The notes beneath the pieces are model-generated. The model did not search any database, had not been told where the DNA came from, and saw nothing but the letters and a program-made list of their open reading frames with translations. 33,711 nucleotides of DNA, from NCBI GenBank assembly GCA_902826255.1, contig CADEEC010000014.1, positions 2,480-36,190 on the forward strand, in the 5' to 3' direction. Positions within the stretch are counted from its first letter, which is position 1. Every line of letters begins with the position of its first letter. The DNA comes from an uncultured Hyphomicrobiales bacterium (GTDB lineage Bacteria; Pseudomonadota; Alphaproteobacteria; Rhizobiales; Hyphomicrobiaceae). Positions 1 to 33,711 of the stretch are shown here, piece by piece. The translations under genes and the position numbers were made by a program.

Positions 1-1167
1 ACGGCGGCGGTGCAGAACACCATCCAGCAGTACGTGAAGCTCTTCACCACGCTGCCGAATGCCATGCAGGCGATTGCCACGGCCACCATGCCCGCATTCG
101 CGGGCGGCCAATTCACGCAGTTCGGCATGCCGAAGAACTGGCAGCTCGGGCCGAAGACGCCGCTCAACGTGTCGATCACCAACCAGCGCTCGTTCGCGGC
201 GCGCTCGGTGTCGCTCGCCGAGGTGAAGCAGATCGCGAAGGCGTGCGGCGGCACCGTCAACGATGTGGTGCTGGCCGCAAGTGCAGCTGCGCTGCGCCGC
301 TATCTCAACGAGTACAATCAGCTCCCGAAGGAATCCCTCAACGCTGCCGTTCCCGTAAGCCTGCGCGAAGCCGGCAACACTGACCTTAACAACCAAGTGT
401 CGATGATGCTGGTGAGCCTTGCCACCGACATTGCCGATCCGCTCGAGCGGCTCAAGACCATCATCGAGTCGAGCAAGGCGGCAAAGAACCTGTCGGGGAG
501 CCTGAAGGCGGCGGTCCCGACCGATTTCCCCTCTTTCGGCGCGCCGTGGATCATGGGCGGGTTCGCGCTGCTGTTCGGCCGTTCCAGGATTTCCGACAGC
601 CTGCCGCCGGTCGCCAACGTCGCCATCTCCAACGTGCCGGGGGCGCCAGTGCCGCTGTACATGGCCGGCGCGAAGCTCGCGACCTACTATCCGGTTTCCA
701 TTCCGGCCCATGGCGTGGCGCTGAACATCACGGTGCAGAGCTACAACGGATCGCTCGACTACGGCTTCACGGCCTGCCGCAGGGCGGTGCCGGACGTCGA
801 CGATCTCATCGAGTATCTGATGAAGGCGCACAGGGAGCTGAAAGACCTGGTGCTCGGCCCGCGGGCCGAAGCCCAAAAACCGGCGCCGCAACCGGTAAAG
901 GCCGCGGTCCTTACCGTTCCCGAGCAGGCGCCAGAGGGGACCGCGCCCGTGGCCCCCAAGCGCCGGCGACCCGCCAAAGGGAGAGCGGCGAACGGGCCGG
1001 CGAACGGCGAAGCCCGTGCGGCGAACGATCCGGCTCCGGTCAAAACCAAGGGCCGCAAGGCCAAGGCCCGGCCGAAATCCGGCTCGCGGGCCAAGCAGAA
1101 GGCAAAAGCCAAGGCGGCTGAACCTGTTGTCGAGGAGTCAATCCCCGCCAACAAAGCGCTGAACTGA
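1..1167 (+). CDS. WS/DGAT-type wax ester synthase / diacylglycerol acyltransferase, C-terminal part (5' end outside window)
   Basis: This enzyme family esterifies acyl-CoA to fatty alcohols or diacylglycerol, making the neutral lipid of storage droplets at the inner membrane. The reading frame is open at base 1, so the N-terminal half with the catalytic HHxxxDG motif lies outside the window. The visible part has the family's NDVVLA and PVSLR motifs, the stretch NQVSMMLVSLATDIADPLER, and the C-terminal SNVPG block (DUF1298 / WSD1_C region). After the conserved domain, from about base 865, there is an unusual tail of roughly 95 residues rich in Ala, Lys, Arg and Pro. It has clusters such as KRRRPAKGR and KTKGRKAKARPK and looks like a histone H1 or PhaF-type tail. 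The neighbouring hydrolase and acyl-CoA ligase fit a lipid-storage context. The family call is secure; substrate preference (wax ester versus triacylglycerol) is not visible. Confidence 0.9.
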   Translation, partial: TAAVQNTIQQYVKLFTTLPNAMQAIATATMPAFAGGQFTQFGMPKNWQLGPKTPLNVSITNQRSFAARSVSLAEVKQIAKACGGTVNDVVLAASAAALRRYLNEYNQLPKESLNAAVPVSLREAGNTDLNNQVSMMLVSLATDIADPLERLKTIIESSKAAKNLSGSLKAAVPTDFPSFGAPWIMGGFALLFGRSRISDSLPPVANVAISNVPGAPVPLYMAGAKLATYYPVSIPAHGVALNITVQSYNGSLDYGFTACRRAVPDVDDLIEYLMKAHRELKDLVLGPRAEAQKPAPQPVKAAVLTVPEQAPEGTAPVAPKRRRPAKGRAANGPANGEARAANDPAPVKTKGRKAKARPKSGSRAKQKAKAKAAEPVVEESIPANKALN

Positions 1168-1244
1168 CGCAGTAAGCCTATTGCAAACGAATCGCGTTGT
1201 TCTCATGTGTCCATAGGCATCCTGACTTGATCGCGAGGTGATCC

Positions 1245-2042
1245 GTGCGGGAATCGACAGGCAATCATGTTCGTGCTCCGGGTGCTCTGAGGCTTGCCCT
1301 GGAACTGCGGGCGCCATGGGAGCTGGGTGCCAGCATTGCGGCCCTGCCAATCCTGATGAGCGCGCCGCGCGGCGACGGCCATCCGGTGCTCGTTTTCCCG
1401 GGCCTTGCCGCTTCCGACCTTTCCACCGGGCCATTGCGCCGTTACCTGATGGACCGGGGATATGCCGCGCATCGCTGGCGGCAGGGAAGGAATCTGGGGC
1501 CTCGCCCGGGCGTGCTGGCCGAATGCGAACGCATGGTGACGTTGCTGCGCGACCGCTACGGACGCAAGGTGAGCTTGATCGGCTGGAGCCTCGGCGGCAT
1601 CTATGCGCGCGAAACGGCCAAGCAGCTTCCCGACAGCATCCGCAGCGTCATCACGCTCGGTACGCCGTTTGCCGGGCATCCGCGGGCGACCAACGCCTGG
1701 CAGCTGTACGAGTTCGTCAGCGGCGACCGCGTCGACGGCGGGCGCGATTGGAACGAGATCAGGCGGGCGCCGCCCGTGCCCACCACGTCCATCTACAGCC
1801 GCACTGACGGCATCGTCGCCTGGCAGTGCAGCGTGCAGGACCCGGGGCCGCAAACCGAGAACATCGAGGTCGAGGCGAGCCATGTCGGCCTCGGCGTCAA
1901 TCCCGCGGTCCTCTACGCCGTCGCCGACCGGCTGGCACAGCCGGAAGGACAGTGGCAGCCCTTCGACCGCAGCGGCTTGCGCCGGCTCGTCTACCGCGAC
2001 CCGTCGGCGGCAGACTGCTTTCCCAACTCCGCCCTGGTCTAG
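1245..2042 (+). CDS. alpha/beta hydrolase (lipase/esterase-like)
   Basis: A 265-residue alpha/beta-hydrolase-fold protein, probably a lipid esterase or acyltransferase-like hydrolase. The first strand and oxyanion region read HPVLVFPGLAASD (about residues 46-58). The nucleophile elbow is GWSLGG with Ser115. A plausible acid is Asp188 in YSRTDGIVAW, and the catalytic His is His213 in EASHVGLG. No signal peptide or membrane helix is evident, so it is probably cytoplasmic or droplet-associated. The GTG at 1245 is chosen because GAGG sits about 5 bases upstream. The gene follows the WS/DGAT gene by 77 bases on the same strand, which suggests co-expression and a role in neutral-lipid turnover; that role is inferred from context. 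It ends 23 bases from the convergent acyl-CoA ligase gene. Confidence 0.8.
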   Translation: MRESTGNHVRAPGALRLALELRAPWELGASIAALPILMSAPRGDGHPVLVFPGLAASDLSTGPLRRYLMDRGYAAHRWRQGRNLGPRPGVLAECERMVTLLRDRYGRKVSLIGWSLGGIYARETAKQLPDSIRSVITLGTPFAGHPRATNAWQLYEFVSGDRVDGGRDWNEIRRAPPVPTTSIYSRTDGIVAWQCSVQDPGPQTENIEVEASHVGLGVNPAVLYAVADRLAQPEGQWQPFDRSGLRRLVYRDPSAADCFPNSALV

Positions 2043-2065
2043 CGCTGCCGGCGTAAGGCAAGGCC

Positions 2066-3769
2066 CTATGCGGCCTTGCCCGACGATAGCTGCCGCACCG
2101 CCTGATCGCGCAGCTCGCGACGCAGCACCTTGCCGACGTTGGTCTTCGGCAGCTCCTGCTGGAAGATGATGTACTTGGGCTTTTTGTAGCCGGTGAGCTG
2201 CTCGGCGCAGTACTTCATCAGCGCCTGCTCGGTGAGGTTGGGGTCCTTTCTGGCCACGAACAGCACCACCGCCTCGCCGGAGGCCGCATCGGGCACGCCC
2301 ACCACCGCGCACTCGAGCACGCCCGGATGGTTCGCCACCACGTCCTCGATCTCGTTGGGGAACACGTTGAAACCCGACACAAGCACCATGTCCTTCTTGC
2401 GGTCGACGATCTTGACCTGGCCGCCTGCATCCATGACGCCGATGTCGCCGGTCTTGAAGAAGCCGTCCGCCGTCATGACATTGGCCGTCTCCTCGGGGCG
2501 GTTCCAGTAGCCGGCCATCACCTGCGGGCCCTTGGCGCAAATCTCGCCGGGCTGGCCGAGGGGAACCTCCTTGCCGTCGTCATCGCGGATGGAAATCTCG
2601 GTCGACGGCACCGGCAGGCCGATGGTGCCGGTGTATTCGGTGTTGTCAGCGCGGTTGCAGGTGAGGGTGGGCGAGGTCTCCGACAGGCCATAGCCCTCGA
2701 TGATCGGGCACTTGGTGAGCTTGAAGAAGCGGTCGGCCACTGCGCCCTGCACCGCCATGCCGCCGCCGTTGGCCGCTTTCAACCCGCTGAAGTTGAGCTT
2801 GGCGAAGTCGGGATGGTTGAGCAGTCCGTTGTAGAGCGTGTTCACGGCGGGCAGCATGTGGAATTCGTACTTTCCCAGTTCCTTGATGAAGCCCGGGATG
2901 TCGCGCGGATTGGGAATGAGCAGGCACATGGCGCCGATGCGCATGCCGAGCAAACAGCAGGCCGTGAGCGCGAAGATGTGATAGAGCGGCAAAGCGGTGA
3001 CGATCGTCATGCGGTCGACCTGCTTGCCCTGCTTGAGCGCAGGCTGCAGCCACGCCTCGTTCTGCAAAACGTTGGCAATGACGTTGCGATGCAGCAGCGT
3101 GGCGCCTTTCGACACGCCCGTGGTGCCGCCGGTGTATTGCAGGAAGGCGACGTCGTCGCGCTTGATTTCCGGCTTTTTCAGCTTCAGGCGACGGCCTGCG
3201 GCGATCGCGTCGTTGAACTTGGTGGGCCGGGGAAGCGAGAAGGCCGGCACCATCTTCTTCACCTTGCGAACGACCACGTTGACGATCGCACCCTTGGGGA
3301 AGCCGAGCAGGTCGCCCATGCTGGCAAGCACGATGTGCTGGATTGGAGTCTTGCTCAGCACCTGCTCCAGCGTCTTGGCGAAGTTCTCGATGATGATGCT
3401 GGCCTTGGCGCCGGAGTCCTTGAGCTGGTGCTCCAGCTCGCGCGGGGTGTACAGCGGGTTGACGTTCACCACCACATAGCCGGCGCGCAGGATGCCCGCC
3501 ACGCACACCGGGTACTGCAGCACGTTCGGCATCATGATGGCGACCCGGTCGCCTTGCGCGAGGCCCTTGCTTTGCAGCCAGGCGCCGAGCGCCTGGGACA
3601 TCTCGTCCAGCTGGCCGTAGGTCAGCTTCTTGTCCATGCAGGCGTAGGCATTGTCGCTGCGGTACTTGGCGAAGCTTTCCTCGAACAGAGCCACCAGTGA
3701 CGGATACTGCGCGCTGTCGATGTCAGCCGGCACGCCTGCCGGATAGTTCTTCAGCCAAATGCGATCCAT
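2066..3769 (-). CDS. fadD: long-chain-fatty-acid--CoA ligase (AMP-forming acyl-CoA synthetase)
   Basis: Activates fatty acids to acyl-CoA in two ATP-dependent steps (acyl-adenylate, then thioester), feeding beta-oxidation or the adjacent acyltransferase. The protein is 567 residues, normal for FadD. It shows the AMP-binding P-loop YTGGTTGVSKGA, the A5 motif GYGLSETSP, the A7/A8 region KTGDIG...VDRKKDMVLVSGFNVFP, and the C-terminal catalytic Lys region LPKTNVGKVLRREL. The ATG at 3769 is preferred over an upstream in-frame start because AGGGAGGA lies 8 bases before it. The N-terminus (MDRIWLKNYPAGVPADID) is typical of proteobacterial FadD. It is convergent with the hydrolase gene and transcribed alone, with about 300 bases of non-coding DNA upstream. 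Confidence 0.95.
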   Translation of the reverse strand: MDRIWLKNYPAGVPADIDSAQYPSLVALFEESFAKYRSDNAYACMDKKLTYGQLDEMSQALGAWLQSKGLAQGDRVAIMMPNVLQYPVCVAGILRAGYVVVNVNPLYTPRELEHQLKDSGAKASIIIENFAKTLEQVLSKTPIQHIVLASMGDLLGFPKGAIVNVVVRKVKKMVPAFSLPRPTKFNDAIAAGRRLKLKKPEIKRDDVAFLQYTGGTTGVSKGATLLHRNVIANVLQNEAWLQPALKQGKQVDRMTIVTALPLYHIFALTACCLLGMRIGAMCLLIPNPRDIPGFIKELGKYEFHMLPAVNTLYNGLLNHPDFAKLNFSGLKAANGGGMAVQGAVADRFFKLTKCPIIEGYGLSETSPTLTCNRADNTEYTGTIGLPVPSTEISIRDDDGKEVPLGQPGEICAKGPQVMAGYWNRPEETANVMTADGFFKTGDIGVMDAGGQVKIVDRKKDMVLVSGFNVFPNEIEDVVANHPGVLECAVVGVPDAASGEAVVLFVARKDPNLTEQALMKYCAEQLTGYKKPKYIIFQQELPKTNVGKVLRRELRDQAVRQLSSGKAA

Positions 3770-4066
3770 GTAGCGTATCCTCCCTGGCGGCATTTGCCTT
3801 TGCTTGTTGAGATCATTATTGCCGCAGCGGCGCGATAAACGCGAGGCCCTTCTAGTCTAAATGTCCACCGGGGTTCTCGGCAGACGCTGCAACTATGCCA
3901 GGCCTGCTTTTTTCGGGGGTCAATCAAGCGAGCCGAGAGAGGGAAATACGCGACCTGCGGCGGCCGGCGTGTCCCCGGTGCCCGAGAAAGCGAGAGTGTC
4001 ACGCGTAACGTTGGCTTAGGGGGCTCGTTGGTTCCCAGCATGAGCTCTGGGAAGCGGACAAATGCC
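3770..4066. other. intergenic region upstream of fadD, downstream of the ABC ATPase gene
   Basis: About 300 bases without a credible gene. It must contain the fadD promoter and leader on the minus strand, including the AGGGAGGA ribosome-binding site at about 3778-3785. It must also contain the 3' end of the transport operon. A short inverted repeat (GCCGC-N-GCGGC) occurs around 3822-3832. No convincing -35/-10 pair, terminator with T-tract on the minus strand, or fatty-acid regulator operator was recognised. Confidence 0.4.
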
Positions 4067-5143
4067 TCACGACCGCAGCGTAGCGCCGCTTTTGATGTCG
4101 AACACATGCGCTCTGCGTGCGTTCAGCCGTACCCCAACCGTGTCATCGACGTTCACGCTGGTTTCTGCCCGGACCTGCACCGTGACGCGCTTGCGCTCGG
4201 CATACTCGACCTCCACCAGTTTTTCCGAGCCGAGAAGCTCGACCACCCACACCCGGCCCCGCAGGTCGGCCGGCTCGTGGTCGCCGACCAGATCGAGATC
4301 CTGCGGCCGAATACCCAACATCACGTCGCGGCTGGGTGGGTGGGCGACAAGGTTCGGCAACTGCACTGTGAGGCCCGGAGATGCGAAAGTCGGCTTGTCG
4401 TCTCCCCGCAGCTCGCCCGCAAGCAGGTTCATGGGTGGACTGCCAATGAACCCGGCGACGAATAGGTTGGCGGGCTGACCGTAGACCTCGGCTGGTGTGC
4501 CGAACTGCTGAACGATGCCACCGTGCATGACGGCGATCATGTCGGACATGGTCATCGCCTCGAGCTGGTCGTGCGTGACGTAGATGGTCGTAGCGCCGAG
4601 ATCGAGGTGGAACCGGCGAAGCTCGGCGCGCATGGTCACGCGCAGCTTTGCATCGAGGTTGGACAGCGGTTCGTCCATCAGGAAGATATCGGGCTGGCGT
4701 ACCATCGCCCGACCGAGCGCCACGCGCTGGCGCTGGCCGCCGGAAAGCTGTGCGGGCTTGCGATCGAGGAGGTGGCTGATCTCCAGGATGGCTGCGACGC
4801 GCTCGACGGCAGCATCCATCTCGGCCTTTGGCGTCTTGCGCACGCGCAACCCGTAGCCGAGGTTGCGGCGCACGGTCATTTGCGGATAGAGCGCGTAGGA
4901 CTGGAACACCATGGCGATGTTGCGGTCGCGCGGTGCAAGCTCGTTCACCACGCGCTCGCCGAAGCGAATGCCTCCCGACGTCACCGGCTCGAGTCCCGCG
5001 ATCATGCGCAGCAGCGTGGTCTTCCCGCAGCCGGAGGGGCCCAGCAGGGTGATGAACTTGCGGCTCGGAAAGACCAGGTTGATGTCCTTCAGCACCTGCA
5101 CCTGGCCAAAGCTCTTGTTGATGCCTTCGAGCTTCACGTCCAT
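4067..5143 (-). CDS. ABC transporter ATP-binding protein, MalK/UgpC type
   Basis: ATPase of a carbohydrate-type (CUT1-like) importer, working on the inner face of the membrane with the two permeases encoded just upstream. The 358-residue protein shows Walker A GPSGCGKTT, the signature LSGGQRQRVALGRA, Walker B IFLMDEPLSNLDAKLR and the switch His in YVTHDQLEAM. The long C-terminal extension ends in a TOBE-like regulatory domain (IRPQDLDL...), as in MalK/UgpC. The start is taken at the ATG whose protein begins MDVKLEGINKSFG. A GTG 39 bases upstream would overlap the permease stop codon by 17 bases but has no better ribosome-binding site. It is the last gene of the operon. The substrate cannot be told from the ATPase itself. 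Confidence 0.93.
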   Translation of the reverse strand: MDVKLEGINKSFGQVQVLKDINLVFPSRKFITLLGPSGCGKTTLLRMIAGLEPVTSGGIRFGERVVNELAPRDRNIAMVFQSYALYPQMTVRRNLGYGLRVRKTPKAEMDAAVERVAAILEISHLLDRKPAQLSGGQRQRVALGRAMVRQPDIFLMDEPLSNLDAKLRVTMRAELRRFHLDLGATTIYVTHDQLEAMTMSDMIAVMHGGIVQQFGTPAEVYGQPANLFVAGFIGSPPMNLLAGELRGDDKPTFASPGLTVQLPNLVAHPPSRDVMLGIRPQDLDLVGDHEPADLRGRVWVVELLGSEKLVEVEYAERKRVTVQVRAETSVNVDDTVGVRLNARRAHVFDIKSGATLRS

Positions 5144-5165
5144 GGTTTTTTGATTTCCATTTTGC

Positions 5166-6065
5166 TCAGCCTTTGACGGCACCTGCGCCGAACCCGGCGA
5201 CGAGGTGGCGCTGCAGAGCCATGAACAGGATTGCCATCGGTACCGTCATCAGCACCGAGGCGGCCATCAGCAGGCCCCAGTCGACGTGAGTCCCCTCGAA
5301 GAACAGCATGACGCCGACGGTGAGGGTGAGGTTGTCCAGCGAGTTCAGGAACACGCGGCCGAACAGATAGTCGTTCCACGATACGATCATGGAGAATATC
5401 GCAGCAGCGATGATGCCCGGCAGCGCGGTCGGCAACACAACCTGGCGAAACACCTGGAGACGCGATGCACCGTCGATCAGCGCCGCCTCTTCGATCTCGA
5501 TCGGGATCGAGCGCATGAAGGCCCACATCAACCACATGCAGAAGGGCAGCGTGATGCATACGTAGCCCAGCACGAGGCTGAGCAGCGAATCCGTGAGGTT
5601 GAGCTGCACCATCACCAGGAACAGGGGAAACACGAAGATGATGGACGGCACCATGTAGCCGAGCAGGCTGAAGTAGGGCACCACCGTGCGGCCCCAGTAT
5701 CGGAAGCGGGTCAGGCTGTAGGCCGCTAACGTGGAGATGGTGATGCTGATCAGCGTGGATCCCAGCGTGACGATGACGCTGTTGACGAACCAGCGCGTGA
5801 AGAACTGCGCCGGCGTCGTCCCTGAGGTCACTTGTTGCCCGCCCGACTGGAAGTACTGTGGCCGCCCGGTCAGGAGCGCCTTGTAGTTCTCGGTGGTGGC
5901 TGCGTGCGGAATCAGCGTCGGCGGCGTGGCAAAGATCTCCGACTTCGGTTTCAGCGATGTGGACAGCGCCCACACCAGCGGGAAGCACACGATGAACGTC
6001 ACCGCGCTCAGGACGGCGTAGGAGGCGAGGCGGCGCGTGAGGGTCCAGAACTCGATGCGGGTCAT
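5166..6065 (-). CDS. ABC transporter permease, MalG-like
   Basis: Inner-membrane permease of 299 residues with a typical MalG-family N-terminal helix (ASYAVLSAVTFIVCFPLVWAL) followed by a periplasmic stretch and further hydrophobic segments. The cytoplasmic EAA loop that docks to the ATPase is clear: EEAALIDGASRLQVFRQVVL followed by P (EAA---G---------I-LP). The start codon overlaps the stop of the MalF-like gene by 4 bases (ATGA), so the two are translationally coupled. It forms the translocation pore together with the MalF-like subunit for the substrate delivered by the Tat-exported binding protein of this operon. Confidence 0.93.
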   Translation of the reverse strand: MTRIEFWTLTRRLASYAVLSAVTFIVCFPLVWALSTSLKPKSEIFATPPTLIPHAATTENYKALLTGRPQYFQSGGQQVTSGTTPAQFFTRWFVNSVIVTLGSTLISITISTLAAYSLTRFRYWGRTVVPYFSLLGYMVPSIIFVFPLFLVMVQLNLTDSLLSLVLGYVCITLPFCMWLMWAFMRSIPIEIEEAALIDGASRLQVFRQVVLPTALPGIIAAAIFSMIVSWNDYLFGRVFLNSLDNLTLTVGVMLFFEGTHVDWGLLMAASVLMTVPMAILFMALQRHLVAGFGAGAVKG

Positions 6066-6961
6066 GGCGACTTCTCATCCTGACCGAATCCGGAGACGCG
6101 CAAGTAGATGATGCTGCCGATCGACAGCATCACCATCATCACCACGCCCGTTGCGGCACCCACGCCCAGGCGTAGGTTGGCGATGGATTGCTCGAACGAG
6201 TAGACGGCGAGGTTGAAGGTGGAGGTGCCCGGCCCGCCTTTGGTGAGCAGGTAGATCTCCTCGAATTTGTTGAACGTCCAGATCGTGCGAAACACGATGA
6301 CGACGATCAGCACCTCCTTGAGCTGCGGTAGCGTCACGTCGAGGAAGCGGCGCACGACACCGGCGCCGTCGACTTTGGCCGCGTCATAGAGTTCCAGCGG
6401 CACCGTCTGCAGGCGGGCGAGCACGCAGATGACCACGAAGGGCGTGTATTTCCACACGTTGAGCAGGATGGTGGAGGCCATCGCCATGCTGGGTGTCGAC
6501 AGCCAGTAGATCGGTTCCTTGATCAGGCTGGCGCTCTGCAGCGCATAGTTCACGACGCCGATTTCGGGGTTGAAGATCCAGCGCCAGATGAGCGCGATCA
6601 CCACCGTTGGCACGATGTAGGGAAACAACAGCAGGCCGCGGAAGAGCGCGATGCCGGGTAGCGCCTGGTGCAAGAGCAGCGCGATGGCAACTCCGAATAC
6701 CGTCTGGAACACGATCGACAGCAGCGTCCACACCGTCGCTTGCCAGAAGGAATCCCAGAACAGCGGATCGGCGAAGATGAACTCGAAGTTCCGCAGTCCG
6801 ACGAAGGTGCTCAGGTCCGGACGCAGCGGGTTGTAGCTGTAGAACGCCATCCGGATCGCTTCCACGACCGGATAGACCATGAAGAAAATGGCCGCGGCCA
6901 GGAACGGGGCGATGAACAGCAGCCCGACGGCGCGGTCGGACAGTGTGAAGCCAGCGCGCAT
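6062..6961 (-). CDS. ABC transporter permease, MalF-like
   Basis: Inner-membrane permease of 299 residues, partner of the MalG-like subunit. It starts with a helix (LLFIAPFLAAAIFFMVYPVV) and has the EAA loop YDAAKVDGAGVVRRFLDVTL followed by P. It ends with the LTKGGPG motif and the SFEQ...LGVGAATGV segment common in MalF/UgpA-type proteins. It is preceded by a 54-base gap after the binding-protein gene that contains a stable stem-loop, and it overlaps the MalG-like gene by 4 bases. It belongs to the sugar/polyol-type importer; the exact solute is unknown. Confidence 0.93.
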   Translation of the reverse strand: MRAGFTLSDRAVGLLFIAPFLAAAIFFMVYPVVEAIRMAFYSYNPLRPDLSTFVGLRNFEFIFADPLFWDSFWQATVWTLLSIVFQTVFGVAIALLLHQALPGIALFRGLLLFPYIVPTVVIALIWRWIFNPEIGVVNYALQSASLIKEPIYWLSTPSMAMASTILLNVWKYTPFVVICVLARLQTVPLELYDAAKVDGAGVVRRFLDVTLPQLKEVLIVVIVFRTIWTFNKFEEIYLLTKGGPGTSTFNLAVYSFEQSIANLRLGVGAATGVVMMVMLSIGSIIYLRVSGFGQDEKSP

Positions 6962-6980
6962 CTGAATCCGTCGTGGTGGA

Positions 6981-7012
6981 CCGGGCCGCGGTGTGCCGCC
7001 CGGCCTTTTTTT
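6981..7012. promoter_or_regulatory. intercistronic stem-loop between binding-protein and permease genes
   Basis: A GC-rich inverted repeat (CCGGGC at 6981-6986 pairing with GCCCGG at 6998-7003, with further internal pairing) is flanked by seven T's on the plus strand (7006-7012). Read along the operon (minus strand) the A-tract precedes the hairpin, so it is not a classical terminator there. Hairpins in this position after solute-binding-protein genes are known to stabilise the upstream mRNA and lower permease expression. That role here is inference. Confidence 0.5.
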
Positions 7013-7015
7013 GGC

Positions 7016-8404
7016 TTAGCCGAGCAGGCGCATGTTTTCGCGCCGGATGTCGCTCAGCTCCTTGGCGCCCCACTTGGCCGCATCCTGGGGCTTCATGTTG
7101 TCGATCACCACCTTCTGCACCGTCTGCGCCAGCACCGAGCGGCCATGCACGATGCCTGCGAGCGGGTTGACGCCCTGCAGCAGCTCGTTGGCGGTGCTCG
7201 ATGAGTGAGCCAGCGATGTCTTGAAGTAGGTATCAACCGTGCGCGGCTTCGACTTGTAGAACGCGTGGTCTCGCAACTCGGGCGCGTCCGCCACGTCGCG
7301 ATAGGTCGGCGCCACGTTCGGCATCAGGGAGTGGCAGTACTTGATCAGCCAGTCCTTGCTGGTCTGCTGATAGATCAGCGCCTGCTTTACCTCGTCGACG
7401 AACGGATTGTTCTGCGCGGGAATGCACCAGCCCTGGAAGTCGTTCCAGTTGCTGCGCCGCTTCGTCGTCGGATGCCGCGCGTGGTTGAAGGCTTCCGTCG
7501 CTTCGAAGATCGGCTTGGCCTCCTCGGCGGCGCGGCCGAGCGTGCGGCCCCAATAGAAGCTCATGGCCGTGCGCCCGGTTACGTGCGCATCGACCACCTG
7601 CAGGAAGCTGTATTCGACGGCGCCCTTGGGCATGTAGGCCTGCAGCTCCTTGACGAAGGTCAGCGCCTCTACCGTCTGCGGGCTGTCGAAGGCGACCTCG
7701 AACTTGTTGGCCGCATCGAACATCTTTCCTCCCGCCGAGTGCAGGAGTGCAGAGAAGTGGTAGTCGGTGCAGAGGTTGCGGCCGAGCGCCATGCAGAAGC
7801 CGGCCATGTCGGGCTTCTTCTGCGAGATGGTCTTGGCTGCATTGAGCAGGTCGTTCCAGTCCCAGGTGTCGGGATCGCTGAGGCCCAGCTCCTTGGCGAT
7901 GTCCATGCGCACCAGCAACAGGTGCGGCTGGTGATGCGCCGGAATGATGAACTGCTGTCCCTTCCACGCGCCCCAGTACTCCCACTTCACGCCGTCAACC
8001 AGGCGATTGCGGCCGATCTTCTCGACCAGGTCATCGACCGGCGTCAGGAGCCCTTCCGCCATGAGCTGCATGGCGATCGGCGATTCCACGCTGATCAGCG
8101 ACGGCGGACGGCGCGCCGCAAGGTCGGTCATCAGCTTCACGTAGACGCCGTCCCACGGAATGGACTCGATCTCGAACTTCAGGCCTGGCGCATTCTTTTG
8201 CGCCCACTCGTTCATGGCCGCGACCGCAACGCCGCCGTAGGGTCCCGGCTCACCCCACACACGTACGACACCCGTCCTCGTGCTTTGCGCAAAAGCGCTG
8301 CCGAGCCCCGTCGAGGCCGTGACGCCGGCGGCGGCCATGCCGGTCAGCACCTGCCTGCGTCCGATCTGCAGTTCTGATGGTTCCCGTATCCGTCTCGTGG
8401 TCAT
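7016..8404 (-). CDS. extracellular solute-binding protein of the ABC importer, Tat-exported
   Basis: Periplasmic binding protein of 462 residues, the expected length for a family-1 (CUT1) carbohydrate-binding protein. The N-terminus carries a twin-arginine signal (GRRQVLTGMAAAGVTAS, cleavage near AFAQ about residue 40), meaning export of a folded protein. The mature part starts TGVVRVWGEPGPYGG and has the usual two-lobe family layout. The ATG at 8404 is chosen over an upstream in-frame start because AGGGAGG sits about 6 bases before it. The gene follows the HisD-like dehydrogenase by 58 bases and precedes the permeases, so the imported solute is probably the dehydrogenase's substrate or its precursor. 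The ligand cannot be predicted from sequence by eye. Confidence 0.9.
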   Translation of the reverse strand: MTTRRIREPSELQIGRRQVLTGMAAAGVTASTGLGSAFAQSTRTGVVRVWGEPGPYGGVAVAAMNEWAQKNAPGLKFEIESIPWDGVYVKLMTDLAARRPPSLISVESPIAMQLMAEGLLTPVDDLVEKIGRNRLVDGVKWEYWGAWKGQQFIIPAHHQPHLLLVRMDIAKELGLSDPDTWDWNDLLNAAKTISQKKPDMAGFCMALGRNLCTDYHFSALLHSAGGKMFDAANKFEVAFDSPQTVEALTFVKELQAYMPKGAVEYSFLQVVDAHVTGRTAMSFYWGRTLGRAAEEAKPIFEATEAFNHARHPTTKRRSNWNDFQGWCIPAQNNPFVDEVKQALIYQQTSKDWLIKYCHSLMPNVAPTYRDVADAPELRDHAFYKSKPRTVDTYFKTSLAHSSSTANELLQGVNPLAGIVHGRSVLAQTVQKVVIDNMKPQDAAKWGAKELSDIRRENMRLLG

Positions 8405-8462
8405 TGCAGTCCTCCCTGAGGGGTCCGGCTTGTTGCTTCCGCCGGACGTTGTGATTGCCGTT

Positions 8463-9752
8463 TCAAGTTCCTCCACGTCGCCGCTGCGCGTAGCGCTCCA
8501 CGCGCACGTTCGCCGTGATCTCGTGGGCCAGCATGCCCTCGGCCGCGCACATGCGCCCGATCACCGGCGCGATGCGCTGGCTCGCCTCCGGCGTCAGCTT
8601 TTGATAGGTCACGGTCTTCAGGAACTTGCCTACCCAAAGCCCGCCCGTGTAGCGGCCCGCGCGCCCCGTCGGCAGCGTGTGATTGGTACCCACGCCCTTG
8701 TCGCCGTAGGCCACCGTGCTTTCCTCGCCGAGGAACAGGCTGCCGTAGTTCTTCAGTTTCGACAGATAATAGTCGTTGCGGCGCGTCTGTACTTCGAGGT
8801 GCTCGGGTGCATAGCGGTCACTCAGCGCAATCGCCGCATCGTCGTCTTCGACGACCGCAACCTCGCCCAGCCGGTTCCAGGCCACGCCGGCGATTTCCCG
8901 CGTCGGCAAGGTCACGAGCTGACGCTCGACTTCCGTCATAACCTCGCGACCGAGCTTCTCCGACGTTGTCACCAGCCACGCCGGGCTGTCCGGCCCATGC
9001 TCGGCCTGACCGAGCAGGTCGGTCGCCACCAGCGCCGGATCGGCGCTGTCGTCGGCAATCACCAGGATTTCTGTTGGTCCCGCCGGCAGATCGATACCGA
9101 CCATGCCAAACAGTTGTCGCTTCGCCTCGGCCACGTACGGGTTGCCCGGCCCGGTGATCATGTCGACCGGTCTCATGCCGACGCAGCCATAGGCCATGGC
9201 GCCGAATGCCTGCACGCCGCCGATCGCATAAATCTCGTCCGCGCCCGACTCTGCCAAGGCATAGAGCGTCGCCGGAAAGATGCCGTGCGCATCGCGCGGC
9301 GGCGCGGCACCGACCACATGGCTCACGCCCGCCACCTTGGCGGTGGCGACGCTCATGATGGCGGCGGAGATCAGCGGATACTTGCCGCCGGGGATGTAGC
9401 ATCCCACCGTTTCCACCGGAATGATCTTCTGGCCGAGCGTAATGCCCTCACCGACCTCGGCCTCGAACTCCGACAGCGACTCCCGCTGCCGCTTGGCAAA
9501 TTCGGTCACCTGCTTCTTGCAGTATGCGAAGTCGTCCTTGAATGTCTGGCTGACAGCCCGGCGCGCCGCGTCGATCTCGGTATCGCTGACGCGGAACTCA
9601 TCGCGCTCCCACTTGTCGAGGTCCCTGGCATAGCGGCGCACGGCGTCGTCACGATTGCGCGCAATATCGTCGAGCATCGCTCGCACGCGCTCGGAAAGGA
9701 CGCGGTTGTCCTGCGCGGACGCAGGCTCAGCCTGCTTGAGATACTTGACCAT
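8463..9752 (-). CDS. zinc-dependent NAD dehydrogenase of the histidinol dehydrogenase superfamily, HpsN-like
   Basis: A 429-residue member of the HisD superfamily, which oxidises a primary alcohol through the aldehyde to the carboxylate (four-electron oxidation with NAD). The zinc ligands of E. coli HisD are all present: Gln249 and His252 in GQAEHGPDSP, Asp351 in YGDKG and His410 in MLAHE. The catalytic Glu-His pair is Glu318-His319 in APEHLEVQT. The N-terminus (MVKYLKQAEP) and the motif PVETVGCYIPGGKYP resemble sulfopropanediol 3-dehydrogenase (HpsN) more than biosynthetic HisD. No his genes are nearby. It is the first gene of the LacI-controlled operon, so it is probably a catabolic polyol or sulfonated-polyol dehydrogenase; the substrate remains a guess. 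GAGGAG lies 4 bases before the ATG. Confidence 0.85.
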   Translation of the reverse strand: MVKYLKQAEPASAQDNRVLSERVRAMLDDIARNRDDAVRRYARDLDKWERDEFRVSDTEIDAARRAVSQTFKDDFAYCKKQVTEFAKRQRESLSEFEAEVGEGITLGQKIIPVETVGCYIPGGKYPLISAAIMSVATAKVAGVSHVVGAAPPRDAHGIFPATLYALAESGADEIYAIGGVQAFGAMAYGCVGMRPVDMITGPGNPYVAEAKRQLFGMVGIDLPAGPTEILVIADDSADPALVATDLLGQAEHGPDSPAWLVTTSEKLGREVMTEVERQLVTLPTREIAGVAWNRLGEVAVVEDDDAAIALSDRYAPEHLEVQTRRNDYYLSKLKNYGSLFLGEESTVAYGDKGVGTNHTLPTGRAGRYTGGLWVGKFLKTVTYQKLTPEASQRIAPVIGRMCAAEGMLAHEITANVRVERYAQRRRGGT

Positions 9753-9777
9753 GGGCTCCTCTTCCGGTTCTTCTTTG

Positions 9778-9791
9778 TGTAACCGGTTACA
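9778..9791. promoter_or_regulatory. LacI-family operator (perfect 14-bp palindrome)
   Basis: TGTAACCGGTTACA is a perfect inverted repeat with the central CpG and the general form TGnAAnCGnTTnCA of LacI/GalR-family operators. It lies in the divergent gap between the dehydrogenase operon and the lacI-family gene. It sits immediately downstream of the likely -10 of the operon promoter, covering the expected transcription start. That position suits simple repression of the operon, with possible autoregulation of the regulator. Confidence 0.85.
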
Positions 9792-9796
9792 TTGGT

Positions 9797-9825
9797 ATAT
9801 TCGGACGGTCCATGGCCCTTGTCAA
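9797..9825 (-). promoter_or_regulatory. candidate sigma-70 promoter of the dehydrogenase/ABC operon
   Basis: On the minus strand a perfect -35 TTGACA (9825-9820) is followed after 17 bases by GAATAT (9802-9797). A neighbouring TATACC offers an alternative -10 at longer spacing. Transcription would start around 9790, inside the LacI-type operator. The -35 is strong and the -10 is weak. Confidence 0.5.
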
Positions 9826-9863
9826 TCGGAAAGGGCCGATCGAGGCAGAGAGGGATCACGTTC

Positions 9864-10919
9864 ATGGACAGCGGCTCCGGCCAGCCGGTAACGCTTCGCC
9901 AGATTGCACGAGAGGCTGGCGTCTCCGTTGCGACCGTGAGCCGTGCGATGCGTCGGCCGGATGCTGTCTCGGCGGAAACGCGCGAGCGGGTTCTGGCGCT
10001 CGTTGCCCGTCACCGATACGTGCCGGATGCGCTGGCGGCCAGCTTCGCCTCGCGCAAGACAGGGCTCGTTGGCCTGATCGTGCCCACCATCTCGAATTCC
10101 ATCTATGCGGCCTTCACCGAAGCCGTGCAGGGCAATCTGCAGGCGTCGGGGAGAAAGCTACTGATCGCCAACACCAACTATTCCGCGCCGCTTGAGGCCG
10201 AGATCGTGCACAAGTTCGTGGAGAGCCGCGTTGAAGGCATTATTTTCACGGGCGTCCGGCGCGATCCCGCGCTTTACGGATTGCTTCGGCACTATCGCAT
10301 ACCGTTTGTCATAACCTGGTCGACAAGCGACGACGCATCGATCCCGGCCATCTCGTTCGACAATTTTGCTGCCGCTCGGTCAGCCACGAGGGCATTGATT
10401 GCCATCGGACATCAGCGCATCGGTTTGATCTGTGGCATGTCCGCCGTCAACGACAGAGCCGAGCAGCGCATCGCGGGCTTCCGGGCCGGACTTGAAGAGG
10501 CGGCGATACCTTTCGACCGCGAGTTGGTTGCGGAACGTCCGTTCGAGGTCGCAGAAGGTGCAGCGGCGGCGGAAATAATGATGAGAATGGCGCAACCCCC
10601 GACGGCTCTATTCTGCGCCAACGATATTCAAGCGCTCGGCGCCATGTTTGCCTGCCAGAAGCTCGGCCTTTCTATCCCGGGCGACGTGTCGATCGTCGGA
10701 TTTGACGACCTGCCTATGGTTCGCATCGCCAATCCACCGCTGACCACGGTTCATGTGCCCGCTCATGAGATGGGGGAAGCGGCAGCAGAGGCCTTGGTCA
10801 GTGCCGCGGATACGCAGACTCCCATTCGTTCCCGATCACTTGATGCAACGATCGTGATGCGCGGCAGCCATGCGCCGTATCGAGGCGCTACCTCCCCATT
10901 TGCGCGGCGCCATCGGTAG
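9864..10919 (+). CDS. LacI/GalR-family transcriptional regulator
   Basis: A 351-residue repressor, normal for the family. The N-terminal helix-turn-helix is VTLRQIAREAGVSVATVSRA, followed by the hinge helix region YVPDALAASFASRKTGLVG. A periplasmic-binding-protein-like effector domain then runs to the end (GLIVPTISNSIYAAFTEAVQ ... SIVGFDDLPMVRIANPPLTT). The ATG at 9864 is preferred to an upstream TTG because AGAGAGGG lies about 9 bases before it and the HTH then begins close to the N-terminus as usual. It is divergent from the dehydrogenase/ABC operon and shares the gap with the palindromic operator, so it is very probably the local regulator, with the imported solute or a metabolite as inducer. 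It converges with the TRAP1 dctM gene, 3 bases between stops. Confidence 0.93.
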   Translation: MDSGSGQPVTLRQIAREAGVSVATVSRAMRRPDAVSAETRERVLALVARHRYVPDALAASFASRKTGLVGLIVPTISNSIYAAFTEAVQGNLQASGRKLLIANTNYSAPLEAEIVHKFVESRVEGIIFTGVRRDPALYGLLRHYRIPFVITWSTSDDASIPAISFDNFAAARSATRALIAIGHQRIGLICGMSAVNDRAEQRIAGFRAGLEEAAIPFDRELVAERPFEVAEGAAAAEIMMRMAQPPTALFCANDIQALGAMFACQKLGLSIPGDVSIVGFDDLPMVRIANPPLTTVHVPAHEMGEAAAEALVSAADTQTPIRSRSLDATIVMRGSHAPYRGATSPFARRHR

Positions 10920-10922
10920 CTT

Positions 10923-12212
10923 CTACCGAAGCTCGGGATAGAGCTGTCGCGGCAGCCAAAGGCTGATCTCGGGAACGTATGTGACGACAGCCAGGCTGAA
11001 CAAAGCCAGCGCCAGCCAAGGCAGCACGGCGCGCACGACGGTCAGGTAGGACTTGTCGAATGTTCCGCTCGCTACAAACAGGTTGAGCCCGAACGGCGGC
11101 GTGATGTTGCCGATGTCGACATTGACCGTCATCACGACGCCGAAGTGCGTGCCGGAAATACCGGCTGCGGTGACCATTGGCAGCAGGATCGGCACCAGGA
11201 TCAGCAAATTGGAGAACACGTCGACGAACATGCCGGCGATCAGGCTGAGCACGTTGACGAATAGCAGCGTCTGCTCGGGCGACGAGCGAAGGTCGGAGAA
11301 CGGCTCGACCACCGCATGAGTCGTGCCCGATATGGTGAGCATCCAAGAGAATACACTGGCTGCGCCGACCATAATCAGGATGCGTGCACTTGCGAGCCCC
11401 GACTCCACACAGACTTCCCATAGCGCGGAGATGGTGAGCTGGCGGTACACGAAGATGCACACGAACGCTGCGTATACCACCGATACGGCGGCCGCCTCGG
11501 TGGCGGTGAACACCCCGCCGTAGATGCCGCCGAGTATGATCGCCGGCATGCCAAGCCCCCACCACACATCGCGAGCTGCCTGAACGATGTCGGCAAGTGA
11601 CGCACGGGGTGCACGCGGTACTTTGTTGAGGATCGCCCAGATCACGCAATAGGTGCCGTAAACGAGTGCGAAAAACAGGCCGGCGCCGATGCCTGACATG
11701 AACAAGGCGCCGATCGACACGTTGGCAATGGCGCCGAAGACGATCATGGCATTGCTAGGGGGAATGATCATCCCGATCAGCGCCGAGCTGGTGACGACAC
11801 CAAGCGCGAAGCGCTCGCCATAGCCCGCCTTGACGAGGGCCGGATAGAGAATTCCACCGACGGCCACGATGGTCGAGGCGCTGGAGCCTGTGATGGCGCC
11901 AAACAGGACGCACGTTATGACCACGGTGACGCCGAGGCCGCCGGGCCAGTGTCCGACGAGGCTCTGGATGAAGTTGATCAGTCGCGTCGACAAGCCTCCG
12001 CGACCCATGATGTTCGCCGCAAGGATGAAGAAGGGGATAGCAAGGAGCGGGAAGCTTTCGAGTCCCGCAAAGGCCCGTTGCGGCAGTATCGATAGGGGGA
12101 TGGGCGAAGTCAGCGCAAAAACCAGAAACGCCGTGCCTGTGAGCACGATGAACATCGGGATCGTCAGGAACAGACCCAACGCCAGCAGCGAAAACATCAA
12201 CGCGATGGTCAT
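10923..12212 (-). CDS. TRAP transporter large permease (DctM family), system 1
   Basis: Large membrane subunit (429 residues) of a tripartite ATP-independent periplasmic transporter, which moves organic acids into the cell with a sodium gradient. It is hydrophobic throughout with family-typical segments: PLLAIPFFILAANIMGRGGLSTRLINF near the N-terminus, GSSASTIVAVGG, MIIPPSNAMIVFGAIA, and the C-terminal NVDIGNITPPFGLNLFVASG. It is the last gene of the TRAP1 P-Q-M set, 33 bases after the small permease. No catabolic gene sits directly with TRAP1 apart from the upstream TPR, PhnD-like and FAD-oxidoreductase genes. Confidence 0.93.
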   Translation of the reverse strand: MTIALMFSLLALGLFLTIPMFIVLTGTAFLVFALTSPIPLSILPQRAFAGLESFPLLAIPFFILAANIMGRGGLSTRLINFIQSLVGHWPGGLGVTVVITCVLFGAITGSSASTIVAVGGILYPALVKAGYGERFALGVVTSSALIGMIIPPSNAMIVFGAIANVSIGALFMSGIGAGLFFALVYGTYCVIWAILNKVPRAPRASLADIVQAARDVWWGLGMPAIILGGIYGGVFTATEAAAVSVVYAAFVCIFVYRQLTISALWEVCVESGLASARILIMVGAASVFSWMLTISGTTHAVVEPFSDLRSSPEQTLLFVNVLSLIAGMFVDVFSNLLILVPILLPMVTAAGISGTHFGVVMTVNVDIGNITPPFGLNLFVASGTFDKSYLTVVRAVLPWLALALFSLAVVTYVPEISLWLPRQLYPELR

Positions 12213-12245
12213 GCCCTGCTTTCCCCGAAGCCCGCTTGTGACCCG

Positions 12246-12755
12246 TTAGTCCTGCAAATCCATGGCGAACTTCTCGTCTTTGGTGCTCTCGCGCAGGAGT
12301 CGCACGGTGAGCTGGCATGTCCGCACGAACATCAAGGCGCTGCCCGCGGGCATCGCCAGGTAGGCGAGCCACATCGGCGCCTGCATAACCGGGGTCACCT
12401 GCCCGATTGAGCGCACCCGCAGAGTGTGCTGGCCGCTGTAGTAAAAGAACACGGCGAAGAACACGAGCATCACCAGCGCAATAAAAATCGCCAGCCGATG
12501 ACGGCCAGCCGGCGACAGGGCGAGCGGAAACAGGTCTATTGCGATATGGCCGCGCGTGCGGATCGCCACGCTCGATCCGACAAATACGATCCACGCCATC
12601 ATGTAGAGGGTCAGCTCCTCCGCCCAGGAGATCGGGGCGAGGAACCAGTAGCGCAACACCACATTGACGAAGAGGAGCAGGCTGGCAAACGCCATCGCCG
12701 CTCCAACGAACGTGGTTTCTGCCCAGCAAAGAGCGCGATCTAGCCGTGCGAGCAA
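12246..12755 (-). CDS. TRAP transporter small permease (DctQ family), system 1
   Basis: Small membrane subunit of 169 residues with four hydrophobic segments: around AAMAFASLLLFVNVVLRY, LYMMAWIVFVGSSVAI, LAIFIALVMLVFFAVFFYY, and MWLAYLAMPAGSALMFV. It shows the family signature of an Arg-Tyr after helix 1 and ISWAEELT, with TRGHIAIDL after helix 2. The start is a TTG at 12755 with GGAG about 8 bases upstream; no ATG offers a full first helix. It lies between the binding-protein gene (36 bases upstream) and dctM. Confidence 0.9.
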   Translation of the reverse strand: MLARLDRALCWAETTFVGAAMAFASLLLFVNVVLRYWFLAPISWAEELTLYMMAWIVFVGSSVAIRTRGHIAIDLFPLALSPAGRHRLAIFIALVMLVFFAVFFYYSGQHTLRVRSIGQVTPVMQAPMWLAYLAMPAGSALMFVRTCQLTVRLLRESTKDEKFAMDLQD

Positions 12756-12791
12756 GTTACCAGCTCCGCTCTTGCGCAGTCGGACCGTTGA

Positions 12792-13790
12792 CTACTTTGC
12801 TTGCACGTAGCGGCGGATCAGATCGAGCGTCTCTGTGCCGAACTTCGCTGTGTACCACTCATAGACGGGCCGAGATGCCTTCTCGAACTCGGCGCGCTGT
12901 TCCGGCGTAAGGGTGACGATTTCAATGCCTGCCTTTTTGAAGGTCTCGAGATGGACAACCTCTGCCTTCTGGATGAGCTCTCGCTGATACTTGCTGGCTT
13001 CCCTGGCGGAGTTCACGAGCACATCGCGCTGGTCTGCCGGCAGCTTGTCGAGGAAGGGCTTGTTGATCATGAACACGTAGGCGATGAAGCCGTGGTCGCT
13101 CAACGTGAGATGCTTTTGAACCTCGAAGAACCGCATAGCGGCAATCGTCGCAATCGGGTTCTCCTGCCCATCCACGACCTTCTGTTGCAGGGCGCTGTAA
13201 AGCTCACTGAAGTTGATCATTGTCGGCACTGCGCCGAACGCCTTGAACTGCTCCTGGATCACAGGCGCAGGCATCGTGCGGATCTTGGTGCCCTTGTAGT
13301 CAGACGGCTGGCGGATCGCGAAGTTGCCGGTGAACTGCTTGAAGCCGGACTCCCAGAATGCCACGCCCTTGATGTTCACCTTCTCCAAGGGCTGCATGAT
13401 CGCTTCGCCGGCAGGGCCGTCGATCACCCGGTGCGCGGTCGCGCGATCGGGAAACAAGAAAGGCAGGTCGAGCACCTGTAAGCTGGGTGCGAGCGGTGCC
13501 GCCCAAGCCGTCGGCAGGATGGAAACCTCGAGCGCGCCGGCCTGCGTCTGCTCCACCATCTGCACACCACTGCCGAGCTGGCTCGACGGGAACACCTGCA
13601 CCTTGAGCTTGCCGCCGGTGCGCTGCTCGACCAGCTCCTTCCATTTCAGTGCGGCTTGGTGGTGCGTGCTGGAGTCAGGCTGGTCATGGCCGACCTTGAT
13701 GGTCTGGGCCACCGCGGTGCTCACGAGAAAACCTGCCGCAAGAATGAATGATGCCGCCGCAGAGAGCGTACGAGAATACCACGAATGCAT
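12792..13790 (-). CDS. TRAP transporter substrate-binding protein (DctP family), system 1
   Basis: Periplasmic receptor of 332 residues with a Sec signal peptide (hydrophobic core AAASFILAAGFLVSTAVA, cleavage near AVAQ). The mature protein starts TIKVGHDQPDSSTHHQAA. The ligand-binding signature of DctP proteins is present: the conserved Arg in KIRTMPAPVIQEQFKAFGA, followed by PTMINFSELYSALQQKVVDG and QENP. This Arg normally salt-bridges a substrate carboxylate, so the ligand is probably a carboxylic (or sulfonic) acid. GAGGGG precedes the ATG by about 7 bases, and a separate promoter is likely in the 104-base gap upstream. Confidence 0.93.
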   Translation of the reverse strand: MHSWYSRTLSAAASFILAAGFLVSTAVAQTIKVGHDQPDSSTHHQAALKWKELVEQRTGGKLKVQVFPSSQLGSGVQMVEQTQAGALEVSILPTAWAAPLAPSLQVLDLPFLFPDRATAHRVIDGPAGEAIMQPLEKVNIKGVAFWESGFKQFTGNFAIRQPSDYKGTKIRTMPAPVIQEQFKAFGAVPTMINFSELYSALQQKVVDGQENPIATIAAMRFFEVQKHLTLSDHGFIAYVFMINKPFLDKLPADQRDVLVNSAREASKYQRELIQKAEVVHLETFKKAGIEIVTLTPEQRAEFEKASRPVYEWYTAKFGTETLDLIRRYVQAK

Positions 13791-13848
13791 GTTGCGTCCC
13801 CTCGGGGTATAAGCTGCCGACCATCGGCCTACTTGTATGCTTGTTAGG

Positions 13849-13877
13849 ATGATAGGTTAATTGGAGCGGACCCGCAA
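13849..13877 (-). promoter_or_regulatory. candidate promoter of the TRAP1 dctPQM unit
   Basis: On the minus strand TTGCGG (13877-13872) and TATCAT (13854-13849) are separated by 17 bases. The -10 matches 5 of 6 consensus bases and the -35 matches 3 of 6. Just downstream lies a short direct repeat (ACAAG-CAT-ACAAG on the minus strand, 13844-13832), which could be a regulator site. The spacing to the dctP ATG leaves a leader of about 50 bases. Confidence 0.4.
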
Positions 13878-13894
13878 CGCGCCCCGATGCCGGA

Positions 13895-15574
13895 TCAGTG
13901 GCAACAATCATTGGGGAGACTGGTCCGGCACATGCACGATGATGCAATCGGCACGTCGGTCAGTTCTTGAGCTTTCGCCAGCTTTTCACGCAGCGCCGGC
14001 AGCTCGGCGGCATCGCCCCGCCTCTGCAGGCACTCGACCAGCCCGTGCAGGGCCCAGACATTGTCTGGATGCTGAGCGCAGCGCTGGATTCTGCCGCTCA
14101 ACCCCAGGTCGTCGCGATAGGTCTGTTCTGCTTCCTCTACGTGGCCCTGCTCAAGGAGAAGCGCCGCCAGAGCGTGGCGCGGTGGGTGCATCCAGGCCCA
14201 GGGCTCTATGTACTGCAGGTTGTCATCGCGGCGAACGCTTTCGCGCAGGTGGCGGAAAGCGGCATCATAGTTCCCCTTATGGTATTCGATCTCGCCCTCG
14301 AGCATTTTTTCGCCGACGGCTAGGATGTCGTGCGCCGGATTGTTGAAGAACCTGCGCTCCCTGGGGATGCGGCCGACGCTTTCGTGGAAGAGCGCACGTT
14401 CCCGATCCGCCGCGCGAAAATCCTTGAGAGCAGCATAGGCCACGCCCTTGGCATAGTGATGCATGGACGTGGTGACGAGGTATAGGCCAGGGTCCTCAGG
14501 CAAGGGCGCCGCGATGATGTCGTGCCAGCGCCCGAAGCGCACCAGTACATGCATGCGGGTCGCGTAGTAGCCCTCGAGGCTCATGGCGAACTTGGGCCGG
14601 CCCTCGACGCTGAGGACCTCCTTGGTGAGCAGCGTGCACATCTTGTCGGCCGTGGACAGGGCATCCTTGTAGCGGCCGAGGAACATGCAGGTGTGCATCA
14701 TCAGATGCAGATCGTGACAGCAGGCTACCGTGTAGAAAGTCAAAGATCCCGCATAGTCGAGAAACTTGTCGTTGGCACGTAAGGCCTGGACACTGGTGCG
14801 CCTGGCCCTGTCATAGTCGCCGCACAGCACGTAGATGTGCCCCGGCATATGGTTCAAGTGCCCCGCGTCAGGCGCCATAGGGGCAAGGAGGTCCGCCGCG
14901 CGCGTCCCGATCTCCGGCGTGTTCGACATCTCGAGCGCATGGATATAGAGGTGCAGCACCGCCGGATGCTGCTTTCTGCCAAGCTCGTCAGCGCGCCGCA
15001 TCGCGCGCTCGCAGGCCTGCAGTGCTTCGACGATATCCGATCCTTGCGCGGGCAGGCCGGTCTTCACGTCCCACAACCGGCGCGGCGTTCGCGTAATGAG
15101 CGCTTCGATGTACAGCGCCGCGACGTCCAGATCGTCCGGAAAGCTGAAATGGATGCGCCGCATCTCGGCGGCATAGGCGTCGTCCCAGCGATCGTACTCC
15201 TCAGGCGTAACCGCATGCGGTTTCTGTATGCGCAGGGCCATGGCCTCGAGCAGCATGTTTTCGACGCGCGTTGCGCGGCTCGCGCAGGCCCGGGCTTTGG
15301 CGATGTGATGGCAGCCGAGCTTGGTGCTGGCGGCGGCTTCCTGCTCACCGTGCTCGCGCCAAACAAGGTTGTAGAATGGCCCTACCGCATAGGCCATGCC
15401 CCAGTGCACCATCACGCACTCCGGGTCGAACTCGAGCGCCTTGCGGAAGCAGCGTATCGCCTCCTCGCGGTTGAAGCCGTAGCACCAGTTCAGGCCGAGA
15501 TCGAACCAGCGCTGCGCCTCCACCGAGGTCGTCGAAACGGGTCTGGTGTGGGTGCCGAGATTGAAGCGGTCCAC
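13895..15574 (-). CDS. tetratricopeptide-repeat protein, function unknown
   Basis: A 559-residue soluble protein built largely of TPR-like helical hairpins; no signal peptide or membrane helix is visible. Recognisable units include the N-terminal WFDLGLNWCYGFNREEAIRC, the central GHIYVLCGDYDRARRTSVQA, HTCMFLGRYKDALSTADKM, and C-terminal YHKGNYDAAFRHLRES and LEQGHVEEAEQTYRDDL. It also carries conserved His-rich spots (LNHMPGHIY, CCHDLHLMMH) seen in a group of uncharacterised bacterial TPR proteins, and about a dozen Cys. The start is taken as the GTG at 15574, 13 bases after the stop of the PhnD-like gene; a longer frame would overlap that gene by about 90 bases. The context suggests co-transcription with the PhnD-like and FAD-oxidoreductase genes. 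No biochemical role can be assigned. Confidence 0.75.
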   Translation of the reverse strand: MDRFNLGTHTRPVSTTSVEAQRWFDLGLNWCYGFNREEAIRCFRKALEFDPECVMVHWGMAYAVGPFYNLVWREHGEQEAAASTKLGCHHIAKARACASRATRVENMLLEAMALRIQKPHAVTPEEYDRWDDAYAAEMRRIHFSFPDDLDVAALYIEALITRTPRRLWDVKTGLPAQGSDIVEALQACERAMRRADELGRKQHPAVLHLYIHALEMSNTPEIGTRAADLLAPMAPDAGHLNHMPGHIYVLCGDYDRARRTSVQALRANDKFLDYAGSLTFYTVACCHDLHLMMHTCMFLGRYKDALSTADKMCTLLTKEVLSVEGRPKFAMSLEGYYATRMHVLVRFGRWHDIIAAPLPEDPGLYLVTTSMHHYAKGVAYAALKDFRAADRERALFHESVGRIPRERRFFNNPAHDILAVGEKMLEGEIEYHKGNYDAAFRHLRESVRRDDNLQYIEPWAWMHPPRHALAALLLEQGHVEEAEQTYRDDLGLSGRIQRCAQHPDNVWALHGLVECLQRRGDAAELPALREKLAKAQELTDVPIASSCMCRTSLPNDCCH

Positions 15575-15587
15575 AGAGGCCCCCGGG

Positions 15588-16385
15588 TCAAGCAAGCTCA
15601 GGATAGGCGAGGTTCTTGGCTTCCTGCTCGTAGCGCATTTGCACTTCGTAGCGCGCGGGGTCGATCGCAACGATGTCACGCAGCATCAGCCCGGCGCGAG
15701 CTTCCGCCCACTCCGGCTTGCGGGCGACGGCAAACAGGGCATCCTTCAGGATGGCGACCAGATCCTTCGGTGTGCTGCTCGATGTCACGAACGGGATCGA
15801 CGGACTTACCGGCGTGGCTGCCAGGACGCGCGTGAGATCGCCAAGCTGCGGGCGATGACGCTTGAAGAAAGCGTACGTCACGCAGTCGACGCAGGAGGCA
15901 TCCACCTCGCCGCGCGCGACACGCTCGATGTTGCCCGGCTGTGTGTGCGTCTCGACGATGGACCCAAAAAACGGCTTGCCGCGCGCGATCTCGGCGATGT
16001 CCCTGCGTGGAAGGTTCATGCCGGAGTTGGAATGGCGGCTGTTGTAGGCAAAGCGGCAGCCGGCAAGGTCGGCCACGCGCTGATATTTGGAGTCGCGATG
16101 CACGATGAATACGCCGGTATGGGTCGCGCCCTCGCAGTGGAGGGCGTCGTATACCGGGGCGCCCAGCAGAAGCGCCTGCCCGCGGTAGATGGTCTGCAGC
16201 GGGTATCCGCACACCTGCGTGAACAGCGTATCGGCCTCGATTTCCCCGGGTACGGGCTTGCGCTCATAATCTGGAGCTTCGGGCAGGTCCGTAAGGTCGC
16301 GACGAGTCAGCTCGACTCGAAGCGCGTTCCAGAATGCCGCATTCACCGGCCGCATCTCCGGCAGGTTGTACATTGGCAGGCTCAC
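15588..16385 (-). CDS. PhnD-like (phosphonate/phosphite-type) substrate-binding-fold protein without signal peptide
   Basis: About 265 residues, resembling the PhnD/SsuA/transferrin-like binding fold (PF12974 type). Typical features are the N-terminal LPMYNLPEMRPVNAAFWNAL, the central FTQVCGYPLQT, the hinge LAGCRFAYNSRHSNSGMNLP, and VARGEVDASCVDCVTYAFFK. In an exported binding protein a hydrophobic signal sequence would precede this; none is present, and no ABC permease or ATPase is adjacent. The GTG at 16385 gives the family's usual short N-terminus (SLPMYNLP) with GAGG about 4 bases upstream. In-frame ATG 16418 or TTG 16436 would add only hydrophilic residues, and ATG 16373 would shorten it. 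It may be a cytoplasmic sensor or enzyme-like derivative of the fold. It is followed within 13 bases by the TPR gene. Confidence 0.75.
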   Translation of the reverse strand: MSLPMYNLPEMRPVNAAFWNALRVELTRRDLTDLPEAPDYERKPVPGEIEADTLFTQVCGYPLQTIYRGQALLLGAPVYDALHCEGATHTGVFIVHRDSKYQRVADLAGCRFAYNSRHSNSGMNLPRRDIAEIARGKPFFGSIVETHTQPGNIERVARGEVDASCVDCVTYAFFKRHRPQLGDLTRVLAATPVSPSIPFVTSSSTPKDLVAILKDALFAVARKPEWAEARAGLMLRDIVAIDPARYEVQMRYEQEAKNLAYPELA

Positions 16386-16565
16386 CCTGCCTCGGTCGTC
16401 CAATTTGTGTGCGGGCATTCGAATATCCAGCTTCAAGCTCGTGCGAGCCTATCTCATCGGCACCGGCATCGCTACCCGCGTCGATGGTCGCGGTGGGCGA
16501 CTGCGAATTTGCATTGTCATGCTCGCGCAGGAGCGTCTCCGCCCCACACCACTCATCGTCTACGA

Positions 16566-18314
16566 CTATGCGGAGCGGAAATTGAGATCGCTGTTGTCCA
16601 GTCCACGCCCAGTGATTGCCTGCAACTGAATGGCGGAGAAGTCCGGGTGATCGACGCCCACATTATTTGTCCATGCAAGTGGTATGCCCGACCCGGCTAG
16701 AGTGCATTGAAATGCCACTCTTGAGCCGGAGTCGCTGCAGACGCTTGCTGGCGTTTCGTTACGATCGAGGCAGAACGCTGCGAGTGTCCCGGCGGCTTCC
16801 CCGATGTTCCACTCAACGGGATGAAGACGGAAGCATCCGTTCGTAATGTGCGTCGTGCCGATGTTCTTGGCCGCTGCCAGCAGATTGACGATGCGGACCG
16901 GTATCAGCGCTCCCATCGGAATCTGGAACGGCCGAGTTCTGCAGCTGATGCCCACGTCTTCCGGTCCGGAACGATGGATGTCGATAGGATACCAGCCCAC
17001 ACCGACCGAATCCTCGAAATGCGCGGCGCGCGGCCCTGCTTGATGTTCGACGGAGACGTCCTGTTCGACAACGGTGCGCAATGACTTGATGCGCCTGGAC
17101 TCGCGGATATAGGGAAACTTCGCCAGGCCATCCGGCGTGCCCATGATGCCGGGGCTCAGCCTTAGCTCTGGCGCTCCGCGGCGGGAGCCTGTAGCCGGTG
17201 CTTCCGTCTGGAGCCAATAAAGGAAACCGAGACTGACACGCTTGGCGTCCTGCAAGGCGGCAGCCATCTGCGAGGCGGAGACATCGATGATGGTCGACTC
17301 ACGGTAGTCGTTGCCCGGCCAGTTGATCATCGACAGGTCGGTCTGAGAACGAGACCCCAGAAGCTTGCTGTCGACAAGGCGCCGGTATGTCCATAGCCCG
17401 CCCTTCGTACCGGGCATGGTGTCGTAGAGCCTGTAGTCCAGCCAGCCGCTCTCCTCCCCGTAAATCTCGCCTCCGTGAACCTCAATTTTCAAGCTGTAGG
17501 GCTGCGAGTTGCGGAAGAAGTCGTAGCGGGCGGGCTGCGGAATAACGTGGCTCTCGCCATCGGGTCGCCGCTCAAGCCCGAAGACATAGGTGAAGCTCTG
17601 CACGCAGTGCGGCATCGCCGTCCTTGGCTGGGCGTGCGGCTCGTCTGTGTCCGCCATTGTTTCTGCGCCGTTGACATATTCGGCGCCAGCGAGCGGCAGC
17701 AGGTCGCCGAGTTCGGTCGCATCGAGAACCATGGCAGGCTTGAAGCGAAGAACTGGGCTGCTGGATAGCGGGATGGCTGTCACCGCAACGATCCGGTCGT
17801 TTATCGTTTCGACGGCCGCGGTCTTGGTCCTCAAATGAATGGTCAACCGACCTTGCGCGATATGCGGCTCCAGCATGGCCATCATTGCATCAACGGCCAC
17901 CTTCGGCTCGAAGGCGACGCGAGTCACCCAGCAGTTGCCGGGATTGAAGTGCGGCTGCTGGCCGGCCGATCCTGCGTATGGCCGGTAGTGATCTCGCAAA
18001 GCTCTACGCAGGGCATAGTAACTCGCCGTGCCGCCGAACTCCTCGATATGTGCGTGCTCGTCGAGTGCGGAAATTCCCTGCGCGGTCAGCTGCCCGCCGA
18101 TCCAATCCGTCTCCTCGATCAGGTGTACGCGCTTGCCTGCGCGCGCCGCTGCGAGCGCAGCGGCAACACCGCCGGTGCCGCCACCGGCGATAAGCACGTC
18201 GCACTCGATCTCGAGTGCGTCGGACAGGTTCGGCACACGCACAACTGCAATGGAGGGGTCGCCGTCCGCCGGCACGCGCATGACATCCACGACTTCCTCG
18301 AGAGCTCGAAGCAT
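16566..18314 (-). CDS. FAD-dependent oxidoreductase (FAD_oxidored, PF12831-like)
   Basis: A 582-residue flavoprotein. The dinucleotide-binding motif is at residues 39-64 (DVLIAGGGTGGVAAALAAAR then HLIEE), followed by DWIGGQLTAQG. Near the C-terminus is the second FAD-contact region KNIGTTHITNGCFRLHPVEW followed by NIGEAAGTLAAF, the characteristic end of PF12831 proteins. About 38 residues precede the Rossmann motif and do not look like a signal peptide, so it is probably cytoplasmic. It starts only 3 bases after the stop of the TRAP2 dctM gene, so it is very likely translated from the same mRNA and acts on the TRAP2 solute or a product of it. The exact substrate is unknown; the family includes many uncharacterised dehydrogenases. 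Confidence 0.88.
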   Translation of the reverse strand: MLRALEEVVDVMRVPADGDPSIAVVRVPNLSDALEIECDVLIAGGGTGGVAAALAAARAGKRVHLIEETDWIGGQLTAQGISALDEHAHIEEFGGTASYYALRRALRDHYRPYAGSAGQQPHFNPGNCWVTRVAFEPKVAVDAMMAMLEPHIAQGRLTIHLRTKTAAVETINDRIVAVTAIPLSSSPVLRFKPAMVLDATELGDLLPLAGAEYVNGAETMADTDEPHAQPRTAMPHCVQSFTYVFGLERRPDGESHVIPQPARYDFFRNSQPYSLKIEVHGGEIYGEESGWLDYRLYDTMPGTKGGLWTYRRLVDSKLLGSRSQTDLSMINWPGNDYRESTIIDVSASQMAAALQDAKRVSLGFLYWLQTEAPATGSRRGAPELRLSPGIMGTPDGLAKFPYIRESRRIKSLRTVVEQDVSVEHQAGPRAAHFEDSVGVGWYPIDIHRSGPEDVGISCRTRPFQIPMGALIPVRIVNLLAAAKNIGTTHITNGCFRLHPVEWNIGEAAGTLAAFCLDRNETPASVCSDSGSRVAFQCTLAGSGIPLAWTNNVGVDHPDFSAIQLQAITGRGLDNSDLNFRSA

Positions 18315-18317
18315 GCG

Positions 18318-19634
18318 TCAGTGGGCCATGGTGCTGGGCAGCCAAAGCGCTATTTGAGGGAACGAGGTGACAAGCGCGAGGACTGCGAATTGAATGATGA
18401 GGTAAGGCCAGATCGACCCGAATATGTGACTGAGCGTAATGCCCGGCGGCGTGACACCTTTGAGATAGAAGGCCGCGGGTCCGAACGGCGGCGAGATGTA
18501 TGAGATCTGCATGTTGAGACAGAACAGCGCGCCGAGCCAGACGAGATCAAAGCCGAGCTTTTCTGCGATCGGAACAAAGATCGGCGCCGTCAGGAACAGG
18601 ATGCCGATCCAATCGATAAAGCAGCCGAGTATGATCCAGATCGCCTGGAACATGATGATGATGTAGATCGGCTCAAGCGGCAGCGACGTCATCGTGTCCT
18701 GGATCAGCTTGGTACCGCCTGCGAGCGTGTAGACACCGATCAGCGCGGACGAGCCGAAGAACAGCCAGTAGAGCATGACCGTGACCTTGGTCGTCTCCTC
18801 GATGGCGTGGCGCACGTTGGCGAGCGACAAGCGGCCGTTGACGATCATGGCGAGGATCGCACCGACGACGCCAACGCCTGCAGCCTCGGTGGGCGTCGCT
18901 ATGCCGAGGTAAAGCGAACCGAGCACCATCAGGGCGACAAAGCCCGGGATGATCAGCTCCTTGAGCAGCGCCAACTTCTCGCTCAAGGGACGCTGGCGTT
19001 CATGCAGCGGCGCCGGCGGCGCAAGCTCGGGTGATATCCAGCAACGAATGATGATGTAGGCGCAGTAGGACCCGGCGAGGAGCAGTCCAGGAACCACGCC
19101 CGCCATGTATAGCTGGCCGATGGAAACGCCGGCTGTCAGCCCGTAGAGGATGAATACCACGCTTGGTGGTATAAGGGTCGCTAGGCCGCCACCGGCGCAG
19201 ATGCTACCGAGGGCAATCTTCTTGTCGTAGCCGCGGCTGAGCATGGCCGGCAGCGCAATCACGCCCATGGTGACGATCTCGGCGCCGATGACACCCACCA
19301 TCGTGGCCATCAGCGCGCACGAGAAGATGACGGCCACAGCCAGGCCGCCGGGAACGCCGCCGAACCAGACGTGCACCGCTCGAAAAATGGCGTCCGCAAC
19401 GCCCGCACGTTCCAGAACGCACGCCATGAAAATGAACAGCGGCACGGAGACGAGCACGTAGTTGCCCATCAACGTGAACACGCGGCTGACGACAAGAGTC
19501 AGGCCCGGAAGGCCGAACAAGGCGTAGGCGAACACGACTGCCACCGCGCCCGTCGCGAATGCGAGCGGCACACCTGCCAGCAAGATAACGATAAAGACAA
19601 CGACGAAGAGGAGGCTGAGAAGCTCGATGCTCAT
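18318..19634 (-). CDS. TRAP transporter large permease (DctM family), system 2
   Basis: 438-residue large membrane subunit of the second TRAP system, with family motifs VLVSVPLFIFMACVLERAGV, MVGVIGAEIVTMGVIALPAM, ATLIPPSVVFILYGL and the C-terminal LNMQISYISPPFGPAAFYLK. Its start overlaps the dctQ2 stop by 4 bases, and its stop is 3 bases before the FAD oxidoreductase start. It is clearly different in sequence from the system 1 DctM, so the two TRAP sets are not a recent duplication. Confidence 0.93.
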   Translation of the reverse strand: MSIELLSLLFVVVFIVILLAGVPLAFATGAVAVVFAYALFGLPGLTLVVSRVFTLMGNYVLVSVPLFIFMACVLERAGVADAIFRAVHVWFGGVPGGLAVAVIFSCALMATMVGVIGAEIVTMGVIALPAMLSRGYDKKIALGSICAGGGLATLIPPSVVFILYGLTAGVSIGQLYMAGVVPGLLLAGSYCAYIIIRCWISPELAPPAPLHERQRPLSEKLALLKELIIPGFVALMVLGSLYLGIATPTEAAGVGVVGAILAMIVNGRLSLANVRHAIEETTKVTVMLYWLFFGSSALIGVYTLAGGTKLIQDTMTSLPLEPIYIIIMFQAIWIILGCFIDWIGILFLTAPIFVPIAEKLGFDLVWLGALFCLNMQISYISPPFGPAAFYLKGVTPPGITLSHIFGSIWPYLIIQFAVLALVTSFPQIALWLPSTMAH

Positions 19635-20194
19635 GGGGTCCGCTCGGCCTCAGGCACGACGCCCATTTCGCGGGCGAGATTGACGATGCCTTGCAGCAGG
19701 AGCAACAGGCCAGCGAGGGGGATGGCGGCCTTCACCGGCCATATCGGCGGGTTCCATGGCGTACCGGTGCCCTCCGATTGCAGGAACGATGACCATGCCA
19801 TCTGCGTGCCGATCCATACGAGGGCGCCGACGTAGAGGGCGAAGCAAATAAAGCTGATCAGGTCGGCAATCATTTTGAGGCGAGGCGGCAGCACGCCATA
19901 GACGAGATCGATGCGTACGTGCCCCCTTTTCAGGAGCGCATAGCCTCCGCCCAAAAGGTATGTGACTGCCGAAAGGTAGACGGTGGTCTCGTTTGCCCAG
20001 ACTGTAGCCCGGCCGAACAGGCCGCGGGCCACGACTTCGTAGAGGATTGCGAAGGTAACGATGATGATGGACGCGCCCCAGAAACGGGCGACCCACGTGT
20101 TGATACCATCGACCGCGGCGCAGAAAGCCGCAAACGCACCGCCCTGCGGCCGCCGTCCCCCACCGGCCACAGGGCGCCCCTCGGCTGGGCTCAT
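19631..20194 (-). CDS. TRAP transporter small permease (DctQ family), system 2
   Basis: 187-residue small membrane subunit with four hydrophobic segments, for example FWGASIIIVTFAILYEVVAR, TTVYLSAVTYLLGGGYALL and LISFICFALYVGALVWIG. The family feature KRGHVRIDLVYGVL lies in the middle. The N-terminal 25 residues are Gly/Arg-rich. It overlaps dctP2 by 4 bases upstream and dctM2 by 4 bases downstream, giving tight translational coupling of the three TRAP2 subunits. Confidence 0.92.
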   Translation of the reverse strand: MSPAEGRPVAGGGRRPQGGAFAAFCAAVDGINTWVARFWGASIIIVTFAILYEVVARGLFGRATVWANETTVYLSAVTYLLGGGYALLKRGHVRIDLVYGVLPPRLKMIADLISFICFALYVGALVWIGTQMAWSSFLQSEGTGTPWNPPIWPVKAAIPLAGLLLLLQGIVNLAREMGVVPEAERTP

Positions 20195-21237
20195 GCAACG
20201 ACGCCCAGGTCCTTGAGCCAGGCGAGCTGGGAGTCATAGGCTTGTTTGGCAAGCGGTGTCTTCTTGGACCAGTCTTCCCACGTCTTAACGGCGAGCGCTC
20301 GCATCTTGGTCATCTGGGCGTCGTCCCAGGTCGTGTATTTGACACCCTTACTGGCGAGCTCCTTCAGCACGCGTACGTCGTCAACGGCCACGCGCTGCAC
20401 CTGATCCCACGTCCACTCCCGGGTGGTGGAGTGCACGATGGCCTTGACGTCATCAGGCAAGGCTTTCCACGCTGCCAGGTTGACCGTGAATTCCTGCACC
20501 GGCATGGAATGGAAAATCTTGGTGGGGTGCTTGGCGACGCCGTGGAAGCCCATTCGTTCGTTCATGGAGACCGATCCCCAGTCAGCGGCGTCTACAACCC
20601 CTTTGTCGAGCGCCGAGAACACCTCTCCGCCTGGCAGAACGACGATGGAGGCGCCGAGTTTGGTCAGAATTTCCGCTGTCATGCCTTGGGGCGAGCGGAA
20701 CTTGACTCCTTTGAAGTCATCCAGTGTGTTGATCGCCTTCTTCGAAACGATGGTTTCTACCCCCCACCAGCTCACGCCGACCGGATAGGCGTTGTACTTG
20801 GCATAAGCCTCGCGCAGCATCTGCAGGCCGCCGCGATGCTGAAACCAAGCCTCCGCCTGATGCGGATGCTGATAGCCGAACACAAAATCGCTTATGACCG
20901 CTAAGCCTGCATCCTTGCCGCTGAAGTAGCCGGGCCAGGACGAATGAGCCTGCAACACGCCGGCAGTCACCGCATCGAGGGTCTCGAATGCACCCGTGAC
21001 GGCTCCAGCCGCGAACGGCTCTATGACGAGGCGGCCGTTGGTGTTGACTTTCAGCCGTTCGCAAAAATCCTGAAAGGCTTTGTAAGTCAACTCTGCGGCG
21101 CTCCACATGGACTGGCATCGCCACCGCGTGACCTGTTGGGCCCGCAGCACCGTGGGCGCGGCGACCAAGCCTGCCGCTGCCGATGCGCCTACGGCCGACG
21201 ATTTCAGGAATCCACGCCTGCTGGTGGTGATGGTCAT
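20191..21237 (-). CDS. TRAP transporter substrate-binding protein (DctP/TakP-like), system 2, Tat-exported
   Basis: 348-residue periplasmic receptor. The N-terminus is a twin-arginine signal (TSRRGFLKSSAVGASAAAGL, cleavage near VLRAQQ), unlike the Sec signal of system 1. The mature domain contains VTRWRCQSMWSAAELTYKAF, the binding signature GVKFRSPQGMTAEILTKLGA, and GGEVFSALDKGVVDAADWGS. These resemble the TakP group that binds 2-oxo acids, often with a cation. TGGGAGGAG lies about 6 bases before the ATG. It is the first gene of the TRAP2/FAD-oxidoreductase run, with a putative GntR operator 56-72 bases upstream. Confidence 0.92.
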   Translation of the reverse strand: MTITTSRRGFLKSSAVGASAAAGLVAAPTVLRAQQVTRWRCQSMWSAAELTYKAFQDFCERLKVNTNGRLVIEPFAAGAVTGAFETLDAVTAGVLQAHSSWPGYFSGKDAGLAVISDFVFGYQHPHQAEAWFQHRGGLQMLREAYAKYNAYPVGVSWWGVETIVSKKAINTLDDFKGVKFRSPQGMTAEILTKLGASIVVLPGGEVFSALDKGVVDAADWGSVSMNERMGFHGVAKHPTKIFHSMPVQEFTVNLAAWKALPDDVKAIVHSTTREWTWDQVQRVAVDDVRVLKELASKGVKYTTWDDAQMTKMRALAVKTWEDWSKKTPLAKQAYDSQLAWLKDLGVVA

Positions 21238-21292
21238 GCGGTCTCCTCCCAGAGAGCGACCCGCACGTCATCGCGCAGGTCGTTTATTTTGA

Positions 21293-21309
21293 TATATTAG
21301 TAAAATATT
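21293..21309. promoter_or_regulatory. candidate GntR operator upstream of TRAP2 (copy A)
   Basis: TATATTAGTAAAATATT (plus-strand reading) lies in the 152-base gap between dctP2 and gntR. It matches 14 of 17 positions of the motif upstream of phyH (copy B, 22218-22234, read on the opposite strand). It is strikingly A/T-rich in GC-rich surroundings and contains TTA-N-TAA half-sites. It overlaps the region where the TRAP2 promoter must be. Assignment to the neighbouring GntR protein is inference. Confidence 0.55.
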
Positions 21310-21389
21310 GAAGCGTGCGGTGCGTATGTGTCAACGGGAATTTGGCAAGCGCATTTGAGATGTGCGCCAGGGTCTACGTATGCTGCCGC

Positions 21390-22157
21390 TTACAAGCGGC
21401 CGGTGACGGTCGCCCGCGTCAGCTCCTCGACGTAGTCCATGAGCCGGTCGGTGGCGGCGACGGCCTCTTTTTCGTCGCCGACCACAACGGCCCGGACGAC
21501 CTCGGCGTGGTGCCTCGTTGCCGTCGCGATGTCGCGAACTTGGCGATAGTGCAGGTAGTAGAAGCGGCGCGACATGGCATAACAAGGCATCACCGCCCGC
21601 GCGACGAAGGGGTTCCTGGCGCAACTTGCAAGAAAGTTTTTCAACTCATAGTGCTGGCGGAGGTACGACAGAACATCATCCTCGTCGTCTCCGAACGTCT
21701 CCAACCGCTCCGCCATCTTGAGCAGCTGCGAGCGCTCTCCGGCGGTGCTCCGACGGGCGGCATCTGCAGCAATCAGGCGATCCAGCGCACGTCGCAGGTC
21801 GAGCAGCAGCAACTGCTCCACCACATTGATCTCGGTGATCTGCGCGCCGTGGCGCGGAAGAATGCGGACCAGATGATCTCTCTCGAGCCGCTGCAGAGCT
21901 TCGCGCACCGGTGTGCGGCCAATTCCGAGCTTCAGGCTGAGCTCGGCCTCCGACCAGATACTGCCCGGCGAGAGCTCGAGGGAAACGATCATCTCCTCCA
22001 GGCGCGTATGGGCTAGGTCGGAAAGCCCTGAATGCTCGCCGCCCCCCATTCCGCGCTGGGTCGGCGACCGTTCCGGTTTCGCTGGGGACTTCCCTGGAGG
22101 CCTTGTGGCGGCGCGGGTCTTGAGGCGTCCCGAGCGGGAGTGCGAGGCTCGCGTCAT
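21390..22157 (-). CDS. GntR-family transcriptional regulator, FCD subfamily
   Basis: 255-residue regulator. A basic, probably disordered N-terminal tail of about 45 residues (RSGRLKTRAATRPPGKSPAK) is followed by a winged helix at about residues 48-112 (WSEAELSLKLGIGRTPVREA, LQRLERDHLVRILPRHGAQI). An all-helical FCD effector domain follows (LDLRRALDRLIAADAARR ... ATRHHAEVVRAVVVGDEKEA). FCD domains usually bind carboxylic acids, often through a metal. The start is taken at the ATG at 22157; a TTG at 22205 would add 16 residues and run closer to the operator. It lies divergent from phyH and upstream of TRAP2, and the two shared motifs suggest it regulates both. Confidence 0.9.
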   Translation of the reverse strand: MTRASHSRSGRLKTRAATRPPGKSPAKPERSPTQRGMGGGEHSGLSDLAHTRLEEMIVSLELSPGSIWSEAELSLKLGIGRTPVREALQRLERDHLVRILPRHGAQITEINVVEQLLLLDLRRALDRLIAADAARRSTAGERSQLLKMAERLETFGDDEDDVLSYLRQHYELKNFLASCARNPFVARAVMPCYAMSRRFYYLHYRQVRDIATATRHHAEVVRAVVVGDEKEAVAATDRLMDYVEELTRATVTGRL

Positions 22158-22217
22158 CAATATCTCGCGGCTTGCGATTTGCTTCAGCGAGTCTAGCGCG
22201 GCCAACGTCGGGATGCT

Positions 22218-22234
22218 AACATATTACTAACATA
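22218..22234. promoter_or_regulatory. candidate GntR operator between gntR and phyH (copy B)
   Basis: Read on the minus strand the site is TATGTTAGTAATATGTT, matching copy A (21293-21309) at 14 of 17 positions. On the plus strand it also forms a direct repeat CTAACATA-TTA-CTAACATA (22216-22234). It lies in the 106-base divergent gap, 30 bases before the phyH ATG, where it could control both gntR and phyH. Confidence 0.55.
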
Positions 22235-22263
22235 CCAAGCAGGCTTATGGGAGGACGTTAAGG

Positions 22264-23097
22264 ATGACGAAGATATTGTCGGAGCAAGCGGTCGAGTCGT
22301 TCCGCCGCGACGGCTACTATTTTCCTGTTCCAGTTCTTTCGTCCGCGGAAGTCTCCCGCTACCGCAGCTCCCTGGAAGAGCACGAGGCCCACACGGGCGC
22401 ACCCTTGCAGGGCAACTGGCGGCACAAGGCGCATCTGCTCTTCACCTGGGTCGACGAACTCGTTCATCACCCCAAGATCGTCGATGCGGCAGAAGATGTC
22501 CTCGGCCCGAACCTCCTCTGCTGGACGACTAATTTCTTCATCAAGGAGGCGAACAGCCCGGGCTTCGTTTCCTGGCACCAGGACGCTTTCTATTGGGGCT
22601 TGAGCAAGGACGACGTTGTTACGGCCTGGGTGGCGCTCTCCCCCGCCAATCTCCAAAGCGGGTGCATGAAGTTCGTGCCCGGCTCGCAGACGCAAGAGCA
22701 TATCGAGCACGTCGACACCTTCCATAAGGACAATCTGTTGTCTCGCGGTCAGGAGATTGCCGTGAAGGTGGACGGCGAAAGGACGGTCGATTGCATTCTC
22801 AATGCGGGCGAGATGTCCCTCCATCACGTCAAGCTCGTGCACGGCTCCGAGCCCAACCGTTCCAACGACCGGCGCATCGGCTTGGCGATCCGCTACATTC
22901 CGACCGATCTCAAGCAGCTCAAGGTTCGCGACTCGGCAACGCTGGTCCGCGGTGTCGACAAGCATGGCAACTTCGATCTGGAGCCGCGGCCCAAGCGCGA
23001 CCTCGACGACGCGGCGCTTGCCGCGCACACCGATGCCGTCGAGCGGCAAGTGAAGGCGCTGTATTCGGGAACGGACAAAGCGGCGTTCCGCGCCTGA
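22264..23097 (+). CDS. PhyH-family Fe(II)/2-oxoglutarate-dependent dioxygenase
   Basis: 277-residue oxygenase of the phytanoyl-CoA dioxygenase family, which hydroxylates small substrates using Fe(II), O2 and 2-oxoglutarate. The facial triad is visible as His105-x-Asp107 in SWHQDAFYWGL and the distal His193 in LVHGSEPNRSNDRRIG. Arg204, 11 residues after the distal His, is placed to bind 2-oxoglutarate. The protein begins in the usual way with a helix and GYYFPVPVLS. It is the first gene of a two-gene unit with the PanB-like gene (48-base gap), divergent from gntR. Related enzymes act on phytanoyl-CoA, ectoine, phosphonates and chlorinated or hydroxylated acids; the substrate here is unknown. 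Confidence 0.9.
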   Translation: MTKILSEQAVESFRRDGYYFPVPVLSSAEVSRYRSSLEEHEAHTGAPLQGNWRHKAHLLFTWVDELVHHPKIVDAAEDVLGPNLLCWTTNFFIKEANSPGFVSWHQDAFYWGLSKDDVVTAWVALSPANLQSGCMKFVPGSQTQEHIEHVDTFHKDNLLSRGQEIAVKVDGERTVDCILNAGEMSLHHVKLVHGSEPNRSNDRRIGLAIRYIPTDLKQLKVRDSATLVRGVDKHGNFDLEPRPKRDLDDAALAAHTDAVERQVKALYSGTDKAAFRA

Positions 23098-23145
23098 TCA
23101 AAACCGGCGCGCACGCTTCCAAACTAGCTCAATCTGGGAACCATC

Positions 23146-24015
23146 ATGGCCGAGGAACGCAAACGCCTGACCGTGCCTGACCTCAAGGCGCGCAAGAAAG
23201 CCAACGAAAAAGTCGTGATGGTTTCAATACCGGACTTCCCGTCTGCGGTTTGGGCCGAACGGGCCGGTATCGACATCGCGGCAGTGGGCGACTCGCTCGG
23301 GATGACCAACTACGGCCATCCCAATACGCTGCCCGTGACGGTCGACATGATGATCAATCACGCACAGGCGGTCCGCCGCGGTGCGCCCAACTGCATGGTG
23401 CTGGTTGCGATGCCCTATGGCAGCTACGCGACCGAGCACATCGGCGTCACCAATGCCCTGCGCATCATGAAGGAGGGCGGTGCCGACGTCGTCAAGATGC
23501 AGGGCGGCAAGGAGAAAGCCCCGATCATCAAGGCCATTGCCGACGCCGGCGTGCCGGTGATGAGCCACGTCGGTATGTGTCCGCACTTCATGCATCTCTA
23601 CGGTGGGTTCAAGCTGCAGGGAAAGACGGCCGACGAAGCCATGCGCATTATCGAGGACGGCATGGCGATCGAAGCCGCGGGGGCGTGCGGCTTTGAGATC
23701 GAAGCGGTGCCGGCCCCGGTGGCGAAGGCCGTGGACGATGCCGTCGACATCTTCACGTTCGGCATCGGCGCAGGATCTGCGAGCTGTGGCCAGCTGCTCC
23801 TAGGCTATGACCTGCTCGGCGTGTTCGACCAGTTCAAGCCGAAGTTCACCAAGCGCTACGCAGAGCTCTCCCGGGTCGCCGTGGAAGGCCTGAAGGCCTA
23901 TGCGGCGGAGGTCCGCAGCGGCACGTTCCCGGATGCAGAGCACGCCTATTCCATGAAAGCTGAGGAGGTCGAGAAGCTTCAAGTCGCGGTACGCAAACTG
24001 CCGAAGCGGACGTAG
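23146..24015 (+). CDS. PanB-like protein (ketopantoate hydroxymethyltransferase family paralogue with altered active site)
   Basis: 289 residues, close to PanB in length and fold (PEP mutase/isocitrate lyase superfamily barrel). Strong family matches are VGDSLGMTNYGHPNTLPVTV, AVRRGAPNCMVL, and GIGAGSASCGQ. Comparing with my memory of E. coli PanB, Asp45 is kept (Asp49), as are the Lys in VVKMQGG (Lys117), His136 (His141) and Glu181 (Glu186). However, Mg ligand Asp84 is Ala88 (VLVAMPYG) and Mg ligand Glu114 is Gln119. The family's N-terminal TAYD is SIPD here. So normal metal-dependent hydroxymethyl transfer is doubtful. No panC or panD is adjacent; the neighbours are a dioxygenase, a GntR gene and a TRAP system. 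It is probably a neofunctionalised catabolic lyase or aldolase-like enzyme. Confidence 0.82.
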   Translation: MAEERKRLTVPDLKARKKANEKVVMVSIPDFPSAVWAERAGIDIAAVGDSLGMTNYGHPNTLPVTVDMMINHAQAVRRGAPNCMVLVAMPYGSYATEHIGVTNALRIMKEGGADVVKMQGGKEKAPIIKAIADAGVPVMSHVGMCPHFMHLYGGFKLQGKTADEAMRIIEDGMAIEAAGACGFEIEAVPAPVAKAVDDAVDIFTFGIGAGSASCGQLLLGYDLLGVFDQFKPKFTKRYAELSRVAVEGLKAYAAEVRSGTFPDAEHAYSMKAEEVEKLQVAVRKLPKRT

Positions 24016-24108
24016 GAGACGTTGAGGACGCCGACCAAGACGATCTCCGTCGCGTGGCTCCTCAACCACAGGTCAGAGGGCAGAGCGCTGCTCGCTGACG
24101 CTCGTCAA

Positions 24109-24138
24109 TTGACAGCTCTCGCTGCTGGCCCGTAGCGT
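24109..24138 (+). promoter_or_regulatory. candidate promoter of the riboswitch-btuB transcript
   Basis: A perfect -35 TTGACA (24109-24114) is followed after 18 bases by TAGCGT (24133-24138), a poor -10. Transcription would begin at about 24145, which is where the riboswitch P1 stem starts. The position is persuasive, the -10 is not. Confidence 0.45.
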
Positions 24139-24144
24139 AAGGAT

Positions 24145-24310
24145 GACGGCTCCCTTCGGGGATTAATTGGGAATGCGGTGCGAGGGATTTCACTCGAATC
24201 CGCAGCTGCCCCCGCAACTGTGAGCGGCAAGTCCACGGTCTCTAGCCACTGGGAGCAATCCTGGGAAGGCGACTGTGAACGATGACCCGCGAGCCAGGAG
24301 ACCTGCCGTC
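24145..24310 (+). ncRNA. cobalamin (adenosylcobalamin) riboswitch
   Basis: A leader RNA of about 166 bases that binds a B12 coenzyme and lowers expression of the downstream receptor gene when cobalamin is plentiful. The class is recognised from conserved blocks in order: a closing P1 stem GACGGC (24145-24150) pairing with GCCGTC (24305-24310); GGGATTAATTGGGAATGCGG near the 5' side; the core GCAGCTGCCCCCGCAACTGT; GCCACTGGGA and TGGGAAGGCG; and the B12 box GAGCCAGGAGACCTGCC. The aptamer is complete. The 130-base expression platform that follows contains a hairpin at 24363-24386 (CCAGAGGGGTT...AACTCCGCTGG) without a U-tract, so control at the ribosome-binding site is more likely than termination. 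That last point is inference. Confidence 0.96.
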
Positions 24311-24440
24311 AGCCGTGGTCACACGCGAGCATGTCGATCGGGGTGTATCGGCAGTAGACTGACCAGAGGGGTTTCAACTCCGCTGGACGGCCTTCGTTCG
24401 CGGTGACGTGCCACTGCCGTCGCGTCGAGGTCTTTTTCCA

Positions 24441-26429
24441 ATGCCAGTTCGTTTTTCCCTCAGAGGAGGTATCCTCTGTGCCGTAGCATCGCTTGCCAGC
24501 TCGTCATTCTGGTCGGAAGCAAGCGCACAACAAGCCGTAACCTATGAGCTTCCGGGACTTGTCGTCGAGAGCGCTCCCCGCAAAGCCCCCGTGCGTCAGA
24601 AGGCGGAGAGTTCGACAGGCGTCGATCCGGAGGACGTCGTCGTCAGCCCCACGACGCTTGCCACCAAGAGTGAGCAGACCGCAAGCGCCGTAACCGTCAT
24701 CACCGGCGAGCAGCTGCAACGCATGCAGCAGCGCACCGTCGCCGATGCGCTGCGCACCGTTCCGGGATTGAGTGTCGTGCAGACCGGCGGCCTCGGAGGG
24801 CAAACGGCGGTTTTTACACGCGGAACGAACGCCAACCAGACCAAGGTTTTCATCGACGGCATCGACGTCGGTGACGCCAGCACGCCTAGCGGCGCGGTCG
24901 ACCTTGCGCACATCATGACTGCGGACGTCGAGAGGATAGAAGTGCTGCGCGGACCGCAAGGCGGCCTCTACGGCTCCGGCGCACTCGGTGGGGTGATCTC
25001 GATCATCACCAAGCAGGGCAAAGGCCCGCCGAGGATCACGGGGTTCGTCGAGGGCGGCTCATTCGGCACCTTCAATCAGGCGTTGGGTGTGAGCGGGTCG
25101 AAGGGGCCGTGGACTTACGCCTTCAACGTTACCCACTTCCGCAGCACCGATACGCCCGTCACGCCGCTCGAGCTTTTGCAGCCCGGCCAAGTCCGGCACA
25201 ATGATTTCTACGACAACTGGACCTACTCGACCCGGCTGGGGCTCGAGGTTTCCAAACAACTCCAGCTGAATGTGGTTGCCCGGCACACCGACGCCAACCT
25301 GCGCTTCACCGAAGGTTTCGGCCCACTCGAGGACATCCAGAGCTCGACCGACATCAGGCAAACATTCTTGCGCGGCGAGGCGGTGGTGACGCTGCTTGAC
25401 GGTGCGTTCAAGAACTACTTCGGCAGCACCTACAGCGAGCAGCGCCGGTTGAACGAGACGCCCGTCGGTTTCAACCGTCCGCTTTATGACGGCGACCATG
25501 AAAAGTACGACTGGAAAGGCGTCGCAACCGTTGCGCCGGGCCAGGTCGTCGTGATGGGAGTGGAAACCAGGACGGATAGGCTGTTCGCCGCAAGAAGCAT
25601 CGATGGCTTCAGCGCGCCGGTCAGCGCCGAACAGGCCAACCACGCCGGCTACATCGAACTGCAATCGCAGATCGGCAAGCGCATGCTTGTGGTCGCCAAC
25701 GCGCGTCGCGATGCCAACGAAGACTTCGGGAACGCCACGACGTGGCGTCTTGCTTCCAGCTACATCTTGCCTGGCAGCGAGACAAAACTGCGGGCGAGCG
25801 TCGGCACCAGCTTTCGCGCGCCAAGTCTCTGGGAGCTGTACAATCCGTTTGGCTCCCCAGACCTGAGCGCAGAGCGCGGCATGGGTTACGACGTCGGCTT
25901 CGAGCAGCCGCTCTTCAACGACAAAGTCAGAGTGGGGGCGACATACTTCTACAATGAAGTAAAAGATCTAATCGGCTTCGATCCCAACACGTTCGCGTCG
26001 ATAAACATCGATCATGTGCAGATATCGGGTGTCGAGATTTTTGCTTCCTGGGCGGTTGCACCCAACTTGGCCCTCCGAACGGACTACACCTACACGGACG
26101 TGGACGTTCTCGTGGGGCCTGTCTCGTACCTGCGGCGGCGGCCGCAGCACAAGGTGAGCGGATCGGTGCAGTGGGCACCGACCGACGCGCTCTCGTTCAC
26201 GACCACGCTCATCTACGTGGGGGATCGCCCAGACGCGGGCCGGTTTGGCGGTTCGGTGATCGCGCCGTCCTATACGGTTGTGAACCTCGCGGTCGACTAC
26301 AAGCTCAATGAGACCATGACCCTCTACGGCCGGGTCGACAATTTGTTCGACGAGCAATACCAGGATCCGAGCGGGTGGCTGCGGCCGGGACTCGGTGTCT
26401 TCGGAGGCATCCGCTTTGCTACCCCTTAG
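24441..26429 (+). CDS. btuB: TonB-dependent outer-membrane receptor, vitamin B12 transporter BtuB-type
   Basis: 662-residue outer-membrane receptor that takes up cobalamin with energy from TonB-ExbBD. The start is the ATG at 24441, with GAGGT about 9 bases upstream; a GTG 33 bases earlier would spoil the signal peptide. The N-terminus is a Sec signal (RGGILCAVASLASSSF, cleavage near EASA-Q). A TonB-box-like stretch YELPGLVVESAP follows. The plug domain shows VTVITGEQLQRMQQRTVADA, LRTVPGLSVVQTGG, VFIDGIDVGD and VEVLRGPQGGLYGSGALGG-type motifs. The rest is a beta barrel ending in a DNLFDEQYQDPSGWLRPGLG-type last-strand region, though the final residues are RFATP rather than a terminal Phe. The cobalamin riboswitch directly upstream strongly supports B12 as ligand. 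No other B12 transport or salvage gene is in the window. Confidence 0.95.
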   Translation: MPVRFSLRGGILCAVASLASSSFWSEASAQQAVTYELPGLVVESAPRKAPVRQKAESSTGVDPEDVVVSPTTLATKSEQTASAVTVITGEQLQRMQQRTVADALRTVPGLSVVQTGGLGGQTAVFTRGTNANQTKVFIDGIDVGDASTPSGAVDLAHIMTADVERIEVLRGPQGGLYGSGALGGVISIITKQGKGPPRITGFVEGGSFGTFNQALGVSGSKGPWTYAFNVTHFRSTDTPVTPLELLQPGQVRHNDFYDNWTYSTRLGLEVSKQLQLNVVARHTDANLRFTEGFGPLEDIQSSTDIRQTFLRGEAVVTLLDGAFKNYFGSTYSEQRRLNETPVGFNRPLYDGDHEKYDWKGVATVAPGQVVVMGVETRTDRLFAARSIDGFSAPVSAEQANHAGYIELQSQIGKRMLVVANARRDANEDFGNATTWRLASSYILPGSETKLRASVGTSFRAPSLWELYNPFGSPDLSAERGMGYDVGFEQPLFNDKVRVGATYFYNEVKDLIGFDPNTFASINIDHVQISGVEIFASWAVAPNLALRTDYTYTDVDVLVGPVSYLRRRPQHKVSGSVQWAPTDALSFTTTLIYVGDRPDAGRFGGSVIAPSYTVVNLAVDYKLNETMTLYGRVDNLFDEQYQDPSGWLRPGLGVFGGIRFATP

Positions 26430-26492
26430 TTGACCAAAGCCCTAGTTCGCGTCGACTGAGATCGCGGCCGGAGGGCCGGAACTGAAAAAGCC

Positions 26493-26521
26493 CCGGCTCG
26501 CCCTGAAACAGGGCGGGCCGG
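26493..26521. terminator. strong stem-loop between btuB and the TIR-WD40 gene (possible terminator)
   Basis: A 12-bp GC-rich stem (CCGGCTCGCCCT pairing with AGGGCGGGCCGG, one wobble pair) closes a 5-base loop, 64 bases after the btuB stop. The plus-strand side is followed by GTGCCAGTTTCGG, a poor U-tract. The minus-strand side is followed by GGGGCTTTTTCAG, a good one. It could therefore end btuB transcription weakly and block antisense transcription into btuB more effectively. Confidence 0.5.
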
Positions 26522-26622
26522 TGCCAGTTTCGGCCCGGAACAGCAATAGAAATCAAGCCTATGCCTTGCCTCCGTCACAGCGGCATGACCATATTTCAGG
26601 CGCGTGCTGACGGGAGCCGTGG

Positions 26623-29600
26623 ATGTCGGAAGGGGAGCGCGAAGGGGCACAGGCCGTCCTGCCGGACGCGCGCGCGCGCGCCGCCGGCAGCGACCGCATG
26701 CGTGCGTTCATCGCCTACAGCCGCGAGGACCTCGATTTTGCCGAGCAACTCGCGACCGGTCTCGACCTCTACGGCTTCGCGCCGCTGATCGACAGGGCGC
26801 GTAGCGCCGGTGGCGAAGCATGGGAGCGCCAGGTCGCCGAACTGATCCGGGACGCCGACACGGTGGTGCTCGTCGTCTCGCCGCACGCTGCAAATTCGCG
26901 CGTATGCGCGTGGCAGGTGGATCAGGCCAACCTGTTCCACAAGCGCGTCATCCCGGTTGCGTGCAAGCCGCTCGATGATGCCGCCGCCGCCCGCAGCCTG
27001 CAGGACCTCAACCACATCGTCTTCTATGCGGACCCGCGCGTGCCCGGCTCGGGCTTCGGGTCCGGCATGGCGCGCCTCGTGCAGACGCTCAACGTCGATC
27101 GCGACTGGCTGCGTGGGCACACGCACCTCCTGCAGCGCGCGATGGCCTGGGACGCTGCGGGGCGGCCGGCCAATCAGGTGCTGCTGGGTGGGGATGTCGC
27201 TGAGGCGAAGGCGTGGGTCGCGCGCAAGCCGAGCGGGGGGCCGGAGCCGACCGAGCTGCATCTCGACTTCATCCGTGCCAGTGAGATCGAAGGCGAAAGC
27301 CTCAAGCACTCCGAGCGCCAGCGCCTGGAAGGGATGGCGGCGGCGCACGCTGAGCGCGCCCAGCAACTGCGGGCCGCAGAACAGGCGAGCCGGAGACGCG
27401 TCGGCTATCGGGTCGCCGTATTTGGCGTGCTGCTGTTGGCGGGCATCAACGCGGCAACCTTGGCGTGGTTCAACTACAACAAGCGGCAATTGGCCCTGGC
27501 GGATGCCCGCCACTGGACAGCCGAGACCAAGCGCGCGGAAGGCGAGACGGTAGCCGCCCATGCCAACACGGCGCGGACGCAGGCCACGCTGGACAGAGTG
27601 GAAGCGGAGAAGCGGCGTACCGAGGAAGAGCTGGGCAAGGTGCAGTCGGCGCAGTCGCGCTTTCTCGCCAAGCAGGCACTCGATGCGCTGCGGGGGCACG
27701 ATTTCACCAGGGCGGCGCTGCTGGCGCTCGAGGCGCTGCCGGGCGCAGGCAGCGGCGACGCACGGCCGATCGTCGCCGGGGTGCCGGCCATCCTGTACCA
27801 AGCGCTGGGCTTGCTGCGCGAGCGGTCGGTGCTGACAGGGCACACGCATCCGATCGCCAGCGTCGCGCTCAGTTCCGACGGCAAGCGCATCGTCACGGGC
27901 TCGCACGACAGCACGGCACGGCTGTGGAACGCGGAGACCGGCAGGCAGATCGAGCTTCTCAAGGGGCACACCAGCCGCGTTGCCAGCGTTGCCTTCAGCC
28001 CGGACGGCAAGTTGATCGTCACGGGGTCGTACGACAGTACGGTTCGGCTTTGGGACGGCGACAAGGGGCGTGAGGTCTCGCAGCTCAAGGGTCATGCCGG
28101 GCTGGTGGTCGGCGCGGCCTTCAGCGCGGACGGCGCCCGCATCATCACCGCTTCCTACGACGGCACGGCGCGCATATGGGATGTCGCCAACGGTACCGAA
28201 GTCGCCGTGCTCAAGGGCCATGGCGCGCAGGTGGTGGGCGCAGCGCTGAGCCCGGACGGCAAGCGCGCGGCGACCGCCTCGTGGGACGGCACCGGGCGCC
28301 TTTGGGATCTCGAGACCGGCAAATCGATCGTTCTCAAGGGTCATGCGGGCCGTGTGGTCAGCGTGGCGTTCAGCGCCGACGGCAAGCGCGTCGCGACCGC
28401 GTCCGCCGACACCACGGCGCGCGTGTGGGATGCGCAGTCGGGCAAGGAATCCTTCGCGGTGAAGGGCCATGAAGGGGCGGTCGTCACCGCACTGTTCGAT
28501 CCGAACTCGATACGGCTGCTGACGGTCTCTGCCGACGGCACGGGGCGCCTGTGGGAGCTGGGGAAGGGCAAGGAAGCTGGCGTTCTCAAGGGCCACTCCG
28601 GCGAGATACTCAGTGCGGCCTTCAACTCGGATGGCTCGAGCATCGTCACGGCGTCCTCGGACCAGACCGCGCGCGTGTGGGATGTGCGGTCGGTCAAGGA
28701 AACGGCGGTGCTGAGGGGGCACTTCGGCGGCGTGCTCGGCGCCGCCTTCAGCCCTGACGACACGCGCGTCGTGACCGTGTCCGAGGACACCACCGCGCGG
28801 GTTTGGGATGCGCAGCCTGCCAAGGGAGTCATCTTGCTGCGCGGCCATGGCAGCGAAGTCGCCGGCAGCGCATTCAGTACCGACGGCAAACGCATCGTCA
28901 CCGCCTCCAACGACAACACCGCGCGCGTGTGGGATGTCGAGTCGGGCGAGGAGCTTGCGTTGATGCAGGGGCACTCGGGCGAAGTGGCCGCCGCCGCGTT
29001 CAGCCCGGACGGCAGGCGTGTGGCGACGGCGTCCTACGACAGCACCGTGCGCTTCTGGGATTCGCTGTCGGGAAAGCAGATCGCCATCCTGCAGGGTCAT
29101 TCGGGCGCCGTGCAGAGCGCCGCCTTCAGCCCGAATGGCAAGCTGCTGCTGACGGCATCCTATGATCGCACCGTGCGCCTGTGGGACGCTGGCAACGGCG
29201 AGGAGCTCGGCGTCAAGCGCGGCTACAGCCGCGGCCTGCGCGACGCCACCTTCAGTCCCGACGGCAGCAAAGGCGTGATCGCCGCGGAGGACGGCACGGC
29301 CCGCATCTGGGATGCGAACTCCGGCAAGGAGCTGCTGGTGCTGAAGGGGCATGTCGCATGGGTGATGAGCGCCGCCTTCAGCGCCGACAACGCCCGCGTC
29401 GTCACCGCCTCGCACGACAACACGGCCCGCATCTGGGATGCGGGCAGCGGCAAGGAGCTGGTCGTGTTGAAGGGTCACGCGGGGTGGGTGATGGGGGCCG
29501 CCTTCAGCCCCGACGGCAAGCGCGTGGTGACCGCCTCCGCGGACCAGACCGCGCGCATCTGGGATGCCAACACCGGTGACGAGATAGCAATACTGCGTGG

Positions 29601-29886
29601 GCACGTGCGCGGCGTGCGCAGCGCGGCCTTCAGCCCGGACGGCACGCGCGTCGTCACCGGTTCGGTCGATCGCACGGCGCGCATCTGGCCGGTGCAGCCT
29701 GCCGTCTCGATCGCGGACCTGATCGCCGACGCGATTACCCGCCTGCCACGCTGCTTGTATCCGAGCGAGCGCGAAGCTGCGTTCCTCGGCAAGGACAGCC
29801 CGGCCTGGTGCACCGAGGCCGGACGTCCGCCTCACCAGGCCCCGCAAGTGTCGTCCACCACCTCGAAGGCATCGGCGAAGAACTAG
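26623..29886 (+). CDS. TIR-domain / single-pass membrane / 15x WD40-repeat protein
   Basis: A 1087-residue multidomain protein. Residues about 26-140 form a TIR domain (MRAFIAYSREDLDFAEQLA, TVVLVVSPHAANSRVCAW, KRVIPV). In NADase-type TIRs a Glu follows in the S-x-x-C-x-x-E motif; here that position is Gln98 (CAWQVDQA). A charged, coiled-coil-like linker leads to one hydrophobic helix at about 262-284 (VAVFGVLLLAGINAATLAWF) and a second Glu/Lys/Ala-rich coiled coil. Next comes the SRFLAKQALDALRG...ALLALEALPG segment common before such propellers. Residues about 403-1025 hold 15 consecutive WD40 repeats of 42 residues, enough for two beta-propellers (7+8 blades). More positive charge before the helix (SRRRVGYR) predicts TIR inside and WD40 in the periplasm. 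The start ATG has CGGGAG about 7 bases upstream. Probably a sensor or scaffold; its role is unknown. Confidence 0.9.
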   Translation: MSEGEREGAQAVLPDARARAAGSDRMRAFIAYSREDLDFAEQLATGLDLYGFAPLIDRARSAGGEAWERQVAELIRDADTVVLVVSPHAANSRVCAWQVDQANLFHKRVIPVACKPLDDAAAARSLQDLNHIVFYADPRVPGSGFGSGMARLVQTLNVDRDWLRGHTHLLQRAMAWDAAGRPANQVLLGGDVAEAKAWVARKPSGGPEPTELHLDFIRASEIEGESLKHSERQRLEGMAAAHAERAQQLRAAEQASRRRVGYRVAVFGVLLLAGINAATLAWFNYNKRQLALADARHWTAETKRAEGETVAAHANTARTQATLDRVEAEKRRTEEELGKVQSAQSRFLAKQALDALRGHDFTRAALLALEALPGAGSGDARPIVAGVPAILYQALGLLRERSVLTGHTHPIASVALSSDGKRIVTGSHDSTARLWNAETGRQIELLKGHTSRVASVAFSPDGKLIVTGSYDSTVRLWDGDKGREVSQLKGHAGLVVGAAFSADGARIITASYDGTARIWDVANGTEVAVLKGHGAQVVGAALSPDGKRAATASWDGTGRLWDLETGKSIVLKGHAGRVVSVAFSADGKRVATASADTTARVWDAQSGKESFAVKGHEGAVVTALFDPNSIRLLTVSADGTGRLWELGKGKEAGVLKGHSGEILSAAFNSDGSSIVTASSDQTARVWDVRSVKETAVLRGHFGGVLGAAFSPDDTRVVTVSEDTTARVWDAQPAKGVILLRGHGSEVAGSAFSTDGKRIVTASNDNTARVWDVESGEELALMQGHSGEVAAAAFSPDGRRVATASYDSTVRFWDSLSGKQIAILQGHSGAVQSAAFSPNGKLLLTASYDRTVRLWDAGNGEELGVKRGYSRGLRDATFSPDGSKGVIAAEDGTARIWDANSGKELLVLKGHVAWVMSAAFSADNARVVTASHDNTARIWDAGSGKELVVLKGHAGWVMGAAFSPDGKRVVTASADQTARIWDANTGDEIAILRGHVRGVRSAAFSPDGTRVVTGSVDRTARIWPVQPAVSIADLIADAITRLPRCLYPSEREAAFLGKDSPAWCTEAGRPPHQAPQVSSTTSKASAKN
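26667..26680 (+). repeat. (CG)7 dinucleotide tract inside the 5' end of the TIR-WD40 gene
   Basis: Seven uninterrupted CG dinucleotides encode the ARARA stretch at about residues 16-20, between the assigned start (26623) and the next in-frame ATG (26698), which is exactly where the TIR domain begins. Such a tract can form Z-DNA and can slip during replication. A change in repeat number would shift the frame of the long form only. Confidence 0.7.
27832..29700 (+). repeat. tandem 126-bp repeats encoding 15 WD40 blades
   Basis: Fifteen head-to-tail units, each about 126 bp (42 codons); the GH dipeptide codons recur at 27841, 27967 and 28093, exactly 126 bases apart. The consensus blade is KGHxGxVxxAAFSPDGKRVV then TASxDxTARIWDxxxGKE. 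Unit 4 is one codon short (KSIVLKGH), unit 6 lacks the usual FSPDG (FDPNS), and unit 12 has GY instead of GH. Units 13-15 are the most alike, suggesting recent expansion at the 3' end. Confidence 0.92.
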
Positions 29887-29973
29887 CCCAGCCGTCGCGG
29901 ATTCCGCTTTGGCCACGCCCAGCCATAATCTCCGTGCACGATGCAGACTCAAATCTCCACTTGGGAGGGGCGG

Positions 29974-30456
29974 ATGACCGTGCTTCGTCACCTTCTGGCC
30001 GTGCTTCTGCTGCCTTTCACGGTAACGGTTTTGGTCCCATGGTGGCTGCTGACGGCATCTGCCGGCGGTGATGTGCGATCGGGCGTCCTTGGCTTCGCCG
30101 GCGCCGCGGTGTTTGCCCTGGGGTTCGTGCTGTTTGCGTGGTGTGTGAGCTTGTTCGCGCGCGTCGGCGAAGGGACACTCGCGCCATGGGACCCGACGCA
30201 AAAGATCGTGGCCGTGGGTCCCTATCGGCACGTCCGCAACCCGATGATCACAGGTGTCGCAACCATGCTGCTGGGAGAAGCGCTCCTCTTCGGGTCGGTG
30301 GCGATCGGTGTCTGGCTTCTGACCTTCGTGACGATCAACCACCTGTACTTCATCGCGTCCGAGGAGCCGGGCCTCGAGCGGCGCTTTGGCGAAAGCTACC
30401 GCATCTACAAGGCCAACGTGCCGCGCTGGCTTCCGCGGCTCTCGCCCTGGGGATGA
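29974..30456 (+). CDS. isoprenylcysteine carboxyl methyltransferase (ICMT/PEMT)-like integral membrane methyltransferase
   Basis: 160-residue membrane protein with about four hydrophobic segments (LLAVLLLPFTVTVLVPWWLL, LGFAGAAVFALGFVLFAWCV, ITGVATMLLGEALLFGSVAI, VWLLTFVTINHLYFIA). The conserved SAM-binding signature of ICMT-like proteins is present: GPYRHVRNPMITGV, then EEPGLERRFGESYRIYKANV followed by PRW. Bacterial members methylate unknown lipids or small molecules, not prenylated proteins. The ATG at 29974 is preferred to one 33 bases upstream because GGGAGGGG lies 3-4 bases before it. It follows the TIR-WD40 gene by 87 bases on the same strand and may be co-transcribed. It converges with pcaG, with only 4 bases between the stops. 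Confidence 0.85.
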   Translation: MTVLRHLLAVLLLPFTVTVLVPWWLLTASAGGDVRSGVLGFAGAAVFALGFVLFAWCVSLFARVGEGTLAPWDPTQKIVAVGPYRHVRNPMITGVATMLLGEALLFGSVAIGVWLLTFVTINHLYFIASEEPGLERRFGESYRIYKANVPRWLPRLSPWG

Positions 30457-30460
30457 AGCC

Positions 30461-31045
30461 TCAGGCGTCGAAGAACACCGTCTCGTTGTCGCCCTGGATG
30501 TGGATGTCGAAGCGATAGACGCCGGGCTTGGCCGGATCGGGTTTTGCCATCAGCGTGTCGCGGCGGCCGGCGGGCACCAAGGCGAGGACGGGATCGGTCG
30601 CGTTGGCAGGGTTATCGGCGAAGTAGATGCGCGTGAACAGCCGCTTGAGGATGCCGCGCGAGAACAGGCCGACGTTGATATGCGGCGCCTGCGTCTTGCC
30701 GTCCGGCCCCGCCACGGTTCCCGGGATCACGGTTGCGAACTGGTAGCCACCGTCTTTCGCGGTGGGGCAGCGCCCGAAGCCGCGGAAGGAGTTGGAGGCA
30801 AGGGGACGTCCGTCGGCGGGATGGGTGTAGCGGCCTTCGCTGTCGGCCTGCCAGATCTCGAGCATGGCATCGGGCAGCGGTGTGCCTTCGCCGTCGAACA
30901 CGCGGCCTTCGATGCGGATGTGCGTGCCAGCCACGCCGGCGTCCGCCACCGTCGGGCTGAATATCTCGCGGAAGCCGAATGGCGCCGGTGCCAGGCCGAC
31001 GTGAAGGAAGGGGCCGACGGTTTGTGACGGGGTACGTCCAGACAT
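30461..31045 (-). CDS. pcaG: protocatechuate 3,4-dioxygenase alpha subunit
   Basis: Non-catalytic partner subunit (194 residues) of the intradiol ring-cleaving enzyme that turns protocatechuate into 3-carboxy-cis,cis-muconate. The sequence begins SGRTPSQTVGPFLHVGLAPA, the classical PcaG opening. It shows GRVFDGEGTPLPDAMLEIWQ, a block with NSFRGFGR, APHINVGLFSRGILKRLFTR, and ends YRFDIHIQGDNETVFFDA, as in Pseudomonas PcaG. The Fe-binding Tyr and His residues of PcaH are not conserved in this subunit, as expected. The ATG at 31045 is taken (AGGA 11 bases upstream); a TTG 9 bases earlier is possible. It is the last gene of the catI-catJ-pcaH-pcaG unit, 48 bases after pcaH. Confidence 0.95.
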   Translation of the reverse strand: MSGRTPSQTVGPFLHVGLAPAPFGFREIFSPTVADAGVAGTHIRIEGRVFDGEGTPLPDAMLEIWQADSEGRYTHPADGRPLASNSFRGFGRCPTAKDGGYQFATVIPGTVAGPDGKTQAPHINVGLFSRGILKRLFTRIYFADNPANATDPVLALVPAGRRDTLMAKPDPAKPGVYRFDIHIQGDNETVFFDA

Positions 31046-31093
31046 AATCTGCAAAGTCCTTTTGGCGTATCAGTGTTGTTGCGGCTTCGACGA

Positions 31094-31795
31094 TCAATCG
31101 AGGTCCGGCGGCGTTTCGCTCGGGCCGCGCAGCACGATGTCGAAGATATAGCCCAGCGCCCATTCGGGCTTGGTCGTCTCCATGTCGAACGAGCAGATCA
31201 TGCGATCGCGCGCCTTCGCATCCGTCACTGAGTTGAAGATCGGGTCGAACGGAAACAGCGGGTCGCCGGGGAAGTACATCTGCGTCACGAGCCGCGTCAG
31301 GAACGACGGCCCGAATAGCGACAGGTGGATGTGCGCCGGCCGCCAGGCGTTGTTGTGGTTGCGCCAGGGATAGGCGCCCGGCTTGATGGTCGTGTATTCG
31401 TAGCGGCCCTCGGCGTCGGTCACCACGCGGCCGGCACCGGTGAAGTTGGGGTCGAGCGGGGCGGGATGCTGGTCGACCTCGTGGATGTAGCGGCCGGCCG
31501 CGTTGCACTGCCAGATCTCCAGCAGTGTATTGGGTACCGCGCGCCCTGCCTCGTCCAGCACGCGCCCCTTGACGATGATGCGCTCGCCGAGGGGCTCGCC
31601 GGCGTGCTGCTTGGTGAGGTCCGCTTCTTCCGGCTTGGCGTCGGAATGGCCATAAACCGGCCCCGTGATCTCCGACAGCGTCTGCGGAATGATGATCAGC
31701 GGCTGCTTGGGCGAGCGGATGCGCGTGCCGACATAGTCCGGCGACAGATACGGCGGGTCGGCGGCATCGCCTGCGCGCGAGTAGGTGTCTTTCAT
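31094..31795 (-). CDS. pcaH: protocatechuate 3,4-dioxygenase beta subunit
   Basis: Catalytic, Fe(III)-binding subunit (233 residues with this start; family about 235-245). Iron ligands known from Pseudomonas are in place: the Tyr in GRYIHEVDQH, the Tyr in KPGAYPWRNHNNAWRPAHIH, and the two His of HIH. Other landmarks are SPDYVGTRIRSPKQPLIIIP, LSEITGPVYGH, PLDPNFTGAGR and the C-terminal YIFDIVLRGPSETPPD. The ATG at 31795 (MKDTYSRAGD) is chosen because AGGAC precedes it by about 9 bases and the length fits; in-frame starts up to 31870 would add hydrophilic residues. It lies downstream of catJ in the same direction. Confidence 0.95.
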   Translation of the reverse strand: MKDTYSRAGDAADPPYLSPDYVGTRIRSPKQPLIIIPQTLSEITGPVYGHSDAKPEEADLTKQHAGEPLGERIIVKGRVLDEAGRAVPNTLLEIWQCNAAGRYIHEVDQHPAPLDPNFTGAGRVVTDAEGRYEYTTIKPGAYPWRNHNNAWRPAHIHLSLFGPSFLTRLVTQMYFPGDPLFPFDPIFNSVTDAKARDRMICSFDMETTKPEWALGYIFDIVLRGPSETPPDLD

Positions 31796-31896
31796 GTGCG
31801 CTTCGTCCTGGTGCTTGGTCTTCAAATCCATGTGGCCCGGTTCGGCTTCGCAGGGCTTGACCATGATCAAGCGCCGCGAGGTTTTCGGCCGGCGCG

Positions 31897-32688
31897 TCAG
31901 GTCCTGGGTTGGTTGGCGGCCTTCGTGCGCGCGTGCAGGTCGCGCAACACGGCGAGTTCCTGCGCCGTCGGCGGTGCCGTGTCCGCGACCTTGCTCGCAA
32001 ACTTCAGCGCCCAGCCGGTGGCGTCGACGATCTGCTCGCGCGTCACGCCGGGGTGGATGGCGGTCACCATCAGCTCGCTCGTCTCCGCATCCGGCTCAAG
32101 CACGCACAGGTCGGTGATGACGCGCGTGGGCCCCTTGGTGGTGACGCCGAGCTTCTCGCGGCTGCCCTTGCCGCTGCCATGTCCCAGCGAGGTGACGAAG
32201 TCTACCTTTTCCACGAACGAGCGCTTGCCCTGCGCCATGGTGATGAACACCTCATGCGTGGAGGTGGCGATCTCGGGCGCACCGCCGCCGCCCGGCAGCC
32301 GCACCTTGGGCTTGTCGTAGGTGCCGCCGATGGCGGTCGTGTTGAGGTTGGCGAACTTGTCGATCTGCGCGCCGCCGAGGAAGCCGACGGTGATGCGTCC
32401 GCCCTGCAGCCAATAGCGAAACATCTCCGGCACCGACACGGTGGTCAGCGCCGTCTCGCACAACTCGCCGTCGCCGATGGAGAGCGGCAGCACGTTGGGC
32501 TTGGTGGCGAGCGTGCCGCTCTCGTAGATCAGCGTGATGTCGGGCGCGTGCGTCAGGCGCGCCAGGTTGCACGCCGCCGACGGCGCGCCGATGCCGACGA
32601 AGCACACATCCGTGTTCTTCAGCACGCGCGACGCCACCACCGTCATCATCTCGGTGGGTGTCCAGGCGTTCTTGCCGGAGGTGCTCAT
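31897..32688 (-). CDS. catJ: 3-oxoadipate CoA-transferase subunit B (CatJ type)
   Basis: Beta subunit (263 residues) of the enzyme that transfers CoA from succinyl-CoA to 3-oxoadipate. It belongs to the glutaconate-CoA-transferase-like branch (CatIJ), not the shorter PcaIJ branch. Family marks are MMTVVASRVLKNTDVCFVGI, the catalytic-Glu motif IYESGTL (Glu56, equivalent to Glu54 of glutaconate CoA-transferase beta), PLSIGDGELCETA, FLGGAQIDKFANLNTTAIGG and VRLPGGGGAPEIAT. The ATG at 32688 overlaps the catI stop by 4 bases (ATGA) and has GGGAGG about 5 bases upstream. Confidence 0.9.
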   Translation of the reverse strand: MSTSGKNAWTPTEMMTVVASRVLKNTDVCFVGIGAPSAACNLARLTHAPDITLIYESGTLATKPNVLPLSIGDGELCETALTTVSVPEMFRYWLQGGRITVGFLGGAQIDKFANLNTTAIGGTYDKPKVRLPGGGGAPEIATSTHEVFITMAQGKRSFVEKVDFVTSLGHGSGKGSREKLGVTTKGPTRVITDLCVLEPDAETSELMVTAIHPGVTREQIVDATGWALKFASKVADTAPPTAQELAVLRDLHARTKAANQPRT

Positions 32689-33539
32689 GCCGCCCTCCCT
32701 TTGCGCGCGTACGGCGCGAAGGCGTCCGGCCCCTTCTTCATCACGTTGGCCTCCATCCAGGCCTTGAAGCTGTCGCGGTCGCGCGAGATCTCGTCCCACG
32801 TCTCGTAGAAGGCGTTGTCGCGCTTGTAGTAGCCCTGAGCGTAGGAGGGATGCGTGCCGCCCGGCACCACCGATACGGCCGTCACGGTCCAGTGCGGCAG
32901 GATGCAGGCGTTGAAGGAGCGCGGCCCGAAATCGTCGACGACTTCTTCCACCGTCACCAGCGAGCGCTTGGCGGACAGCACCGCTTCCTTCTGCACGCCG
33001 ACGATGCCCTCCAGCATCACGTTGCCGGCGCGATCCGCCCTCTGCGCGTGGATGATGGCACTGTCGAGCTGCATGGCCGGCACGGTGGCCAGCGCCTCGC
33101 CGGTGTAGGGGCAGGTGACGGACTTGATGTTTGGGTTCACCCGCGGCAGCTCGGCGCCGCGATAACCGCGGAACACGGCGAACGGCAGCCCGGCCGCGCC
33201 TGCCTCGTAGGCATTGGCCATCGCCGCGTGGCTGTGCTCCTCGATCTCCAGCGGTTGCGGCCAGTTCTTCTCGTAGGCATCGCGGAATCGGTGCAGCGAT
33301 CCGACGCCCGGATTGCCGCCCCAGGAGAACACCATCTTGTTGACGCCGCCCATGCCGATCATCTGGTCGTAGAGGATGTCGGGGGTCATGCGGACGAGGG
33401 TCAGGCCCTTGCGCTTCTGGCGGATGGCCTCGTGGCCGGCCGCGTAGGGGATGAGGTGCGTGAAGCCTTCGAAAGCGGCTTTGTCGCCGTCGCGCACGAC
33501 CTCTTCGACAGCAGCGGAAAGGGGCAGGAGCCTTGCCAT
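32685..33539 (-). CDS. catI: 3-oxoadipate CoA-transferase subunit A (CatI type)
   Basis: Alpha subunit (284 residues) partnering CatJ; together they make 3-oxoadipyl-CoA in the beta-ketoadipate pathway. Typical features are EEVVRDGDKAAFEGFTHLIP near the N-terminus, LVRMTPDILYDQMIGMGGVN, FSWGGNPGVGSLHRFRDA, and a central GNVMLEGIVGVQKEAVLSAK. It is the first gene of the minus-strand unit catI-catJ-pcaH-pcaG. The upstream 172 bases to the window edge carry an inverted repeat that may be the operator. The intervening pathway genes (pcaB, pcaC, pcaD, thiolase) are not in the window. Confidence 0.9.
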   Translation of the reverse strand: MARLLPLSAAVEEVVRDGDKAAFEGFTHLIPYAAGHEAIRQKRKGLTLVRMTPDILYDQMIGMGGVNKMVFSWGGNPGVGSLHRFRDAYEKNWPQPLEIEEHSHAAMANAYEAGAAGLPFAVFRGYRGAELPRVNPNIKSVTCPYTGEALATVPAMQLDSAIIHAQRADRAGNVMLEGIVGVQKEAVLSAKRSLVTVEEVVDDFGPRSFNACILPHWTVTAVSVVPGGTHPSYAQGYYKRDNAFYETWDEISRDRDSFKAWMEANVMKKGPDAFAPYARKGRAA

Positions 33540-33576
33540 TCGGGTGTCCCGGCGAGGATTGAAGATCGGCTAGTTA

Positions 33577-33594
33577 TTGCGCCTGGCCGCGCAA
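33577..33594. promoter_or_regulatory. inverted repeat upstream of catI, candidate operator
   Basis: TTGCGC-CTGGCC-GCGCAA is a perfect 6-6-6 inverted repeat, 37 bases before the catI ATG (CTGGCC is the spacer). It is well placed for a regulator of the aromatic-degradation unit, for example of LysR (PcaQ) or IclR (PcaR/PcaU) type, though it does not match a specific consensus I know. It could also form a short RNA hairpin in the leader. Nothing else was recognised between 33540 and 33711. Confidence 0.35.
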
Positions 33595-33711
33595 AAGCAA
33601 GCCTGCAATCTGTCATCCCGGCTCTCGTCGCCAGGATCCTGCTGCACGCCGATCGGTCGGTCGCAACCGCCCATTGCCTCGCTTCACGCACGCGCCGTGC
33701 CTCCCCGGCGT

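Follow-up and report, generated by a model that had tools for sequence, protein, structure and literature searches.

A PanB-like subfamily with altered active-site residues, probably catabolic and encoded beside oxygenase and importer genes

The gene at the centre of this analysis lies in a stretch of 33,711 nucleotides from an uncultured Hyphomicrobiales bacterium (hereafter the window) and encodes a relative of the pantothenate enzyme PanB (EC 2.1.2.11). We conclude that this gene and its closest relatives very probably form a distinct, catabolic subfamily with a task other than pantothenate synthesis. The computed evidence consists of a clade of its own, a common set of residue changes, recurrent partner genes, a genomic uncoupling, though incomplete, from pantothenate synthesis, and the subfamily of the associated transport receptor. 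The distinction has a practical side, since databases label these proteins panB and metabolic models may consequently list a vitamin pathway for genomes without one, as in two single-contig genomes discussed below.

The open reading frame is intact, with an ATG at 23146 and a stop at 24015. In four pairwise comparisons dN (0.137–0.184) was well below dS (0.95–1.27, near saturation), which indicates purifying selection. The encoded protein scores 297 bits against Pfam PF02548 (cut-off 28.7), 262.9 bits against the NCBIfam 'panB' equivalog TIGR00222 (cut-off 207.55) and 288.2 bits against NF001452 (cut-off 272), and because the panB cut-offs are exceeded an automatic pipeline would name the gene panB and assign it to pantothenate biosynthesis. 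An AF2 model (pLDDT 86.1, pTM 0.86) predicts a (β/α)8 barrel of the TIM-barrel family like that of the solved PanB enzymes (PDB 3vav, 1m3u). PanB structures were the best Foldseek matches of the predicted fold (3vav with a TMt of 0.91), with 32–38% identity and TM values of up to 0.92. They were followed by methylisocitrate lyase, 2,3-dimethylmalate lyase and oxaloacetate decarboxylase, which represent the PEP mutase/isocitrate lyase superfamily fold, the two lyases matching with a TM of ~0.55–0.60 and 12–16% identity.

Table 1. Features of the window around the PanB-like gene; genes were called with a simple script rather than a gene finder
Feature	Position	Strand	Basis or remark
PanB-like enzyme (clade 1), 289 aa	23146..24015	+	PF02548, TIGR00222, tree, AF2/Foldseek
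PhyH-family Fe(II)/2-oxoglutarate dioxygenase	22264..23097	+	PF05721, 109.9 bits; 48 bp upstream of the PanB-like gene, same strand
GntR/FCD regulator, divergent	21390..22205	-	PF00392 and PF07729
TRAP solute-binding protein DctP, lactate/alpha-keto-acid type	20191..21237	-	PF03480; nearest solved relative 2zzv
TRAP small permease DctQ	19631..20194	-	PF04290
TRAP large permease DctM	18318..19634	-	PF06808, TIGR00786
FAD_oxidored flavoprotein, possible 2-hydroxyacid or related oxidoreductase	16566..18314	-	PF12831, 291.5 bits
Ala88 codon, E. coli Asp84 position	23407..23409	+	alignment
Gln119 codon, E. coli Glu114 position	23500..23502	+	Q in 57/57 clade rows; E in 30/30 canonical rows
His147 codon, E. 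coli Gln142 position, gained	23584..23586	+	H in 57/57 clade rows; Q in 30/30 canonical rows
Glu184 codon, E. coli Val179 position, gained	23695..23697	+	E in 57/57 clade rows; canonical rows V 29, L 1
Glu186 codon, E. coli Glu181, retained	23701..23703	+	invariant in clade 1, clade 2 and canonical rows

For the comparison of residues, the protein was aligned to E. coli PanB as encoded in NC_000913. Three residues of the E. coli enzyme, Asp45, Asp84 and Glu114, are on the basis of UniProt/HAMAP-type annotation presumably its Mg ligands; our literature search found no paper describing Asp84 and Glu114 in this role. In the window protein Asp84 and Glu114 are replaced by Ala88 and Gln119, and Asp45 is retained as Asp49, as are Lys112, His136 and Glu181 (Lys117, His141 and Glu186, respectively) and Ser46. 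We then sorted 108 distinct PF02548 proteins from the fetched loci by their signature at positions 84 and 114 (E. coli numbering). This gave 28 clade-1 rows, including the window protein, in which position 84 is always A or S and position 114 always Q; 29 clade-2 rows, all with C and Q; 30 canonical rows, all with D and E; and 21 rows with other signatures that are outside these counts and include a frameshift-fused clade-1 copy from locus L032. All 57 rows of the two clades furthermore share the changes Val179 to Glu, Gln142 to His, Leu32 to Trp and Phe87 to Tyr at positions that the canonical rows conserve, and 53 of them have a proline in place of Tyr25.

Judged from these alignments, the active site of both clades is rebuilt rather than just damaged, and the old metal site of PanB has likely been lost. 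Glu184 of the window protein is predicted to lie on strand β6, two positions ahead of the conserved Glu186 on the same strand, and should for this reason point in the same direction as Glu186 but from further inside the barrel. With this glutamate and His147, all 57 rows have acquired two potential ligands that may rebuild a metal site, so the enzyme need not be metal-free. Unless they do so, the loss of Asp84 and Glu114 would speak against simple Mg-chelated α-keto-acid chemistry.

The same grouping emerges from a tree inferred after the trait columns (25, 84, 114, 142 and 179) had been taken out of the alignment. It comprised 69 of the 108 rows, 11 having been left out as long-branched or partial and 28 as near-copies. 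Clade 1 (22 rows), clade 2 (14 rows) and their union each occupy one side of a branch, with SH-aLRT supports of 100, 99 and 98, and the union was also recovered in a FastTree run. Since the clades appear without the trait columns, this confirmation is independent of the residue sorting. The E. coli sequence and a few other rows sit on long branches, and the order among the canonical rows is unsure. Clade-2 members are 51–55% identical and clade-1b members ~61–64%. A scan of contigs yielded 32 loci related to the window gene, most of them 70–83% identical. The subfamily is sparse but widespread: members were found in 13 of 397 genomes of the order (E 1e-80) and, at E 1e-70, in 15 of 385 genomes at class level and 4 of 398 at phylum level, the own genome being included each time and the class and phylum tallies containing three matches of just 42–45% identity that were counted by score. 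Among open-licence PMC full texts we found no title or abstract describing the subfamily or its cluster.

Other offshoots of the PanB family were also encountered. Locus L081 (G005:C106) encodes two divergent PF02548 proteins (7734-8612 and 12205-13116; 28–30% identical) which share 20 kb with a clade-2 member and also lack Asp45, having Pro or Asn instead. PF02548 groups with further signatures, for example Ser84/Met112/Gln114 or Gln136/Thr181, occur in L049, L111, L112, L114 and L108-L110.

Within the window, the PhyH dioxygenase encoded upstream of the PanB-like gene is probably its partner hydroxylase; the nearest solved chain is 6zyk ('Monooxygenase', E 6e-50), which we take to be a β-hydroxylase of a peptide histidine. 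For the flavoprotein at the far end of the group, a search of solved structures gave no informative relative. The neighbourhood was surveyed in 61 clade loci (27 clade-1, 6 clade-1b and 28 clade-2) and 20 canonical panB loci, each spanning ~9 kb on either side where the contig allowed. A single query set, drawn entirely from these same surveyed loci, was searched in all of them, and locus proteins were clustered with a requirement for mutual coverage. L169 and L170 were removed from the counts as duplicates of L013 and L017, and L173/L174 (42–44% identical), L087/L092 (canonical D/E) and the contig-end fragments L038/L039 stand outside the tally.

An oxygenase (PhyH, FA_hydroxylase or Rieske) is present in 50 of the 61 clade loci (24/27 clade-1, 3/6 clade-1b, 23/28 clade-2) against 0/20 canonical loci, and an importer (TRAP or MFS) in 42 (20/27, 0/6 and 22/28, respectively) against 1/20. 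GntR regulators were detected in 14/27 clade-1, 1/6 clade-1b and 24/28 clade-2 loci and in 0/20 canonical ones. PhyH occurs in 24 of the 27 non-duplicate clade-1 loci and FAD_oxidored in 13, and DUF6166 was seen in 21 of the 28 clade-2 loci and nowhere else. In 11 of the 61 loci no oxygenase was detected (e.g. L017, L027, L031), some of the contigs being short. The kind of oxygenase also varies, from PhyH in clade 1 to a membrane FA_hydroxylase, sometimes joined by a second PhyH, in clade 2 and a VanA-type Rieske protein in L127 and L168; such a change of oxygenase around a constant PanB-like gene fits a single chemical task common to all. Genes linking C1 units to folate or corrinoids (corrinoid proteins, nearest to MtgC-type families, pterin methyltransferase, RACo, MTHFR, DMGDH-like, MttB and DmdA-like) are found in 14 of the 61 clade loci and in none of the 20 canonical ones, some of the matches being weak, such as the two to DMGDH or DmdA at 29% identity in the clade-2 loci L128 and L129.

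A near-minimal unit is carried by a named strain, Methylobacterium nodulans ORS 2060, whose plasmid pMNOD02 encodes a GntR regulator, an MFS transporter, a sterol-desaturase-family protein, a hypothetical protein, DUF6166 and an annotated 'panB'. This last protein and the copy on contig C63 of the own genome belong to clade 2, which resembles clade 1 in Gln114, His142, Glu179 and the GntR and importer neighbours but differs from it in Cys84, Asp209 and a membrane FA_hydroxylase partner accompanied by DUF6166 and often by MFS. Both clades occur together in one cluster in L010, L016, L018, L032 and L033. The initial annotation had read from the window that Ala88 and Gln119 replace two Mg ligands with the Asp45, Lys112, His136 and Glu181 equivalents in place, that a 2-oxoglutarate dioxygenase, a GntR regulator and a TRAP importer adjoin the gene, and that automatic annotation would call it pantothenate biosynthesis; alignment, Pfam matches and the panB models, together with the naming of the M. 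nodulans relative, agree on all three points. It had also raised the idea of a separate Ala/Gln clade with conserved phyH/TRAP neighbours, and both the clade and the neighbours are now apparent; the new reaction in the PEP mutase/isocitrate lyase superfamily that it proposed is a possibility.

The importers offer a hint as to the substrate. The window TRAP receptor is nearest to 2zzv (E 1.9e-69), followed by entries for the lactate-binding protein TTHA0766, and by eye its carboxylate Arg and DAAD-motif Asp line up with those of 2zzv. The clade-2 receptor of L138 is nearest to TakP (2hzk, E 3.5e-39), whose pyruvate site, as given in PMC1839085, consists of Arg177, Tyr100, Gln156, Glu214, the Trp215 backbone and Glu240. 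In the HMMER alignment of the L138 receptor, the only one for which these six residues were compared, the Arg, Tyr, Glu and Trp of this published list are by eye kept, with Glu for Gln156 and Gln for Glu240. For both cluster receptors the nearest solved relatives are thus of the TakP/TTHA0766 kind. Taken together, the receptor kinship and the L138 ligand residues make a 2-oxo or 2-hydroxy acid our best guess, and the substrate of PanB itself belongs to this chemical class.

PanB is a tetrahydrofolate enzyme. We tentatively put forward a mechanism in which a 2-oxo or 2-hydroxy acid, once imported, is hydroxylated by an oxygenase and the PanB-like enzyme then removes the resulting hydroxymethyl group, with tetrahydrofolate as the probable acceptor. 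A small monocarboxylic acid of this kind would enter through a TRAP (or MFS) importer, the flavoprotein may set its oxidation state, and the PhyH dioxygenase would hydroxylate one of its methyl groups. The PanB-like enzyme would then run the PanB reaction in reverse, a retro-aldol cutting off the new hydroxymethyl group, which would be passed to tetrahydrofolate as methylene-THF or released as formaldehyde, and the shorter acid left over would enter central metabolism. GntR would regulate the unit, and in the clusters holding both clades two groups could be removed in turn. Here we infer the substrate class, the order of the steps, their direction and tetrahydrofolate as the acceptor. The supported clade, the recurrent oxygenases and importers, the C1 genes, the receptor kinship and the kept equivalents of Lys112, His136 and Glu181 count in favour of this mechanism; against it speak the missing Asp84 and Glu114 ligands, the 11 of 61 loci in which no oxygenase was detected, the minority position of C1 genes (14/61) and, in some clusters, MttB and DMGDH with their hint of N-methyl substrates. 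A reversal of PanB donating a C1 unit from 2-dehydropantoate to THF has been raised as a possibility in PMC7073904, where deletion of panB from an E. coli C1 auxotroph left formaldehyde-dependent growth unchanged, so that reversal in vivo is to be regarded as a possibility and not as a result. Also cited there is a hydroxymethyltransfer that the M. tuberculosis enzyme carries out independently of THF (PMC7073904). A more far-reaching formulation, which we consider rather improbable as a whole, would be an unrecognised aerobic demethylation of carbon-bound methyls, in which any of several unrelated oxygenases would make a CH2OH group on the imported acid. A retro-aldolase descended from PanB, its site rebuilt and perhaps independent of Mg, would transfer this group to tetrahydrofolate, and two oxygenase/PanB-like pairs within one cluster (e.g. 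L010, L018, L033) would strip two methyls in sequence. If the C1-removal reading is true, it would amount to a new methyl-to-folate route and would add an activity to a classic aldolase family.

Other reactions can be accommodated by parts of these data. The presence of MttB (L166/L167) and DMGDH-like proteins (L160, L166, L167) in some clusters suggests N-methyl substrates instead of keto acids, and along with the MtgC-type corrinoid proteins it fits a retro-aldol that releases a larger aldehyde: after β-hydroxylation of an N-methylated or betaine-like acid by the oxygenase, the PanB-like enzyme would cleave between Cα and Cβ, the product, e.g. glycine betaine, going to the nearby demethylases. 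The new aromatic residues Trp32, Tyr87 and Tyr27 could bind a quaternary amine, and the presumed peptide-histidine β-hydroxylase nearest to the window PhyH is also in line with this. However, the minimal clade-2 unit comes without a demethylase and the TRAP receptors are of the lactate/keto-acid type, and we think such a reaction unlikely. A similarly low probability is assigned to a lyase, hydrolase or isomerase of the PEP mutase/isocitrate lyase type which would use neither THF nor a hydroxymethyl group. The common superfamily fold, with the two lyases ranking after PanB, would allow for it, as would the loss of two of the three presumed Mg ligands and the new Glu184 and His147, but the window protein is far closer to PanB than to any lyase in both identity and TM, and Lys112, His136, Glu181 and Ser46 are kept. 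Methylene-THF derived from demethylases might also be condensed with an acceptor by the PanB-like enzyme in a C1-assimilation step. This forward reaction is the normal direction of PanB and the C1-to-THF genes at 14 of the 61 loci could feed it; yet no C1 gene lies in range at the other 47, an oxygenase with an importer and GntR is a catabolic layout, and in the minimal unit the oxygenase step would be the only source of C1, all of which makes it quite doubtful.

Finally, the protein could be an ordinary or weakened PanB still engaged in pantothenate synthesis, as its score above the panB equivalog cut-off and four genomes would allow. The latter (G031, G100, G564 and G844, each at least 90% complete) have panC and no detected canonical panB, and a residual pantothenate role of the PanB-like gene may exist in some of them. 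As a control, 6 of 14 relatives lacking any PF02548 match still carry panC, so that panC is commonly found without a canonical panB in this group. The assembly of the own genome, 86.8% complete, contains four PF02548 genes, namely the window gene, the clade-2 copy on C63 and two canonical copies on C98 and C1, along with panC on C145; the canonical proteins belong to the same Pfam family but have Asp84 and Glu114 and are 38–39% identical to the window protein. A panC match was obtained in 35 of the 38 genomes that hold a clade member, including a spurious one in G853 (22 bits over 49 of 268 positions) that is not a real panC. Unlike PanB proper, the subfamily exists without panC in two single-contig genomes (G659 and G853), in which the PanB-like gene is the only PF02548 member, and the drafts G002 and G006 show the same pattern. 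Together with the rebuilt positions common to all 57 rows, these observations make an ordinary PanB very unlikely. The non-pantothenate reading of the initial annotation is thus supported by the separate clade, the catabolic context, G659 and G853, and the canonical panB genes whose presence elsewhere in the genome it had suggested looking for. Its argument that the gene does not sit with panC is correct as an observation but carries no weight: panC is within range at none of the 61 clade loci and equally at none of the 20 canonical panB loci, which makes its absence uninformative in this lineage, and we rejected distance from panC as evidence. For Pseudomonas putida J5, panB is reported to act in nicotine metabolism via ordinary pantothenate supply (PMC3891541).

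In L010, L014 and L015 the region separating PhyH from the divergent gntR gene contains, upstream of PhyH, a palindrome-like sequence, ACATATTCATGATATGT, which is a candidate GntR operator. The ACATAT...ATATGT palindrome is degenerate in L011, L013, L019 and L026, has a half match in the window, and was not seen by eye upstream of PhyH in L008, L009 and L030. The full unit is kept in L160, from a small single-contig genome of 1.32 Mb (G772), with FA_hydroxylase, PhyH, TRAP, PanB-like, GntR, FAD_oxidored and DMGDH-like genes.

Just downstream of the PanB-like gene (24408-26429, + strand) the window encodes a TonB-dependent receptor most like vitamin B12 receptor models (288 bits against TIGR01779, under its cut-off of 599.7). 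It is of interest as relatives of the PanB-like gene lie near corrinoid proteins, but it is absent from the conserved neighbours found. It is followed at 26623-29886 (+) by a gene for a 1087-aa protein with an N-terminal TIR domain (PF13676, 62 bits, first 326 aa) and then, judged by eye, many WD40-type repeats. A second catabolic cluster at 4067-13790 comprises a sugar-type ABC importer, a LacI regulator, a second TRAP importer and a histidinol-dehydrogenase-family protein (PF00815, 459 bits).

Follow-up and report, generated by a model that had tools for sequence, protein, structure and literature searches.

The window analysed here, a 33,711-nucleotide stretch of DNA from an uncultured Hyphomicrobiales bacterium, encodes a 1087-residue protein in which an N-terminal TIR domain is joined, through a conserved helical linker, a single predicted membrane helix and a coiled coil, to fifteen WD40 blades and a short tail (26623..29886, + strand). 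The protein belongs to a family of approximately 80 sequences that share the TIR-linker-membrane helix head. Within this family it alone carries glutamine at position 98, where the relatives have the catalytic glutamate, and its TIR domain has drifted at other conserved positions as well. On balance, we favour the reading that the family members are type II single-pass receptors and that, in the window protein, an otherwise intact receptor carries a TIR that has become a pseudo-enzyme. Its biological role may, tentatively, be sought in signalling by assembly or in a decoy or sensor function, or the gene may be in decay.

A constant head with exchangeable C-terminal domains

The open reading frame starts with ATG and is bounded exactly by positions 26623 and 29886; its product is recognised by Pfam as a WD40 protein (492 bits), and its TIR_2 score exceeds the Pfam threshold (64.7 bits, E 3e-17). 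The TIR domain comprises residues 26-157 (26698..27093) and is followed by the linker (residues 158-222; 27094..27288), delineated by alignment and by the helices of the AlphaFold (AF2) model. The membrane helix (residues ~264-283; 27412..27471) is predicted from a hydropathy (KD) of 2.01 and positive-inside statistics. Beyond it lie a coiled-coil or helical stalk (residues 286-371; 27478..27735), the 15 cysteine-free WD40 blades identified by HMM and periodicity (residues 404-1031; 27832..29715), with a unit length of ~42 residues, and a tail whose Cys1044 and Cys1063 (RCL...WC; 29752..29811) probably form a disulfide; all of these features are on the + strand. An antisense reading frame of 1248 residues (26596-30342, - strand) spans the entire WD40 gene and is a shadow ORF arising from the GC3 of 86% and the 126-base repeats. 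A scan of the locus for promoters and terminators found nothing. The host genome is a 4.0-Mb metagenome-assembled genome (MAG) in 340 contigs, ~87% complete, with the window on contig C14.

The structure models agree with this layout. AlphaFold, run on residues 22-230 with a 70-row family alignment, yields the TIR and linker with a pLDDT of 94 and a pTM of 0.89, and a Foldseek comparison of the TIR model with the PDB returns SPARTA first, followed by plant, MyD88 and SARM1 TIRs, with AbTir among the best. The full-length model has a pLDDT of 80 and a pTM of 0.48, so that the placement of its domains relative to each other is unreliable; it features one long helix (residues 211-286) within which the membrane segment lies, another helix at 304-357 and the strands of tandem propellers (402-1023), which Foldseek matches to the tandem propellers 2ymu, AIP1 and APAF-1. 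Reading frame, TIR_2 match, models, Foldseek and blade count thus bear out the architecture, Gln98 included, that an earlier note on this DNA had proposed.

The family was collected with a profile built from the TIR and the ~65 residues after it, which the window protein matches with an E-value of 1.7e-90, itself being one row of that profile. Members occur in 16/103 genomes of the window's bacterial family and, in samples of wider groups, in 18/397 genomes across the order, 3/385 across the class and 7/398 across the phylum, the genome of the window being included in these counts. The 31 family loci in named contigs are mostly from Hyphomicrobiales, with a few from other Pseudomonadota. The gene is patchy, being found in only three of the seven genomes of the window's genus. 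Five plasmid records hold members with 25-34% identity, and no carriage by phages was detected in viral contigs.

In the family alignment the linker is as conserved as the TIR itself, with W162, W176, W198 and S220 each present in at least 96% of sequences, and it follows the pattern DWLR.H..L..A..W...GR...L..G.....A..W....P..P.PT.L...FI.AS. A derivation of the linker from a piece of nSTAND1 receptors, which a likeness in pattern had suggested, was discarded, the linker profile having no match in the nSTAND1 proteins compared. A single hydrophobic helix follows the linker in 65 of the 66 relatives with enough tail. The earlier note had called a membrane-anchored WD40-TIR protein with a substituted catalytic residue poorly described; as predicted from the sequences, the anchor is not peculiar to the window protein but the rule of the family, and Gln98 is the exception.

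What lies beyond the membrane helix varies. Most long members carry WD40 repeats, and others have FGE/SUMF1 (L007, L052), TPR (L044, L046, L049, L098, L106), Sel1 (L029), subtilase (S8; L036, L040) or partial caspase-like domains (L088, L090). A TIR-TM-WD40 relative from the same genus (L034/L113, contig G003:C587) has 17 blades against the 15 of the window protein, so the number of blades varies among relatives. On the Agrobacterium plasmid pAtCG920 (L257:3965-6895) a TIR-linker-TM-WD40 protein continues into an M23/LytM-type domain, in which the motifs normally used for catalysis seem, on inspection by eye, to be degenerate; peptidoglycan endopeptidase is the only annotation of this gene, and IS66 and IS701 genes precede it. 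Another member (L112, G138:C32), encoded in a genome with seven family members, has a degenerate TIR on a long branch, with Glu98 kept and Arg34 and Asp57 lost. A literature search that covered few subscription journals found no account of a family in which a TIR, this linker and a membrane helix are joined to exchangeable outer domains.

Position 98 and the drift of the TIR domain

The Gln98 codon (CAG, 26914..26916, + strand) lies in helix alpha-C. Among 81 unique domains, residue 98 is Glu in 78, a gap in two truncated sequences and Gln only in the window protein, and all of eight further relatives have Glu. The proposal that Gln98 occupies the column of the catalytic glutamate is supported by the homologue alignment, with Glu in 78/78 other unique relatives. 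Its placement in the model is based on alignment and secondary structure, model helix 72-83 corresponding to residues 93-104. In HMM comparisons the family's Glu98 is aligned with the conserved glutamate of Toll-like receptors (TLRs), whose TIRs are the best match of the family profile among PDB sequences. The match to SARM1 pairs profile positions 4-90 with chain residues 5-99 and takes profile position 75 to chain residue 84, which is E642, a register that holds provided that the 8-residue insertion corresponds to the loop preceding helix C.

The same substitution has been made on purpose elsewhere: ThsB E85Q has no TIR catalytic activity (PMC10022894), and SARM1 E642Q is the catalytic-site mutant that was picked for structures (PMC7688312). 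Of the features of an active TIR NADase, the window protein has the TIR fold and, in place of the glutamate in helix C, Gln98. Judging from sequence, NADase activity has very probably been lost; because Gln98 removes the catalytic acid, the window member is most likely a TIR pseudo-enzyme whose receptor is otherwise intact.

Gln98 is one of ten changes among the 39 conserved TIR positions, a loss that exceeds that in 61 of 69 relatives; the other nine are A28, A31, S61, Q70, V71, L83, A89, A123 and T155. The nearest relatives by tree have 0 to 2 such changes, and a sister from the same genus has 6/39 with Glu98 kept; both the window protein and this sister sit on long end branches. Gln98 is thus part of a general drift of this TIR, in a lineage that was already drifting. 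The linker is normal, having lost only two of its 17 columns conserved at 75% or more and kept 15.

Because the sister has drifted with its Glu98 in place, the window gene may simply be decaying: the use of the TIR would have been lost, Gln98 and the other changes would have drifted in, and the receptor would now be functionless. The ten altered TIR positions, the two long branches and the absence of the gene from most genomes of the genus fit this course of events; against it stand an intact frame of 1087 codons with a GC3 of 86%, conservation of the linker, the membrane helix and the cysteine pair of the tail, and a WD40 signature kept in 15/15 blades. The drifted TIR would also be compatible with a decoy role. 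We consider decay unlikely, and a retained non-enzymatic function plausible, albeit somewhat short of probable.

Predicted topology of the proposed receptor

The charge asymmetry about the membrane helix, the types of tail domain, the exported WD40-cytochromes and the terminal cysteine pair agree with each other and, although each is indirect, taken together favour a cytoplasmic TIR with the WD40 domain outside. This family-level evidence (charge, single membrane helix and tail types) is in keeping with the layout that the earlier note had predicted. In the window protein the sequence RRRVGYR borders the membrane helix towards the TIR. Across 65 relatives the 15 residues next to the helix hold on average 4.8 K+R on the TIR side and 2.9 past the helix, both helix and charge rule being predictions from hydropathy and charge. 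The TIR side has the higher count in 57 proteins and the lower count in no protein (Wilcoxon p ~3e-11, a value made too small by the relatedness of the sequences).

The typical location of M23, subtilase and FGE domains is the cell envelope or the space outside the cell. Exported propellers exist in the same bacteria: the genome that contains the window, like others of the genus, encodes proteins in which a signal peptide precedes a WD40 propeller fused to a CxxCH cytochrome c (L224 on G000:C100, L231, L229 and L223). The genus also has kinase-TM-WD40 proteins (L230, L233), with a kinase where the TIR would be, the Pkinase assignment being confirmed for L230.

Past the membrane helix the window protein contains no cysteines other than Cys1044 and Cys1063. 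Among the 24 complete long relatives, 12 have a like-placed RCL...WC pair with similar spacing; others end in different cysteine pairs, which fits the expectation for a probable disulfide. The scarcity of cysteines in the propeller was tried as a proof of topology and set aside: WD40 proteins of the genus with a membrane helix or signal peptide are equally poor in cysteine, and the feature does not discriminate because nearly all sampled WD40 proteins of the genus carry one or the other.

Alternatively, the whole protein might be cytoplasmic or monotopic, i.e. a WD40-regulated TIR akin to TIR-NTPase-WD40 proteins. The WD40 propellers of STAND proteins are often cytoplasmic, and the cytoplasm is the more usual place for the TPR, Sel1 and caspase-like tails of some relatives, which counts against a periplasmic outer part. 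This reading is nevertheless improbable in view of the single membrane helix in 65/66 relatives, the strictness of the charge asymmetry, the M23, subtilase and FGE tails and the exported WD40-cytochrome c proteins of the same genome. From its sequence, the WD40 propeller is likely to be periplasmic.

Other acids, partners and known TIR systems

The window TIR could in principle still act as an NADase or base exchanger through another residue (Glu65, Glu68 or Asp100) or by a mechanism that tolerates Gln. The strongly conserved residues Arg34, Asp57, Trp67, Cys95 and Trp97 are indeed retained. Column statistics argue against all three substitute acids, of which the earlier note had named Glu65 and Glu68 as possible stand-ins: Glu65 is present in 65 family domains alongside Glu98, and an acid at position 100 is common in Glu98 relatives, so neither is a replacement. 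The engineered Glu-to-Gln ThsB is, moreover, dead, and continued catalysis appears decidedly improbable. A sequencing or assembly error at Gln98 is highly improbable: the residue rests on one assembly, the single sequence of an 87% complete MAG, it differs from GAG only in the first base and no further sequence from the species turned up, but nine more changes at conserved positions within the TIR domain indicate, contrary to such an error, genuine drift.

The genes around the TIR gene encode a TonB receptor, a methyltransferase, pcaG/pcaH and CoA transferases, in line with the earlier observation that no known TIR partner is adjacent; neither ThsA nor any other known effector partner of Thoeris adjoins it at this locus. 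The methyltransferase (29941..30456, + strand, 171 aa), which we place outside the system, had been described as ICMT-like. It is a membrane methyltransferase, of the PEMT family rather than ICMT, with PF04191 over the cut-off and ICMT below it. As a conserved neighbour and partner it was rejected, since no homologue lies near any relative and its matches in the genus reach only 27-36%. More generally, among 42 family loci no neighbouring gene family occurs in more than five, and those that recur do so at inconsistent positions. The family gene is a stand-alone gene.

Searches with TIR_2, TIR and ThsB_TIR found no second TIR in the 87%-complete MAG, so there is no visible candidate for pairing with an active TIR; ThsB_TIR (PF08937) has no match in this genome, and the PADLOC ThsB matches are weak (E 3e-4 or worse). 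In another genus (L083/L166, G061:C163) a family member likewise adjoins a CoA-transferase gene, as in the window (29941-33539), and sister genomes have the pca/CoA-transferase block without the TIR gene. The block is possibly a shared insertion spot.

Like animal Toll-like receptors, the family is predicted to join a repeat-built outer sensor to a cytoplasmic TIR by one membrane helix. In contrast to them it has the TIR first, WD40 or another sensor instead of LRRs, and the NADase glutamate in the relatives. With Thoeris ThsB, SPARTA TIR-APAZ and AbTir it shares the TIR fold and, in the relatives, the glutamate of helix C. It differs from these in having neither a ThsA-like partner nor APAZ, in its membrane anchor and large outer domain and, for the window TIR, in the exchange of Glu for Gln. 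The bacterial and plant STAND receptors of the TIR-NTPase-WD40/TPR/LRR type also combine an N-terminal TIR with a C-terminal WD40 or TPR sensor. TIR-WD40 and TIR-TPR architectures have been described in general, usually with an NTPase in between (PMC9153377), whereas the present family has a 65-residue linker and a membrane helix instead of the NTPase; in the full-length model residues 158-402 of the window protein contain only helices, the membrane segment and coiled coil, and no NTPase. One protein of the same bacterial family (L244, G031:C2) reads by eye as TIR-nSTAND1-TM-FGE, so that FGE, an outer domain type of some family members too, would here lie behind a STAND NTPase. Swappable sensors and TIR effectors are shared with those conflict systems that have EADs, FGE/CLec sensors and inactive effectors (PMC7159879, PMC8195603, PMC10907252) and that offer a precedent for catalytically dead effectors (PMC7159879), but the family gene stands alone, with no neighbouring system genes in 42 loci.

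In the members with Glu98, the outer domain would bind a ligand or sense a disturbance of the envelope, the heads would cluster via the helix running from the linker into the membrane, and the TIRs, by analogy with TIR biology, would assemble and cleave NAD+. The window member has most likely lost the cleavage step, and the most that it could do would be to assemble, to tie up partners or ligand, or to attenuate its active relatives. A bolder and rather doubtful extension is that the family represents bacterial reversed Toll-like receptors that sense events at the envelope, e.g. phage attachment; the window protein would then be a natural member without enzyme activity, which either signals through TIR assembly alone or holds active members in check, in analogy to the MyD88-type TIRs of animals.

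Most known bacterial TIR defence proteins are cytoplasmic enzymes. If the receptor reading is true, bacteria would have a direct counterpart of the Toll receptors in this family, whose members are single-gene, single-pass TIR proteins with exchangeable envelope sensors, and it raises the question of whether a bacterial TIR can respond to a signal beyond the inner membrane. The window protein, in turn, carries by nature the Glu-to-Gln exchange that serves as an inactive control in the laboratory, and as such could help to find out if a bacterial TIR can have a function when it does not cleave NAD.
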